A DNA stretch of 64,000 nucleotides. Source: Dechloromonas denitrificans. GTDB lineage: Bacteria > Pseudomonadota > Gammaproteobacteria > Burkholderiales > Rhodocyclaceae. Below, piece by piece: positions 1 through 64,000 of the stretch. Location of the stretch: positions 4,481,001 through 4,545,000 of the forward strand of contig NZ_CP075185.1 in the NCBI RefSeq assembly GCF_020510685.1, in the 5' to 3' direction. Made by a program: the position numbers and the translations under genes. Numbering within the stretch: position 1 is the first letter of the stretch; each line of letters opens with the position of its first letter. The notes under the pieces are model-generated. The model made no database searches and had not been told where the DNA came from. It saw nothing but the letters and a program-made list of their open reading frames with translations.

Positions 1-806
1 AGTGCAATCCCTTCTTCTTCAACGTCGCCTGGCAGAACGACAACCTCCACGAAGCCGTCGGCAAGACCGTCCATGACAAGGGCTTCAAGAATGTCGTGAT
101 CGTCACCCCGAACTACCCGGGCGGCAAGGATGCGGTCGCCGGCTTCAAGCGCTACTACGCCCCGAAGGAAGCCCCCGCCGGGGGCAAGGGCAAAGTGGTC
201 GACGAGATCTACACCAAGCTCGGCCAGCTCGACTACGCCGCCGAACTGGCGCAGATCCGCGCCACCAAGCCGGACGCGCTGTTCTTCTTCCTGCCGGGCG
301 GCATGGGCATCAACTTCGTCAAGCAGTTCGTCGCCGCCGGCCTGTCGCGCGACACCCAACTGTTCGCCCCCGGCTTCTCGGCCGACGAGGACATCATCAA
401 GGCGGTCGGCGCCCCGATGATGGGCATGTTCAACTCGTCGCACTGGGCGCACGACATGGACAACGCCGAAAACAAGCGTTTCGTCGCCGACTTCCAGAAG
501 GAATTCGGTCGCCTGCCGTCGCTCTACGCCTCGCAAGGTTACGACGCCGCGCTGATGATGGATGCAGCGGTACGCGACGTGAAGGGCAAGGTCGACGACA
601 AGGCGGCGCTGCAAAAGGCCCTGGAAGCCAAGCGCTTCAAGTCGGTACGCGGCGATTTCAAGTTCAACACCAACCACTACCCGGTGCAGAACTACTACCT
701 GCGCGCCATCAGCAAGGATGCGACCGGCCGGGTGACCAACAAGACCATGGGAACCATCTTCACCAATCATGCTGACGCCTACGTGGCGCAGTGCAAGATG
801 AAGTGA
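1..806 (+). CDS. Periplasmic substrate-binding protein of a LIV-type ABC transporter (5' truncated)
   Basis: The reading frame is open from base 3 and has no start in the window, so the N-terminus and signal peptide are missing. About 267 residues remain. They read like the two-lobed type I periplasmic binding fold of the Leu/Ile/Val-binding family, for example the VVIVTPNYPGGKDAV strand-loop and the later LYASQGYDAALMMDAAV helix. The protein would deliver a ligand to the permeases encoded directly downstream. Its stop overlaps the likely GTG start of the next gene, so the genes are one operon. The family binds branched-chain amino acids, amides, urea or aromatic acids; the substrate cannot be told from sequence alone. 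Confidence 0.9.
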   Translation, partial: CNPFFFNVAWQNDNLHEAVGKTVHDKGFKNVVIVTPNYPGGKDAVAGFKRYYAPKEAPAGGKGKVVDEIYTKLGQLDYAAELAQIRATKPDALFFFLPGGMGINFVKQFVAAGLSRDTQLFAPGFSADEDIIKAVGAPMMGMFNSSHWAHDMDNAENKRFVADFQKEFGRLPSLYASQGYDAALMMDAAVRDVKGKVDDKAALQKALEAKRFKSVRGDFKFNTNHYPVQNYYLRAISKDATGRVTNKTMGTIFTNHADAYVAQCKMK

Positions 807-1717
807 CCCAGCTGGTTCTCGAGCAGGCCCTCAACGGCCTGCAATTCGGCCTGATGCTTTTCCTCCTCGCCGCCGGGCTGACGCTCGTCTTCGGCATCAT
901 GGACTGCATCAACCTGGCGCATGGCTCGCTCTACATGGTCGGGGCTTACTTCGTTGCGGCTGCCGCCCAGGCCGCCGATTCGTTCTGGATCGGCCTCGGC
1001 GCCGGCGTCGCCGGGGCAGCCGTGCTCGGCCTTTTGCTCGAACTGACGCTGTTCCGCCAGTTGTACAAGCGCGACCACCTGTCGCAGGTGCTTGCCACTT
1101 TCGCCCTGATCCTGATCGCCAACGAGGCGGTGCGCATGCTCTGGGGCGCCCAGCCGGTGATGCTCAACCCGCCGGACGCACTGGCCGGCCCGGTGGAAAT
1201 CGCCGGCTTCTTCTACCCGGCCTACCGGCTGGTCATCATTGCCTTCGGTCTGGCCGTCGCCGGCCTGCTTTACCTGCTGGTGGCGAAAAGCCGGGTCGGC
1301 ATGTGGGTCCGCGCCGGCGCTTCGAATCGGGAAATGACCGAAGCCCTCGGCATCAACGTCCGGAACCTGTTCACCGCCGTCTTCGTCTTTGGCGCCGCCC
1401 TCTGCGCGCTGGCCGGCGGCCTGCTCGGGCCACTGCTCGCGGTGCAGGTCGGCATGGGCGAAAGCGTGCTGATCCTCGCCTTCGTCGTCATCATCATCGG
1501 CGGCATCGGCTCGATCCGCGGCGCGCTGGTCGGCAGCCTGATCGTCGGCACCGTCGACACGCTCGGCCGGGCGCTCTTGCCGACCCTGCTGCGCGCCGCC
1601 TTGCCGGCCGATGCCGCAGCGACGCTCGGGCCGACCCTGGCCTCGATCCTGATCTACCTGCTGATGGCCGGCATCCTGTTCTTCAAGCCGCAAGGCTTGT
1701 TTCCGGCGCGCGCCTGA
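803..1717 (+). CDS. livH: LIV-type ABC transporter permease, LivH family
   Basis: Inner-membrane permease of about 304 residues with roughly eight hydrophobic segments. It carries family signatures such as GLTLVFGIMDCINLAHGSLY near the N-terminus and the EALGINVRNLF loop that contacts the ATPases. I prefer the GTG at 803, which overlaps the upstream TGA (GTGA). An in-frame GTG at 791 would add four residues. The stop overlaps the ATG of the next permease. It should pair with the LivM-type subunit to form the channel for the ligand bound by the upstream periplasmic protein. Confidence 0.9.
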   Translation: MTQLVLEQALNGLQFGLMLFLLAAGLTLVFGIMDCINLAHGSLYMVGAYFVAAAAQAADSFWIGLGAGVAGAAVLGLLLELTLFRQLYKRDHLSQVLATFALILIANEAVRMLWGAQPVMLNPPDALAGPVEIAGFFYPAYRLVIIAFGLAVAGLLYLLVAKSRVGMWVRAGASNREMTEALGINVRNLFTAVFVFGAALCALAGGLLGPLLAVQVGMGESVLILAFVVIIIGGIGSIRGALVGSLIVGTVDTLGRALLPTLLRAALPADAAATLGPTLASILIYLLMAGILFFKPQGLFPARA

Positions 1718-2664
1718 TGGCCTTCTACCGTCCCGCCACCTACCAGAAGCCGCTCGCCATCGCGCTGCTGATCGCCTTGTTCGCCCTGCCCACGGCACTC
1801 ACCGCCGGCGGCCAGGAGTTCTACATCGGCTTCGCCAGCCGGGTGCTGATCTTCGCGCTGGCGGCGACCAGCCTGAACCTGGTGCTCGGTTTCGGCGGCA
1901 TGTTCTCGCTCGGCCACGCCGCCTTTTTCGGAGCCGGCGCTTACGCCGCGGCGATCTGCATGAGCAACGGCATCACCGACGCCTTGCTCGCCTTGCCGCT
2001 GGCGATGGCCGCCGCCGGCCTGCTGGCGCTGAGCATCGGCGCCCTTAGCCTGCGCACACGCGGCGTCTACTTCATCATGATCACGCTGGCCTTCGCCCAG
2101 ATGGCCTATTACCTGTTCATCTCGGCACGCAGCTGGGGCGGCGACGACGGCTTGCCGCTGGCCGGCCGGATGACGCTCGGCGGGCTCAGCCTGGGCAGCG
2201 ACAGCGCCTTGTATTACGCCGCGCTGGCTTGCCTGGCGCTGGTCATCGCTTTTCTCGGGCGGCTGGCCGAGGCGCGCTTCGGCCGGGTGATCCAGGCCAT
2301 CCGGGAAAACGAGACGCGAATGGAAGCGCTCGGCTACCCGGTATTCCGCTATCGCCTGATCTGCTTTGCCCTCGGCGGGGCACTGGCCGGACTGGCCGGG
2401 GCGCTGCTCGCCAACCTGACCGGCCTGGCCAGCCCCAACCTGCTGCAGTGGATGCAATCCGGCACGCTGCTGGTCATGGTCATCATCGGCGGCGTCGGCT
2501 ACCTGTACGGCGGCGTGGTCGGCGCAGTGGTGCTGTTGAGTCTCGAGGAGGGACTGTCCGGCCTGACCGTGCACTGGCATATCGGCCTGGGCGTGCTGCT
2601 GCTCGGCATCGTGCTGTTTGCGCCGCGCGGCGTCGCTGCGCTGTTCGGAAAACGTCATGGCTGA
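1717..2664 (+). CDS. livM: LIV-type ABC transporter permease, LivM family
   Basis: Second inner-membrane permease, 315 residues. Hydrophobic segments run through most of the protein, with the LivM-type motif SLNLVLGFGGMFSLGHAAFF and the cytoplasmic coupling loop RVIQAIRENETRMEALGYP. The ATG at 1717 overlaps the livH stop by one base (TGATG). The open frame extends upstream inside livH, but that part lacks membrane character. The 3' end overlaps the next gene by 8 bases, so translation of the permease and ATPase is coupled. Confidence 0.9.
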   Translation: MAFYRPATYQKPLAIALLIALFALPTALTAGGQEFYIGFASRVLIFALAATSLNLVLGFGGMFSLGHAAFFGAGAYAAAICMSNGITDALLALPLAMAAAGLLALSIGALSLRTRGVYFIMITLAFAQMAYYLFISARSWGGDDGLPLAGRMTLGGLSLGSDSALYYAALACLALVIAFLGRLAEARFGRVIQAIRENETRMEALGYPVFRYRLICFALGGALAGLAGALLANLTGLASPNLLQWMQSGTLLVMVIIGGVGYLYGGVVGAVVLLSLEEGLSGLTVHWHIGLGVLLLGIVLFAPRGVAALFGKRHG

Positions 2665-3412
2665 GCCACTGCTCGACGTTCGCCGCTTGTCGCGCCGCTT
2701 TGCCGCGGTGGACGCGCTGCAGGCGGTCAATTTCAGCGTCGACGCCGGCGAGGTGCATGCGCTGATCGGCCCCAACGGCGCCGGCAAGACCACCTTCATT
2801 CACCATGTCTCCGGCGCCCTGCAGCCCGATTCGGGCAGCGTTCATTTCGCCGGCCGCGATGTCACGAAACTCGCCATGCACCAGCGCGTCGCCGCCGGCA
2901 TGGCCCGTTCCTACCAGATCAGCAACGTCTTCCTCGGACTCTCGGCGCTCGACAACGTGGCACTGGCCGTTCAGGGCAGGGCGGATGCCGGCAGCAGCTT
3001 CCGTTTCTGGAAGGCGGTCGGCGACGACCGCCGCCTGTTCGACGAGGCCCACGCCTTTCTCGCCCAGGTCGGCCTCGACGAACGCTGCGCCAGCCTGGCC
3101 GGCAACCTCGCTCATGGCGAGCAACGGGCCTTGGAGTTGGCGATGGCGCTGGCGACCCAGCCGAAGCTGCTGCTGCTCGACGAGCCGATGGCCGGCACCG
3201 GCCCGGAAGAATCGGCGCGCATGGTCGACCTGATCGAACAGCTCGCCCGCCACGTCACCATCCTGCTCGTCGAGCACGACATGGACGCGGTATTCCGGCT
3301 GGCCGATCGCATTTCTGTCCTGGTCAACGGCCGGCTGATCTGCACCGGCACGCCGGAAGCGGTACGCACCGACCCGGAAGTCCGCCGCGCCTATCTGGGA
3401 GATCATCTGTGA
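2657..3412 (+). CDS. livG: LIV-type ABC transporter ATPase, LivG family
   Basis: Cytoplasmic ATPase of 251 residues. Visible motifs are Walker A GPNGAGKTT, an atypical signature LAHGEQRALE in place of LSGGQ (common in LivG proteins), Walker B LLLLDEP and the H-loop LLVEHDMD. The ATG at 2657 starts MAEPLLDVRRLSR, the right N-terminus for the family, and lies inside the end of livM. The stop overlaps the GTG start of livF. It should form a heterodimer with LivF to energise the importer. Confidence 0.92.
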   Translation: MAEPLLDVRRLSRRFAAVDALQAVNFSVDAGEVHALIGPNGAGKTTFIHHVSGALQPDSGSVHFAGRDVTKLAMHQRVAAGMARSYQISNVFLGLSALDNVALAVQGRADAGSSFRFWKAVGDDRRLFDEAHAFLAQVGLDERCASLAGNLAHGEQRALELAMALATQPKLLLLDEPMAGTGPEESARMVDLIEQLARHVTILLVEHDMDAVFRLADRISVLVNGRLICTGTPEAVRTDPEVRRAYLGDHL

Positions 3413-4119
3413 GCGCCTTGCTCGAAGTCAGCGGACTGGAAGTCGCCTATGGCCCGAGCCAGGTGCTGTTCGGCCTCGACCTGACGCTGCCGGAAGGCGC
3501 CGCGGCGACCCTGCTCGGCCGCAACGGCATGGGCAAGACCACCACCTTGCGTGCCATCTGCGGCCTGCAGCCGATCACGGCGGGCCGCATCCGCTTTGCC
3601 GGCGAGTCGATAGTCGGCTGGCGCCCCGACCGGATCGGCCGCGCCGGCATCGCGCTGGTCCCGGAAGGCCGGCAGTGCTTTCCTAACCTGACGGTCGATG
3701 AACATCTGGTGGCCTTCTGCGCCAACCGCCGGGGCCTTGCCGAGCCATGGACGCCGGCCCGGGTCTATGAGCTGTTCCCGCGCCTGCGGGAGCGGGCGAA
3801 AAATCTCGGCAACCAGCTTTCCGGCGGCGAGCAGCAGATGCTGGCGATCGGCCGGGCGCTGGTCACCAACCCGCGCTTGATGATTCTCGACGAGGCCAGC
3901 GAAGGCCTCGCGCCACTGATCCGGGAAGAAATCTGGACCTGCCTGGCTCGCCTGCGGGCGACCGGGCAAAGCATATTGGTGATCGACAAATACGTCGAAA
4001 AGCTGATCGCCCTAGCCGACCAACACACCATCATCGAGCGTGGCCAGGTCGTCTGGCAGGGCGCCTCAGCCGAGCTCGATGCCGATCACGGCATCTGGCA
4101 TCGCTATCTCGGCATCTAG
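3409..4119 (+). CDS. livF: LIV-type ABC transporter ATPase, LivF family
   Basis: Second ATPase, 236 residues, starting with GTG in a GTGA overlap with livG. Motifs are Walker A LLGRNGMGKTTT, signature LSGGEQQML, Walker B LMILDEASEGLAP and a degenerate H-loop region (VIDKY, where an E/H pair is usual). It closes the transporter operon. Its stop overlaps the end of the convergent GGDEF-EAL gene by four bases, so there is no room for an intergenic terminator here. Confidence 0.92.
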   Translation: MSALLEVSGLEVAYGPSQVLFGLDLTLPEGAAATLLGRNGMGKTTTLRAICGLQPITAGRIRFAGESIVGWRPDRIGRAGIALVPEGRQCFPNLTVDEHLVAFCANRRGLAEPWTPARVYELFPRLRERAKNLGNQLSGGEQQMLAIGRALVTNPRLMILDEASEGLAPLIREEIWTCLARLRATGQSILVIDKYVEKLIALADQHTIIERGQVVWQGASAELDADHGIWHRYLGI

Positions 4120-6305
4120 TCGGCCGGTCCGGCCAGTTTGTCGAGCCGCTGCTCGAATTCGGCAAAAGGCATCGGCCGACCGAACAGGTAGCCCTGGAAG
4201 AAGCGGCAGCCATGCTCGACCAGGAAGCCATGCTGCCCGTCCTCCTCGACCCCCTCGGCCACGACGTTCAGGCGCAAGGCGTTGCCCATGGCGATGATGG
4301 CCCGGACAATCGCCGCGTCGTCGGGATCGCTGGTGATATCGCGGATGAAGGAACGATCGACCTTGAGTTGCTCGAAGGGAAAGCGTTTCAGATAGGCCAG
4401 CGAGGCGTAGCCGGTACCGAAGTCGTCGAGCGAAAAACGGACCCCGAGCTGGCGCAGCGCCTGCATCTTGACCACCACCTCCTCGACATTGTCGAGCAGC
4501 AGGCTTTCCGTCAGCTCCAGCTTGAGTAGCTGCGGCCTGGCCTGATGGCGGGCCAGCGCGGCGCTGACCTGGTCAACGAAATCGGCCTGGCGGAACTGGC
4601 GGGCACTGACATTGACCGCCATGAACAACTCGCGGGTTGGCTCGTCGGCCGCCCAGCGCCGCAACGCGGCGCAAGCCGTATCGAGCACCCACAGGCCGAT
4701 CGGCACGATCAGCCCGGTTTCCTCGGCCAGCGGGATGAAATCGTTCGGCGCGACCATCGCCTGCCCGGGCGGTTGCCAGCGGAGCAGGGCTTCGCCGCCA
4801 ATCAGCCGACGGGCCGAATCGACCTGCGGCTGGACATAGAGCAGGAACTCGCCGCGGGCCAGCGCATTGCGCAAGCCACCCTCCAGCCCGGCGCGCTGGT
4901 CGAGCGCCGTCTGCATCGCGTCGTCAAAAAAGCGGATGGCGTTGCGTCCGGCATCCTTGGCCTTGTACAAGGCGATGTCGGCCTGCTTCATCAGCACGTC
5001 CAGGCTCTTGTCCTGGGCGCGGAACAGGCTGATCCCGATGCTTGCCGAGCGGAAATATTCGGTATCGTCCTGCAGGATGTAGGGGCGGCACAGTTCGCTG
5101 CGTATTTTCTCGGCTACCGTTTCGGCCTGCACGCCTGCCGCTCCCGGATCGCTGCCGAGTTCCTCGAGCATCACGACGAACTCGTCACCGCCCTGGCGTG
5201 CCGCGGTGTCGCCTTCGCGAATGCAGGCTTTCAGGCGCTGGGCGACTTCGACCAACAGACGATCGCCGAACTCGTGGCCGAGCGTGTCGTTGAGCGTCTT
5301 GAAATGGTCCAGATCGATGATCAGCAAGGCACCATATTGACTGTTACGCTTGCCGGTCTGCCGCGCCTTGTCGAGACGATTGAGCAAGAGCCGCCGATTA
5401 GGCAACGCGGTCAGCGGGTCATAGAACGCCAGATGGTGGATTTCGGATTCCGCCACCTTGAGGTTGCTGATGTCGGAAAACGTGCTGACGTAATTGGTCA
5501 GCTTGCCCTGATCATCGTAAACGGCGCTGATCGTCAGCCATTCCGGGTAGACCTCGCCACCTTTGCGACGATTCCAGATTTCGCCCTGCCAGTGCCGCGT
5601 CTGCTCCAGCGAACGCCACATCTCCAGGTAAAAGCTCGCATCCTGACGACCGGATTTGAGCAGGCTGGGCAGTCGGCCAATCGCCTCTTCCGGCGCGTAG
5701 CCGGTCAGCTTGGTGAAGGCCGGGTTGACCCGCAGGATGCGGCGCCGGGCATCGGTCACCATGATCGCCGCCTGCGACTCGAAAGCTGTCGCGGCGATGC
5801 GTAATTCCTGCTCGAGGTGTCGGCGCTCGCTGATATCGGAGGCGATGCCGAGATAGCCTTGGACGCTGCCGCTCGAATCGCGTAACGCGGTGATCGCCAA
5901 ATTGACCGGAAATTGCGAGCCGTCCTTCCGGACATAGGTCCAATCGCTTTCGTCCGACTCGCTGTCTTCAAGTCGGGCAGTGAACACTTCGAATTCGCCG
6001 GCTATTGCACGATTCAGTTCGGACGACAGCATCTCGGCCCGGGCGACGACCTCTTCCGGTAGGTGGAACAGGGCCGGGCTGCTTTTGCCGACCACCTCAT
6101 CCCAACTGTAGCCAAGCATCTTCTGGGCGGCGCTGTTGAAATAGACGATGGTCCCGGCCACATCGGTCGCGATGATGGCATGCGCGGCGTTTTCAAGAAT
6201 GGCATGCTGCACGATACAAATTTCGGGCAGTCGAATATCCGGCGCAATGACGATATCCGCCGGGCAGCCTTGCGGCAAGAACAAGCGATCGTTGGTCATT
6301 GCCAA
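4116..6305 (-). CDS. PAS-PAS-GGDEF-EAL cyclic-di-GMP enzyme
   Basis: Predicted cytoplasmic c-di-GMP signalling protein of 729 residues with no membrane segment. Order: PAS (about residues 30-150), PAS with PAC (about 165-290), GGDEF (about 300-460) and EAL (about 475-720). The cyclase site is intact (RQGGDEF), and an RxxD product-inhibition site (REGD) stands five residues before it. The phosphodiesterase half has the EALLRW motif and DDFGTGYASL, so it also looks catalytic. Net activity cannot be predicted. The PAS domains probably sense a small ligand or redox state. The start could be either Met of MAM. It lies 219 bases downstream of a PilZ gene on the same strand. Confidence 0.93.
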   Translation of the reverse strand: MAMTNDRLFLPQGCPADIVIAPDIRLPEICIVQHAILENAAHAIIATDVAGTIVYFNSAAQKMLGYSWDEVVGKSSPALFHLPEEVVARAEMLSSELNRAIAGEFEVFTARLEDSESDESDWTYVRKDGSQFPVNLAITALRDSSGSVQGYLGIASDISERRHLEQELRIAATAFESQAAIMVTDARRRILRVNPAFTKLTGYAPEEAIGRLPSLLKSGRQDASFYLEMWRSLEQTRHWQGEIWNRRKGGEVYPEWLTISAVYDDQGKLTNYVSTFSDISNLKVAESEIHHLAFYDPLTALPNRRLLLNRLDKARQTGKRNSQYGALLIIDLDHFKTLNDTLGHEFGDRLLVEVAQRLKACIREGDTAARQGGDEFVVMLEELGSDPGAAGVQAETVAEKIRSELCRPYILQDDTEYFRSASIGISLFRAQDKSLDVLMKQADIALYKAKDAGRNAIRFFDDAMQTALDQRAGLEGGLRNALARGEFLLYVQPQVDSARRLIGGEALLRWQPPGQAMVAPNDFIPLAEETGLIVPIGLWVLDTACAALRRWAADEPTRELFMAVNVSARQFRQADFVDQVSAALARHQARPQLLKLELTESLLLDNVEEVVVKMQALRQLGVRFSLDDFGTGYASLAYLKRFPFEQLKVDRSFIRDITSDPDDAAIVRAIIAMGNALRLNVVAEGVEEDGQHGFLVEHGCRFFQGYLFGRPMPFAEFEQRLDKLAGPAD

Positions 6306-6524
6306 GCCCGGCCGGTCAGCCAGTTTGCCCGCTCAACGCGCACTACCATTGAAATCCGGTAAATATTCTGCATGAGTCAGCCCCCCTCCTGTATCGCCTG
6401 CTTCCCCCCTGGGCAATCGGCGACGCAGCGACTATGACATATCAGGAATACTCCTTGCAACCGAAAAGCCCGGCAGGCAAGGATCTCCGGCCTTAGGACG
6501 CAATTGCGACCGGCCGGCGTCCGG

Positions 6525-6887
6525 TCAGAGTCTGGTAAGCAGCGAGAGCTCGCGTTCGAGCAAGGCTTCGTCACCCAGATTGAGGGCAACCAGCCGACGC
6601 AGGTGGGTCACGCTGTCGAGATCGATTTCCCGGCAGGCCAGTCCGTAAAGATCGCCCTGGTGATGAACGATGGTCACTTCCATGCTGATGCTGGCGCCGG
6701 TTTCGTCGAGCCCGATCTTCAGGGTGCCTTTGCTGCCGAGGGTGGCGAAGAATCCGCCGGCCGGCCGAATCAAGGCTCCTTTCAACGACAGGTCGACCAG
6801 TTCCACCGGGCTCTCGCTGCCGGCAAGAAAGAGATGCGCATCACTATGGAAATGAACACGTGAAAACTGGCGGCGGTTCTGGGTCAT
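6525..6887 (-). CDS. PilZ domain protein, predicted c-di-GMP receptor
   Basis: Small cytoplasmic protein of 120 residues that is essentially a single PilZ domain. The c-di-GMP contacts are visible: an RRxxxR-type motif (RRQFSR) near the N-terminus and DLSLKGA, a DxSxxG-type motif, about 27 residues later. The gene begins 14 bases after the queE stop on the same strand and may be the last cistron of the tol-pal run. The adjacent GGDEF-EAL gene suggests a shared c-di-GMP circuit, but the output partner is unknown. Confidence 0.88.
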   Translation of the reverse strand: MTQNRRQFSRVHFHSDAHLFLAGSESPVELVDLSLKGALIRPAGGFFATLGSKGTLKIGLDETGASISMEVTIVHHQGDLYGLACREIDLDSVTHLRRLVALNLGDEALLERELSLLTRL

Positions 6888-6901
6888 TTTTGTCTCCGTC
6901 C

Positions 6902-7540
6902 TTATTTGCCTTTGATGTTACCCCAAAGCAGTTTGTGCAACTGCATCTGAAAGCGCACATTCAGGCCGTCTTCAAGAATCCACTCGGCCAGCGCTCGCGC
7001 CTCGACGAGTCCTTGCGCCGGCGACAGCAGCACCGGGCACAATTGGTCGAGGCGGTGCTCGCGCAGAACCTGACGCGCCCATTCGTAATCGGCCCGCGAG
7101 GCAATGACGATTTTGATCTCGTCGCGCGGCTGCAAGACGGCGAGATTTTCCCAACGATTCTTCGCCGACTCGCCGGAATCCGGCGCCTTGAGATCCATGA
7201 TGCGCGAAACGCGCGGATCGACCGGCGCAATGTCGAGCGCCCCCGAGGTTTCCAGCGAAACATCGTAACCGGCATCGGACAAGGCGCTGAGCAGCGGCAG
7301 GCAGTCCTTCTGGGAAAGCGGTTCGCCGCCGGTCACGCAAACCTGGCGAACCGGATATTTGGCGACTTCGGCGAGCACCGATTCGATGCTCGCCGGCTCG
7401 CCGCCGGTGAAACTGTACGTCGTATCGCACCACACGCAGCGGAGCGGACAACCGGTCAGGCGGACGAAAACGGTCGGCAGGCCGACCCGCGTAGCCTCCC
7501 CTTGCAGGGAGTAGAAAATTTCGGTGATGCGCAGCGGCAC
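6902..7540 (-). CDS. queE: 7-carboxy-7-deazaguanine synthase QueE
   Basis: Radical SAM enzyme of 212 residues that converts 6-carboxy-tetrahydropterin to 7-carboxy-7-deazaguanine in the queuosine (preQ0) pathway. The N-terminus YSLQGEATRVGLPTVFVRLTG and the 4Fe-4S motif CPLRCVWC are clear, as are CVTGGEPL (SAM binding) and the D/S-rich C-terminal half. It directly abuts the cpoB stop at 7541, so it belongs to the tol-pal operon, a linkage known in many proteobacteria. Confidence 0.95.
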   Translation of the reverse strand: MPLRITEIFYSLQGEATRVGLPTVFVRLTGCPLRCVWCDTTYSFTGGEPASIESVLAEVAKYPVRQVCVTGGEPLSQKDCLPLLSALSDAGYDVSLETSGALDIAPVDPRVSRIMDLKAPDSGESAKNRWENLAVLQPRDEIKIVIASRADYEWARQVLREHRLDQLCPVLLSPAQGLVEARALAEWILEDGLNVRFQMQLHKLLWGNIKGK

Positions 7541-8281
7541 TTACTTCTTCTTCAGGCGTTGCTGCGCCGATTCAGCGGCTGGGGTGTTGGGATACTTGGC
7601 GATCACGGTTTCCAGCGAACGCTTGGTGCCAGTCGGGTTGCCGAGTTCCTGCTGGCAGGTGGCGATGGCCAGCCAGGCATCCGGCGCCTTGGCGCTGTCG
7701 GCGTACTTGGTGGTGACCACGCTCTGCGCCTCGATCGCCTTGGTGCAGTTGCGCTGGGCGTACCAGGCGTTACCCAGCCAGTATTGGGCGTTGGGGGCCA
7801 GCGAACTGTCCGGATATTTCTGGACAAAGGTCGCGAAGGCGGCACCGGCCTCCTTGTATTTTGCAGCCTTGAATTGATTCAGCGCCGCCTCGTATTCCTG
7901 GCCTTCGCGGGCCGGGTCGCCGGTCGGCTTGGTATTCGCCGCGCCGGCCGGATCGGCCCCGGCGTTGCCGCCGGTCTGCGGTTCCAGCTTGCGTAGCCGG
8001 GTGTCGAGATCAAGGTAAAAATCCTGCTGGCGCTTCTTGGCTGTTTCCAGCTCGTAATTGAGCGTCTCGACCTGGCCGCGCAGGCGGGCAATTTCCTCCG
8101 CCTGGCGCTGGATCTGTCCGGACAGTTCGAGCTGGCCACGGGCCTGCTGGTCGAATCGCGCCTCCGTCTTGATGCTCAGATCGGTGACCTGACGACGTGC
8201 TTCGGTGTCGTCAAAAACGCCGGCCTGGGCCGATACGGAACCCAGCGCGGCAAGCAAAAGGGCGATTCGAACCGGCTGCAT
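7541..8281 (-). CDS. cpoB: Cell division coordinator CpoB (TolA-binding, formerly YbgF)
   Basis: Periplasmic protein of 246 residues with a signal peptide (cleavage near AQAGVFDD). The N-terminal half is a coiled coil (QRQAEEIARLRGQVETLNYELETA region) that trimerises in the family. The C-terminal half has TPR repeats (YEAALNQFKAAKYKEAGAAF, YWLGNAWYAQRN). CpoB binds TolA and links outer-membrane constriction to peptidoglycan synthesis. It lies two bases after the pal stop and directly before queE. Confidence 0.93.
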   Translation of the reverse strand: MQPVRIALLLAALGSVSAQAGVFDDTEARRQVTDLSIKTEARFDQQARGQLELSGQIQRQAEEIARLRGQVETLNYELETAKKRQQDFYLDLDTRLRKLEPQTGGNAGADPAGAANTKPTGDPAREGQEYEAALNQFKAAKYKEAGAAFATFVQKYPDSSLAPNAQYWLGNAWYAQRNCTKAIEAQSVVTTKYADSAKAPDAWLAIATCQQELGNPTGTKRSLETVIAKYPNTPAAESAQQRLKKK

Positions 8282-8283
8282 CG

Positions 8284-8826
8284 TTAGAACTCGCCGCGGC
8301 CGTCGGCAGCCTTGTACAGGATGTCGGCACGACGGTTTTCAGCCCAGGCGCTTTCGTCGCTGCCCGGATTCTTCGGCTTTTCCTCGCCGAGGCTGACCGA
8401 CTCGACCTGGTCTTCACGGGCGCCGAGCAGGACCAGCGAACGCTTCACCGCATCGGCGCGCTTCTGGCCGAGCGACAGGTTGTATTCGCGGCTGCCGCGC
8501 TCGTCGGTATTGCCCTGGAGCAGCACCTTGAAGCCCTTGTTGGTGACCAGGTACTTGGCGTGGGCCGCGACCAGATCCTTGTATTCGTCCTTGACGTCGT
8601 ACTTGTCGAGATCGAAGTAGATGCTGCGCTGGGAGAGCTTGCTCTTCGGATCGGTCAATTCACGCGGCAGGCCGCTGGCATCGAGGCCATCGGCGACAAC
8701 CGAGGCGACACCGGTACCGGAACCACTGCGCGATTCAACCGGGGCACCGCCTTCGTCAGGAATCGGGGTCGAGCTGCAACCGAGGATAAAGGCAGAGATC
8801 AGAGCGGGGATAAGTAGTTTTTTCAT
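8284..8826 (-). CDS. pal: Peptidoglycan-associated lipoprotein Pal
   Basis: Outer-membrane lipoprotein of 180 residues. The N-terminus MKKLLIPALISAFILGCSS carries a lipobox ending at Cys17. The C-terminal OmpA-like domain starts near residue 70 (IYFDLDKYDV) and contains the peptidoglycan-binding stretch GNTDERGSREYNLSLGQKRADAV. Pal anchors the outer membrane to peptidoglycan and cycles with TolB. It lies 18 bases after tolB. Confidence 0.96.
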   Translation of the reverse strand: MKKLLIPALISAFILGCSSTPIPDEGGAPVESRSGSGTGVASVVADGLDASGLPRELTDPKSKLSQRSIYFDLDKYDVKDEYKDLVAAHAKYLVTNKGFKVLLQGNTDERGSREYNLSLGQKRADAVKRSLVLLGAREDQVESVSLGEEKPKNPGSDESAWAENRRADILYKAADGRGEF

Positions 8827-8844
8827 GGTGTTCTCGTATGAGGA

Positions 8845-10128
8845 TTACTTGATGAATGGACCCCAGGCCGGTTCGCGTACATCACCTGCGGCGACCGAAA
8901 GGCGTTGTTTGATCCTGCCATCGCTGGAAACAGCCGATAGTACGCCGCGCCCGCCGGTTTCTGTGGCGATCAGGATCATGCGGCTGTTGGGTGCAAAACT
9001 GGGCGATTCGTCTTTATTGGAGTCGGTCAGCACCTGCACCTGGCGGTTGGCCAGATCCATGGCGGCGAGCTGAAAACGGCCTTCGCGGCGGGTGATGAAG
9101 GCCAGCGTCTTGCCATCGGCCGAGGGCCGCGGCGAGACGTTGTAATTGCCTTCGAAGCTGACGCGCTGGGCATCGCCACCGCCGGCCCCCATCCGGTAAA
9201 TCTGCGGGCTGCCGCCGCGGTCGGAGGTGAAATAGATGCTGGCACCATCCGCCGAGTAACGCGGTTCGGTATCGATGCCGGCCGACTGGGTCAGGCGCTG
9301 CGGAGCGCCGCTGCCATCGGCATTGACCGAATAGATCTGCGAATTGCCGTCCTTCGACAGGACGACGGCCAGCTTGCGGCCATCCGGCGCCCAGGCCGGG
9401 GCCGAATTCGAGCCTTTCTGGTTGGCGACGATGTAACGCTGCCCGGTAGCCAACGAATGAACATAAATGATCGGCTTCTTCTTCTCGAAGGAAACATAGG
9501 CCAGCTTGCTGCCATCCGGCGACCAGGTCGGCGAAATAATCGGTTCGATCGAGCTCAGCGCGGTCGCCGCCCCTTGGCCGTCGGCATCGGCGACCTGAAG
9601 CAGGAAACGGCCACGGGTCTTGACGACGTAGGCGATGCGGGTCGAAAACACGCCTTTCTCGCCGGTCAGCTTTTCGTAGATGAAATCGGCGATCCGGTGG
9701 CCGGCGGCGCGTAGCTGCTCGTTGCCGGTGACATAGGCGGCGCCGCCCAGCGATACGGCTTTCTGCGTGTCGTATAGACGGAAGCGGGCTTCCATCCGGC
9801 CATCCGGGCTGCGCCCGATGCTGCCGGCGGCCAGCGCGTCGGCTCCCTTGCTCTTCCAGTCGGCGTGATTGACCGGCGAATTCTCGTCGAGCGCGGCGCC
9901 GGTCGTATCGACCAGCTTGAACAGGCCGCTGCGCTCAAGGTCGGAACGGACGGTCGCGGTGACGATCCGCGAGGCGGCACCATCGCCGACAAAATCGGCA
10001 ATCGCTACCGGAATGCGGTTGGCGCCGGCACCGGTAATTTCGATGGAAAGCTGGGCCTGGGCAAGTCCTGTGGTCAGCAGGGCCAAGGTCAGAAAAACAC
10101 GACGGGATATACGATGCATGTTGTTCAT
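8845..10128 (-). CDS. tolB: Tol-Pal system beta-propeller protein TolB
   Basis: Periplasmic protein of about 427 residues. After a signal peptide (FLTLALLTTGLAQAQ) comes the N-terminal alpha/beta domain, then five to six propeller blades with repeated SPDGSKLAYVS / APDGRKLAVVLS / SADGASIYFTSDRGG motifs. An open frame reaches 10161 inside the end of tolA. I chose the ATG ending at 10128 (MNNMHRISRR) because it gives a normal signal peptide; ATG 10119 is also possible. No strong ribosome-binding site decides it, and coupling to tolA is likely. Confidence 0.94.
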   Translation of the reverse strand: MNNMHRISRRVFLTLALLTTGLAQAQLSIEITGAGANRIPVAIADFVGDGAASRIVTATVRSDLERSGLFKLVDTTGAALDENSPVNHADWKSKGADALAAGSIGRSPDGRMEARFRLYDTQKAVSLGGAAYVTGNEQLRAAGHRIADFIYEKLTGEKGVFSTRIAYVVKTRGRFLLQVADADGQGAATALSSIEPIISPTWSPDGSKLAYVSFEKKKPIIYVHSLATGQRYIVANQKGSNSAPAWAPDGRKLAVVLSKDGNSQIYSVNADGSGAPQRLTQSAGIDTEPRYSADGASIYFTSDRGGSPQIYRMGAGGGDAQRVSFEGNYNVSPRPSADGKTLAFITRREGRFQLAAMDLANRQVQVLTDSNKDESPSFAPNSRMILIATETGGRGVLSAVSSDGRIKQRLSVAAGDVREPAWGPFIK

Positions 10129-10150
10129 TTTCAATAAGTTTCGCGCGATT

Positions 10151-10981
10151 TTACTCTTCATTGGGCTTGTATTTTATTTCCAGCGTGCGCTGGAACAAGG
10201 ACGGATCGTCCGGCTTGGGCAATGGCGAAGATTTGCGGATGGCGCGCTCGATGGCCCCGTCCAGTGCCGGATTGCCGCTCGAACGCTTGAGTTTGACGGC
10301 CAGCACTTCGCCGGACGGTAACTGATCGACTTCGAAAATCGCTTCCGGGTTGCCCTGGATGCTCGGCGGCAGCGCAATATTGCCGCGAATCTTGCCGCGA
10401 ATCTTGGCCGAGTAATCGGCCAGTCCGCGCTTGTTCGAGGAGGCGCGTTGCTCGGCCTCGGCCGCCGCAGCGTTGGCCATATGCTGGGTGCTCGGACGGG
10501 CTTTCAGGTTGGACGTCTCGCGGGCCAGTTCCTTGTCGAAATCGAACTTCGGCGGGTCCGGTTTCTTCACTTCCGGTTTGGCCTCGGGCTTCTTCGGCTC
10601 CGGCTTGACTTCCGGTTTCTTCGGTTCCGGTTTTGGTGGCTCGGGCTTCGGCGGTTCCGGTTTCTTGGGTTCCGGCTTGGGCGGCTTCTTTTCTTCCTTG
10701 ACCACGATATCCGGTTTCTTGGGCGGCGGCGGTTCGACCTTCGGCTCGACCTTGGGCAACGGTTTCGGCTCCGACTTCACCTCCGGCTCGGGCGGCGGTG
10801 GCGGCGGCACGAACTGGGCCGGCATCGGCCGGCTCGACCACAGCTCGACTTCCATCACCTCCGGCGCACTGCGCTTCCACTGCACGCCAAGGAAAAGCGC
10901 AGCAATCAGGCCGACGTGCACCAGCAAGGTGAACGCCAACGCGTATTTTTTGCCCGGCTCTTCGCGTATCTCGTCGATCAT
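10151..10981 (-). CDS. tolA: Tol-Pal system protein TolA
   Basis: Inner-membrane-anchored periplasm-spanning protein of 276 residues. There is one transmembrane helix (ALAFTLLVHVGLIAALFLGV). The central domain is built of Pro/Lys/Glu repeats (KPEPKKPEPPKPEP and similar), and the C-terminal domain binds TolB, Pal and CpoB. The central region is a PKPE-rich rod rather than the long Ala/Lys/Glu helix of E. coli TolA, so it resembles TonB. It follows tolR by six bases and overlaps the longest possible tolB reading frame. Confidence 0.94.
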   Translation of the reverse strand: MIDEIREEPGKKYALAFTLLVHVGLIAALFLGVQWKRSAPEVMEVELWSSRPMPAQFVPPPPPPEPEVKSEPKPLPKVEPKVEPPPPKKPDIVVKEEKKPPKPEPKKPEPPKPEPPKPEPKKPEVKPEPKKPEAKPEVKKPDPPKFDFDKELARETSNLKARPSTQHMANAAAAEAEQRASSNKRGLADYSAKIRGKIRGNIALPPSIQGNPEAIFEVDQLPSGEVLAVKLKRSSGNPALDGAIERAIRKSSPLPKPDDPSLFQRTLEIKYKPNEE

Positions 10982-10987
10982 TGAGTG

Positions 10988-11389
10988 CTATTTGCTGCCG
11001 GTTTCCAGGCCAACCTTCTGAAACCCGGCCCGCTTGGCCTCGTCCAGTACCTCGATGACGTTCTTGTACTGGGTTTCCTTGGCACCGGCGACGAGAATCG
11101 CCACCTTTTCGTCAGCCTCCTTGAGGATCGCCAGTTCGGCTTTCAGCTCCTTGATGCCCTTGACCTGCTTTTCCTTGCCGTCGACATCGAAAACCGACAG
11201 GGCGCCATCGTCCTTGATCTGCACCTTGACGTATTTGTCCGGCTTCTGCGGTGCCGTGCTGGAACTTGGCAAGTCCACCGAACCGGTCGTCATCATCGGC
11301 GTGGCCACCATGAAGATGACGAGCAGTACGAGCATCACGTCGATATACGGGACGACGTTGATTTCGTTTTTCAGGCGACGCTGGCGCAT
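10988..11389 (-). CDS. tolR: Tol-Pal system proton channel subunit TolR
   Basis: ExbD-family inner-membrane protein of 133 residues. A single N-terminal helix contains the conserved proton-pathway aspartate (VVPYIDVMLVLLVIFMVA), followed by a periplasmic domain. It works with TolQ to energise TolA with the proton-motive force. The gene starts three bases after tolQ ends. Confidence 0.95.
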   Translation of the reverse strand: MRQRRLKNEINVVPYIDVMLVLLVIFMVATPMMTTGSVDLPSSSTAPQKPDKYVKVQIKDDGALSVFDVDGKEKQVKGIKELKAELAILKEADEKVAILVAGAKETQYKNVIEVLDEAKRAGFQKVGLETGSK

Positions 11390-11392
11390 GGC

Positions 11393-12066
<674 letters not shown>

Positions 12067-12070
<4 letters not shown>

Positions 12071-12489
12071 TTAAGAGCTTCCAGTTTGCGGTGCAGGAAA
12101 TCGGGGATGGCGGAAGGCGTCATGGTCGCCATGTTGACGCAGGCAATTTCGACGGTGCCGGTGACCAGTTCATCGGCGCCACGGCGCACATGCTGGCGAA
12201 AGACAACGCGGACACGGGTCAGTTTTTCCACTTCGAGGCCGACGATCAGTTCGTCGTCGAGGCGGGCCGGCTTCAGGTATTCGCAACTGGCCTTGCGCGC
12301 CACGAAGCCGATGCCGGCTTCGCTGGCCAGTTGCGACTGGTCGTGGCCGGCAAAACGCATCCACTCGGTCCGGCAGCGCTCGAAGAATTTCAGGTAATTG
12401 GCGTAATAGACCACACCGCCGGCGTCGGTATCCTCGTAATAGACGCGAACGGGGATAGAAAACGCGTTGGGCTTCGGCTCGTATTTCAT
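12067..12489 (-). CDS. ybgC: Acyl-CoA thioesterase YbgC (tol-pal associated)
   Basis: Hot-dog fold thioesterase of about 140 residues. The catalytic motif [23 protein letters not shown] includes the conserved Asp (DTDAGG). I set the start at ATG 12489 ([13 protein letters not shown]), which gives the family's usual N-terminal length. ATG 12510 and a TTG at 12531 are upstream alternatives. It is the first gene of the minus-strand ybgC-tol-pal-queE run. In E. coli the protein associates with phospholipid synthesis enzymes. Confidence 0.92.
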
Positions 12490-12544
12490 CTTGGTGATTT
12501 TACCTTGCATTGCAGCATAGTTTTGTAACAAGGTGTTTCCGTAC

Positions 12545-12680
12545 TATGGGTAATGCATATCCAGCACCAGCAAGAAAGCGGGGGCCGATCCCGAAGTAAC
12601 GCCGCGCAGCGGAATCGGATGACTACCCGATCCGGCTAGCGGGCAACCGAGATAGCGCTCCGGGCAAGCTTCCCACATAA
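12545..12680 (+). other. Structured-looking leader before the diguanylate cyclase gene
   Basis: This gap between divergent ybgC and the diguanylate cyclase gene is rich in short inverted repeats. CCGAT (12585-12589) can pair with ATCGG around a CCGC-GCA-GCGG hairpin, and the same ATCGG can alternatively pair with CCGAT just downstream. The segment CCGGCTAGCGGGCAACCGAGAT faintly recalls one arm of the GEMM-I c-di-GMP riboswitch, but the conserved GCAAA-type core of that class is absent. I record it as a possible structured 5' leader of unknown class. Confidence 0.3.
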
Positions 12681-12688
12681 TATGGCGG

Positions 12689-14173
12689 ATGATCAGACCC
12701 GCCACTCTCGTCGACCGCTACCGCTTGATCCTGTTGCTGAGCTTGCTGCTGAGCTGCGGTTTTTTTGCCACGACACTGTTCGGATACTTTGTTTCCAAAC
12801 AGGCAATCCGTTCAGCCATCATCGGCCAGGATCTGCCGCTGACCTCCAGCAATATCTATTCCGAAATCCAGAAGGATCTGGTCCGGCCGGTGCTGATCTC
12901 GTCGACCATGGCCCACGACACGTTTCTGCGCGACTGGGTGCTCAACGGCGAGCGCAATGTCGACGAGATGGCCCGCTACCTGGCCGAGGTCAAGGATCGG
13001 CATGGCGCCTTCAGCAGTTTCTTCGTGGCGCAGAAAAGCGGGAATTACTACACCGGCACCGGCATCCTCAAGCGGGTGAGCGAAGCCGAGCCGCGCGATG
13101 CCTGGTACTACCGGGTGCGCGACATGAAAGAGGACTACGAGATCAATGTCGATCTCGATCTGGCCAATCGCGACGCGATGACCATTTTCATCAACTACCG
13201 GGTCCATGACTTCTCCGGCAACTATATCGGCGCCACCGGCATCGGCCTGACCGTCGATGCGGTACGCCGCCTGATCGACGAATACCAACAGCGCTTCCAC
13301 CGCACCATCTACTTTGCCGACGCCACTGGCCGCATCGTTTTCGGTAACCAGGCCGGCCAGCCGACCGATCTGCGCAGCCGTCCCGGACTCGGGGCGCTGG
13401 TCGACCGCATCCTGCAGGAGCACTCGGGCTTGTATCAATTCGAGGCGAACGGCGACAACCACATTCTCAACGTCAATTACGTGCCCGAATTGAAGTGGTA
13501 CCTGTTCGTCGAGCAAAACGAGGATGTCGCGCTGGCCGGCATTCGTCAGACCTTTTATGCCAACCTCGGGATCAGTTTCATCGTCACGGTGATCGTCATC
13601 TTCCTGACCTACCTGACGCTGCACCGCTACCAGTCGCGCATCGAGGAAATGGCATCGACCGACGAACTGACCGGCCTGCTCAACCGCCATGCCTTCGGCA
13701 TCCTGGTCGACAAGCTGATGGCCGCCTATCGCCGCACGCCGCGACCAATCACCTTCCTGCTGGCCGATATCGACTACTTCAAGAGCATCAACGACCGCTA
13801 TGGCCACCGCACTGGCGATCAGGTGCTGGTCGGCATTGCCGGGGTGCTCAAGGCGGCGATGCGGGAAGCCGATTTTGCCGTGCGCTGGGGCGGCGAGGAA
13901 TTCCTGCTGGTGCTTCAGGGCTGTGCCATCGAGGAAGGCGAGGTCGTCGCCGAAAAGCTCCGGCAGGCGGTCGAGGCGGCCCATCCGTGCGCCACTGACG
14001 GGTCGATCGGGGTGACGGTCAGCATCGGCGTCAGCCAGTATGACGGGAGCGAATCGCCGGATCAGACGGTGAATCGGGCCGACGCGGCGCTCTATGCGGC
14101 CAAGGGCAGGGGGCGTAACCAGGTTTGCCTGACGCCGCCGGCCGGCGCCGACGGATCGTCAGCCGAGGCCTGA
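12689..14173 (+). CDS. Membrane-bound diguanylate cyclase with periplasmic Cache-type sensor
   Basis: Protein of 494 residues: transmembrane helix at about 12-34, a periplasmic sensor of about 250 residues, a second helix at about 290-312, then a C-terminal GGDEF domain (about 325-480). The sensor has Cache/PDC features (WYYRVRDMKEDYEINVDLDL, TIFINYRVHDFSGNYIGATGIGL). The cyclase motif RWGGEEF is intact, and READ five residues before it forms an inhibitory I-site. It should make c-di-GMP in response to a small extracytoplasmic ligand. It is monocistronic, with divergent ybgC upstream and convergent ruvB downstream. Confidence 0.93.
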   Translation: MIRPATLVDRYRLILLLSLLLSCGFFATTLFGYFVSKQAIRSAIIGQDLPLTSSNIYSEIQKDLVRPVLISSTMAHDTFLRDWVLNGERNVDEMARYLAEVKDRHGAFSSFFVAQKSGNYYTGTGILKRVSEAEPRDAWYYRVRDMKEDYEINVDLDLANRDAMTIFINYRVHDFSGNYIGATGIGLTVDAVRRLIDEYQQRFHRTIYFADATGRIVFGNQAGQPTDLRSRPGLGALVDRILQEHSGLYQFEANGDNHILNVNYVPELKWYLFVEQNEDVALAGIRQTFYANLGISFIVTVIVIFLTYLTLHRYQSRIEEMASTDELTGLLNRHAFGILVDKLMAAYRRTPRPITFLLADIDYFKSINDRYGHRTGDQVLVGIAGVLKAAMREADFAVRWGGEEFLLVLQGCAIEEGEVVAEKLRQAVEAAHPCATDGSIGVTVSIGVSQYDGSESPDQTVNRADAALYAAKGRGRNQVCLTPPAGADGSSAEA

Positions 14174-14174
14174 C

Positions 14175-15226
<1,052 letters not shown>

Positions 15227-15230
<4 letters not shown>

Positions 15231-16282
15231 GCGGGATCTTCCTCACGCGTCCAGCGGCTGAGCAGCATGTGACCAAGGGCGAGCAGCACCGGCCCGAGAA
15301 AAATGCCGATGAAGCCAAAAACCAGCACGCCGCCCAGCACGCCCAGGGCGATCAGCAGGATGGAAATGCCGCTGCCCCGGGCAATCAGGATCGGTTTGAC
15401 GAAGTTGTCGATGCTGCTGATGATCAAGAGACCGTAAAGCGCCATGAAAATGGCCCAGCCGTTCTGGTCCTGACCGTACAACCAGGCGGCCGCGCCGCCC
15501 CAGATCAGCGGCGGCCCGATCGGGATCATCGACAGGAAAAACGTCGCGAAGCCAAGCAGTATCGCGCCCGGCACGCCGGCGATCAGGAAGCCGATCATCG
15601 CCACGGCGCCTTGCGCCGCCGCCGTGCCGACGATGCCGAACATGACGCCGACCACCGTGCCGCGGGTCTTGTCGAGGATTTCCTCGCCGAGATCGCCGCC
15701 CAGCTTGCGGGCGCCGACATAGAGCGCATGGCTGACCTTCGCCCCGTCGCGATAGAGAAAGAAGATGACGAACAGCACCAGCGCCAGTTGCAGCAAACCG
15801 TTGGCGGCAATGCCGCCCAGCGCCAGCGCGAATTGGCGAAGCGGCGCGATGAACTGCTTGAGCAGCGCGTTCAGTTCGTCGCGATTGCTGGCCACCTGGT
15901 GCCAGAAATTATCGATCTCGACCCCGAAGAAGGGCAGGCCGCTCAGCCAGGCCGGCGGATCGAGCGGCAAACCCTGGTCGACGTAAGGCTTGGCGAAATC
16001 GATCAGCTTGTCGGCGCCATTGGCCAGCGAACCGGCCAGGAAAACCATCGGCAGCAGCATGACCAGCACCAGCAGCAAGGTCATCAGGGAAGCGCCGATG
16101 GTGTCGCGGCCGCCGAGACGGGGCAGCAGCTTCTCCGAATAGAGCGGCCAGGTGCAGGCCCAGACCACGAAAGCGAACAGCACGGCGCCGATGAAGGGCA
16201 ACAGCACGGCAATGCAGCCGATGATGAGCAGCGCCACCAGCGCCACCTGCGCCAGTCGTTTGGGGTTCTCTTCGGAAAACAT
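15227..16282 (-). CDS. AI-2E / PerM family membrane transporter
   Basis: Polytopic inner-membrane protein of 351 residues with about seven hydrophobic segments. Long paired helices at the N-terminus ([25 protein letters not shown]) and the C-terminal [14 protein letters not shown] and [17 protein letters not shown] motifs fit the family once annotated as AI-2 exporters. Members include Na+/H+ antiporters and uncharacterised proteins, so the substrate is open. It lies between ruvA and ruvB with overlaps of one base (ruvA side) and four bases (ruvB side), so it is surely co-transcribed with them. Confidence 0.88.
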
Positions 16283-16860
16283 CAGACCTTGGACAACAGT
16301 TTGAGGGCCTGGCGGATGCCATCCGAGGTGCCGATATCGGCCGGCAACTGCTTCATCGCCGAAGCGGCTTCCTTCTCGTTGTAGCCGAGAGCGAGCAGGG
16401 CGTTGGAAATGTCTTGCTTGGCATCGTCCACCGCCGTTCTCAACGAGATGCCGGTGGTTTCGGCCAGCTTGCCCTTCAGTTCGAGCAACAGCCGCTCGGC
16501 GGTCTTCTTGCCGATGCCCGGCACCTTGATCAATCGGCCGAGTTCCTGTTGCGCGACGGCCGCCGCCAGATCGCCGACCGACAAGCCGGAGAGCACCGAC
16601 AGCGCCGTCCGCGCGCCGATGCCGGAAACTTTCAGCAACTGGCGGAAGGCGAAGCGCTCGGCTTCGCTGAGGAAACCGTACAGATAATGGCCGTCCTCGC
16701 GCACCGCGAAATGGGTGAGCAGCGTCGTTTTCTCGCCGCTGGCCGGCAGGTTGTAGAAGGTGCTCATCGGCACGTCGAGTTCGTAACCGACGCCATTCAC
16801 GTCGAGCACGATCTGCGGGGGATTTTTTTCGGCGAGGACGCCGGTCAGTCTTCCTATCAT
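16282..16860 (-). CDS. ruvA: Holliday junction DNA helicase subunit RuvA
   Basis: Protein of 192 residues. The N-terminal OB domain begins [12 protein letters not shown]. The helix-hairpin-helix region carries [19 protein letters not shown] and [22 protein letters not shown], and the C-terminal domain III ([19 protein letters not shown]) contacts RuvB. RuvA binds the four-way junction and loads RuvB. It is separated from ruvC by about 48 bases. Confidence 0.97.
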
Positions 16861-16908
16861 GTCAGCTCGATTCTGTTTGGGCGGGGTACTGTAATTTCAC
16901 ACAGGTCG

Positions 16909-17442
16909 TCATCCTATCAGCCGGCCGCCGCGAACGCGATACCCGGCCGTCGCCAGCGCCCCCAAACCCTGTCCGCCATGCGCATGGGCAATGGCGCAAG
17001 CCAGCGCGTCGGCGGCGTCGGCGGTCGGTGCGCCGGGCAGTTTGAGCAGGCGGACAACCATGTCCTGGACCTGCTCCTTGGCCGCCTTGCCGTGGCCGAC
17101 CACCGCCTGCTTGACCTGCAGCGCAGTGTATTCGGCCACCGACAGATCGGCATGGACCAAGGCACTGAGCGCCGCACCGCGCGCCTGGCCCAGCAACAGC
17201 GTCGATTGCGGATTGACGTTCACAAACACCTTCTCGACCGCTGCCTGATTCGGTTGATAGGTGGCGATCACCTCGCTGATCCCGGCGAACAAGGTCTTGA
17301 TGCGTTCCGGCAGCGACTCCTTGTCGTTCGACTTGATGCAGCCGCTAGCGACATAGACCAGCTGGTTGCCGTGTTTCTCGATGACGCCGAAGCCGGTAAT
17401 GCGCAGACCGGGGTCGATGCCGAGGATGCGCGGCGCGCTCAT
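16909..17442 (-). CDS. ruvC: Crossover junction endodeoxyribonuclease RuvC
   Basis: Holliday junction resolvase of 177 residues. The RNase H-like core has the first catalytic Asp in [17 protein letters not shown], Glu in [13 protein letters not shown] and the C-terminal Asp pair ([17 protein letters not shown]). The frame is open far upstream, but the protein starts at ATG 17442 ([12 protein letters not shown]), which overlaps the stop of the DMT transporter gene by four bases. It resolves junctions processed by RuvAB. Confidence 0.96.
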
Positions 17443-18293
17443 TTCGCCCGGGCCACCAGATAAACGCCGCTGACCGCGACCAACATACCGATGGCGGCGG
17501 TCACGCTGAGTTTCTCGGCGAAAATCACGAAGGCAATCAGCGCGGTACTCAAGGGCGTCAGGTAGAACAGGCTGGCGACATTGACCGCGCTGCCGCTGCG
17601 GATCAGCAGGTTGAGCAGGCTGATCGCGCCGATCGACAGGACCAGGACGAGCCAGCCGAGGGCAAAGACGAAATCGCCGGTCCACTCGATGCGAAAATCC
17701 TCGAACAAGGCAACGGCCAGCGCCGTCACCAGGGCGCTCGGCACGAACTGGATCAGCGAGCCGGTACGCAAGTCGAACTGGGCGCAAAAACGCTTCTGGT
17801 ACAAGGTACCGACGGTGATGCCGAGCAGCGCGAGCAGGGCTGGAACGAGCATCGGGCCAAGCGCCGCCGCTTCGCCGAATTTGCCGGAAACGACCAGGGC
17901 GACGCCGACGAAGCCGAGCGCCAAGCCGCCCCATTGCCGGCCGCTGACTTTTTCGCCGAGCAGCCAGCCGGCGCCGAGCGCCGTCAGCAGCGGTTGCATG
18001 CCGACCACCAGCGCCGTGACGCCGGCCGGCAGGCCGTGCTTGATGGCGACAAAGACGCCGCCGAGATAGACCGCATGGACCAGCAAACCGGAAACGCCGA
18101 TGTGCAGCCACTGGCGCGGCTCCTTCGGCCAGGGCGCGCGGCTGGCCAGGACCACCGCGGTCATCAGCGCGATGACCAGAATGTAGCGGCTGAGCAGAAA
18201 GGACAGCGGCTCGGCATAGGGCAAGCCGTACTTGGCCCCGATGAAGCCGGTACTCCACAGAAAAACGAAGAGGAAGGGGTAGAGGCGTTGCAT
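17439..18293 (-). CDS. EamA/DMT superfamily transporter
   Basis: Inner-membrane protein of 284 residues with ten predicted helices made of two EamA repeats ([31 protein letters not shown] and the second starting near [25 protein letters not shown]). Members export amino acids or metabolites; the substrate is unknown. The stop overlaps the ruvC start, so this gene probably leads the transcription unit containing ruvC. Confidence 0.88.
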
Positions 18294-18312
18294 CAGCGAC
18301 GCGCCTCAAGCA

Positions 18313-18759
18313 TCAGTCGCAAGCCGCCTGCGCGTCATCGACCTTGCAGGTGCCCTTGGTCCGATAGGTGAAGTTCACCCCGTTGGCATAGCTGCAGACC
18401 AGCTTGGTCAGCTTGCCCTGCCTCTCGACCTGCATCGCCGTCGGCTTGAGCGCCTTGACCTGGGCGGCCGGCAAATCGCACGACACGTAGCCGTCGAAAA
18501 CGCCGCCCTGCGATTCCCACAGGGCGACGTTCTTCATCGCCCGGTAGTCCTCATAACGGATGCAGGAATCGGTCTGGTTGGCGTAGGCCTTGGCCGTATC
18601 GCTGCAAAAACCGTTGTAGGTATATTTCAGTTCTTCTTCCAGCGGACAGGCATTGACCTGGGCCGCCCCGGACAAATCGGGGCAGACCAGCGTCACCGCC
18701 GACGCAGTCAGGCTCAGTGAAGCAAGCAACAGGGCAAACAAGGCACGGGTTTGATTCAC
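18313..18759 (-). CDS. Secreted cysteine-rich protein of unknown function
   Basis: A 148-residue protein with a typical signal peptide (ALFALLLASLSLTASA). The mature part contains eight cysteines, at about residues 26, 38, 52, 66, 94, 122, 137 and 147, enough for four disulfides. I do not recognise a named domain with confidence. It is probably periplasmic. It lies between yebC (27 bases upstream) and the DMT transporter gene (19 bases downstream) on the same strand, so it may belong to the same transcript. Confidence 0.75.
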   Translation of the reverse strand: MNQTRALFALLLASLSLTASAVTLVCPDLSGAAQVNACPLEEELKYTYNGFCSDTAKAYANQTDSCIRYEDYRAMKNVALWESQGGVFDGYVSCDLPAAQVKALKPTAMQVERQGKLTKLVCSYANGVNFTYRTKGTCKVDDAQAACD

Positions 18760-18786
18760 GGGAATTCCTGACTGCGCAGCGGGCGC

Positions 18787-19512
18787 TTATTCGTCCATCA
18801 CGGCGGTGGTGTAGATTTCCTGCACGTCGTCGAGGTTTTCCAGCACGTCGAGCAGTTTCTGCATCCGGACGGCGTCTTCGCCGGTGAACTCGTTCTCGGC
18901 TTCCGGCTTCATCGTCACTTCGCCGAATTCCGGTTTGAAACCGGCGGCTTCCAACGCGTCCTTGACGGCGATGAACTCGTTGGGCGGCGTCAGCACCTCG
19001 ATCGAGCCATCTTCATTGGTGTTGACGTCGTCGGCACCGGCTTCGATCGCAGCATCCATCAGCGCCGCTTCGTCGGTGCCCGGGGCGAAGATCATCTGGC
19101 CGCAATGCTTGAACTGGAAGGCGACGCAACCGTCGGAACCCATGTTGCCGCCGAACTTGGAGAACGCGTGGCGGACTTCGGCCACGGTACGCACCTTGTT
19201 GTCGGTCAGGCAATCGACCATGATCGCCGCGCCGCCGATGCCGTAGCCTTCGTAGCGGATCTCGACGTAATCGACGCCTTCGAGCTCGCCGGTACCCTTC
19301 TTGACGGCGGTGTCGATCTTGTCCTTGGGCATGTTGACGCCCTTGGCCTTGTCCACCGCGACGCGCAGGCGGGGATTGAAGTTAATGTCGCCGCCGCCCA
19401 TCTTGGCGGCGACGGTGATTTCCTTGGCGATCTTGGAGAACGCGGCGCCGCGCTTTTCGTCCTGACGGCCTTTACGGTGCTGGATATTGGCCCATTTACT
19501 ATGTCCGGCCAT
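18787..19512 (-). CDS. yebC: YebC/PmpR family protein
   Basis: Protein of 241 residues, full length for the family, beginning [22 protein letters not shown], with the acidic C-terminal region ending in the [21 protein letters not shown] helix. Members have been described as DNA-binding regulators and more recently as translation factors acting at polyproline stretches. Here the gene precedes a secreted protein gene and the ruv cluster. Linkage of yebC to ruvCAB is common in proteobacteria. Confidence 0.95.
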
Positions 19513-19690
19513 AGCGATTACCTTTCGGGAGAGATATCTGAATGTCGAAAGCCCGGATTTTACTCGACCCGTCTATATAGCGGAAAAGCTTCCGACCGAA
19601 TGCCGCTTGGCCGGAACGGACAAACCGGTTAAAAATGAGGTTTGCCCGATTTTTCCGGCCCCACCCATTTCATTGATCGAGCCCGAGACC

Positions 19691-21304
<1,614 letters not shown>

Positions 21305-21317
21305 ACGGCGCTGCCGC

Positions 21318-22253
21318 TCAGCCGCCCTCGGGCGGCAGCGTTTCGAGCGGCTGGCGCGACAGCCGCCCATGGCGCAGCCAGTCGACCGATTCCTGCCACA
21401 GCGTGTCGCGAAAGCGGCTGTTGAAGAAGGCGAAATGGCCGATCGCCGGACTGCCGATGCTGTCCGGCGCAATGCGCACGTGGTGGCGCAGCGCATTGCG
21501 GTAATAGGCGAGCAGACGACCGACTGCGGCCGGCGTACCGAAAGAATCGTCGTGCAGGCCGATGGCGAGCAGATCGCCACGCATTTCCGGGAAGTACCGC
21601 AACGGGTCGTCGCCCTTGGCGCCCCGGCCGCGATAGGCCTGCTCCAGCGAGGCCGGGCGACGCGCCCACTCGTAGGCGGCGCCGGCCGGCAAATCCTCGT
21701 GCCAACCCAGACGGCGGGCCGGGAAATAACCGCAGGCGGCGGTCAATAACGGCATCAGCAGGTGCCAGCGCAGCCACATCCAGCCTTTGCCCGGACCGTA
21801 ATCGCGCCAGTAGGCGTATTGTGCGGCGACCGTCAGCGCCCGGTCGACCAGGCCGGCCGAAGGGGCCAGGCCGAGCAGCAGGCCACCGATGCTGTGACCG
21901 ACCAGGAAAATCGGGCACTCCGGAAACAGCCGTTTGGCCTGGCGGAGCGCCGCATCGCAGTCGTAGCGCCCCCAGTCGAGCTTGGTGATCCGCTTCCAGC
22001 GACGCAGGCTGCCCTGGCGCGAGGCACCGATGCCGCGATAGTCGTAGGTCAGCACGGCCATGCCGTGTTCGCTGAGGAAGGCGGCGTAACGGTGGTAGTA
22101 GTCGGCCTTGACGGCAGTCGCCGGATTGATCACGACGACCGCCTCGACCGGCCCGACCGCCGGCCAGAGATGGGCGGCCAGACGGTAGCCATCGGCGGCC
22201 GTCAGTTCCAGCGCCTGCGGCGGTGCCACCCGCTCGGGATGACGGGCATTCAT
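21318..22253 (-). CDS. Alpha/beta hydrolase
   Basis: Protein of 311 residues with an alpha/beta hydrolase fold: an oxyanion region (VVINPATAVKADYYHRYAAFL), the nucleophile elbow GHSIGG, and a late His in IGHFAFFNSRFRDTLW that can complete the triad. No signal peptide is seen, so it is probably cytoplasmic. The substrate is unknown. Its ATG overlaps the stop of the small DUF2917 gene by four bases. Confidence 0.85.
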   Translation of the reverse strand: MNARHPERVAPPQALELTAADGYRLAAHLWPAVGPVEAVVVINPATAVKADYYHRYAAFLSEHGMAVLTYDYRGIGASRQGSLRRWKRITKLDWGRYDCDAALRQAKRLFPECPIFLVGHSIGGLLLGLAPSAGLVDRALTVAAQYAYWRDYGPGKGWMWLRWHLLMPLLTAACGYFPARRLGWHEDLPAGAAYEWARRPASLEQAYRGRGAKGDDPLRYFPEMRGDLLAIGLHDDSFGTPAAVGRLLAYYRNALRHHVRIAPDSIGSPAIGHFAFFNSRFRDTLWQESVDWLRHGRLSRQPLETLPPEGG

Positions 22254-22495
22254 GGCACGGACGCCAGGCTCAGCCGGGCGCCGGCCAGGCTCGACAGCGC
22301 GACCTCGAGGCCTTGTTGCAAGGGCCAGCGGTCACCCGGACTCAGGATACAGTCCCGATTGCTGCCGGCCTCGGTCAGCCAGACCTCGCCATCTTCGCAA
22401 CACAACTCGCCACAGCCCTGGACGAGCAGGGTTTCGCGTCGCCGCAACAGCACGTGGAGCGGCGTTTCATTGACAGCTTGCAGGATCGGCGACAT
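22250..22495 (-). CDS. DUF2917 family small protein
   Basis: An 81-residue protein with a cupin-like beta-rich pattern: VQGCGELCCEDGEVWLTEAGSNRDCILSPGDRWPL. This fits DUF2917, whose members are often encoded next to LysR-type regulators in betaproteobacteria. It is divergent from the first of two LysR genes across a 133-base gap and is translationally coupled to the hydrolase gene. The function of the family is not known. Confidence 0.75.
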   Translation of the reverse strand: MSPILQAVNETPLHVLLRRRETLLVQGCGELCCEDGEVWLTEAGSNRDCILSPGDRWPLQQGLEVALSSLAGARLSLASVP

Positions 22496-22628
22496 TTTCC
22501 TATCCTCACTTCATGAGGTTTATACATACCGAAATGATTTCCGGCGCGACACCATCACTGTATTCATCGATACAGTGCGGAACAAACGAAATATCGACAT
22601 TCATTGCATGCATTGATCGCATAAAGAC
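22496..22628. promoter_or_regulatory. Divergent promoter region between DUF2917 and LysR genes
   Basis: These 133 bases separate the minus-strand DUF2917-hydrolase pair from the plus-strand LysR pair. The centre is clearly more A/T-rich than the surroundings, with ATTCATCGATACAGTGCGG and ACGAAATATCGACATTCATTGC. TATCGAT/ATCGATA-like dyads are present, the usual setting for LysR autoregulation. No precise promoter is assigned. Confidence 0.45.
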
Positions 22629-23552
22629 ATGAGCCTCGACCTGCGCCGCCTGCCTTCACTCGACCACCTCAAGGGCTTTGTCGCCGCGGCCCGCCATTCC
22701 AGCTTCACCAAGGCGGGCGAAGCGCTGTTCCTCAGCCAGTCGGCGATCAGCCGGCAAGTCCAGGCGCTGGAGGCGCAGCTCGGCGCGCCGCTGTTCCGGC
22801 GCAGTACCCGGCAACTCGCTCTGACGCCCCAGGGCGAAATCCTTTACCGCGCCGCCCGCGCCGCCTTCGCCGGCCTCGCCGAGGCGGTCGAGCAGATCGC
22901 CGCGCCCCGCCGCCCCGGGTTGACCGTGTCGACCTCGATCGGTTTCGCCGCATTGTGGCTGGTGCCCCGCCTGTCGCTGTTCCAGGAGGAACACCCGGAA
23001 ATCGACGTGCGCCTTTCCGCCGAAAACCGCGCCGTCGATCTCGTCGTCGACGACGTCGATCTGGCCATCCGCTATTGCGCGCCGGGCGATGCGCCGGACG
23101 GCAGCGCCAAGCTGTTCGACGAAGCCCTGCTGCCGGTCATCGGCCCGGCCTTGCGCCCGCTGCTGCCGCCCACCGGCGGCCTGGACGGCGCGACGCTCGG
23201 GCAACTGACGCTGCTCGCCTTCACCGATGCGACGGCCCATCCGTGGTTCGACTGGAACGCCTGGCTCAAGCCGCTCGGTCTCGACGCCGGACAGGCCAGG
23301 GGCCGCCTGCAGTTCAATCATTACGACCAGTGCATCGCCGCGGCGCAGGCCGGCCAGGGCATCGCCCTCGGCCGCGAACCGCTGATCCGCGAGCAGCTCG
23401 CCGATGGCCGGCTGCTCGCGCTGGCTCCCGCCCGGCCGGTACCGCAACGCGCCTACTACCTGCTGCGCGGCGCCCGGGCCGGACAACCGGCGGTCGCCGC
23501 CTTCACCGACTGGCTGTTGCGGCAGACCGGCCGCCCCGCCGGGCAGCAATGA
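22629..23552 (+). CDS. LysR-family transcriptional regulator (first of a coupled pair)
   Basis: A 307-residue regulator. The N-terminal winged helix-turn-helix has SFTKAGEALFLSQSAISRQVQALEAQLG, and the effector domain starts near residue 95 with the GcvA-like VSTSIGFAALWLVPRLSLFQEEHPEIDVRL. Targets probably include the divergent DUF2917-hydrolase genes. The stop overlaps the start of a second LysR gene by four bases. Confidence 0.92.
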   Translation: MSLDLRRLPSLDHLKGFVAAARHSSFTKAGEALFLSQSAISRQVQALEAQLGAPLFRRSTRQLALTPQGEILYRAARAAFAGLAEAVEQIAAPRRPGLTVSTSIGFAALWLVPRLSLFQEEHPEIDVRLSAENRAVDLVVDDVDLAIRYCAPGDAPDGSAKLFDEALLPVIGPALRPLLPPTGGLDGATLGQLTLLAFTDATAHPWFDWNAWLKPLGLDAGQARGRLQFNHYDQCIAAAQAGQGIALGREPLIREQLADGRLLALAPARPVPQRAYYLLRGARAGQPAVAAFTDWLLRQTGRPAGQQ

Positions 23553-24424
23553 CCATGCGCGACCTGCCGCCGCTCCACACCCTGCCGGCCTTCGAAGCCG
23601 CCGCCCGGCTCGGCAGTTTTCTGGCCGCCGCCGAGGCGCTGCATCTGACGCCTTCGGCGATCAGCCACCGCATCCGTCTGCTCGAGGAACACGTCGGCCA
23701 GGCACTGTTCGAACGGCGCCACCGAGCGATCATCCTGACCGCCACCGGCCGCCGCTATCTGGCGGTGGTCCGCGAGGCCCTGTTGCGCCTTGATGAAGCG
23801 AGCGGCGTACTGCGCGCCCCGCAGCGCGAACGGCTGCGCATTTCAGCCGCGCCGGCGATCGCCAGCAAGTGGCTGGTCAGTCGTGTCACGGCCTATCAGG
23901 AAACCCATCCCGACCTCGAATTCGCTCTCGCCACCGCCACCGGTCTCGCCCCGCTGCTGGCCGGCGAAGCCGACATCGGGCTGCGCTACGGCGAAGAGGA
24001 ATGGCCCGGCCTGCTTGCCTGGAAGCTGTTCGAGGAACGCGTCTTCCCGGTGTGCAGCCCGACCCTCGCGGCCGGCCTGCACCAGCCACAGGATCTCGCG
24101 CGGAGCCGCCTGCTGCGCCACCCGCTGCTGTCCTGGCAGCGCTGGTTCGCCGCCGCCGGCATCAGCCACCCGGAACCGTCCACCGGCCCGCTCTACGAGG
24201 ACGCCCTGCTGATGCTCGAAGCCGCCGTCGCCGGCCACGGCGTCGCACTGATGGCGGCGTCGCTGGCCATGCCTTATGTTGCCGAAGGCCGCCTGGTCCG
24301 CCCCTTCGCCGAGGACTGCGCCGACCGCAGCTTCTATGTCGTCGCCCCGCCGGCGATCCAGGAACGGCCGGCGGTGATGGCCTTCGTTCGCTGGCTGGTG
24401 CGCAACGCGCACGATCTCGTTTAG
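23549..24424 (+). CDS. LysR-family transcriptional regulator (second of a coupled pair)
   Basis: A 291-residue regulator of the GcvA type. The DNA-binding helix reads SFLAAAEALHLTPSAISHRIRLLEEHVGQALF, and the effector domain begins ISAAPAIASKWLVSRV. The ATG at 23549 overlaps the stop of the preceding LysR gene (ATGA), so both regulators are made from one message. The two share overall style but differ enough not to look like a recent duplication. Confidence 0.92.
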   Translation: MTMRDLPPLHTLPAFEAAARLGSFLAAAEALHLTPSAISHRIRLLEEHVGQALFERRHRAIILTATGRRYLAVVREALLRLDEASGVLRAPQRERLRISAAPAIASKWLVSRVTAYQETHPDLEFALATATGLAPLLAGEADIGLRYGEEEWPGLLAWKLFEERVFPVCSPTLAAGLHQPQDLARSRLLRHPLLSWQRWFAAAGISHPEPSTGPLYEDALLMLEAAVAGHGVALMAASLAMPYVAEGRLVRPFAEDCADRSFYVVAPPAIQERPAVMAFVRWLVRNAHDLV

Positions 24425-24657
24425 CCGGCAGACCGGCCGGAAGACTTTGCCGCCGAGCGGGCGACAATTGCCGTGGCGCCAGCGCCGCCCTGGCGGCGCA
24501 GCATCCGGCACTTTGGCCGAGACCTTGCCGGGCCGGCCATCCGGCCGACCGGCGCCAAGCGGCGGTTAGCGCCGGCGGGCAACAGGCGTATTTGTTGCTT
24601 GTCATCATGCACATACAACAGGAAAGCCAGCCGGCTTGTTCCCCTGTCGGAGGCAGC

Positions 24658-25605
24658 ATGTCAGTCAATCTAATCAGCAGCACGAGTTTCAATTCTTCCC
24701 TGCCCGCGGGCGCCAGGACGACGGCAGCGCAGGCCGCTGGCGGCGACTTTCTGGCGTCCCTGCAATCCTGCCTGGCCGATTTCATGTCGCAGACCATGAG
24801 CACGCTGATGTCTTCCGCGGCCAGCGGCGCTGGTGCGCCCGGCGCCTCGGACCTGGCCGCGCTGCTCGGCAATGGCTCCGCCAGCAACGGGCTGTCGGCC
24901 AGCGGTCGCAACACGCTGCTGTTCGATCCCGAATCGGCCTACCGGATGATGACGGCGATCAACACCAAGGATGTGACCTACAAGGCCGAGCTGTCGGAAA
25001 TGAGCGACATGAAGTCCTACCTGACGACGCTGCAGCAGGAAGCGGCAAACCTCGCCACCATCGACAGCACAACCGGGAATGCCGAGATCGAGCAGCGCCT
25101 GCAGGCTTTTGCGGATGCCTACAACGGCTGGATCAACCGCTTCGACGACGATCTGGAAGCCGGCGGTCTGCTCGCCGGCACGCAGGCCGCCACGGTGTCG
25201 CAATGGGAACTCGAACAGAGCGTCGAAAACTTCTTCAATGGCGCCAAGGATGGCCTGCACGGCATGGGCGATCTTGGCCTGACCATCGATCCCGTCACCA
25301 ATCTGGCGAGCCTCGACAGCAAGCGGCTCAATGCAGTGATGGCCAGCAACAAGACGGGGGTGATCAGCACGATCGACGAATTCAGCGCCAATTTCGCCAA
25401 GTCGGCCGAACTGCTCAATTCGCCGGGCAATTTCATTCCCAACCGGCTGGACAACCTGACCCGCGTCATCGATTACATCGACGACCACAAAGCAGCGCTG
25501 CAGGCCGAGTTCGGCCTCGGCGACGTCGCCCGCCCAACGGGGCAGGTGGCCAAGGCGCTGGCCAGCTACAACGCCATCCATGCCTCGTCGGCCGGGCGGA
25601 GTTAG
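24658..25605 (+). CDS. Orphan protein with FliD-C-like region
   Basis: Protein of 315 residues without a signal peptide. A strong ribosome-binding site (GGAGG, five bases before ATG 24658) fixes the start; an in-frame ATG at 24607 lacks one. The N-terminal 80 residues are Ser/Ala/Gly-rich. The rest recalls the C-terminal domain of the flagellar cap FliD: LQAFADAYNGWINRF (compare FVDAYN), a GLLAGTQAATV segment, and DLGLTIDPVTNLASLDSKRLNAVM (compare lGI..dG.LslDs.kL). No flagellar genes are nearby and the protein is shorter than a normal FliD. It could be a secreted or cap-like protein; the role is unknown. Confidence 0.6.
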   Translation: MSVNLISSTSFNSSLPAGARTTAAQAAGGDFLASLQSCLADFMSQTMSTLMSSAASGAGAPGASDLAALLGNGSASNGLSASGRNTLLFDPESAYRMMTAINTKDVTYKAELSEMSDMKSYLTTLQQEAANLATIDSTTGNAEIEQRLQAFADAYNGWINRFDDDLEAGGLLAGTQAATVSQWELEQSVENFFNGAKDGLHGMGDLGLTIDPVTNLASLDSKRLNAVMASNKTGVISTIDEFSANFAKSAELLNSPGNFIPNRLDNLTRVIDYIDDHKAALQAEFGLGDVARPTGQVAKALASYNAIHASSAGRS

Positions 25606-25745
25606 CCCCGATAATTGCCGGAACCGGATGCTCCGCCACGGCAGTTGCCAACCCATCTTGAAGACCCGGCGCCGCCGTTCTTTCGCCGGGCCAGGGAACT
25701 TTCTCGCGGCCCGTTCGTTAGAACAGCACAGCAGACAAGGAGCGG

Positions 25746-26336
25746 ATGGCCGGCATGGTGGATGAAGCGGAAAGCGGACTGATCGCCCGCGCCCAGGCGG
25801 GCGATCAGCGCGCCTTCACGGCACTGGTCCGCCACTACCAGGATCGGCTGTTCCGCTTCATCCTGCGCCTGACCGGCAACCGTGACGAAGCCCTCGACCT
25901 GACCCAGGAGAGCTTCCTGAAAGCCCATCAGGCCCTGGCCCGCTGGCGACCGGAGGCGTCGTTCCGCAGCTGGCTGTTCCGCATTGCCCACAACACGACG
26001 CTCGACCTGCTGCGCCGCCGCGCCTGCATCGAGTTCGTCTCCTTTGCCGAATGCCCCGGCGGCGAAGCGGAGCCGGCCTTTCCCGACGCCGCGCCGCAGC
26101 CCGACCAGCGCCTGGCCGACCGGCAGAGCGTCGAACTGCTCGGCCGCACCCTGCAGCAACTGCCGGTCGAGCAGCGCGAGATTCTGCTGCTGCGCGAACT
26201 GGAAGAGATGTCGTACAGCGAAATTGCCGCCACCCTCGGCATTGCCGAAGGCACCGTCAAATCCCGGCTGGCCCGCGCCCGCAGCGCGGCCATCGCCGGC
26301 TATCAAGGCCTTACCGGAGAACTCCGCGATGACTGA
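25746..26336 (+). CDS. ECF-family RNA polymerase sigma factor
   Basis: A 196-residue sigma factor with region 2 (FTALVRHYQDRLFRFILRLTGNRDEALDLTQESFLKAHQAL) and region 4 (LPVEQREILLLRELEEMSYSEIAATLGIAEGTVKSRLARAR). MAGM gives two possible starts, 25746 or 25755. The following anti-sigma gene overlaps by eight bases. The operon should respond to an envelope or metal signal through the anti-sigma and periplasmic partners encoded downstream. Confidence 0.93.
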   Translation: MAGMVDEAESGLIARAQAGDQRAFTALVRHYQDRLFRFILRLTGNRDEALDLTQESFLKAHQALARWRPEASFRSWLFRIAHNTTLDLLRRRACIEFVSFAECPGGEAEPAFPDAAPQPDQRLADRQSVELLGRTLQQLPVEQREILLLRELEEMSYSEIAATLGIAEGTVKSRLARARSAAIAGYQGLTGELRDD

Positions 26337-26793
26337 GCACACCGCCCCCAAACACACGCCGGACCTGCCCACGCTGTCGGCCTATCTCGATGGCGAACTT
26401 GATCATCACGCGGAGCAGCGCGTCGCCGCCCATCTCGCCGCCTGCCCGCTGTGCGCCGCGCGATTCGCCGAGCTGCAGGCGCTTTCCGCCGGCTTCAAGG
26501 CGCTGCCCATGGCCAGCCTCGGCTTCGATCTGGCCGGCGTGATCGAAGGCCGCCTCGCCGCTGCGCCGCGTTCTGCCGCCGCCCGGCCCGAACGCCGCTG
26601 GTTCAGCCAGTGGCCGCTCGCCATCGGGGCCGCCGCCTCGATCGCCGCCGGCGTTTTCATGGGCTCGGCGCTGGTCGCCGGCCGCGCCGCCGAGGTGCCG
26701 CGCATGGCCGCGTTGCGCGTCTTCGACATCATGCCGCCGGGCAGCCTGTGCATCGGCCTCGAATCCTGCTACCGGAAGGAAAGCACCCAATGA
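26329..26793 (+). CDS. Zinc-finger anti-sigma factor, membrane anchored
   Basis: Protein of 154 residues. The N-terminal anti-sigma domain has the zinc-binding motif HLAACPLC (HxxxCxxC). One hydrophobic segment near residues 100-125 (WPLAIGAAASIAAGVFMGSALVAG) puts the short C-terminus in the periplasm. It starts eight bases before the sigma stop and its own stop overlaps the next gene (ATGA), so the three form a coupled unit. It should hold the sigma factor at the membrane until a signal arrives. Confidence 0.9.
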   Translation: MTEHTAPKHTPDLPTLSAYLDGELDHHAEQRVAAHLAACPLCAARFAELQALSAGFKALPMASLGFDLAGVIEGRLAAAPRSAAARPERRWFSQWPLAIGAAASIAAGVFMGSALVAGRAAEVPRMAALRVFDIMPPGSLCIGLESCYRKESTQ

Positions 26794-27245
26794 AACCGAC
26801 CCATCTGCGCCTCGCCCTCGCACTCTCCCTGCTGATCAATCTCGGCGTCCTGGCGGCCCTGGCCTACCGCAGCCTGGCGCCGGACAACGCGCCGCCGGCC
26901 GGCGAAAGCCTGCCGCGGCACCTGCAGTTGAGCGCCGAACAGCTGCACCGCTGGCACGAATCGGAAGCCGACTTCCTCAGACAGCTGGCCAGCGGCGCCG
27001 GCCAGCTGCGGAGGCATCGCGACCGGATGATCGGCGCCATCTTCGCCGAGTCGCCCGACCACCAATTGATCGATGCCGAACGCACAGCCATCGCGCGCCT
27101 GCAGGACGAACAGCAGAAGCTGGTGATCGGACAACTGCTGCGCGAACGCGAACTGCTGCAGCCGGCACAACGCGCACGACTGGCCAGCTTGCTGCAGGGA
27201 CAGCCGGTCGGCGCGTCGACGATCGAGCAACTGCACCGCAATTAG
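26790..27245 (+). CDS. Periplasmic Spy/CnrX-like sensor protein (predicted)
   Basis: Protein of 151 residues with an N-terminal hydrophobic anchor or signal (LRLALALSLLINLGVLAALAYRSL) followed by an almost entirely helical, Leu/Arg/Glu/Gln-rich domain (HLQLSAEQLHRWHESEADFLRQL through LLQPAQRARLASLL). This pattern and its place after a sigma/anti-sigma pair fit heavy-metal sensor proteins such as CnrX or Spy/CpxP relatives. Several His residues (HRWH) could bind metal. The identification is by architecture and context. Confidence 0.6.
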   Translation: MKPTHLRLALALSLLINLGVLAALAYRSLAPDNAPPAGESLPRHLQLSAEQLHRWHESEADFLRQLASGAGQLRRHRDRMIGAIFAESPDHQLIDAERTAIARLQDEQQKLVIGQLLRERELLQPAQRARLASLLQGQPVGASTIEQLHRN

Positions 27246-27279
27246 GCGGCGGGGGCGGGAACATTTCGGCCAGCCATTC

Positions 27280-27344
27280 GTTCAAGTCGGGGAGGTCGCC
27301 ACGTCGCCGCATTGGGCGCGACGGCCGACCTCCCCGACCTGAAC
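27280..27344. repeat. Long inverted repeat between the sigma operon and the next gene
   Basis: The 19-base arms at 27280-27298 and 27326-27344 match in reverse complement at 18 of 19 positions (core GTCGGGGAGGTCG / CGACCTCCCCGAC). An inner stem CGTCGC/GCGACG pairs within the loop. There is no T-tract, so it is not a classical terminator. The right arm ends 13 bases before ATG 27357. It could end the sigma operon transcript, act as a stabilising hairpin or be a protein-binding operator. Confidence 0.8.
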
Positions 27345-27356
27345 GGAAATCAAGCC

Positions 27357-27854
27357 ATGAAACTGCCAACCTTGCCCCCACTGAGCGCCCTCCTTGTTGC
27401 CGCCGGCCTGGCGCTGGCCGGCCCCAGCCATGCCGCGCCGGCCGACACGCACGCCACGCACGCCGAGCATGGCGGGCCGGCCAGCCTGCAGCTCAACGCC
27501 GGCCGAAAATGGCAAACCGACGAAGCGCTACGGCAGGCGATGGCCAACATTCGCCGGGCCGTCGCGGCGGCACTTCCCGAGATTCACGACAAGCGCCTGC
27601 CAGCCGCTGGCTACGGCAGCCTGGCAAAGACGGTCGACAGCGAAGTCGGCAACATCCTCAGTCACTGCCAGCTGGCGCCCGCGGCCGACGCCCAATTGCA
27701 CCTGGTCGTCGCCGATCTGCTGGCCGGCGCCGAGCAGATGGCCGGCAAGCCCCAGAAAGCCAAGCGCCGCGATGGAGCGCTGAAAGTGCTCGGGGCGCTG
27801 GAAAAATATGCCGCCTATTTCGACGATCCGCAGTTCACGCCGATCGCCCACTGA
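27357..27854 (+). CDS. Secreted protein of unknown function behind the inverted repeat
   Basis: Protein of 165 residues with a signal peptide (LSALLVAAGLALAGPSHA) and a mature N-terminus rich in His (THATHAEHGG). The remainder is helical, with LNAGRKWQTDEALRQAMANIRRAV and a single Cys in NILSHCQLAP. I have a weak impression of similarity to small DnrO-labelled proteins but cannot verify it. It may belong to the regulon of the upstream sigma operon. Confidence 0.7.
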   Translation: MKLPTLPPLSALLVAAGLALAGPSHAAPADTHATHAEHGGPASLQLNAGRKWQTDEALRQAMANIRRAVAAALPEIHDKRLPAAGYGSLAKTVDSEVGNILSHCQLAPAADAQLHLVVADLLAGAEQMAGKPQKAKRRDGALKVLGALEKYAAYFDDPQFTPIAH

Positions 27855-28100
27855 ACCACGCCAGTGGCGACCGCTTGGGTCCAGCCCGTACGGTCGCCAA
27901 ACATGAATACGATTCACTTGATCAGCCGTCAATTCGTTTGAAACCGTAGCCAGCCACCGGCATTCTCTTCGTACCGCCTCCCTCCGCCTGACGCCCGCCC
28001 ACCCGGCACCGGCTGCCACGGACACCGCTGGCGCGCCCACCCCCTGGCGCGCTCCGCCGACCGCCATGGCGGTCGATTTCAGGATTTCGAGGAGAACATC

Positions 28101-29015
28101 ATGCAAGACCGCGACGGTTTCATCTGGCTCGACGGCCAGTGGCTGCCCTGGCGCGACGCCACGGTGCACGTGCTGACCCATACCCTGCATTACGGCTACG
28201 GCTGCTTCGAGGGCCTGCGGGCCTACGCAACGGCCGACGGCCCGGCGATCTTCCGGCTCGACGAGCATTTGCAGCGGCTCGAGGCTTCGGCCCACATTCT
28301 CGCCATCGATCTGCCTTTCGACCGCGCCACGCTGCGCCAGGCTTGCCGCGAAGCGGTCAGCCGCAACGGCCTGAGCAGCGCCTACATCCGGCCGCTGGTC
28401 TTTCTCGGCGCCGAGAAGGTGGGCGTCGACCCGGCCGGCGCGGCCAGCCATGTGATGATCGCCGCCTGGCCGTGGGGCGCCTATCTCGGCGGCCAGGCGC
28501 TGGAGGAGGGGATACGCGTCCGGGTTTCGTCCTATGCGCGGCATCACCCGAATGTCCAGATGTGCCGGGCCAAGGCGATCTCGACCTACGCCAACTCCAT
28601 CCTCGCCATCCGCGAGGCGAAACGCGACGGTTACGACGAGGCGATCCTGCTCGATACCGAGGGCTATGTCGCCGAAGGCAGCAGCGAAAACATCTTTCTC
28701 GTCTGCAACGGCGAGGTGCTCCAGCCGGAAACCACGTCGGCGCTCGACGGCATCACCCGGCGCACGGTGTGCACGCTGGCCGCCGAGGCCGGATTGGCGG
28801 TGCGCAGCAAGCGCATCACGCGCGACGAGCTGTATTGCGCCGATGAGGTTTTCCTGACCGGCACGGCCGCCGAAATCACCCCGGTCATCGAAGTGGACCG
28901 GCGGCGCGTCGGCAACGGCCGCCCCGGGCCGCTGACCCGCCAGCTCCAGGAGAGCTATTTCGCCAGCGTGCGAGGCGAACAGCCGGCCGGCCGGAGATGG
29001 CTGACGGCGGTTTGA
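28101..29015 (+). CDS. ilvE: Branched-chain amino acid aminotransferase
   Basis: Fold-type IV PLP enzyme of 304 residues that interconverts branched-chain amino acids and their 2-oxo acids. Family features are THTLHYGYGCFEGLRAY, the Lys-containing RAKAISTYANSILAIREA segment, GYDEAILLDTEGYVAEGSSENIF and the cofactor phosphate loop FLTGTAAEITPV. It stands alone, preceded by a 246-base gap with no recognisable motif. A D-amino-acid transaminase is the main alternative within the fold, but the length and motifs favour IlvE. Confidence 0.92.
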   Translation: MQDRDGFIWLDGQWLPWRDATVHVLTHTLHYGYGCFEGLRAYATADGPAIFRLDEHLQRLEASAHILAIDLPFDRATLRQACREAVSRNGLSSAYIRPLVFLGAEKVGVDPAGAASHVMIAAWPWGAYLGGQALEEGIRVRVSSYARHHPNVQMCRAKAISTYANSILAIREAKRDGYDEAILLDTEGYVAEGSSENIFLVCNGEVLQPETTSALDGITRRTVCTLAAEAGLAVRSKRITRDELYCADEVFLTGTAAEITPVIEVDRRRVGNGRPGPLTRQLQESYFASVRGEQPAGRRWLTAV

Positions 29016-29070
29016 GGTGACGGGCAAGCAGCGTAATATCAGGGTTTTCTAATTTACATTGGAGTCCGCC

Positions 29071-29637
29071 ATGAAAAGAATCCTCTCCGTTACGCTGCTG
29101 CTCGCCGCCCTGCCGGCTCTCGCCCAGGATCTCGGCACCCTCACCGCCGAGACCAAAAAGGCCGTGCTGCCGGTCATTCCCAAGGTCGTCAGCGCCATGC
29201 AGGAAGCAGTCGCCGCGCAGGGCGTGGCGGGGGCCATCCCGGTCTGCAAGGAGACGGCACCGCAACTGATCAAGGCCAAGCGCCAGGAAACCGGCTGGGA
29301 CATTCGCCGCGTCAGCCTGAAGACGCGCAATGCCGAACGCGCCACGCCGGACTCGTGGGAGGTGCGCCAACTGGCCGATTTCAATATCCGCGCCGCCAAC
29401 GGCGAGAAGCCGGAGACACTCGAAAAGAGCGAGATCGTGCACATCGACGGCAAGCCGGTCTTCCGTTACATGAAAGCGCTGCCGGTCGCCGACGTCTGCC
29501 TCAAGTGCCACGGCCCGGTCGACGGCATGGAAGCCGGCCTGCCGGCCAAGCTGGCGGCAAGCTACCCGCACGACCAGGCCACCGGCCATGCCAAGGGCCA
29601 GATTCGCGGCGCCCTGACGGTCAAGCGTCCGTTGTAA
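29071..29637 (+). CDS. Periplasmic DUF3365 (Tll0287-like) haem protein
   Basis: Protein of 188 residues with a signal peptide (ILSVTLLLAALPALA) and one c-type haem motif, CLKCH, near residue 148. The pattern matches DUF3365/Tll0287-like domains, which act as periplasmic haem or redox sensors. The start is ATG 29071 with GGAG six bases upstream. Its 3' end overlaps the convergent LysR gene by 17 bases. No partner kinase is adjacent, so here it is a free-standing domain. Confidence 0.82.
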   Translation: MKRILSVTLLLAALPALAQDLGTLTAETKKAVLPVIPKVVSAMQEAVAAQGVAGAIPVCKETAPQLIKAKRQETGWDIRRVSLKTRNAERATPDSWEVRQLADFNIRAANGEKPETLEKSEIVHIDGKPVFRYMKALPVADVCLKCHGPVDGMEAGLPAKLAASYPHDQATGHAKGQIRGALTVKRPL

Positions 29638-30553
29638 TTTCGCCGCCGCCCTTGCTCGCCAGATGGTCGAACAGGGCGGCCGCCGCCGGGCCGAGCGCGG
29701 CCCGTGAACGAACGCATAGCTGCAGGTCGCGCGGCGCCCAGGCGTCGGTGATCTGCACCGTCCGCAGGCTGGCCGGCCGGGCGCTCAAGTCGCCCGCGGG
29801 AACGGCCGAGTGCGGCACCATGCCGATCCCGACGCCGGCCGCGACCATTCGGCACACCGCATTGAAGCTGCGCACCTGGATCCGCACATCGAGCCGCCCG
29901 CCAAGCTGGGCGGCGGCATTCATCATGAAGGTGTGAATGGCGCTGCCGGCATGCAGGCCGACGAAGGGTTCGGCCAGCACTTCGGCAAAAGCCACCGCGT
30001 CGCGCCCGGCCAGCGGATGCCCGGCCGGAACGATGAGGACCAGCCGGTCGCGCCGGTAGGGATGGGTTTCCAGCCCGGCCAGCCCGGGTTCGGCGGCGAC
30101 CACGCCGATTTCCACCTGGCCGGCCGCCACTGCCTGGATGATCGCCGGACTCGGCTGCTCCTCAAGACTGACCCGGATGCGCGGATGGTCGCGCAGGAAA
30201 TCGCCGAGATCTTCCGGCAGAAAACAGTTGATCGCATTGGTGTTGGCGAACACCGTGACCTGGCTGACCACGCCGCTGGCGTAAGGAGCGAGGTCGGCGT
30301 GCATCTGTTCGAGCTGGGCGAACACCTGCCGGGCATGGCGCAGCAGCGATTCGCCGGCCGTCGTCGGGGTCAGGCCGCGGGCATGGCGGACGAACAACGC
30401 CACGCCGAGCGCCGCTTCCAGCTGGCTCAAACGATGGCTAGCCGAAGATGGCGCCAGATGGATCTGCGCCGCGCCGCGGGTCAGGCTGCCGCTGTCGGCG
30501 ATCGCCGCGACCAGCCGCAAATCGGGAAGATCGTAGACCATGGTTTCGTCCAT
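29621..30553 (-). CDS. LysR-family transcriptional regulator
   Basis: Regulator of 310 residues. The helix-turn-helix reads SLTRGAAQIHLAPSSASHRLSQLEAALG, and the substrate-binding domain begins near residue 93 (VSQVTVFANTNAINCFLPEDL). The Met at 30541 is an alternative start. It is divergent from an EamA exporter gene 198 bases away, a common arrangement in which the LysR protein controls the transporter. Confidence 0.91.
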   Translation of the reverse strand: MDETMVYDLPDLRLVAAIADSGSLTRGAAQIHLAPSSASHRLSQLEAALGVALFVRHARGLTPTTAGESLLRHARQVFAQLEQMHADLAPYASGVVSQVTVFANTNAINCFLPEDLGDFLRDHPRIRVSLEEQPSPAIIQAVAAGQVEIGVVAAEPGLAGLETHPYRRDRLVLIVPAGHPLAGRDAVAFAEVLAEPFVGLHAGSAIHTFMMNAAAQLGGRLDVRIQVRSFNAVCRMVAAGVGIGMVPHSAVPAGDLSARPASLRTVQITDAWAPRDLQLCVRSRAALGPAAAALFDHLASKGGGEITTDA

Positions 30554-30751
30554 AACGAATGCTGGCTTTCAATAATACCAATTGCCAAGCCTTCCGGCGG
30601 CGTATTCAATGGCAGCCAAGGCATCAGCACTCGGCCTTGCCGACGGATGGCAGCGGTTGATCGGCAACCAGCCTCAACCGGAAAACGTTTCGCAAAATCG
30701 AACGCTGCCAGCCGAACCCAAAGTCATTTTCATCAAGATAGTTTTGAACCC

Positions 30752-31687
30752 ATGAACCGCTCGCCCCTGACGACGACCGAAAACCGTAACTACCGCCTCG
30801 GCTTCTGGCTCGCCATCGGCGCGGCCTTCGGTTTCTCGGCCAAGGCCATCTTCGTCAAGCTGGCCTACCTGGTTCCGCCGGCGGTCGACGGCCTGACCCA
30901 TGTCGATGCCATTACCCTGCTCGCCCTGCGCATGGCTTTTGCCGCCCCGGCCTTCGGCATTGCGGCGCTGCAAACGAAGAGCGCGGGCGCGCTGAGCGGC
31001 CGCCAGTGGGCGGCACTGATCGTCGTCGGGCTGGCCGGCTACTACGGCGCCAGCCTTTTCGACTTCTGGGGCCTGATGTTCATTTCGGCCGGCCTTGAGC
31101 GGCTGATCCTGTTTACCTACCCGACCCTGACCGTGCTGCTCGGCGTGGTGTTTTTTGCCAAACGGCTGACCGGGCGCGAAATTCTCGCGCTGGTTCTGAC
31201 CTACGCCGGGATTGCCGCCGCTTTCGCCCACGACCTCAACCTGGCGGCCGATACCCGCACGGTGTGGACGGGGGCGGCCCTGGTTTTCGCCTCGAGCCTG
31301 TCCTACGCCGTCTATCTGTCAGGCGGCGGGCAGCTGATCGCCCGTCTCGGTAGCGGCCGGTTCACCGCGCTGGCCATGGCCGTCGCCACCGCCGCGACCT
31401 TTCTGCATTACCTGGTGGCCCGGCCGTGGGACGAAGTCTTTCGCCAGCCCTGGCCGATCTATGCGCTGGCCGCCGGCATGGCGCTGATCTCGACGGTCAT
31501 TCCGGTATTCATGCAATCGGCCGCGATCAAGGCGATCGGCGCCGGCCGCGCCTCGATGGTCGGCATGATCGGTCCGCTCGCCACCATCCTGCTCGGCTGG
31601 CTGTTGCTCGATGAAAGCGTTTCCGTCTGGCAGCTCGGCGGCTCGGCTTTCGTCATCCTCGGCGTCCTGCTCGTCGTCCGGCGCTAA
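30752..31687 (+). CDS. EamA/DMT superfamily transporter
   Basis: Inner-membrane protein of 311 residues with ten helices in two EamA repeats (WLAIGAAFGFSAKAIFVKLAYLV; VFASSLSYAVYLSGGGQLI; GPLATILLGWLLLDESVSVWQLGGSAFVILGVLLV). I chose ATG 30752 because it begins just before the first helix. The longer open frame upstream runs through the LysR gene antisense and the intergenic region. It is probably regulated by the divergent LysR protein. The substrate is unknown. Confidence 0.88.
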   Translation: MNRSPLTTTENRNYRLGFWLAIGAAFGFSAKAIFVKLAYLVPPAVDGLTHVDAITLLALRMAFAAPAFGIAALQTKSAGALSGRQWAALIVVGLAGYYGASLFDFWGLMFISAGLERLILFTYPTLTVLLGVVFFAKRLTGREILALVLTYAGIAAAFAHDLNLAADTRTVWTGAALVFASSLSYAVYLSGGGQLIARLGSGRFTALAMAVATAATFLHYLVARPWDEVFRQPWPIYALAAGMALISTVIPVFMQSAAIKAIGAGRASMVGMIGPLATILLGWLLLDESVSVWQLGGSAFVILGVLLVVRR

Positions 31688-31761
31688 ACGGTAGGGCCGG
31701 CGGCCGGATCATCGGCCGCGCACCACGATATCGCCGGCGGCTTCGGGTTAGAATCCGGCGC

Positions 31762-32151
31762 ATGATCGGAATCCTATTAATCACCCATGGCAGCTACGGC
31801 GAGGCGCTGGTGCAGAACGCCTGCCATGTGCTGAACAAGCGCCCGGCACAGCTGATGCAGCTTGGCGTGGCACCGCAGGACGACCCGCTCGACCTGTTGC
31901 CGCTCGCCCGCCAGATGCTGGCCCAGGTCGATAACGGCAAAGGGGCGCTGGTCCTCACCGACATCTTCGGCGCCAGCCCGGCCAATCTCGCCCTCAAACT
32001 GCTCGAACCCGGCCATATCGAAGGCCTCACCGGCGTCAATCTGCCGATGCTCGTACGCGCCCTGACGTATCGCGAAAAGGGTATGGAAATCCTGCTGCAG
32101 CGAGCCAGGGATGGCGCCCGCGACGGCATTTTCAACATGCTGGAACATTGA
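31762..32151 (+). CDS. PTS EIIA component, mannose family (regulatory)
   Basis: A 129-residue EIIA(Man)-type domain. The phosphorylatable His lies in GILLITHGSYGEAL (His9) near the N-terminus, followed by the family stretch GALVLTDIFGASPANLAL. No EIIB or EIIC genes are present, so it is unlikely to support sugar transport. In betaproteobacteria this EIIA with HPr and EI forms a regulatory phosphorelay. HPr starts two bases after the stop. Confidence 0.93.
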   Translation: MIGILLITHGSYGEALVQNACHVLNKRPAQLMQLGVAPQDDPLDLLPLARQMLAQVDNGKGALVLTDIFGASPANLALKLLEPGHIEGLTGVNLPMLVRALTYREKGMEILLQRARDGARDGIFNMLEH

Positions 32152-32153
32152 CC

Positions 32154-32423
32154 ATGCTGACCAGAGACACTGAAATCATCAACAAACTGGGCCTGCATGC
32201 GCGGGCCTCCGCCAAGCTGACCCAGCTCGCCGGAAAATACAAATCCGAAATCTGGATGTCCAAGGGCGCCCGCCGCATCAACGCCAAGAGCATCATGGGC
32301 GTGATGATGCTGGCGGCCGGCAAGGGCGCCACGGTCAGCATCGAAACCGACGGGGCCGACGAAGCGGAGGCGATGGATGCGCTGCTCGCCTTGATTGCCG
32401 ACTACTTCGGCGAAGGGGAGTAA
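32154..32423 (+). CDS. ptsH: Phosphocarrier protein HPr
   Basis: An 89-residue HPr with the active-site His in NKLGLHARASAKL (His15 region) and the regulatory Ser in INAKSIMGVMML. The Ser suggests possible control by an HPr kinase encoded elsewhere. I set the start at ATG 32154; an in-frame TTG two codons upstream is less likely. It sits between EIIA and EI in a tight operon. Confidence 0.95.
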   Translation: MLTRDTEIINKLGLHARASAKLTQLAGKYKSEIWMSKGARRINAKSIMGVMMLAAGKGATVSIETDGADEAEAMDALLALIADYFGEGE

Positions 32424-32429
32424 ACCACC

Positions 32430-34172
32430 ATGAGCTTCGCCCTGCACGGTCTCGGCGTCTCCGGCGGCATCGCCATCGGGCGGGCCTTGCTGATGTCGCA
32501 CGCGACGCTCGAGGTTTCGCACCTGACCGTCGCACCGCGCATGGTCGACAAGGAAATCGCCCGCTTCGAGGCCGCCGTCAAGGCGGTCAAGGATGAACTG
32601 GAGGCGATGAAGGGCACGACCGAGCATGCGCCGGCCGAGCTTGCCGCCTTCATCGACATCCACACCATGTTCCTCGAAGATCCGGAACTGGTGGACAAGC
32701 CGCGCGAGATCATCCGCGAACGACGCTGCAATGCCGAATGGGCGCTGGTCCAGCAGATGGAACACCTGGTCCGCCAGTTCGAACAATTCGACGACCCCTA
32801 CCTGCGCGAACGCAAGCTCGATGTCCGTCAGGTCGTCGAGCGCGTCATCAAGGAGCTGCTCGGCCACCCCAGCCGCGCCGTGATGAAAGCCGGCAAGGGC
32901 CTCAAGGAAGAAACGCTGATCGTCGTCGCCCACGACCTGTCGCCGGCCGACGTCATCACCTTCAAGGAACACCGCTTCGCCTCCTTCATCACCGACGTCG
33001 GCGGCGCCACCTCGCACACGGCGATTCTCGCCCGCAGCATGGCGATCCCGTCGGTAGTCGGGATGGAGAATGCCCGCTCGCTGATTCGCGATGGCGAACA
33101 GCTGATCGTCGACGGCCAGCGGGGCGTCGTCATCGTCAATCCGGACCCGCGCGTGCTCGAGGAATACCAGCTGCGCAAGAACCAGATCGAGCTGGAAGAA
33201 TCGAAGCTGAAGCGCTTGAAGACGGCAAAATCGCAGACGATCGACGGCGTTGAAGTGCACTTGTACGCCAACATCGAACTGCCCGGCGACATCCCGGAAG
33301 CCCTGGAGGGCGGCGCCGAAGGCATCGGCCTGTTCCGCACCGAGTTCCTCTTCCTCGACCGCGGCGACATGCCCGACGAACAGGAGCAGTACGAGGCCTA
33401 CCGCAAAGTGGTCAAGGGCATGGCCGGCCGGCCGGTCACCATCCGCACCTTCGACCTCGGCAACGACAAGGATCTGCGCCCGGACTCCAGTTTCGGCGAC
33501 CGGGTCAAGACCAACCCGGCGCTCGGCCGCCGCGCCATCCGGCTATCGCTGGCCGAACCGCAGATGTTCCAGACCCAGTTGCGCGCCATCCTGCGCGCCT
33601 CGAAACACGGGCCGATCAAGTTACTGATTCCGATGCTCGCCCACGCCCACGAAATCGACCAGACGCTGGCCGCGCTGGAACAGGCGAAATCGAGCCTGCG
33701 CGGCGAGAAGATCAGCTTCGACGAAAACATCGAGGTCGGCGGCATGATCGAAATTCCGGCGGCCGCGCTGGCCATCGGCCTCTTCCTGCGCCGGCTGAAT
33801 TTCCTGTCGATCGGCACCAACGACCTGATCCAGTACACGCTGGCCATCGATCGCTCCGACGAGCAGGTCGCCGCACTCTACGACCCGCTGCACCCGGCCG
33901 TCCTGATGCTGCTGGCGCACACCATGGCGAGCGCCGAAAAGGTCGGCATCCCGGTTTCGGTCTGCGGTGAAATGGCCGGCGATCCGAAGCTGACCCGACT
34001 CTTCCTCGGCATGGGTCTGCGCATCTTCTCGATGCACCCGTCGCAGATCCTCAAGGTGAAGAACCGTGTCCTGAAGGCCGATGTCAGCGAACTCGCCCCC
34101 AACGTCCGGCGCATGCTGCGCCTCGAAGAACCGGGCAAGCTGCGCGAAGCGCTGGAAAAACTGAACGCCTGA
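32430..34172 (+). CDS. ptsI: Phosphoenolpyruvate-protein phosphotransferase, enzyme I
   Basis: Enzyme I of 580 residues. The phospho-His loop GGATSHTAILARSMAIPSVVG, the PEP-binding GIGLFRTEFLF and EIGGMIEIPAAAL-type segment, and the dimer-domain FFSIGTNDLIQYT-like sequence (LSIGTNDLIQYTLAIDR) are all present. It moves phosphate from PEP to HPr. Together with EIIA(Man) and HPr it makes a complete three-protein relay with no sugar permease. Confidence 0.96.
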   Translation: MSFALHGLGVSGGIAIGRALLMSHATLEVSHLTVAPRMVDKEIARFEAAVKAVKDELEAMKGTTEHAPAELAAFIDIHTMFLEDPELVDKPREIIRERRCNAEWALVQQMEHLVRQFEQFDDPYLRERKLDVRQVVERVIKELLGHPSRAVMKAGKGLKEETLIVVAHDLSPADVITFKEHRFASFITDVGGATSHTAILARSMAIPSVVGMENARSLIRDGEQLIVDGQRGVVIVNPDPRVLEEYQLRKNQIELEESKLKRLKTAKSQTIDGVEVHLYANIELPGDIPEALEGGAEGIGLFRTEFLFLDRGDMPDEQEQYEAYRKVVKGMAGRPVTIRTFDLGNDKDLRPDSSFGDRVKTNPALGRRAIRLSLAEPQMFQTQLRAILRASKHGPIKLLIPMLAHAHEIDQTLAALEQAKSSLRGEKISFDENIEVGGMIEIPAAALAIGLFLRRLNFLSIGTNDLIQYTLAIDRSDEQVAALYDPLHPAVLMLLAHTMASAEKVGIPVSVCGEMAGDPKLTRLFLGMGLRIFSMHPSQILKVKNRVLKADVSELAPNVRRMLRLEEPGKLREALEKLNA

Positions 34173-34178
34173 TTCAAG

Positions 34179-34239
34179 GCCAGCCCCGGCGGGGCTGGCT
34201 CCCGGCCTCGCCGGGTATTGGCCCGGCCGTAGCCGGGCC
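34179..34239. terminator. Three consecutive hairpins between convergent genes
   Basis: Three perfect stem-loops follow ptsI: GCCAGCCCC/GGGGCTGGC (34179-34199), CCCGGC/GCCGGG (34201-34215) and GGCCCGGC/GCCGGGCC (34220-34239). They fill the gap before the convergent Sel1 gene. None has a strong T-tract, but together they would stop or stabilise transcripts from both sides. Confidence 0.7.
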
Positions 34240-34249
34240 GCGGAAAAAC

Positions 34250-34837
34250 TCAGCGCAGGCTGGTCTGGCTAGCCAAGGCAACCGTCGCCGTCGGCCGCTC
34301 GTCGCTGATCCCGGCTCGCCGTTTGAGATCGGCCAGCACCTGGGCCGAACCGTTCCGCGCTGCCGCCACCTGCTCCCGACGGTCGCGCTCTTCGATCAGG
34401 GCGAGCGCCTGCTGGCGCCAGGCGACCATCTGCGGTTGGTGCTCATGGTGCAGATGATGCCGGCGATTCATCGTGAACCAGCGATGCGCTTCCTCCTGAT
34501 CGGCGGCAACGCCCTGACCGACCTGGTACATCAGGCCGATCTGGAACTGCGATGCCTTGTCGCCCCGCTCGGCGGCCACGCGGTACCAGCGCAAGGCCTC
34601 GGCATAGTCGGTCGGCACGCCGTCGCCGTGCTGGTGAATCACCGCCAGGTTATAGGCGGCATCGACATTTCCCTGTTCGGCCCAGGCTTTCCAGATCGCC
34701 ACCGCGGGCACCGTCTCGCCCCCCTTGTGCAGTTTTGCCGCCTGCCGCAGATCGGCGTCGACATTTCCCGCATGGGCGGCGAGACAGGTCAGGGAACAAA
34801 CGACAGCGAGACAAAAACGGGCAAGGAGCGAGGTCAT
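34250..34837 (-). CDS. Secreted Sel1-repeat protein
   Basis: Protein of 195 residues with a signal peptide (FCLAVVCSLTCLAAHA) and Sel1-like TPR repeats: VDAAYNLAVIHQHGDGVPTDYAEALRWYRVAAERGDKASQFQIGLMYQVGQGVAADQEEAHRWF. The C-terminal part has a His-rich patch (RRHHLHHEH). Sel1 proteins usually mediate protein-protein contacts in the envelope. The partner is unknown. Confidence 0.85.
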   Translation of the reverse strand: MTSLLARFCLAVVCSLTCLAAHAGNVDADLRQAAKLHKGGETVPAVAIWKAWAEQGNVDAAYNLAVIHQHGDGVPTDYAEALRWYRVAAERGDKASQFQIGLMYQVGQGVAADQEEAHRWFTMNRRHHLHHEHQPQMVAWRQQALALIEERDRREQVAAARNGSAQVLADLKRRAGISDERPTATVALASQTSLR

Positions 34838-34912
34838 TGGGCGAACTTCCTGAACGTTGCAGCGGTGGAATTGGGAGGAAACATGCTAGACCGCGACCCC
34901 GCCCTTTGGAAC

Positions 34913-34942
34913 TAGGCAAATTGCCGCGCGACAATTTGCCGC
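34913..34942. promoter_or_regulatory. Tandem Fnr-like palindromes upstream of the copper receptor gene
   Basis: GCGACAATTTGCCGC at 34928-34942 is a 15-base palindrome with one mismatched pair. Immediately before it, 34915-34925 is the perfect palindrome GGCAAATTGCC, which matches the same consensus at 13 of 15 positions. Their centres (34920 and 34935) are 15 bases apart. An exact copy of the main site, within an 18-base identity, lies upstream of the second TonB receptor. The TTG half-sites suit a Crp/Fnr-family protein, one of which is encoded between the receptors. Confidence 0.7.
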
Positions 34943-35011
34943 ATTCCCGCCCTGCCCTTACTCCCGGACAATCTGACCCCGCTTAAATACCAATAATTCA
35001 GGGAGAACTTC

Positions 35012-37225
35012 ATGGGGAACCGTATTCGTCCGCTGACCGCCGCAATGGCTGTCGCCTTTTCGACAACTGCCGTCTGGCAAAGCGCCGCGGCGCAGAGCGC
35101 GACGGTTCTCGACGATGTCGTCGTCAGCGCGAGCAAGATCCGCGAACTACCCACGGCCGACGCCATCAACAACCGGCAAATTGCGCCGCAGCGGCCGGCG
35201 ACGAGCGATACGGCCAGCCTGCTGAAGGACATTCCCGGCGTCAGCATCCATGGCGCCGGCGGCGTTTCCGGACTGCCGGCGATCCACGGCCTGGCCGATG
35301 ACCGTCTGCGCATCAAGGTCGATGGCATGGATCTGATCTCGGCCTGCGCCAATCACATGAACCCGGCGCTGTCCTACATCGATCCGAGCAATGTCGACAG
35401 CCTCAAGGTATACGCCGGCATCACTCCGGTCAGCGTCGGCGGCGACAGCATCGGCGGGGCGATCATCGTCAATTCGCCAGCCCCGCGCTTCGCCAAGGCC
35501 GGCGAGGGACTGCTGACCGGCGGCGAGCTGGGCAGTTTCTATCGCTCGAACGGCGATGCCTGGGGCGTCAATGCCTCGGCCACCATTGCCACGGAAAATC
35601 TCAGCATCCGCTACAGCGCCTCGACCGCCCAATCCGACAACTACAAGTCGGCCAAGGAGTTCAAGCCGGGCGTTCTGGCGACCGGCACGAGCAAAGGATC
35701 GCGCTGGATTGCCGGCGACGAGGTGGCCTCGACGGCCTACAAGACCCAAAACCAACAGCTGGGCGTCGCTTACCGGCTCGACAACCACCTGTTCGATCTG
35801 AAACTCGGCTACCAGCACATCCCTTACCAGGGATTCCCGAACCAGCACATGGACATGACCGACAACAAGAGCACCCAGGTCAATCTCGGCTATACCGGAC
35901 AATATGCCTGGGGCACGCTTGAATCGCGCGTCTATCACGAACGAACCCGGCACAAGATGGATTTTGCCGAGGACAAATATTTCTACACCCTGGGCATGCC
36001 GATGAATACCGAGGGCAAGAATACGGGGGCCCTGGTCAAGGCCGAGATCAACCTTTCCGAGCGCGACCTGCTGCGGGTCGGCAGCGAATACCAGCGCTAC
36101 CGCCTGGACGACTGGTGGCCGCCGGTCGGCACCGGCGGCATGTCCCCGAACACCTTCGTCAATATCAACAACGGCCAGCGCGACCGCTTCGACCTCTTTG
36201 GCGAATGGGAAGGCCGCTGGACGCCGCAATGGATGACGCTGATCGGCGTACGCGGCAGCCAGGTCACCATGGACGCCGGTCGGGTCGCCGGCTACAAGAC
36301 GACCTACGACACCAGTACGCCCCCCTACAACGCCAATACCTTCAACAATCGGGACCGCTCGCGCACCGATCACAACCTGGACCTGACGCTGCTCGCGCGC
36401 TACACGCCGGATGCCAGCCAGACCTATGAGGGCGGCTATTCCCGCAAGACCCGCTCGCCGAGTCTCTACGAACGCTATACGTGGTCGGGCAACGGCATGG
36501 GGATGACCATGAACAACTGGGTCAACGACGGCAACGGCTATGTCGGCAACGTCGACCTCAAACCGGAAGTGGCGCACACCGTCAGCGTCAGTGCCGACTG
36601 GCACGATGCCGCCCGGACCAACTGGGGCGTCAAGCTGACGCCCTATTACAGCCTGGTCGACAACTACATCGATGCCACCCAGGCCATCGGCAAAACCTGG
36701 GTCGCCGGCCAGTTCAACTACCTGACCCTGGCCAACCAGGATGCCCGCCTGTACGGCCTCGACCTCTCCGGCTTTGCAGCGCTCGGCAGGATCGATGGGC
36801 TTGGCGGCTTCACGGCGCGCGGCGTCATCGGCTATACGCACGGCAAGAACCGCAGTACCGGCAACAATCTCTACAACATCATGCCGCTCAATGCCCGCCT
36901 GGCTCTCGACCATCGCCTCGGCAACTGGACCAACACCATCGAGGAGGTGCTGGTCAGCGCCAAGGACGACGTCTCGGCAGTCCGCAACGAGATGAAGACG
37001 GCCGGCTACGGCCTGCTCAACCTGCGCAGCAGCTACGAGTGGAAGAACCTCCGCTTCGATATCGGCCTGGAAAATGCGCTGGACAAGCAATACGCGCTGC
37101 CGCTCGGCGGCGCCTACACCGGCCAGGGCCGAACCATGTCGCTGAACGGCGCCGGCGCTCCCTACGGCATCACCGTTCCCGGCATGGGACGCTCGCTCTA
37201 TGCCGGCATCAATATCAAGTTCTAG
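35012..37225 (+). CDS. oprC: TonB-dependent copper receptor, OprC/NosA family
   Basis: Outer-membrane receptor of 737 residues with a signal peptide (cleavage near AAAQS), a plug domain and a 22-strand barrel ending in Phe. The plug carries the OprC/NosA hallmark MDLISACANHMNPALSYIDP. Cys112 and Met116 form the CxxxM copper motif, and His279-Met280-Asp281-Met282 could supply the second half of the site (HxM in OprC). NosA proteins bring copper for nitrous oxide reductase in denitrifiers. AGGGAGA precedes the ATG by six bases. Two Fnr-like palindromes lie 70-100 bases upstream. Confidence 0.88.
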   Translation: MGNRIRPLTAAMAVAFSTTAVWQSAAAQSATVLDDVVVSASKIRELPTADAINNRQIAPQRPATSDTASLLKDIPGVSIHGAGGVSGLPAIHGLADDRLRIKVDGMDLISACANHMNPALSYIDPSNVDSLKVYAGITPVSVGGDSIGGAIIVNSPAPRFAKAGEGLLTGGELGSFYRSNGDAWGVNASATIATENLSIRYSASTAQSDNYKSAKEFKPGVLATGTSKGSRWIAGDEVASTAYKTQNQQLGVAYRLDNHLFDLKLGYQHIPYQGFPNQHMDMTDNKSTQVNLGYTGQYAWGTLESRVYHERTRHKMDFAEDKYFYTLGMPMNTEGKNTGALVKAEINLSERDLLRVGSEYQRYRLDDWWPPVGTGGMSPNTFVNINNGQRDRFDLFGEWEGRWTPQWMTLIGVRGSQVTMDAGRVAGYKTTYDTSTPPYNANTFNNRDRSRTDHNLDLTLLARYTPDASQTYEGGYSRKTRSPSLYERYTWSGNGMGMTMNNWVNDGNGYVGNVDLKPEVAHTVSVSADWHDAARTNWGVKLTPYYSLVDNYIDATQAIGKTWVAGQFNYLTLANQDARLYGLDLSGFAALGRIDGLGGFTARGVIGYTHGKNRSTGNNLYNIMPLNARLALDHRLGNWTNTIEEVLVSAKDDVSAVRNEMKTAGYGLLNLRSSYEWKNLRFDIGLENALDKQYALPLGGAYTGQGRTMSLNGAGAPYGITVPGMGRSLYAGINIKF

Positions 37226-37787
37226 GCGCCAGGCAGCCTTCGCCAGGTCGGCGGGAATCGGCGAGGCGATTTGCCAGGCCGGTAACGACGGCCTGGCGTG
37301 GCGCCTGCGCAGCGGCGTGGTCAGGCTCGACATGCCCGGCCCGCGAGGCGCGAGCTTTGCCAGCCTGGCCATCGCCGGCGACATTATCGGCTGCGAAACC
37401 CTGCTCTTCGGCGCCTACACCTTCAGCGCCACGGCGCTCACCCAGTGCGAACTGGCCCCCTGGCCAGAGGGAGAGTCCGCCAAGGCTGGCGAGTCGCTGC
37501 TCGCATCGCTCGCCACGGCACAACGGCGGGCCGCCGATATCGTCGCCCTGCGCGGCGGCCAGGCCACCGACCGGGTCATCGGCCTGATCCGCCTGCTGGC
37601 CGATGGCGCCGGGCGAGTCGTCCTGCCGTCCCGGCAGGATATTGCCGACATCACCGATCTGCGCTTTGAAACCATCTCGCGCATCATCAAAACCCTCGAA
37701 CGCTCGCAGCTGCTGGCCCCGGTGAAGATCGAAGGGGTCCATGCAACCCGGGGTTTTCAGCTCAATCCGGCCAGCCTGGCCTATTGA
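37200..37787 (+). CDS. Compact Crp/Fnr-family transcriptional regulator
   Basis: Protein of about 195 residues. The N-terminal half is a shortened cyclic-nucleotide-binding-type barrel (LAWRLRSGVVRLDM, IAGDIIGCETLLFGAYTFSATAL). The C-terminal half is a Crp-type winged helix with VLPSRQDIADITDLRFETISRIIKTLERSQLL. The recognition helix ETISR keeps the E..SR residues that read TTG half-sites in Fnr-class proteins. No N-terminal Cys cluster for an Fe-S centre is seen. It begins inside the end of the copper receptor gene and lies between two receptors that share an Fnr-like palindrome, so it is probably their local regulator. The exact start is uncertain. Confidence 0.85.
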   Translation: MPASISSSRRQAAFARSAGIGEAICQAGNDGLAWRLRSGVVRLDMPGPRGASFASLAIAGDIIGCETLLFGAYTFSATALTQCELAPWPEGESAKAGESLLASLATAQRRAADIVALRGGQATDRVIGLIRLLADGAGRVVLPSRQDIADITDLRFETISRIIKTLERSQLLAPVKIEGVHATRGFQLNPASLAY

Positions 37788-37806
37788 TTCGACATAAACC
37801 GCCGGG

Positions 37807-37824
37807 GCGCGACAATTTGCCGCA
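37807..37824. promoter_or_regulatory. Fnr-like palindrome upstream of the second TonB receptor gene
   Basis: The 18 bases GCGCGACAATTTGCCGCA are identical to 34926-34943 and contain the 15-base near-palindrome centred on 37816. A candidate -10 (TATCAT, 37848-37853) starts 32 bases from the centre, close to class II spacing for Crp/Fnr activators. Site and promoter lie between the regulator gene and the receptor it probably controls. Confidence 0.7.
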
Positions 37825-37855
37825 CCCCGGGCGCCGGCAACGGCCCGTATCATCC

Positions 37856-37906
37856 AATCCTAAATATATGTTTATTAAGTATTTTTGACACAAATCAATT
37901 AGGATT
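37856..37906 (+). promoter_or_regulatory. Inverted repeat that could mask the receptor ribosome-binding site
   Basis: AATCCTAA (37856-37863) and TTAGGATT (37899-37906) are perfect 8-base inverted repeats around an A/T-rich 35-base loop. The right arm contains the AGGA Shine-Dalgarno sequence for the following receptor start at 37912. Pairing would close the ribosome-binding site. Whether this is regulatory is inference. Confidence 0.45.
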
Positions 37907-37911
37907 TCATG

Positions 37912-40014
37912 ATGAAGCAAGTGGCACCTTCACCGTTGGCGATCGCTCTTTGCGCAGTTTTTTTCCCCGCCACTAGCATGGCCGCCGATCAGGCGCTCGG
38001 CGAGGTCACCGTGACCGCCACCCGCGAAGGACAACTGGTTGCCGAAACCCCGGCGAGCATCGGGGTGATCAAGGACAAGACCCTGCGCGAAGTGCGCCCG
38101 ACCCACCCGTCGGAAATCATGAGCCAGGTGCCCGGCGTCTGGGTCAATGTGACCGGCGGCGAAGGCCACCAGACGGCGATCCGCCAGCCGCTGACCACCA
38201 GCCCGGTGTACCTCTATCTGGAGGACGGCATCCCGACCCGGTCCACCGGCTTCTTCAATCACAATGCCTTGTACGAGGTGAATCTGCCGATGGCCGGCGG
38301 CATCGAGATCAACAAGGGGCCGGGCAGTGCGCTCTACGGCTCCGACGCAATCGGCGGCGTGATCAACGTACTGACCCGCCGGCCGCCGACCGGGCCGGAA
38401 ATCGACGGCTCCCTCGAGGCCGGCTCCTACGGCTGGAAACGGGCGATGATCACCGGCGGCAATGCCTTCGGCGACCACGCCTTCCGCGCCGATCTCAATC
38501 TCAGCCATACCGACGGCTGGCGCGACAGCACCGCCTACGACCGGCAGAGCGGCACGCTGCGCTGGGATAGCGCGATCGGCAACGATGCCGTGCTGAAAAC
38601 AGTCGCCACCTTTTCCAACATCGACCAGGAAACCGCCGGCAGTTCGGCCATTTCCAAAAACGACTACGAAAACAACCCGCGCACCAACTACACGCCGATC
38701 TCGCTGCGCAAGGTCCAGGCCGTTCGCCTGTCGACCGCCTACGAGAAGGAATCCGGCGATTCGCTGTTGAGCATCACCCCCTATTACCGCTACAACTCGA
38801 TGGATTTGCTGGCCAACTGGTCGCTGGCCTACGACCCGACGCGCTACACCAGCGAAAACCAGTCGCTCGGCGCCCAGATCAAATACCGCCAGGATTTCGC
38901 TCCGCTGCGCACGCGCCTGATCGTCGGCGTCGATATCGACAACAGCCCGGGCAGCCGCGTCGAAGACGCCATCACCACCACCCAGGCAGGCAGCGGTTAT
39001 AGGGCGATCTATACCGCTTACCGCATCGGCGCCCGGGTCTACGATTACGACGTCACCTATCGCGGCATTTCGCCCTATGTGCATGGCGAGATTTCACCGC
39101 TGCAGAAGCTTCGGGTCACCGCCGGCCTGCGTTACGACGCGGTCAGCTACCAGTACAGCAATCGCATGGCGAGCGCGCCGGTCCTCGCCGGCGGCCGTTA
39201 CTACGGTCAGGTCGGCGATACCAACATCGATTTCCAGCATCTCAGCCCGAAGCTCGGGGCGACCTATGCCTTCACCGACTCACTGAACGGCTTTGTCGCC
39301 TACAACCACGCCTTCCGTACCCCGTCCGAAGGCCAGCTCTTCCGGCCCGCCGCGGCCACCTCGGCGAGCCTGGCGCGGGCTGCCGCCGACGCCGCCCAGC
39401 AACTCAAGCCGATCAAGGTCGACAGCTACGAAATCGGCTTGCGCGGCAAGCTCGGCAGTACGGTAAATTACGAGATTTCGGCCTATCACATGACCAAGAA
39501 GGACGACATCCTCAGTTACAAGGATCCGCTCAGCAATGTCACGACCGCGACCAACGCCGGCAAGACCCTGCACCGCGGCGTCGAAGTCGGCCTCGGCGCC
39601 CAGCTGGCCTCCTTGTGGCGGTTCGACAGCGCCTTCTCCTACGCCAAGCACACCTACGAGACATGGAAAATCGGCAGCACCGACTACAGCGGCAGGGAAA
39701 TGGAAATCGCCCCGCGCGTCGTCGCCAACACCCGCCTGAGCTACGGCGAGGCGAAAAGCGGCCTGGCCCAACTGGAATGGATGCATTTCGGCAGCTGGTG
39801 GTCGGATCAGGCCAACACCGCCAAGTACCCGGGACACGATCTGCTGAACCTGCGCGGCCAGTATCCGCTGGCCCGCGACATGAACCTCTTCGCCAACGTC
39901 CATAACCTGGCCGACAAGCGCTACGCCGAAAGTACCAGCGTCACCTCGGGGTTCGAGACCTTCGCCCCCGGCCTGCCGCGCACCCTCACCGTCGGGGTCC
40001 AGGCCAAATGGTAG
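37912..40014 (+). CDS. TonB-dependent receptor of unknown ligand
   Basis: Outer-membrane receptor of 700 residues with a signal peptide (cleavage near SMAAD), a TonB-box-like stretch (EVTVTAT), a plug domain (PSEIMSQVPGVWVNVTGGEG, INKGPGSALYGSDAIGGVINVLTRR) and a barrel ending in KW. ATG codons stand at 37909 and 37912; spacing from AGGA favours the second. The propeller, thioredoxin and TonB genes follow with almost no gaps, so the four form an operon. The upstream Fnr-like site shared with the copper receptor suggests a metal or metal-complex ligand. Confidence 0.88.
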   Translation: MKQVAPSPLAIALCAVFFPATSMAADQALGEVTVTATREGQLVAETPASIGVIKDKTLREVRPTHPSEIMSQVPGVWVNVTGGEGHQTAIRQPLTTSPVYLYLEDGIPTRSTGFFNHNALYEVNLPMAGGIEINKGPGSALYGSDAIGGVINVLTRRPPTGPEIDGSLEAGSYGWKRAMITGGNAFGDHAFRADLNLSHTDGWRDSTAYDRQSGTLRWDSAIGNDAVLKTVATFSNIDQETAGSSAISKNDYENNPRTNYTPISLRKVQAVRLSTAYEKESGDSLLSITPYYRYNSMDLLANWSLAYDPTRYTSENQSLGAQIKYRQDFAPLRTRLIVGVDIDNSPGSRVEDAITTTQAGSGYRAIYTAYRIGARVYDYDVTYRGISPYVHGEISPLQKLRVTAGLRYDAVSYQYSNRMASAPVLAGGRYYGQVGDTNIDFQHLSPKLGATYAFTDSLNGFVAYNHAFRTPSEGQLFRPAAATSASLARAAADAAQQLKPIKVDSYEIGLRGKLGSTVNYEISAYHMTKKDDILSYKDPLSNVTTATNAGKTLHRGVEVGLGAQLASLWRFDSAFSYAKHTYETWKIGSTDYSGREMEIAPRVVANTRLSYGEAKSGLAQLEWMHFGSWWSDQANTAKYPGHDLLNLRGQYPLARDMNLFANVHNLADKRYAESTSVTSGFETFAPGLPRTLTVGVQAKW

Positions 40015-41195
40015 GCGCCATTGTCACGCTGCTGGCCGGCTGCCTGATCGCCACCAGGGCCGCCGCCCATGAACCGGCCGGCCATGCGGCAGGCAAACCG
40101 GATTTTTCCCGGATGTGGCAGGAGCGCCTGGAGAGCGCCCCGCGCCTGGCAGTGGCCGCCACTTTCGATGCCAATGGCCGGCTGTGGCTGGCGCGCACGG
40201 TCGGCAAACAATTGCAGGTCAGCCATTCGGATGACGCCGGCCAGCATTTTTCGCCGGCGGTTACGGTCAACCGCGAGCCGGAGCTGATTTCCGCCGATGG
40301 CGAAGCCCGCCCGGCGATCGCCGTGGTCGATCAGCGGGTCTATCTGAGCTGGACCCAGCCTCTGCCGCAAGCCTTCGCCGGCCACATCCGCTTTGCCGCC
40401 TCGGCCGATGGCGGCGCGACCTTCGCCGAGCCGCTGACCATCAACGACAATCGGCAAGCCATCACCCACCGCTTCAATGCCATGCTCGCCAACGAGCACG
40501 GCGTCACCATGGCCTGGATCGACAAGCGCGACGGCGACGGCCAGCCGGCCTACCGCGGCGCCGCGATCTACACCGCCCAGTCGACCGACGGCGGACGCAG
40601 TTTTGCCGCCAACCGCAAGCTCGCCGACCATTCCTGCGAATGCTGCCGGATCGGCCTGGCCGCCGACCGCGATGGCACGCCGCTGGCCTTCTGGCGGCAC
40701 ATTTTCGGCCGCAACGAACGCGATTTCGCCATCGCCCGCCTCGGCGAACCCTTGCAGCGCGCCTCGACCGACGGCTGGGCCATTGACGCCTGCCCGCATC
40801 ACGGCGGCAGCTTGGCCGTCGATGAGCAGGGCGGCCGGCACATCGCCTGGTTCACCGGCGCCGCCAAATCGCCCGGCCTGCATTACCGGCGCATCGACGG
40901 CGAGCGGATGAGCGTTCCGCTGTCCTTTGGCGACCTCGATGCCCAAGCCGGCCATCCGGCCGTCGCCACGGCCGGCAGCGGCATCGATCTGGTCTGGCGC
41001 GAATTCGACGGGCGCGAAAACCGCATCGTCGCCATCCATTCCGCCGACCGCGGCCAGACCTGGAGCAAGCCGATGCGCCTCGCCGCCACCGCCGGCGCCG
41101 CCGACGACCCGCTGCTGATCAACGGCCGCGGCGCAATCTGGCTGATCTGGAATACCGCCGACAACGGCCTGAAGATCGTCCGCCTCGGCACATGA
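40008..41195 (+). CDS. Exported sialidase-like beta-propeller protein with Cys/His clusters
   Basis: Protein of 395 residues with an N-terminal export signal. LLAGC near residue 12 could be a lipobox, or cleavage may occur after ATRAAA. The body is a BNR/sialidase-type propeller with Asp-box-like repeats (SHSDDAGQHFS, AASADGGATFAE, AQSTDGGRSFAA, HSADRGQTWSK). Two unusual clusters stand out, CECC near residue 211 and CPHHGG near 264, which look more like metal ligands than a sialidase active site. It overlaps the receptor end by seven bases and the thioredoxin gene by four, so it is translationally coupled to an uptake operon. Confidence 0.75.
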   Translation: MVGAIVTLLAGCLIATRAAAHEPAGHAAGKPDFSRMWQERLESAPRLAVAATFDANGRLWLARTVGKQLQVSHSDDAGQHFSPAVTVNREPELISADGEARPAIAVVDQRVYLSWTQPLPQAFAGHIRFAASADGGATFAEPLTINDNRQAITHRFNAMLANEHGVTMAWIDKRDGDGQPAYRGAAIYTAQSTDGGRSFAANRKLADHSCECCRIGLAADRDGTPLAFWRHIFGRNERDFAIARLGEPLQRASTDGWAIDACPHHGGSLAVDEQGGRHIAWFTGAAKSPGLHYRRIDGERMSVPLSFGDLDAQAGHPAVATAGSGIDLVWREFDGRENRIVAIHSADRGQTWSKPMRLAATAGAADDPLLINGRGAIWLIWNTADNGLKIVRLGT

Positions 41196-41656
41196 AAACG
41201 CTCGCCCTGCTCCTCCTGCTGTTTTCGGCAAGCAGCCATGCCGAGATCCGGCCCTTCGTGCCGGGCAGCCTGCAACAAATCCAGGCCGAACAGGCCGGAA
41301 AGCCGTTCATCCTGGCCCTTTGGTCCGCCACCTGCATCCATTGCCCGGGCGAACTGAAGACCTTGGCCAAACTAGCCCGCCGACATCCGCGCCTGAACAT
41401 CGTCCTGCTCGCCACCGACACCCCGGACGAGGCCGCGCAACTGGAAAAGCTCGCCCTCGGCTACGGTCTCGGCAAGCAGGCGCAATGGGTTTTCGCCGAC
41501 CCGCAGCCGGAAAAGCTGCGCTACCAGATCGACCGCCGCTGGTTCGGCGAACTGCCGCGCACCTATTTTTTCGACCGCAACCACCAGCGCACTGCCAGCT
41601 CCGGAGTCATCCCGGTTGAGCAACTCGAACACTGGGTCGGCGAACACGTAAAATAA
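41192..41656 (+). CDS. Exported TlpA-like thioredoxin-fold protein
   Basis: Protein of 154 residues with a signal peptide (LLLLLFSASSHA) and a thioredoxin fold. The redox motif CIHC lies in LALWSATCIHCPGEL, and the cis-Pro region is GELPRTYFFDRN. It should act in the periplasm as a thiol reductase, plausibly keeping the Cys clusters of the neighbouring propeller protein reduced or delivering metal. The start overlaps the propeller stop (ATGA), and tonB follows four bases later. Confidence 0.82.
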   Translation: MKTLALLLLLFSASSHAEIRPFVPGSLQQIQAEQAGKPFILALWSATCIHCPGELKTLAKLARRHPRLNIVLLATDTPDEAAQLEKLALGYGLGKQAQWVFADPQPEKLRYQIDRRWFGELPRTYFFDRNHQRTASSGVIPVEQLEHWVGEHVK

Positions 41657-41660
41657 CGCT

Positions 41661-42344
41661 ATGGTCAGCAATCGCCTTTCCCTCGAATCAGGCCCACCCG
41701 AATGGCGGCGGAGCGGCCATTTTTTCCTCGCGGCCGCGCTGCTGCACGGGCTGATCCTGTTCTATCCGCTGAAGCTCGCCATCGACCAGCTGGAAATTCC
41801 GCCACCCGCCACCATCGCAGTTCGCCTGCTCGAGCCGGCGCCGCCGCAGCAGGCCCCAACGCCCGCCCAGAAGCCAGTTCCGGTTGCCCAGCCAACGGTC
41901 AGCCGGCAGCGTGAGCGGCCGCAGCCGACCCCGCGTCCGTTACTCGCCATGCGCGCCGAGCAGGCCGTGCCATCCCCGACCTTTTCGGTACCGGCCCCGA
42001 GCGCCGCCCCGCCGGCTCCCCCGGCCGCTGCCCCGACGGCCAGCGCGGCACCGGTCACGGTCACCCCGGCCCGTTTCGACGCCGCCTATCTGCACAATCC
42101 CGAACCGAAATACCCGCCACTCTCCCGGCGCCTCGGCGAGGAAGGCAAGGTGTTGCTCAGGGTGCGGGTCAGCCGGGATGGTCAGCCGGCGACGATCGAT
42201 TTTGAAAAAAGCAGCAATTTCGAGCGGCTCGACGAAGCCGCCAAACAGGTTGTCGCGCGCTGGCGCTTCATTCCGGCGAAACGGGGCGACGAGGCGATCG
42301 AAGCCTCGGTGATCATTCCCATTGTCTTTCGGCTGGATGGTTGA
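41661..42344 (+). CDS. tonB: TonB energy transducer
   Basis: Protein of 227 residues: a single N-terminal transmembrane helix (FFLAAALLHGLILFYPLKLAI), a Pro/Ala-rich periplasmic spacer (about residues 45-135) and a C-terminal TonB domain (NPEPKYPPLSRRLGEEGKVLLRVRVSRDGQPATIDFEKSSNFERLDEAA). It closes the receptor operon, so the locus carries its own transducer. No exbB or exbD is adjacent, so it must use ExbBD encoded elsewhere. Confidence 0.92.
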   Translation: MVSNRLSLESGPPEWRRSGHFFLAAALLHGLILFYPLKLAIDQLEIPPPATIAVRLLEPAPPQQAPTPAQKPVPVAQPTVSRQRERPQPTPRPLLAMRAEQAVPSPTFSVPAPSAAPPAPPAAAPTASAAPVTVTPARFDAAYLHNPEPKYPPLSRRLGEEGKVLLRVRVSRDGQPATIDFEKSSNFERLDEAAKQVVARWRFIPAKRGDEAIEASVIIPIVFRLDG

Positions 42345-42359
42345 GGCAGGCCGGACGTG

Positions 42360-42650
42360 ACGACGGGGACCGAAGTCCCCGCCGGCTATCTTTGGTAACA
42401 AGGCTCCAGCAGCCCCGGCTGAAAGCTTATGCAGCTACAGCGAAACGCTCATCGTTGGCGTTTGAGAATTTGCTTCATTAACGTCGATCGCCTGACGAGT
42501 TGCCTGCGCACCTTTGCCCGCCCTGTCGAAGCCAGTACACCCCCATCTAAAGACACCGGAATGCCCTTAGGTGGAGGTGAGGGGAATCGAACCCCTGTCC
42601 AGAACGCCTCCAGATTGCCGGAATTACAACCATGCTTCGAATTATGGGGG
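42360..42650 (-). ncRNA. ssrA: Permuted two-piece tmRNA
   Basis: On the minus strand the acceptor piece comes first. Its T arm (AGGGGTTCGATTCCCCT) and 3' strand CACCTCCACC end at 42570. After only 25 bases the coding piece starts at 42544 with GGGGGTGTACTGGCTTCGAC, the usual tmRNA 5' sequence, and its GGGGGTG pairs with CACCTCC (one G-U). The tag codons run from 42459 down to 42430 and read ANDERFAVAA, with TAA at 42427-42429. The 3' CCA is not fully encoded. The GGGGAC/GTCCCC hairpin at 42366-42381 may be the 3' end. Both outer boundaries are approximate. The RNA rescues stalled ribosomes. Confidence 0.88.
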
Positions 42651-42700
42651 CGGGGGGGGCGATTTACAAGAGCCGACCCCGGAGCAATTTTTCAATCGCC

Positions 42701-43297
42701 TCAGAGTTCCCGTTCGGCACTGAGCAGGCGCTCGCAGTAGCGGGCGATCAGATCGACTTCGAGATTCACCCGGCTGCCCGGCTGGAGATTGTTCAGCGTC
42801 GTATTTTCCAGCGTGTGCGGGATCAGGTTGATGGTAAACACCTGGCCGCTGACCTCGTTGGTGGTCAGGCTGACGCCATTGACGGTGACCGATCCCTTGC
42901 GCGCGATGTAGCGGGCGATTTCCTTCGGGGCGAGGATTTCCAGCATCCGGTTGTCACCGACCGGCTCGAAACGCAGCACTTCGCCGACTCCATCGACGTG
43001 GCCGGAAACCAGATGGCCGCCCAGCCGATCGGCCAGACGCAACGCCTTTTCCAGATTGACCGGGCCGGGCGCGTCGAGACCGACGGTGCACGACAGCGTT
43101 TCGGGCGAGACATCGACCATGAATTGGTTGGCGTCCTTGGCCACCACGGTCAGGCAGACCCCGTTGTGGGCGATCGAGTCGCCCAGCGCGACATCGTCGA
43201 GGCCAAGCGTGCCGGCCTCGACATGCAGACGGAAGCCGACTTCGCGGGCGGTGAGGTGAGTGATGCGGCCAACCGCCGCGATGATCCCAGAGAACAT
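42701..43297 (-). CDS. ribE: Riboflavin synthase (alpha chain)
   Basis: Protein of 198 residues made of two lumazine-binding repeats, beginning MFSGIIAAVGRI. Signatures are SIAHNGVCLTVV in the first repeat and GSVTVNGVSLTTNEV in the second, with GHVDGVGEV between them. It dismutates two 6,7-dimethyl-8-ribityllumazine molecules to riboflavin. It is monocistronic here. The upstream 125 bases show no FMN riboswitch core. Confidence 0.95.
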   Translation of the reverse strand: MFSGIIAAVGRITHLTAREVGFRLHVEAGTLGLDDVALGDSIAHNGVCLTVVAKDANQFMVDVSPETLSCTVGLDAPGPVNLEKALRLADRLGGHLVSGHVDGVGEVLRFEPVGDNRMLEILAPKEIARYIARKGSVTVNGVSLTTNEVSGQVFTINLIPHTLENTTLNNLQPGSRVNLEVDLIARYCERLLSAEREL

Positions 43298-43422
43298 GGC
43301 AGAACCCGTTTGCGTAAAGGGGCAAACTTTAGCACGGCCGCTTGACCGGACGACTTGCCAGAATGGCTCGTTGCCAATAGGGTTTCACCTTTGCGTAATC
43401 GATTCATCAAAGGGAGACAAAG

Positions 43423-44562
43423 TTGAACAAAACGCTACTCGCCGCACTGCTCTCAACCATCGCCGCCACTGCGCTGGCCGACATCAACGTCGGCGTCACG
43501 CTGTCGGCCACCGGCCCGGCCGCCTCGCTCGGCATACCGGAAAAGAACACCATCGACCTGTTGCCGAAAAGCATCGCCGGGCAGAAGGTCAATTACCTCG
43601 TGCTCGACGACGCATCCGACACCACCACGGCGGTCAAGAACACCAAGAAGCTGATCAGCGAAAACAAGGTCGACCTGATCATCGGCTCGACGACGACACC
43701 CAATTCGCTGGCCATGGTCGGCGTTGCCGCCGAGGGCGAGACGCCGATGATCGCCCTGGCCGCCTCGGCGCGCATCGTCGAGCCGATGGACGACAAGCGT
43801 AAATGGGTCTTCAAGACACCGCAGAACGATGCCCAGATGTCGACCGCGATCATCGAGCACATGACCAACAACAACGTCAAAACCGTGGCCTACATCGGTT
43901 TTTCCGACGCCTACGGCGAAGGTTGGTGGAACGAGTTCTCCAAGCTGGCCGAAGTGCGCAAGATCGCGCTGGTCGGCAACGAGCGCTTCAATCGCACCGA
44001 TACCACGGTAACCGGCCAGATCCTCAAGATCCTTTCCGCCAAGCCGGATGCCGTACTGATCGGCGGCGCCGGCACGCCGGCCGCGCTGCCGCAGAAATCG
44101 CTGAAGGAAAAGGGCTACAAGGGCATCATTTACCAGACGCACGGCGTCGCCAACAACGACTTCCTGCGCGTCTGCGGCAAGGATTGCGAAGGCACCGTGC
44201 TGCCAACCGGCCCGGTACTGGTCGCCGGGCAGTTGCCGGCCGACAATCCGGTGAAGAAATCGGCGACCGAATACGTCACCCGCTACGAAGCCGCCCACGG
44301 CAAGGGCAGCGTCAATGCCTTCGGCGGCTACGCCTGGGATGCCGGCCAGCTGTTGGCCGCCGCCGCGCCGCAGGCCCTGAAGACAGCGCAACCGGGCAGC
44401 CGTGAATTCCGTCTGGCGCTGCGCGATGCGCTGGAAGCGACGAAGAATGTCGCCGGTGCCCACGGCGTCTTCAACATGAGCGCCAGCGACCACCTCGGCC
44501 TCGATCAGCGGGCCCGGGTCATGGTCACCGTGCAGCAGGGCGCCTGGAAACTGGCCCGCTGA
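43423..44562 (+). CDS. LIV-type ABC transporter substrate-binding protein (first paralogue)
   Basis: Periplasmic binding protein of 379 residues with a signal peptide (LLAALLSTIAATALA) and mature start DINVGVTLSATGPAASLGIPEKN. The start is a TTG at 43423 with AGGGAG eight bases upstream; no ATG fits. It is closely related to the next gene, sharing long blocks such as PAALPQKSLKEKGYKG and QTHGVANNDFLRV. The second copy lacks the Cys pair seen here (VCGKDCEG; VGGKDVEG there), which may form a disulfide. Confidence 0.93.
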   Translation: MNKTLLAALLSTIAATALADINVGVTLSATGPAASLGIPEKNTIDLLPKSIAGQKVNYLVLDDASDTTTAVKNTKKLISENKVDLIIGSTTTPNSLAMVGVAAEGETPMIALAASARIVEPMDDKRKWVFKTPQNDAQMSTAIIEHMTNNNVKTVAYIGFSDAYGEGWWNEFSKLAEVRKIALVGNERFNRTDTTVTGQILKILSAKPDAVLIGGAGTPAALPQKSLKEKGYKGIIYQTHGVANNDFLRVCGKDCEGTVLPTGPVLVAGQLPADNPVKKSATEYVTRYEAAHGKGSVNAFGGYAWDAGQLLAAAAPQALKTAQPGSREFRLALRDALEATKNVAGAHGVFNMSASDHLGLDQRARVMVTVQQGAWKLAR

Positions 44563-44580
44563 ATCACCCGGCAACAGCTG

Positions 44581-44620
44581 GCACGCTGCGTCCGGCCAAT
44601 GCCGGCCAGACACGGCGTGC
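44581..44620 (+). terminator. Hairpin between the two binding-protein genes
   Basis: An imperfect 17-base stem (44581-44597 with 44604-44620; 14 Watson-Crick pairs, one wobble, two mismatches) closes a six-base loop. A short A/T stretch follows (TAAAATTT). It may attenuate transcription into the second binding-protein gene or protect the upstream message from 3' decay. Confidence 0.55.
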
Positions 44621-44654
44621 TAAAATTTCGCGTTACTCCTTTCGGAATAAGACC

Positions 44655-45794
44655 ATGCTAAAGAAACTGACTGTCGCCGTTCTCGCTGCTTTGTCCACCG
44701 CCGCCCTGGCCGACGTCAATGTCGGGGTTTCGGTTTCGGCCACCGGCCCGGCCGCTTCGCTCGGCATTCCGGAAAAGAACACCATCGCCCTGCTGCCGAC
44801 CAGCATCGGCGGCCAGAAGATCAATTACATCGTGCTCGACGATGCCACCGACCCGACGGCAGCGACCAAGAACATCAAGAAGCTGATCAGCGAAAACAAG
44901 GTCGACGTGATGATCGGTTCGACCACCACGCCGAACTCCCTGGCCATGATGGATGTCGCCGTCGATAACGAAACACCGCTGATTTCGATGGCCGGTTCCG
45001 CCATCGTCGTCGAGCCGGTGGATGCCAAGCGGCGCTGGGTCTTCAAGACGGCTCAGAACGATGCCCACATGGCGACCGCCATCGTCCAGCACATGACCGA
45101 CCGCAACGTCCAGACCGTCGCCTTCATCGGCTTTGCCGATGCCTACGGCGAAGGCTGGTACAAGGAGTTCGCCAAGATCGCCGAAGCCCGCAAGCTGAAG
45201 ATCGTCGCCAGCGAACGCTACCAGCGCAACGACACTTCGGTGACCGGCCAGACGCTGAAGATCATCGCCGCCAAGCCGGATGCCGTGCTGGTCGGCAGTG
45301 CCGGCACGCCGGCCGCGCTGCCGCAGAAATCGCTGAAGGAAAAGGGCTACAAGGGCCTGGTCTACCAGACGCACGGCGTCGCCAACAACGACTTCCTGCG
45401 CGTCGGTGGCAAGGATGTCGAAGGCGCCTTCCTGCCGGTCGGTCCGATGATGGTTGCGGCGCAACTGCCGAACGACAATCCGGTCAAGAAATCGGCGCTG
45501 GAATATGTCGGCAAGTACGAAGCCGCCCACGGCAAGGGCAGCGTCAGCTCCTTCGGCGGCCACGCCTGGGATGCCGGCGTGCTGCTGCAGAATGCCATTC
45601 CGCAGGCCTTGAAGGCCGGCAAGCCGGGCACCGTCGAATTCCGCCGCGCTCTGCGCGATGCGCTCGAAGGGACCAAGAATCTGGCCGGCGCGCACGGCGT
45701 TTTCAACATCACCGCAAACGACCACCAGGGTTTCGATCAGCGCGCCCGCGTTATGGCAACCATCGAAAACAACACCTGGAAGCTCGTCAAATAA
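44655..45794 (+). CDS. LIV-type ABC transporter substrate-binding protein (second paralogue)
   Basis: Periplasmic binding protein of 379 residues, the same length as its neighbour, with signal peptide LTVAVLAALSTAALA and mature start DVNVGVSVSATGPAASLG. The two are recent tandem paralogues. Differences cluster in segments that line the cleft in this family (for example ASARIVEPMDDKRK in the first, GSAIVVEPVDAKRR here), so they may bind different ligands for one permease. A strong hairpin follows the stop. Confidence 0.93.
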   Translation: MLKKLTVAVLAALSTAALADVNVGVSVSATGPAASLGIPEKNTIALLPTSIGGQKINYIVLDDATDPTAATKNIKKLISENKVDVMIGSTTTPNSLAMMDVAVDNETPLISMAGSAIVVEPVDAKRRWVFKTAQNDAHMATAIVQHMTDRNVQTVAFIGFADAYGEGWYKEFAKIAEARKLKIVASERYQRNDTSVTGQTLKIIAAKPDAVLVGSAGTPAALPQKSLKEKGYKGLVYQTHGVANNDFLRVGGKDVEGAFLPVGPMMVAAQLPNDNPVKKSALEYVGKYEAAHGKGSVSSFGGHAWDAGVLLQNAIPQALKAGKPGTVEFRRALRDALEGTKNLAGAHGVFNITANDHQGFDQRARVMATIENNTWKLVK

Positions 45795-45822
45795 TCTAGC
45801 CGTCGGCGTGCCGGCATAACAG

Positions 45823-45859
45823 CTGGCCCCTGCCGTGCCCAGGCACGGTTGCGGGCCAG
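45823..45859 (+). terminator. Hairpin between binding-protein and permease genes
   Basis: Two 7-base stems are stacked: CTGGCCC (45823-45829) with GGGCCAG (45853-45859), and CCGTGCC (45833-45839) with GGCACGG (45842-45848). TTGCCGTTTTGGG follows. It is a plausible partial terminator that would let binding proteins be made in excess over the permease and ATPases, a usual pattern in such operons. Confidence 0.6.
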
Positions 45860-45877
45860 TTGCCGTTTTGGGTAACT

Positions 45878-46918
45878 ATGGATCTCCAAATCTTCCTTCT
45901 TCTCGGCCAGGACGGCATCACCAATGGTGCCGTCTATGCCTTGCTGGCCCTCGCTCTGGTGCTGGTTTTCGCGGTCACCCGCGTGATCTTCATCCCGCAG
46001 GGCGAGTTCGTCGCCTTCGGCGCGCTGACCCTGGCCTCGCTGCAGGCCGGCCAGGTGCCGGGAACCATCTGGCTGCTGCTCGGCCTGGGCACCACGGTGG
46101 CCGTGCTCGACGGCATCCGCCTGGTGCGTGAAGGCCGCTACGCCAAGCTACCGCCGCTGCTGATCTTCAATATCGGCGGCCCACTGCTCGCCGCCGCCGG
46201 TCTTTTCGCCGTGCCGCCGACCCAGTTGCCGCTCGCCGTTCAGGTCGTCATCTCCATCCTGCTGGTCGTGCCGATGGGGCCGATGCTCTACCGCATCGCC
46301 TTCCAGCCACTGGCCAACGCCCCGGTACTCGTCCTGCTCATCGTCTCGATCGCCCTGCACCTCGCCCTGACCGGCCTCGGCCTGCTCTTCTTCGGGGCCG
46401 AAGGCTCGCGCACCCCGGCCTTCACCGACCTCAGCTTCGAACTCGGCGGGGCGCCACTGCAAGGCCAAACCATCCTGGTTGTGGTGGCCTCGACCGTGCT
46501 GATCATCGCCCTCTATTTCTTCTTCGAACGCACCATCTACGGCAAGGCCCTGCGCGCCACCGCGATGAACCGGACCGGCGCCCGCCTGATGGGCATCCCG
46601 CCGATCCTCGCCGGCAAACTGTGCTTTACGCTGGCGGCGGCGATCGGCGCCGTTTCCGGCATCCTGATCGCGCCGCTGACCACCATTTATTACGATTCCG
46701 GCTTCCTGATCGGCCTCAAGGGCTTCGTCGGCGCCATCATCGGCGGCCTCGCCTCCTATCCGATCGCCGCCCTCGGCGCCATTCTGGTCGGCCTGCTTGA
46801 ATCCTATTCGTCCTTCTACGCCAGTGCCTTCAAGGAAGTCATCGTGTTCACGCTGATCATCCCGGTGCTGCTCTGGCGCTCGCTGACCTCGCGCCACATC
46901 GAGGAGGAAGAAGAATGA
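45878..46918 (+). CDS. livH: LIV-type ABC transporter permease, LivH family
   Basis: Inner-membrane permease of 346 residues with eight to nine hydrophobic segments. [39 protein letters not shown] is the LivH-type N-terminus, and [19 protein letters not shown] the ATPase-coupling loop. An extra segment near residues 80-130 makes it longer than the first LivH in this window. I chose ATG 45878; a TTG at 45860 is in frame. The end overlaps the next start by four bases. Confidence 0.9.
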
Positions 46919-48675
46919 AGCGTCATCTTCCCCTCGCCCTGTTCATTGCCGCGCTGGTCGTCGGCCCGCTGGTGCTGCCCGAATTCACCGTCACCCTGCT
47001 CAACTACATCGGCCTGTACACCATCGTCGCCGTCGGCCTGGTGCTGCTGACCGGCGTCGGCGGCCTGACTTCGTTCGGCCAGGCCGCCTTTGTCGGCCTC
47101 GGCGCCTACACGACGGCCTGGCTGACCACGGTTTACGGCCTGTCGCCCTGGCTGACGCTGCTCATCGGCCTGGCCCTGACCGCTTCGGTGGCGCTCTTCA
47201 TCGGCTTCATCACGCTGCGCATGGGCGGCCATTACCTGCCCCTCGGTACCATCGCCTGGGGCATCAGCCTCTATTACCTGTTCGGCAATGTCGAATTTCT
47301 CGGCGGCCACACCGGCATCACCGGCATTCCCAACATTTCGCTGTTCGGCTGGGAATTGAAATCCGGGCGCGAGTTCTACTATCTGATCTGGCTGGTCGTC
47401 CTGCTCGCCATCCTCAGCCTGAGCAATCTGCTCGATTCGCGCGTCGGCCGGGCCATCCGCGCCCTCAAGGGCGGCGCGGTGATGGCCGAGGCGATGGGCA
47501 TCAACACGCCACGCACCAAGATCGTCATCTTCCTGATCGCCGCGCTGCTGGCCAGCGCTTCCGGCTGGCTGTACGCCCACCTGCAGCGTTTCGTCAGCCC
47601 GACGCCATTCGCCCTCAACCAGGGTATCGAGTACCTGTTCATGGCCGTCGTCGGCGGGGCCGGCTACGTCTGGGGTGCCGTCCTCGGGGCCGGGCTGATC
47701 ACCATCCTCAAGCAATGGCTGCAGGACTGGCTGCCGCAGATTCTCGGCCAGAGCGGCAATTTCGAAATCATCGTCTTCGGCATCGCGATGATCCTGATCC
47801 TGCAGAAAGCGCGCGACGGGCTGTGGCCGGTCATCCTCAAGCTGTTGCCGGAACGCAAGGAAAGCCGGCGGGTGCCGCAGGCCGCCGCTCTGGCGAAACG
47901 GCCGGCAACGGAAAGCGGTCGCCTGCTGCTTTCCGCCGAGAATGTCAGCAAGCGCTTCGGCGGCCTGGTCGCCAACGACCAGCTGTCGCTGACCGTCAAG
48001 GCCGGTGAAATCATGGCCCTGATCGGCCCGAACGGCGCCGGCAAGAGCACCATGTTCAACTGCGTTTCCGGCGTCAGCCCGGCCAGCGAAGGCAGCATTG
48101 CCTTCCAGGGCAAGCCGATCGCCGCGATGATCTCGCGCGACATCGCCCGGCTCGGCATGAGCCGGACTTTCCAGCACGTTCGCCTGCTCGGCCAGATGAC
48201 GGTGCTCGAAAACGTCGCCATCGGCGGCCATCTGCGCGGCAGCAAAGGCGTCCTGGCGGCCGCCCTGCGCCTCGATCGCCACGAAGAAAACCGCCTGCTC
48301 GCCGAAGCGGCTCGCCAGATCGAACGGGTCGGCCTTGCCGAACACATGTTCGAGCCGGCCGGCAGCCTGGCCCTCGGCCAGCAGCGCATTGTCGAAATTG
48401 CCCGGGCGCTGTGCTCCGAACCAGTCCTGTTGCTGCTCGACGAACCGGCCGCCGGCCTGCGTTACCGTGAAAAGGTGGCCCTCGCCGACCTGTTGCGCCG
48501 ACTGCGCAGCGAAGGCATGGGCATCCTACTGGTCGAACACGACATGGATTTTGTCATGGGCCTGGCCGACCGCGTCGTCGTCATGGAATTCGGCAAGAAG
48601 ATCGCCGAAGGACAACCCGAGGAAGTCCAGCGCGATCCACGGGTTCTCGAAGCCTACCTCGGCGGAGTCGAGTGA
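46915..48675 (+). CDS. Fused LivM permease - LivG ATPase
   Basis: A single 586-residue chain. Residues 1 to about 310 are a LivM-type permease ([26 protein letters not shown]; coupling loop [19 protein letters not shown]). After a short linker, residues about 335-586 are a complete LivG-type ATPase: Walker [12 protein letters not shown], signature [15 protein letters not shown], Walker B LLLLDEP and H-loop LVEHDMDF. There is no frameshift or internal stop, so the fusion is real in this sequence. It forms the transporter with the LivH permease before it and the LivF ATPase after it. Confidence 0.92.
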
Positions 48676-48677
48676 TC

Positions 48678-49436
48678 ATGAGCAAACATAGCCACCTGCA
48701 CGACCACGAAGTGATTCTCGACGTCAAGGATCTGCGCGTTTCCTACGGCAAGGTCGAGGCGCTGCACGGCATCAGCCTGACCATCCGGCGCGGCGAAATC
48801 GTCAGCGTGATCGGCCCGAACGGGGCCGGCAAGACCACCTTGCTGACCGCCCTGATGGGCCTGCTGCCGGCGCAAGGCGAGATCATCTACATGGGGCACC
48901 CGCGCCGCCCGGAGGACGAGGTGGAAGCTCTGGTCGGCCATGGCATGACGCTGGTCCCGGAAAAGCGCGAGCTGTTCGCCGAAATGAGCGTCGAAGACAA
49001 CCTGCTGCTCGGCGCCTTCGACCGCTACCGCAGCGGCCACCGCGACCAGATGGACACCATGGACGAAGTTTTCGAGCTGTTCCCGCGCCTCGAAGAGCGC
49101 CGCGACCAGCTGGCCGGCACGCTGTCCGGCGGCGAACGCCAGATGCTGGCGATGGGCCGCGCCCTGATGGCCAAGCCGAAGCTGCTGATGCTCGACGAAC
49201 CGAGCCTCGGCCTGGCGCCGCTGATCATCAAGGAAATCTTTCGCATCATCGCGGCACTCAAGGAAACCGGCGTCGCCATCCTGCTGATCGAGCAGAACGC
49301 CCGCGCCGCGCTACAGATCTCCGATTACGGCTACGTGCTGGAAACCGGCGAAGTCTCGTTGGCCGGCCCAAGCCAGGAGCTCGCCGCCGACCCGCGCGTC
49401 ATCGAGTCCTACCTCGGCCTCGGCCACAAGCACTAG
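48678..49436 (+). CDS. livF: LIV-type ABC transporter ATPase, LivF family
   Basis: ATPase of 252 residues with Walker A GPNGAGKTTLL, signature LSGGERQMLAMG, Walker B LLMLDEPSLGLAP and the LIEQNARAAL switch typical of LivF. ATG 48678 has GGAG ten bases upstream; a GTG at 48672 overlaps the fusion gene's stop and is an alternative. The N-terminus is unusually His-rich (KHSHLHDHE). It closes the second transporter operon. Confidence 0.92.
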   Translation: MSKHSHLHDHEVILDVKDLRVSYGKVEALHGISLTIRRGEIVSVIGPNGAGKTTLLTALMGLLPAQGEIIYMGHPRRPEDEVEALVGHGMTLVPEKRELFAEMSVEDNLLLGAFDRYRSGHRDQMDTMDEVFELFPRLEERRDQLAGTLSGGERQMLAMGRALMAKPKLLMLDEPSLGLAPLIIKEIFRIIAALKETGVAILLIEQNARAALQISDYGYVLETGEVSLAGPSQELAADPRVIESYLGLGHKH

Positions 49437-49444
49437 GACGCGGT

Positions 49445-49466
49445 CAGCCGGGTCGCTGCCCGGCTG
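49445..49466. terminator. Hairpin between convergent genes
   Basis: A perfect 8-base stem CAGCCGGG/CCCGGCTG with a 6-base loop fills the gap between livF and the convergent FecR-type gene. There is no T-tract on either strand, so termination strength is uncertain. Confidence 0.5.
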
Positions 49467-49478
49467 CCAGCCGACGGA

Positions 49479-51557
49479 TTAACGCGGCCCGCGTTCGTCG
49501 TCGCGCTCGCCACGCCGGGGCTTCTCACGCTCACGGTTGCCGCGCTGCTCCTGCGGCGGCGGCACCGGCGCCGCCTGGGGAGCGACCGGAGCGGGCGGTG
49601 GCATGCGCACCACCGGGGCCGGCGCCGGCATTTCCGGCGGACGGACCATCGCTGGCGCACTTTCCCGCGGCGCTACACGTTCCATGCGTGGCGCGTCGCG
49701 CATCTCGCGGCGCATTTCGCGGGGTTGCTCTGAAACCGATGGCGGGGCGACCTGCGGTAGCGGCGCCCGCACGGCCGGTGGGGCGCTCGGCATTTCCGGC
49801 AGACGGACGACCGGCGGCACATTTTCCCTTGGTACGCCCCGCTCCATGCGCGGCGCATCGCGCATTTCGCGCCGCGGCTCGCGAGGCTGCTCCGAGGCCG
49901 GCGGCGGGGCGACCTGCGGCAGTGGCGCCCGAACGGCCGGTGGGGCGCTCGGCATTTCCGGCGGACGAACGGCCGGCGATGCATTTTCCCTTGGCACGCC
50001 ACGCTCCATCCGTGGCGCATCGCGCATCTCGCGTCGCGGCTCGCGGGCTTGCTCCGAGGCCGATGGCGGGGCGACCTGCGGCAGCGGTGCTCGAACAGCC
50101 GGGGCCGGGTTCGGCGTTTCCGGCGGCCGAGCCGGTACTGGCGCATTTTCCCGGCGCATCGGGCGTTCGTTGTTGATCGGGGCAACCTGCCGCTCGGCAT
50201 CGCGGCGTTCGCCGCGCCAGTTCGGCGATTCGCGACGCTCGTCGGGACGTGGCCGGACGGCGGCCGGGGCGGGCTTCAACCATTCGGCACTGGGCGCAGC
50301 CTTGGCCTGCGGAGCACGGCTGAGATCGTTACGTTCGGGACGGCGAATTTCGTTGGCGCCAATCGACCGTCCTTCGCGCATCAAATTGGCCGGGACAACC
50401 GTCACCGCCCGCGGCAGCGCGCGATGAACAAAGGTTTCGTGCGCCCCCGAACGTTCGGCGCGTTCGATGCGGCTCACCTCGCGGACGTGGTTGATGTTGA
50501 TCTGCCGGATATAGGTCGGGCTGTAGAGGTAAGCCGGGACATAGACTTCGCGCGGGGCAAGCGGAAACCAGCCGACGGCCGGGGCCGAGCCGAAACTGAA
50601 ACTGACGTTCCAGCCGGGATTGCCGATCCAGCCGACCAGCGCCGGCGCATAGACCGGGCGGGCGACATGGCTGCCCGGCACCCAGCCCCAACGGCCGCCG
50701 ATAATCACCCAGCGCCCGTAGTGAAACGGCGCAAAACCCCATGGCGACTGATCGATCCAGGTCCAGCCCCAGGGCGCCACCCAGGCCCAGCGGCCGAAAC
50801 GATAGGGCGCCCAGTCGGCGGCGACGGAACGCGGATACCAGACACTGCCGTACTCCGCCGCCGGCTGCCAGTCGCCATAGGCGTCGAGATCCTGATAGCC
50901 GGTCATCTGCGGCGCAACATGGCGCCGTGCGACCCGGGCCATCGTCGCGTTCTCGCGCTCGGCAACCCAATTGTCGAAAGCGTCGGGATCAAGATCAGCC
51001 TCGAGCCGGACCTGGCCGGCCCCGGCCAGACTGGCCCGCTGTCCGGCGGCGACCGGCGTCAGCCGCCCGCGATAATCGATATTGGCCTGCCCGGCCTGCA
51101 CGCTCAACTCGCTACGATCGTCCAGCACGTCAATCCGGTAGCGCCCGGGGGTGACGAAGCGAATGCTGCCGTCCGGCGTGTGCACTGTCACGTCGTTTAC
51201 CTGATCGCGATCGAGGATGCTGACGGCCAGACTGCCTTCCGTCACATCGAGGGTCACCTGCCGGTCGTCGACCAGAACGAATTCGACGCGACTGTTGCCG
51301 GCCAGCCGGAAGGCCGAGGACGCGACCCAGACCTCGGCCCGACCGCGGCGATCGGTGTCGAGAATGGCGCCGCTGCTGATCGGCCAGTTGAGGGTCGCCG
51401 GAGCGCCTTGCTCGTCGCGGTTGACCGCCAGATCAACACCGTTTTCGAGGTAGGCGAGGCGGCCGACCCGGGCCGGCGGATCGGCCAGCGCCGCCCCGGA
51501 AGACAAGGCGAGCACCAGGCTCAGTGCGGCACCGGCAAGGCGTAAGAGATTGTTCAT
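49479..51557 (-). CDS. Exported FecR-domain protein with Trp/Tyr-rich region and 54-residue repeats
   Basis: Protein of 692 residues with a signal peptide (ALSLVLALSSGAALA). A FecR-type beta domain covers about residues 60-150 (SLAVSILDRDQVNDVTVHTPDGSIRFVTPGRYRI). A Trp/Tyr/Gly-rich segment at about 215-370 (YGDWQPAAEYGSVWYPR, WAPYRFGRWAWVAPWGWTW) fits DUF6600-type proteins. The C-terminal third is Pro/Arg/Glu-rich with about three tandem 54-residue repeats (PSAPPAVRAPLPQVAPP ... MRDAPRMERGVPREN). It is not a sigma regulator, since it lacks a cytoplasmic anti-sigma segment. It is probably an envelope protein; the function is unknown. Confidence 0.8.
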   Translation of the reverse strand: MNNLLRLAGAALSLVLALSSGAALADPPARVGRLAYLENGVDLAVNRDEQGAPATLNWPISSGAILDTDRRGRAEVWVASSAFRLAGNSRVEFVLVDDRQVTLDVTEGSLAVSILDRDQVNDVTVHTPDGSIRFVTPGRYRIDVLDDRSELSVQAGQANIDYRGRLTPVAAGQRASLAGAGQVRLEADLDPDAFDNWVAERENATMARVARRHVAPQMTGYQDLDAYGDWQPAAEYGSVWYPRSVAADWAPYRFGRWAWVAPWGWTWIDQSPWGFAPFHYGRWVIIGGRWGWVPGSHVARPVYAPALVGWIGNPGWNVSFSFGSAPAVGWFPLAPREVYVPAYLYSPTYIRQININHVREVSRIERAERSGAHETFVHRALPRAVTVVPANLMREGRSIGANEIRRPERNDLSRAPQAKAAPSAEWLKPAPAAVRPRPDERRESPNWRGERRDAERQVAPINNERPMRRENAPVPARPPETPNPAPAVRAPLPQVAPPSASEQAREPRREMRDAPRMERGVPRENASPAVRPPEMPSAPPAVRAPLPQVAPPPASEQPREPRREMRDAPRMERGVPRENVPPVVRLPEMPSAPPAVRAPLPQVAPPSVSEQPREMRREMRDAPRMERVAPRESAPAMVRPPEMPAPAPVVRMPPPAPVAPQAAPVPPPQEQRGNREREKPRRGERDDERGPR
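49620..50150. repeat. 162-base tandem repeats inside the FecR-type gene
   Basis: A unit of 162 bases (54 codons) recurs about three times. The GGCGC(A/G)TCGCGCAT block appears near 49685, 49847 and 50009, exactly 162 bases apart. Copies differ by scattered substitutions but keep the frame. Such repeats can change copy number by slippage or recombination. Confidence 0.85.
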
Positions 51558-51693
51558 CGTTGACTCCCGTAAAACCGTTCGGCGGCCACAGGACAGCCGA
51601 CCGATGTCCGATTAACGCAGCAGCGGGCAAAAGGATGCAGCCCTTTGCCGTAGCAAGACGTTTCGAAATGTTGCCGCCCGGTCAGGCGCCGGC

Positions 51694-53406
51694 TCAGAGG
51701 GGGTCGGTCGCGATTCCGTGTTTCTTGGCGACGGTGACGTAGAGTTCGCGCGCCGAAGCGACTTTCGGGCTCTTGCGGTCCTTGCGCTGGGCGCGCATCA
51801 GGTAGTCCAGCGCCCGGGCCGCCAGTTCGGCATCCCAGCCCTTGCTGTCCATCAGCGTGTAGATGGCCTTGGCGGCATTGACCAGAAACTGCAGATTGGG
51901 CACCTGCTCGGCGGCCTGGATCAACAACTGTACGGCGCCTTCCAGATCGCCGTTGCGGGCGGCCAGCACCCCCTTGTTGTTGAGCTCGATGATTTCCTTG
52001 CCGACCTGATCGAGCAAGGCCTTGCCCGCATCGGGCTGGCCGGTTTTCTCGAAGACCTGGGTGATGTGGTCGATCAGGTGCGGATCTTCATGATTTTCCG
52101 CGGCAACCTGGCGCATGATTTTTCCGGCCTCGTCCTGTTTGCCGGTGGCGTAACAGGCGTGCGCCAGATCGATGGCCAGACGTTGCGAAACGTGCCGGCC
52201 TTTCGCCTCGCCTTCAACCTGGATCTGTTGCTGCAAGGCCAGTGCCTGGTCGACCAGTTGCTTGGCCTTCTCGGTCGCGCCCTCGAAATCGAGGCACAGG
52301 CTTTCGGTCACCAGCGCCGCCATTTCCGCCTGCTTTTCGCCACGCCATTCGCGCTTCATTTCGCTGGCAATCTTGCGCGATCCCTCGACATTGCCGCGCT
52401 CGACCAGCACCCGCGACAAATTGGCGAAATCATCGACGGTGCGCAGGCTGGACCCCTTGTTGCGCTCGATGACCTTGCCGTAGGCTTTCTCGGCCGCCGC
52501 CAGATCCTTGTTCCGGGCCGCCACGTCGCCGACCAGACGCTGGCGCACGGTATTGTGCGGCGACGCATCGGCCGCCCGCTGCAGGGACTGCTGGGCCGCC
52601 TGCAATTTCCCCTTGGCTTCGTGTACCGAGGCGAGGAAATCGAAAGCCGAGAGGAATTCCGGCGCTTCCTGGGTTACCTGCTCGGCCAGTTGCTCGGCTT
52701 CATCGAGCGCGCCGCGATCACGCAGCGCCGTGGCCAGACCCATCTTGGCCCAGGGCACGACGCGCCCTTCGAGCACCCGGCGGAAGACCTCTTCCGCCTC
52801 ACTGGTCCGACCCAGCGTATGCAGCAACTCGCCCTTGAAGCGCAAGGCATCGTACATATACACCGGCTGTTGCTGGATCACCCGGTCACAGGCGGCGATC
52901 GCCTCATGCAGGGCGCCGCGCTCGATCTGTTCGTAGATCTTGCGCAGCACGTGTTTCTTGTAGATCGCCTTGATCAGCCGGGCCTGCAACTGGTCGGCGG
53001 TAAACGGCTTGATCAGGTAATCGTCGGGGGCCAGTTCGGCCAACGCCACAACGTTGGAGTAGCCGCGCTCGCTGGTGATGATCAGATAGACCGTCGCCAG
53101 CGGAATCAGGTGGGCATGGCGCAACTCTTCCAGCAGTTGTTGGCCATCGCGCCCATCGTCGAGAACGAAATCGGAGAGGATGATGTCGAAGCGGTTGCCC
53201 TTGACCTGACGAATCACTTCGGCCGAATTGCCGGCGCCATGCACCGCGATTACGCCCAGGGCGCCGAGCATCAGGCGCAGCGCCTCACGGGCCGGCGGAT
53301 GCCGGTCGACGATCAATACCCGCTTTTTGGTAAGAGTCTGCTGCAAAACCAGCAGCATCTCATCGTTATCCAGAGGGTTCATGCCCTTTGCTTGGCTCGT
53401 GCTCAT
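51694..53406 (-). CDS. Response regulator with C-terminal TPR repeats
   Basis: Protein of about 570 residues. The receiver domain lies near residues 25-150: VLIVDRHPPAREALRLML, phospho-acceptor Asp in DIILSDFVLDDG, TSERG switch and KPF lysine. The rest is TPR-type helical repeats (ALRFKGELLHTLGRTSEAEEVFRRVL and later units), with no DNA-binding or enzymatic domain. It resembles receiver-TPR proteins that act through protein contacts. The start is uncertain; ATG 53406 is chosen, with 53433 and 53382 also possible. No kinase gene is adjacent. It is divergent from mnmG. Confidence 0.85.
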   Translation of the reverse strand: MSTSQAKGMNPLDNDEMLLVLQQTLTKKRVLIVDRHPPAREALRLMLGALGVIAVHGAGNSAEVIRQVKGNRFDIILSDFVLDDGRDGQQLLEELRHAHLIPLATVYLIITSERGYSNVVALAELAPDDYLIKPFTADQLQARLIKAIYKKHVLRKIYEQIERGALHEAIAACDRVIQQQPVYMYDALRFKGELLHTLGRTSEAEEVFRRVLEGRVVPWAKMGLATALRDRGALDEAEQLAEQVTQEAPEFLSAFDFLASVHEAKGKLQAAQQSLQRAADASPHNTVRQRLVGDVAARNKDLAAAEKAYGKVIERNKGSSLRTVDDFANLSRVLVERGNVEGSRKIASEMKREWRGEKQAEMAALVTESLCLDFEGATEKAKQLVDQALALQQQIQVEGEAKGRHVSQRLAIDLAHACYATGKQDEAGKIMRQVAAENHEDPHLIDHITQVFEKTGQPDAGKALLDQVGKEIIELNNKGVLAARNGDLEGAVQLLIQAAEQVPNLQFLVNAAKAIYTLMDSKGWDAELAARALDYLMRAQRKDRKSPKVASARELYVTVAKKHGIATDPL

Positions 53407-53524
53407 CTTCGGGAACTTACTTGAGTTCGCCATACAGGGCAAGGCGCCGGTAAAAACCTGTGATTTTTCAGCGGCCTGACGTAAAATCCGGCTCCCGATA
53501 CTGCGCTGCAACAAAGCCTCCACC

Positions 53525-55411
53525 ATGCTCTACCCCACCCGATTTGACGTCATCGTTGTCGGCGGCGGCCATGCCGGCACCGAGGCCGCGCTGGCCGCGG
53601 CGCGGGCGGGTGCGCAGACGCTGTTGCTGACCCACAACCTCGACACGCTGGGGGCGATGAGCTGCAATCCGTCGATCGGCGGCATCGGCAAGGGCCATTT
53701 GGTGCGCGAGGTCGATGCGTTGGGCGGCGCGATGGCCGCGGCGACCGACGAAGCCGGCATCCAATTCCGCATCCTCAATGCCTCGAAAGGGCCAGCGGTC
53801 CGCGCCACCCGCGCCCAGGCCGACCGCGTGCTGTACAAGCAGGCGATCCGGTCCCGCCTGGAGAACCAGCCCAACCTGACGATCTTCGCCGAGGCTTGCG
53901 ACGACCTGATCGTCGAGGGCGACAAGGTGGTCGGTGCCGTCACCCAGATCGGCATCCGTTTCATGGCCGATGCCGTGGTGTTGACCGCCGGCACCTTCCT
54001 CAACGGCAAGATCCACGTCGGCCTCGAGAATTACACCGGCGGCCGCATGGGCGATCCGCCCTCCGTTTCGCTGGCCGCCCGCCTGAAGGAACTGCATCTG
54101 CCGCAAGGCCGCCTGAAGACCGGCACGCCGCCGCGTCTCGACGGCAAAACCATCGATTTCTCGGTGATGGAAGAGCAGCACTCGGACGATCCGCTGCCGG
54201 TCTTCTCCTTCCTCGGCAACGCGACGCAGCACCCGCGCCAGCTGCCGTGCTGGATCACCGAGACCAACGAGAAGACGCACGACATCATCCGCAGCGGCCT
54301 CGACCGCTCACCGATGTACACCGGCGTCATCGAAGGCGTCGGACCGCGCTATTGCCCGTCGATCGAGGACAAGATCCACCGCTTCGCCGACAAGAACAGC
54401 CACAACGTCTTCCTCGAACCGGAAGGCCTGACGACGCACGAGATCTATCCGAACGGCGTGTCCACCAGCCTGCCCTTCGATATTCAGTTGGCCCTGGTCC
54501 GCTCGATCCGCGGCCTGGAAAACTGCCACATCCTGCGCCCCGGCTACGCCATCGAATACGACTTCTACGACCCGCGCGGCCTGAAGGACACGCTGGAGAG
54601 CAAAGCCATCCACGGCCTGTTCTTCGCCGGCCAGATCAACGGCACCACCGGCTACGAAGAGGCCGCCGCGCAGGGCCTGCTGGCCGGCATCAACGCCGTC
54701 CTTCATAGCCGTGGCGAGGCCGGCTGGTGTCCGAAGCGCAACGAAGCCTACCTCGGGGTCATGGTCGACGACCTGATTACCCGCGGCGTGGCCGATCCTT
54801 ACCGGATGTTCACCAGCCGCGCCGAATACCGCCTCAGCCTGCGCGAAGACAATGCCGACCTGCGCCTGACCGAACAGGGCCGGGCCCTCGGTTTGATCGA
54901 CGACCAGCGCTGGGCGGCCTTCAGCCAGAAGCGCGACGCCATCGCCGCCGAGCAGGAGCGCCTCAAATCGACCTGGGTCAATCCGAAAATGCTGCCGGCC
55001 GAAGACGCCATCCGCGTGCTGGGCAAGGCCATCGACCATGAGTACAACCTGTTCGAACTGCTCCGTCGCCCGGAAATCGCCTACCGCGAATTGCTGACCC
55101 TGCCGGGGGCCGGCGCAGGAGAGAGCGACGCGATGGTCATCGAGCAGCTCGAAATCTCCGCCAAGTATCAGGGCTACATCGACCGCCAGGCCGAGGAAGT
55201 GGCGCGTTCCGGCTCCTACGAGAATACGCTCCTGCCGGTCGAACTGGACTACACGAAGGTCGCCGGCCTGTCCAACGAGGTCAAGCAGAAGCTGGCCCAG
55301 CACAAGCCGCAGACCATCGGCCAGGCCTCGCGCATTCAGGGCATTACGCCTGCCGCCATATCGCTGCTGCTGATCCATCTGAAACGCTTCAATCTCGGCC
55401 ACGCCGCATGA
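53525..55411 (+). CDS. mnmG: tRNA uridine-5-carboxymethylaminomethyl modification enzyme MnmG
   Basis: FAD protein of 628 residues, formerly GidA. The dinucleotide motif [21 protein letters not shown] starts near residue 8, followed by [23 protein letters not shown] and the [17 protein letters not shown] signature. With MnmE it modifies wobble uridine 34 of several tRNAs. The end overlaps rsmG by four bases, the usual mnmG-rsmG-parA-parB order. Confidence 0.97.
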
Positions 55412-56025
55412 GTTCGATCACGCTGGCGGCCGGCCTCGCCGAACTGGGCATCGCCCTGCCGACGGAAGCGCAGCAAAAACTGCTGGCTTTTCGCGATCTA
55501 CTGCTCAAGTGGAACAAGACCTACAACCTGACCGCACTGCGCGACCCGGAACAGGCGATTTCGCACCACCTGCTCGATTCGCTAGCCATCCTGCCACATA
55601 TCGGCAGCGGGCCGCTGCTCGATGTCGGCAGCGGCGGCGGTCTGCCCGGCATTCCGCTGGCCATCGCCCGCCCGGAACTGTCGGTCAGCATGGTCGATAC
55701 CGTGCAGAAGAAAACCACCTTCCTGCAGCAGGCCGCGATCGAACTGGGCCTGAAGAATGCTACGGTGCACCATGCCCGGGTCGAGGAAATGAGCGGCCAT
55801 TACGCCCAGATCAGCTCGCGGGCCTTTGCCGAAATCGCCCTGTTCATCCGCCTGACCCGCCACCTGCTCGCCCCGGGCGGCCGCTGGCTGGCCATGAAGG
55901 GCGTCCGGCCGGACGACGAACTGAAGACACTCCCCGCCGACATCGTGGTTGAAGCGATCATTCCGCTTGCCGTGCCGGGGCTCGCTGCCGAACGACATTT
56001 GATCATTTTGAAAGCCGGGTCATGA
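55408..56025 (+). CDS. rsmG: 16S rRNA (guanine-527-N7) methyltransferase RsmG
   Basis: SAM-dependent methyltransferase of 205 residues, formerly GidB. Motifs are [25 protein letters not shown] and the SAM-binding loop [20 protein letters not shown]. It methylates G527 of 16S rRNA. It is coupled by four-base overlaps to mnmG upstream and parA downstream. Confidence 0.96.
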
Positions 56026-56783
56026 AAGTACTCGCCATTACCAACCAGAAAGGCGGCGTCGGCAAAACGACGACAGCGGTCAATCTGGCCGCCTCGCTCG
56101 CCGCCGAAGGCCAGCGCGTCCTGATGATCGACCTCGATCCGCAGGGCAATGCGACGACCGGGGCCGGCATCACCAAGAAGGAAGCGCTACCCACCGTCTA
56201 TCAATTGCTGATCGGCGCCGCGACGCTGGCCGAAGTCTGCCTGCGGACCGATTTCGGCTTCGACGTGCTGCCCGCCAACCGCGAACTGGCCGGCGCCGAA
56301 GTCGAACTGATCGAATTGAGCGAGCGCGAATACCGTCTGAAAAACGCCCTGCAGGCCGGCCACGCCACTTACGACTTCATCCTCATCGACTGCCCGCCGG
56401 CCCTCAACATGCTGACCGTCAATGGCCTGGTCGCCGCCGACTCGGTGCTGATCCCGATGCAGTGCGAGTACTACGCGCTGGAAGGTCTGTCCGATCTTGT
56501 TGAAACGCTGCGCAAGGTGCGCACCCACTTGAACTCGCGCCTCGAAATCGAAGGCCTGCTGCGCACCATGTACAACCCGCAAAGCACGCTGACCCAGCAG
56601 GTTTCCAACGAGCTGGAAAGCCATTTCGGCAACAAGGTGTACAAGACCATCGTGCCGCGCAATGTCCGGCTCGCCGAAGCGCCGTCCTACGGCAAGCCGG
56701 TCATCGCCTTCGACAAAAACTCCCGGGGCGCCCAGGCTTACAGCGCCCTCGCCAAAGAAATCCTCGAAAGGGTCGCCCCATGA
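56022..56783 (+). CDS. parA: Chromosome partitioning ATPase ParA
   Basis: Soj-type ParA of 253 residues. The deviant Walker A motif [20 protein letters not shown] is at the N-terminus, with Walker A' [11 protein letters not shown] and Walker B-like [14 protein letters not shown] following. No N-terminal DNA-binding domain is present, as expected for chromosomal ParA. It overlaps rsmG and parB by four bases each. Confidence 0.97.
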
Positions 56784-57634
56784 TCAAGATGAAAGGACTC
56801 GGCCGCGGCCTCGACGCCCTGCTGTCCGGCAGCGACAAACCGCAGGGCGACGAACAGCGCAACCTGCCGGTCGAACGCCTGCGCCCCGGCAAATACCAGC
56901 CGCGCACCCATATGGATCAGGAGTCGCTGGCCGAACTTGCCACCTCGATCAAGTCACAGGGCATCATGCAGCCGATCCTGGTCCGTGCCGTTGACGGCAC
57001 GCCAGGCGCCGAACGCTACGAAATCGTCGCCGGCGAACGCCGCTGGCGCGCCGCCCAACTGGCCGGCCTGAACGAAGTCCCGGTGCTGATCCGCAGCATC
57101 CCGGACGAACAGGCGCTGGCCATGGCGCTGATCGAGAACATCCAGCGCGAGAACCTGAATCCGCTCGAAGAAGCCCAGGGCCTGCAACGCCTGATCGACG
57201 AATTCGGCCTGACCCACCAGCAAGCCGCCGACGCCGTCGGCCGCTCACGCCCGGCCGCCACCAATCTGCTGCGCTTGCTGCAGCTGACCGCACCGGTCCA
57301 GGAGATGCTGATCAACGGCCAGATCGACATGGGCCATGCCCGTGCCCTGCTGCCCATCTCGACCGGCCAGCAGGTTGGCGTCGCCCAGCGCATCATCCAG
57401 AAGGGACTGTCGGTCCGCGAAACCGAACGCTTGGTTCAGCAACTGCTGAACCCGCCGAAACGGGCTGCCGAGAAAACTGTCGATCGCGATCTGCTCCGTT
57501 TACAGGAAGAACTCTCCGAAGGCTTGGGCACCAATGTGGCCATCCGCTCCAGCAAAAAGGGGGCGGGCAAAGTCACCATCGAATTTGCCAGCCTCGACCA
57601 GTTGGATGGCCTGATTTTTCGGCTCCGCGTGTAA
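56780..57634 (+). CDS. parB: Chromosome partitioning protein ParB
   Basis: Protein of 284 residues. The N-terminal CTPase/sulfiredoxin-like domain contains GERRWRAAQLAGLNEVPVLIR and ENIQRENLNPLEEAQG, the helix-turn-helix is near residue 145 (LTHQQAADAVGRSRPAATNLLRLL), and the C-terminus dimerises. It binds parS near the origin; I saw no parS in this window. The first Met (overlapping parA) and the Met at 56789 are both possible starts. Confidence 0.96.
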   Translation: MIKMKGLGRGLDALLSGSDKPQGDEQRNLPVERLRPGKYQPRTHMDQESLAELATSIKSQGIMQPILVRAVDGTPGAERYEIVAGERRWRAAQLAGLNEVPVLIRSIPDEQALAMALIENIQRENLNPLEEAQGLQRLIDEFGLTHQQAADAVGRSRPAATNLLRLLQLTAPVQEMLINGQIDMGHARALLPISTGQQVGVAQRIIQKGLSVRETERLVQQLLNPPKRAAEKTVDRDLLRLQEELSEGLGTNVAIRSSKKGAGKVTIEFASLDQLDGLIFRLRV

Positions 57635-57698
57635 CCAATGCCTCTATTCAGAATCAAGCAGGCATGCGGGAAAACCCTCAATTTGTGCGCCGCGGAAA

Positions 57699-57727
57699 TT
57701 GACTCATCTACAAGAGTCCGTTACACT
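57699..57727 (+). promoter_or_regulatory. Sigma-70-type promoter of the ATP synthase operon
   Basis: TTGACT (57699-57704) and TACACT (57722-57727) are separated by exactly 17 bases, each differing from consensus at one or two positions. They lie 27 bases before the atpI start and 65 bases after parB, where an operon promoter is expected. Confidence 0.75.
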
Positions 57728-57753
57728 CGCAAGGTTTTTGGACGAGGCATGTC

Positions 57754-58927
<1,174 letters not shown>

Positions 58928-58987
58928 GTCGTAGTAGCAGTTTTTAGTAGTTTTTAACTTTAACCCCGCAATAACCTACCTTACTGA

Positions 58988-59260
<273 letters not shown>

Positions 59261-59297
59261 TCCGCGCCCCTGAAACCCTAATAACCAGGAGGTTAGC

Positions 59298-59768
59298 GTG
59301 AATATCAACGCTACACTGATTGGCCAGGCAATCTGGTTTGCACTCTTCATCTGGATCACGATGAAGTACGTTTGGCCCCCGCTGCAAAAAGCGATGGCTG
59401 AGCGTCAAGCACAGATAGCTGATGGCCTGGCTGCGGCCGAACGTGGCAAGCACGAACAAGAGCTCGCCGCCAAACGTTCCGCCGATGCGCTGCGTGAAGC
59501 CAAAGAGAAATCTGCGGATCTCGTCGCTCAAGCCGAAAAGCGTGCGCAGCAGATCGTCGAAGAAGCCAAAGGCAACGCCAAGGTAGAGGCCGACAAGGTC
59601 GTCGCCGGCGCCAAGGCCGAGATCGACCAGGAAGTCGAACGTGCCAAGCAGCAGTTGCGTGAGCGCGTAGCCGAACTGGCGGTTGTCGGTGCCGAGAAGA
59701 TCCTGCGCAAGGAAATCAACGCGTCCGCGCATGCTGACATGCTGGTCGCCCTGAAACAGGACCTGTAA
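59298..59768 (+). CDS. atpF: ATP synthase F0 subunit b
   Basis: Subunit of 156 residues: one N-terminal membrane helix ([23 protein letters not shown]) and a long charged coiled coil forming the peripheral stalk. It starts with GTG at 59298 preceded by AGGAGG. It links F0 to the delta subunit encoded next. Confidence 0.96.
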
Positions 59769-59771
59769 GCA

Positions 59772-60308
59772 ATGGCTGAATCCGTAACTATCGCCCGTCC
59801 TTACGCCGAAGCCCTGTTCCGGGCAGCCAAGGAAAGCGGCAATCTGGCCAAATGGGCCGAGCCGGTTTCAACGCTCGCTCTGTTGGCCGGCAATCCCGAG
59901 GTCCGTTCGGCCATCGGAGATCCCAATGTGGCGGCCTCGCAACTGGTCGACCTCTTCCGGTCTGCCTGCGGTACGGCGGTAGATGCGGAGCTGGCGAACT
60001 TCATCCAGCTGCTGTCCAAAAACGACCGTCTGGGACTGTTGCCGGAAATTGGCGCTTTGTACGCAAGCTACAAGCAGGCCGAAGAAGGCACCAAACAAGC
60101 CGAGGTGATTTCGGCTTTCCCGATCGATGACAACCAGGTGAAAGCCCTGGTGCCCCAACTCGAAGCCTTCTTCAAGTCCCGGCTCGAGACCTCGGTGTCG
60201 GTTGATCCGACATTGATTGGTGGCATCAAGGTAATCGTTGGCGACCAGATGCTGGATGCTTCAGTCCGCGGCAAGCTCGACGCCATGGCTACGGCGCTGA
60301 ACAACTAG
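59772..60308 (+). CDS. atpH: ATP synthase F1 subunit delta
   Basis: Soluble subunit of 178 residues beginning TIARPYAEALFRAAKE, the family hallmark, and ending with the conserved VDPTLIGGIKVIVGDQMLDASVRGKL. It connects the b-subunit stalk to the top of F1. It starts three bases after atpF. Confidence 0.96.
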   Translation: MAESVTIARPYAEALFRAAKESGNLAKWAEPVSTLALLAGNPEVRSAIGDPNVAASQLVDLFRSACGTAVDAELANFIQLLSKNDRLGLLPEIGALYASYKQAEEGTKQAEVISAFPIDDNQVKALVPQLEAFFKSRLETSVSVDPTLIGGIKVIVGDQMLDASVRGKLDAMATALNN

Positions 60309-60317
60309 GAGAATTTC

Positions 60318-61856
60318 ATGCAGTTGAATCCTTCCGAAATTTCTGAACTGATCAAGAGCAAGATCCAGAACCTGCAAGGCGCATCGGAAGTGCGCACGCA
60401 GGGCACGGTAGTTTCCGTTACTGACGGTATCTGTCGTGTGCACGGCCTGCAAGACGTTATGCAGGGCGAAATGCTGGAATTCCCCGGCAACACCTTCGGC
60501 ATGGCGCTCAACCTTGAGCGTGATTCCGTCGGCGCGGTGGTTCTTGGCCCCTACGAACACATCTCCGAAGGCGACATCGTCAAGACGACCGGTCGCATTC
60601 TGGAAGTCCCCGTTGGTCCTGAGTTGCTTGGCCGCGTGGTCAACTCGCTCGGCCAGCCGATCGACGGCAAGGGTCCGATCAATGCCAAGCAGACCGACAA
60701 GATCGAAAAGGTCGCACCGGGCGTTATTTGGCGTAAGTCGGTTTCCCAGCCGGTGCAAACCGGTCTGAAGTGCGTCGATGCCATGGTGCCGGTTGGCCGT
60801 GGCCAGCGCGAACTGATCATTGGTGACCGCCAGACCGGCAAGACCGCCGTTGCGGTCGACGCCATCATCAACCAGAAGGGCAAGAACCTCTTCTGCGTTT
60901 ATGTCGCTATCGGCCAAAAAGCTTCGACCATCGCCAACGTCGTGCGCAAGCTCGAAGAAAACGGCGCGATGGAATACACCGTCGTCGTTGCTGCCTCGGC
61001 ATCCGAATCCGCCGCTCTGCAGTACATCGCACCGTACTCCGGCTGCACGATGGGCGAATATTTCCGCGACCGTGGTCAAGATGCACTGATCGTTTATGAC
61101 GATTTGACCAAGCAGGCCTGGGGCTACCGTCAGGTTTCCCTGCTGCTGCGCCGTCCGCCGGGCCGTGAAGCATACCCGGGCGACGTGTTCTATCTCCACT
61201 CACGTCTGCTGGAACGCGCTGCTCGTGTTTCCGAAGCCTGGGTCGAAAAGCTCAGCAATGGTGAAATCAAGGGCAAGACCGGTTCGTTGACCGCACTGCC
61301 GGTTATCGAAACGCAAGCCGGCGACGTTTCCGCCTTCGTTCCGACCAACGTGATTTCCATCACCGACGGCCAGATCTTCCTGGAAACGGACCTGTTCAAC
61401 GCCGGTATCCGTCCTGCGATCAACGCCGGTATTTCGGTGTCCCGCGTCGGTGGCGCAGCCCAGACCAAGCTGATCAAGAAACTTGGCGGCGGTGTCCGTC
61501 TGGCTCTGGCTCAGTACCGCGAACTGGCTGCCTTCGCGCAGTTTGCTTCCGACCTCGACGAAGCCACCCGCAAGCAGCTGGAACGTGGCCGTCTGGTTAC
61601 CGAGCTGATGAAGCAGCCCCAGTACGCTCCGATGAGCATCTCCGAAATGGCCGTCACGCTGTACGCAGCAGACAAGGGTTATTTCGACGACGTCGAAGTC
61701 AAGCGTGCTCTGGAATGCGAAAAGGCCATGATTGGTTACCTGAAGGCAAACTGCGCCGATGTCATGAACACCATGGAATCGACCGCCGACCTTAGCGCCG
61801 ATAGCGAAAAGGCACTCGCCGCCGGTATCCAGGCTTTCAAGAGCAGCTGGGTCTGA
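60318..61856 (+). CDS. atpA: ATP synthase F1 subunit alpha
   Basis: Protein of 512 residues. The nucleotide-binding P-loop is [56 protein letters not shown] and the Arg-finger region [11 protein letters not shown] are intact. It forms the catalytic hexamer with beta. Confidence 0.98.
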
Positions 61857-61870
61857 TCTAGGAGAAAGCC

Positions 61871-64000
<2,130 letters not shown>

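Follow-up and report, generated by a model that had tools for sequence, protein, structure and literature searches.

The dominant conserved promoter element of the gene island analysed here is a RegA/PrrA-like palindrome, not an Fnr box. We read the island, together with the other genes that carry this operator, as a redox-controlled copper-acquisition regulon, in which both the copper cargo and the control are deduced from sequence comparisons. The best explanation of the whole, which we consider rather probable, is a copper-acquisition unit activated by RegA, with uptake by an OprC-like receptor and by a second TonB-dependent receptor (TBDT2), handling by a propeller and a TlpA-like protein, and damping by an Fnr-type protein. 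The window, the whole stretch of 64,000 nucleotides from Dechloromonas denitrificans, had been predicted to contain a copper-acquisition island; this reading is supported, and is extended by an operator common to copper genes. In the parts of the open-access literature covered by our search, no paper on the propeller module, the operator sequence or a RegA-controlled copper regulon was found.

Gram-negative copper acquisition is poorly known. Copper supply decides whether denitrifiers release or destroy N2O, and also decides nitrifier growth; nosZ is the gene of the copper enzyme that destroys this greenhouse gas. One recognisable operator joining copper receptors, a possibly new propeller family and nosZ supplies a list of candidate copper genes for nitrogen-cycle bacteria at large and lets the role of a RegA-type redox system as controller be tested directly.

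Island genes and their conserved residues

The six genes named in the original prediction, from the OprC-like gene to TonB, are real: all are open at the predicted positions and lie on the same strand, and the last four overlap or almost abut. The features are as follows.

34250-34837, minus strand: secreted Sel1-repeat protein with an HHLHHEH motif (Pfam Sel1, 62.6 bits)
34915-34925: distal half of a tandem operator, GGCAAATTGCC; loci L007, L008, L010 and L012 have a similar tandem copy
34928-34942: operator GCGACAATTTGCCGC of the OprC-like gene, centre 34935
35012-37225, plus strand: OprC/NosA-like TonB-dependent receptor (PDB sequence search, conserved ligands)
37200-37787, plus strand: Crp/Fnr-like regulator with an uncertain start (longest ATG frame, 195 aa), Pfam below cut-off
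37809-37823: operator GCGACAATTTGCCGC of the TBDT2 operon, centre 37816
37885-37898: FNR-type site TTGACACAAATCAA, beginning 24 nt before the TBDT2 ATG
37909-40014, plus strand: second TonB-dependent receptor, TBDT2; nearest solved relative PqqU/YncD
40008-41195, plus strand: secreted seven-bladed BNR-type propeller (conservation, predicted model, fold)
41192-41656, plus strand: TlpA-like periplasmic thioredoxin, CIHC (CxxC; family scores below curated cut-offs)
41661-42344, plus strand: TonB (Pfam TonB_C, 70.6 bits)
42358-42682, minus strand: tmRNA gene, the island boundary and not a member (Rfam RF01850, 296.5 bits)

Both receptors, the BNR propeller and TonB score above the Pfam cut-offs, while the Crp/Fnr-like regulator and the thioredoxin-like protein score below them. 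The Sel1-repeat gene, absent from the original prediction, is divergent from the OprC-like gene, with the operator between them, and probably belongs to the island. Its homologues at L007, L008, L010, L012 and L172 retain HH(L/M)HHEH; in four weaker homologues the motif is variable.

A cassette of TBDT2, propeller, TlpA-like protein and TonB recurs in denitrifiers, ammonia oxidisers and iron oxidisers, and its recurrence across propeller loci bears out the idea that receptor, propeller and thioredoxin form a single module. A TlpA-like relative lies within the fetched stretch at 71 of the 80 propeller loci. The TlpA-like protein has the CxxC redox motif expected of a TlpA/DsbE member, as do all 75 of its tblastn matches.

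The predicted copper ligands of the OprC-like receptor are C112, M116, H314 and M316. CxxxM (SACANHMNP region) is present in 17/17 OprC-like receptors chosen by homology and HxM in all 21 receptors read, the window protein among them; all 19 aligned receptors, a set picked by its C/M motif, keep H314 and M316. A PDB sequence search with the receptor matched only OprC entries at E<=1e-5, and its score against TIGR01778 (NCBIfam TonB-copper) was 125.4 bits, below the cut-off of 472.45. As far as the available part of the source goes, the CxxxM-HxM copper-binding motif is a feature of OprC of Pseudomonas aeruginosa and NosA of P. stutzeri (PMC8610252). The complete site is retained here, which upholds the predicted OprC/NosA-like character; the receptor is OprC-like and is not assigned as an OprC/NosA orthologue. 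Receptors of the OprC/NosA group are further characterised by anaerobic expression under copper repression.

The propeller contains HSCECCR (H208-x-C210-E-C212-C213-R) and CPHHGG (C262-P-H264-H265), and HxCxCC and CPHH are invariant or nearly so across its relatives. Its predicted model (pLDDT 91) has seven blades and the features of a BNR-type beta-propeller fold; a PDB profile search returned nothing by sequence at E<=0.1. The protein is a candidate for periplasmic copper handling; the geometry of its metal pocket is an inference, and so is the idea that TBDT2 and the propeller carry copper. The original prediction would be refuted if propeller homologues occurred mostly without copper genes, and the outcome is mixed: the operator is found in 51 of 77 promoters, and an OprC-type motif in at least 19 of the 80 stretches, a lower bound because the search pattern missed the OprC-type receptor at L007.

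A palindromic operator shared with nosZ and copper genes

The operator, a palindrome of 15-17 bp (TGCGACAATTTGYCRCA), stands upstream of the OprC-like gene and of the TBDT2 operon. Its 15-bp form, which the original prediction did not contain, is repeated exactly at 34928 and 37809; a three-mismatch match at 52413 was dropped, since it lies inside a coding frame. At both genes a -10-like hexamer, GACAAT (34967-34972) and TATCAT (37848-37853) respectively, starts 32 nt past the operator centre. Among propeller-operon promoters (77, that is, the 80 loci minus the truncated L053, L080 and L083), 51 have the operator with at most one mismatch, 32 of them exactly, versus a mean of 0.25 (maximum 2) in shuffled sequences and 1.26 (maximum 4) in random regions of the same loci. 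A -10-like hexamer (at least 4/6) lies exactly 32 nt after the operator centre in 41 of 54 hand-listed promoters, against at most six promoters at any other offset from 26 to 40 and a shuffled mean of 2 (maximum 6). Offset 32 is strictly the best of these offsets in 27 of the 41; crediting ties to it gives 44/54, and the stricter count is used here. This spacing was not seen at the nosZ, Sco1 and exbB boxes.

Computation shows the operator recurring in the same genome before the OprC-like gene, TBDT2, both nosZ copies, Sco1-PCuAC and exbBD, one nosZ operator being common to the divergent Sco1-PCuAC operon. Two of the seven exact sites (330767 and 1746704) either fall within reading frames or lack an obvious target, and the looser core GRCAANTTGYC is only twofold enriched (45 vs 21). 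The predicted link to nitrous oxide reductase is upheld by the operator that island and nosZ have in common. Among 121 genomes of the same family, the operator lies within 300 bp of 12 of the 47 strong nosZ matches (0.003 expected); propeller and nosZ co-occur weakly (16 genomes, p 0.05; kinship uncorrected).

In other genomes the operator precedes or separates PCuAC, RegB, OprC-like, TonB, PepSY_TM and MbnH-like genes; of the 24 family boxes inspected by hand, 13 are not followed by any clear copper or TonB gene. Across the order, the perfect 17-mer is confined to 4 of 60 genomes (7 sites, none in the control), hence the operator is not a general feature there. Of the 17 operators in Nitrosomonas europaea, five stand before ECF sigma genes that look FecI-like (one of them checked with Pfam) and others before siderophore-type receptors; thus the regulon may include iron.

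Candidate readers of the operator and alternative explanations

RegA is the presumed reader of the palindrome and would act as an activator, copper shortage presumably being sensed through the quinone pool. The PrrA consensus YSCGGC(5)GWCRMA agrees with the nosZ sites of the same genome at 12/12 positions, with the two full operators of the window at 11/12 and with the distal half site at 9/12; the looser RegA pattern of R. capsulatus agrees at 12/12 with these nosZ sites and both full operators. No agreement with the known consensus was found for the RegA sites of Acidithiobacillus. A RegA gene accompanies 41/41 operator-positive and 18/26 operator-negative propeller loci (ten of the 80 loci being without a RegA result), and is found in 31 of 39 propeller genomes versus 64 of 121 same-family genomes overall, both comparisons being uncorrected for kinship. 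At 5 of 41 propeller matches (0.14 expected) and 18 of 68 nosZ matches (0.23 expected) a RegA gene is no more than 10 kb away; these statistics ignore shared ancestry and draft-genome incompleteness. At all eight RegA-less loci, two of them truncated upstream (L009 and L055), the operator is absent from the propeller promoter. One Thiobacillus draft genome, in which no RegA was detected, carries a box with a single mismatch at its OprC-like gene.

The D. denitrificans RegA and RegB genes lie near Sco1/PCuAC and nosZ. This RegA combines a receiver with a Fis-type helix-turn-helix (Pfam Response_reg and HTH_8, above cut-offs), and the helix-turn-helix is near-identical in seven sequences, two being the same gene. 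It scores 164.8 bits against NF033791, whose cut-off of 250 is reached in none of the 121 family genomes; the next best protein listed in its own genome scores 75.1. No Cys precedes its helix-turn-helix, so that Cys156, linked to copper in the group 1 RegA of R. capsulatus, is absent. The R. capsulatus protein is reported to bind copper, according to the part of the source available (PMC9147068).

The same module could import copper while its palindrome is read by another copper-sensing regulator, RegA merely accompanying respiratory copper genes. In its favour, the centre AATTT is stricter than in RegR sites, for which the accessible portion of the source describes imperfect, differently spaced half-sites (PMC4064962); 18 RegA-positive loci have no box at the propeller operon, and RegA is common in the family. 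The consensus fit, the linkage of RegA to propeller and nosZ, the RegA-less loci without operator and the near-identical helix-turn-helix all argue for RegA instead, and we regard another reader as unlikely. It is still harder to accept that the module imports iron, another metal chelate or a cofactor and has only redox control in common with copper genes, an explanation we judge improbable. TBDT2 finds its best PDB match in the PQQ transporter PqqU/YncD, E. coli pqqU likewise adjoins a propeller gene (yncE), the top NCBIfam score of TBDT2 is a siderophore subfamily (below cut-off), and the Nitrosomonas sigma genes point the same way. However, TBDT2 and PqqU are only 25% identical (119.7 bits against NF041535, cut-off 1200), YncE has no Cys and was rejected as a relative of the propeller for lack of sequence similarity, HxCxCC/CPHH is a cluster of soft-metal type, and the operator is common to the OprC-like gene, PCuAC, Sco1 and nosZ.

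The original prediction placed control with the encoded Crp/Fnr-like regulator at an Fnr box. The box exists: TTGACACAAATCAA agrees with 9/10 half-site bases of TTGAT-N4-ATCAA, the Fnr consensus, and 9 of the 10 TBDT2 promoters compared have such a site. It lies at about +25 to +38 from the inferred transcription start, a position from which it would repress, and 7 of the 8 OprC-like genes examined showed no such site upstream. The regulator gene also exists; its longest ATG frame overlaps the OprC-like stop, its Pfam scores are 25.9 bits for HTH_Crp_2 (cut-off 27) and 23.8 for the cNMP domain (cut-off 27.5), and its two Cys (GCE and [QE]C) are kept in 7/7 sequences. It is inside the island at 6 of 9 near loci and was found in 10 of 15 genomes searched, but three genomes keep the TBDT2 operator without it, two of them also the OprC-like operator. 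The local gene was thus rejected as sole reader of the palindrome and the Fnr box, downstream of the start and with a dispensable regulator, as main switch; that control runs chiefly through them seems very improbable, the palindrome being dominant.

According to the RegA-activated copper-acquisition model, the OprC-like receptor would import ionic copper and TBDT2 a second, probably chelated form, both powered by the island TonB together with ExbB-ExbD, whose genes stand at another locus and have the same operator upstream. Periplasmic copper would next be bound by the propeller, whose central channel would have a Cys4-His pocket at one end; the TlpA-like thioredoxin might hold the propeller thiols reduced or reduce Cu(II). 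From there, Sco1/PCuAC could receive the copper, on its way to nitrous oxide reductase and to oxidases. Transcription would be switched on by a redox two-component system of the RegB/RegA type acting through the palindrome, whose centre lies some 44 nt upstream of the transcription start, and would be damped by an Fnr-type protein from the site in the untranslated leader.

A broader proposal, which we consider somewhat less likely than not, is that the regulon spans denitrifying and ammonia-, nitrite-, iron- and sulfur-oxidising proteobacteria. A single, almost invariant operator would put receptors, propellers with their dedicated thioredoxin, chaperones, ExbBD and nosZ under the control of RegB/RegA, its distance from the -10 being kept at 32 nt for the receptors and propellers; the propellers with a Cys/His pocket would be a new family; and quinone redox would report copper hunger and set N2O reduction.

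Comparison with known systems

The island resembles OprC/NosA in its PDB matches at E<=1e-5 (OprC only), its CxxxM-HxM ligands and its link to nitrous oxide reductase; it adds a companion regulator, the propeller cassette and a RegA-type operator, none of which is described in the available part of that work (PMC8610252). CrtA of Bordetella pertussis is a TonB-dependent copper receptor with a PepSY_TM partner; in the text available, most crtA loci have PepSY_TM, more than 40% have CruR, and some operons include TonB/ExbBD, PCuAC and ScoI (PMC12914433). TonB-dependent copper uptake for respiration would be common to both. The words 'propeller' and 'thioredoxin' are absent from the available main text of that paper, and PepSY_TM, the downstream hallmark of CrtA, had no Pfam match among the seven island proteins.

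E. coli PqqU (YncD)/YncE also pairs a receptor of the same branch with an adjoining propeller protein of similar fold; there the genes are divergent, receptor identity is low and YncE is free of Cys. BNR/sialidase and PLL-lectin propellers (10-14% identity to the CylK and PLL rows) differ from the island propeller, which has a conserved Cys/His cluster at the starts of its inner strands. Finally, the RegA/RegB genes near Sco1/PCuAC and the operator fitting the PrrA/RegA consensus resemble the RegB/RegA, PrrB-PrrC(Sco)-PrrA and RegSR redox systems. Compared with such systems, RegA lacks Cys156 here, the operator is very regular, its promoter spacing is fixed at receptor and propeller genes, and its targets are copper uptake and N2O reduction.

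Shared operator of a probable copper island

A 15-17 bp palindrome precedes both the OprC-like gene and the operon of the second TonB-dependent receptor (TBDT2) in an island of the complete, 4,619,274-base genome. The island comprises a divergent Sel1-repeat gene, the OprC-like receptor, a Crp/Fnr-like regulator and a four-gene operon, in the following setting:

32430-34172, EI-type PTS gene (named by eye), flanking the island
35012-37225, plus strand, OprC-like receptor
37200-37787, Crp/Fnr-like regulator
37909-40014, plus strand, TBDT2
40008-41195, plus strand, propeller, a secreted seven-bladed BNR-type protein
41192-41656, TlpA-like protein
41661-42344, TonB
42358-42682, minus strand, tmRNA gene, flanking the island

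This gene order is largely kept in nearby loci, and the tmRNA gene, detected in 6 of 10, lies near TonB in all six. Downstream of the island are two tandem similar genes (43423-44562 and 44655-45794) whose products look by eye like secreted binding proteins.

The palindrome GCGACAATTTGCCGC occurs exactly at window positions 34928 and 37809. The nine nearest loci whose upstream region is intact all have it upstream of TBDT2, and the eight of them that possess an OprC-like gene also have it upstream of that gene. Allowing at most one mismatch, 51 of the 77 usable propeller-operon promoters contain the operator, 32 of them in exact form; shuffles give 0.25 and random regions taken from these loci 1.26. 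At the same tolerance it is present at 13 of 17 OprC-like genes. In 41 of 54 hand-listed promoters a -10-like hexamer (at least 4 of 6) starts exactly 32 nt past the operator centre; any other offset from 26 to 40 is seen in at most 6, and shuffling gives a mean of 2 and a maximum of 6. Sites at nosZ, Sco1, exbB and regB/PCuAC are among the exceptions. We infer from this spacing the geometry of an activator overlapping the -35 region.

Receptors and the propeller cassette

OprC entries were the only PDB sequence-search matches of the OprC-like receptor at E<=1e-5. The copper site of OprC is defined as CxxxM-HxM in the consulted part of PMC8610252, and C112, M116, H314 and M316 are all present in the window protein. 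H314 and M316 are invariant among 19 aligned receptors selected through their C/M motif, and CxxxM is found in 17 of 17 receptors selected by similarity instead. The window receptor scores far under the NCBIfam copper-receptor cut-off and is therefore named OprC-like.

Of the 489 relatives found in a genome scan, the 80 best loci were retrieved. These include Rhodocyclales, Nitrosomonas, Nitrosospira, Nitrotoga, Gallionella, Sulfuricella, Thiobacillus and others; Azonexus and Dechloromonas make up most of the named relatives that are closest in sequence to the propeller locus. Among these 80 stretches, many of them short contigs, a TlpA-like gene is present in 71, TonB in 44, ExbB in 28, the OprC-type motif in at least 19, RegA in 7, RegB in 6, Sco1 in 4 and PCuAC in 2. 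The adjoining receptor is highly variable (21-78% identity to TBDT2) while the propeller and the TlpA-like protein mostly remain paired, which suggests that these two provide a common periplasmic step for different receptors. A NapH-like polyferredoxin and a DsbD_2 membrane protein lie near the propeller in all seven of loci L016, L022, L027, L030, L035, L038 and L077, joined in some of them by a receptor and by a periplasmic protein that has no name; this cassette is possibly a copper-reducing unit.

Operator sites beyond the island

The source genome holds 7 exact operator sites, against 1 in the control; a looser 11-bp core is enriched just twofold (45 vs 21). Outside the island, operators lie upstream of exbB-exbD and of both nosZ copies; one of the two nosZ sites is also that of a divergent operon comprising an unnamed 156-aa gene, Sco1 and PCuAC. 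Each of the nosZ copies (G000:C1:1873778-1876087 and 1880821-1883130, locus L150) matches the 770-aa query at 100% identity; they lie 7 kb apart, and the stretch between them contains response-regulator and kinase-like frames.

The list of distinct sites for 121 same-family genomes, the own genome among them, runs to 91. An operator lies within 300 bp of 12 of 47 strong nosZ matches (0.003 expected), and within 6 kb upstream of the propeller in 9 of 39 propeller genomes (about 0.05 expected). Exact operators occur in 13 of 20 propeller genomes (45 sites, against 1 in the control); the sites that were read stand in front of or between OprC-like, PCuAC, RegB, PepSY_TM, MbnH-like (assigned below cut-off), propeller and receptor genes. 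Of 24 further sites hand-picked from the 91, two of the stretches being chosen because they contain a propeller, 11 are at genes for receptors, OprC-like proteins, TonB, PCuAC, propellers or putative outer-membrane proteins; the remaining 13 lack a clear target. In Nitrosomonas europaea, 5 of 17 sites precede ECF sigma genes, FecI-like in appearance, which counts against a purely copper reading.

Several other genes accompany the operator. In L138:1352-3342 it has a PCuAC copper chaperone gene on one side and the gene of a RegB-type kinase on the other, and it is immediately followed in Nitrosospira by a second, different BNR-type protein (L132:2161-3459). A secreted family with an HTRF/HTRL start and a conserved Cys follows it in Nitrosomonas and another genome of the order (L123:995-1858; L148:7874-8710 and 8975-9736); the two members tested had no Pfam match. 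Near a Nitrosospira operator is a small secreted EF-hand protein with many CGG/EGxCG repeats (L134:1462-1887). The Cys-/His-rich secreted protein immediately after the operator at L156:2002-2568 is copper-storage-like by eye only, and Pfam gave no match for it.

Candidate regulators

Two regulators could act on these promoters. In 9 of 10 promoters TTGAY-N4-RTCAA begins 24-27 nt before the start of TBDT2 and lies past the inferred transcription start, a position that fits a repressor. The island's regulator, whose helix ETISR resembles that of FNR, may read this FNR-type site. Three genomes that retain the operator of TBDT2 lack the gene for this regulator, and two of the three also keep the operator at the OprC-like gene.

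The candidate reader of the operator itself is the redox two-component system RegA/RegB. Published sites, as quoted in the consulted part of PMC5506826, are SSGNVRDNHYSNCSS (RegA), YSCGGC(5)GWCRMA (PrrA) and GNGRCRTTNNGNCGC (RegR). The own nosZ sites agree with the PrrA consensus at 12 of 12 positions and the window's two full sites at 11 of 12, a level (at least 11) reached by 0.18% of random 21-mers; the RegA pattern is loose, with 1.2% full matches at random. A RegA-type gene is present in 41 of 41 operator-positive vs 18 of 26 operator-negative loci tested (Fisher 2.4e-4, uncorrected), and in 31 of 39 propeller genomes vs 64 of 121 same-family genomes overall. Of the 16 family genomes in which nosZ or the propeller has an operator, 15 contain RegA, the sole miss, G213, being a 79% complete draft. 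A RegA gene is found no more than 10 kb from 5 of the 41 propeller matches and 18 of the 68 nosZ matches, the latter including weak ones, and the own RegA and RegB genes are at most about 3 kb away from PCuAC/Sco1 and nosZ. In Sulfuricella, RegA occurs together with a one-mismatch operator in L022, whereas L023, L038 and L042 (two of them drafts) have neither; L038 carries upstream instead a DUF2946 gene, of the CruR/CutF type.

RegB is described as sensing the quinone pool, and Rhodobacter capsulatus RegA as binding copper and dimerising via Cys156, in the consulted part of PMC9147068. The equivalent of Cys156 is missing from the own RegA, and we therefore do not claim that mechanism for it. 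Scarce copper would slow the copper oxidases and N2O reductase, leaving the quinone pool reduced, and the reduced pool would switch RegB on.

In the parts of the open-access literature searched, neither the propeller module nor the operator nor a regulon of this kind was found described. TonB-dependent copper uptake is known, and we rate the variation seen here as new.
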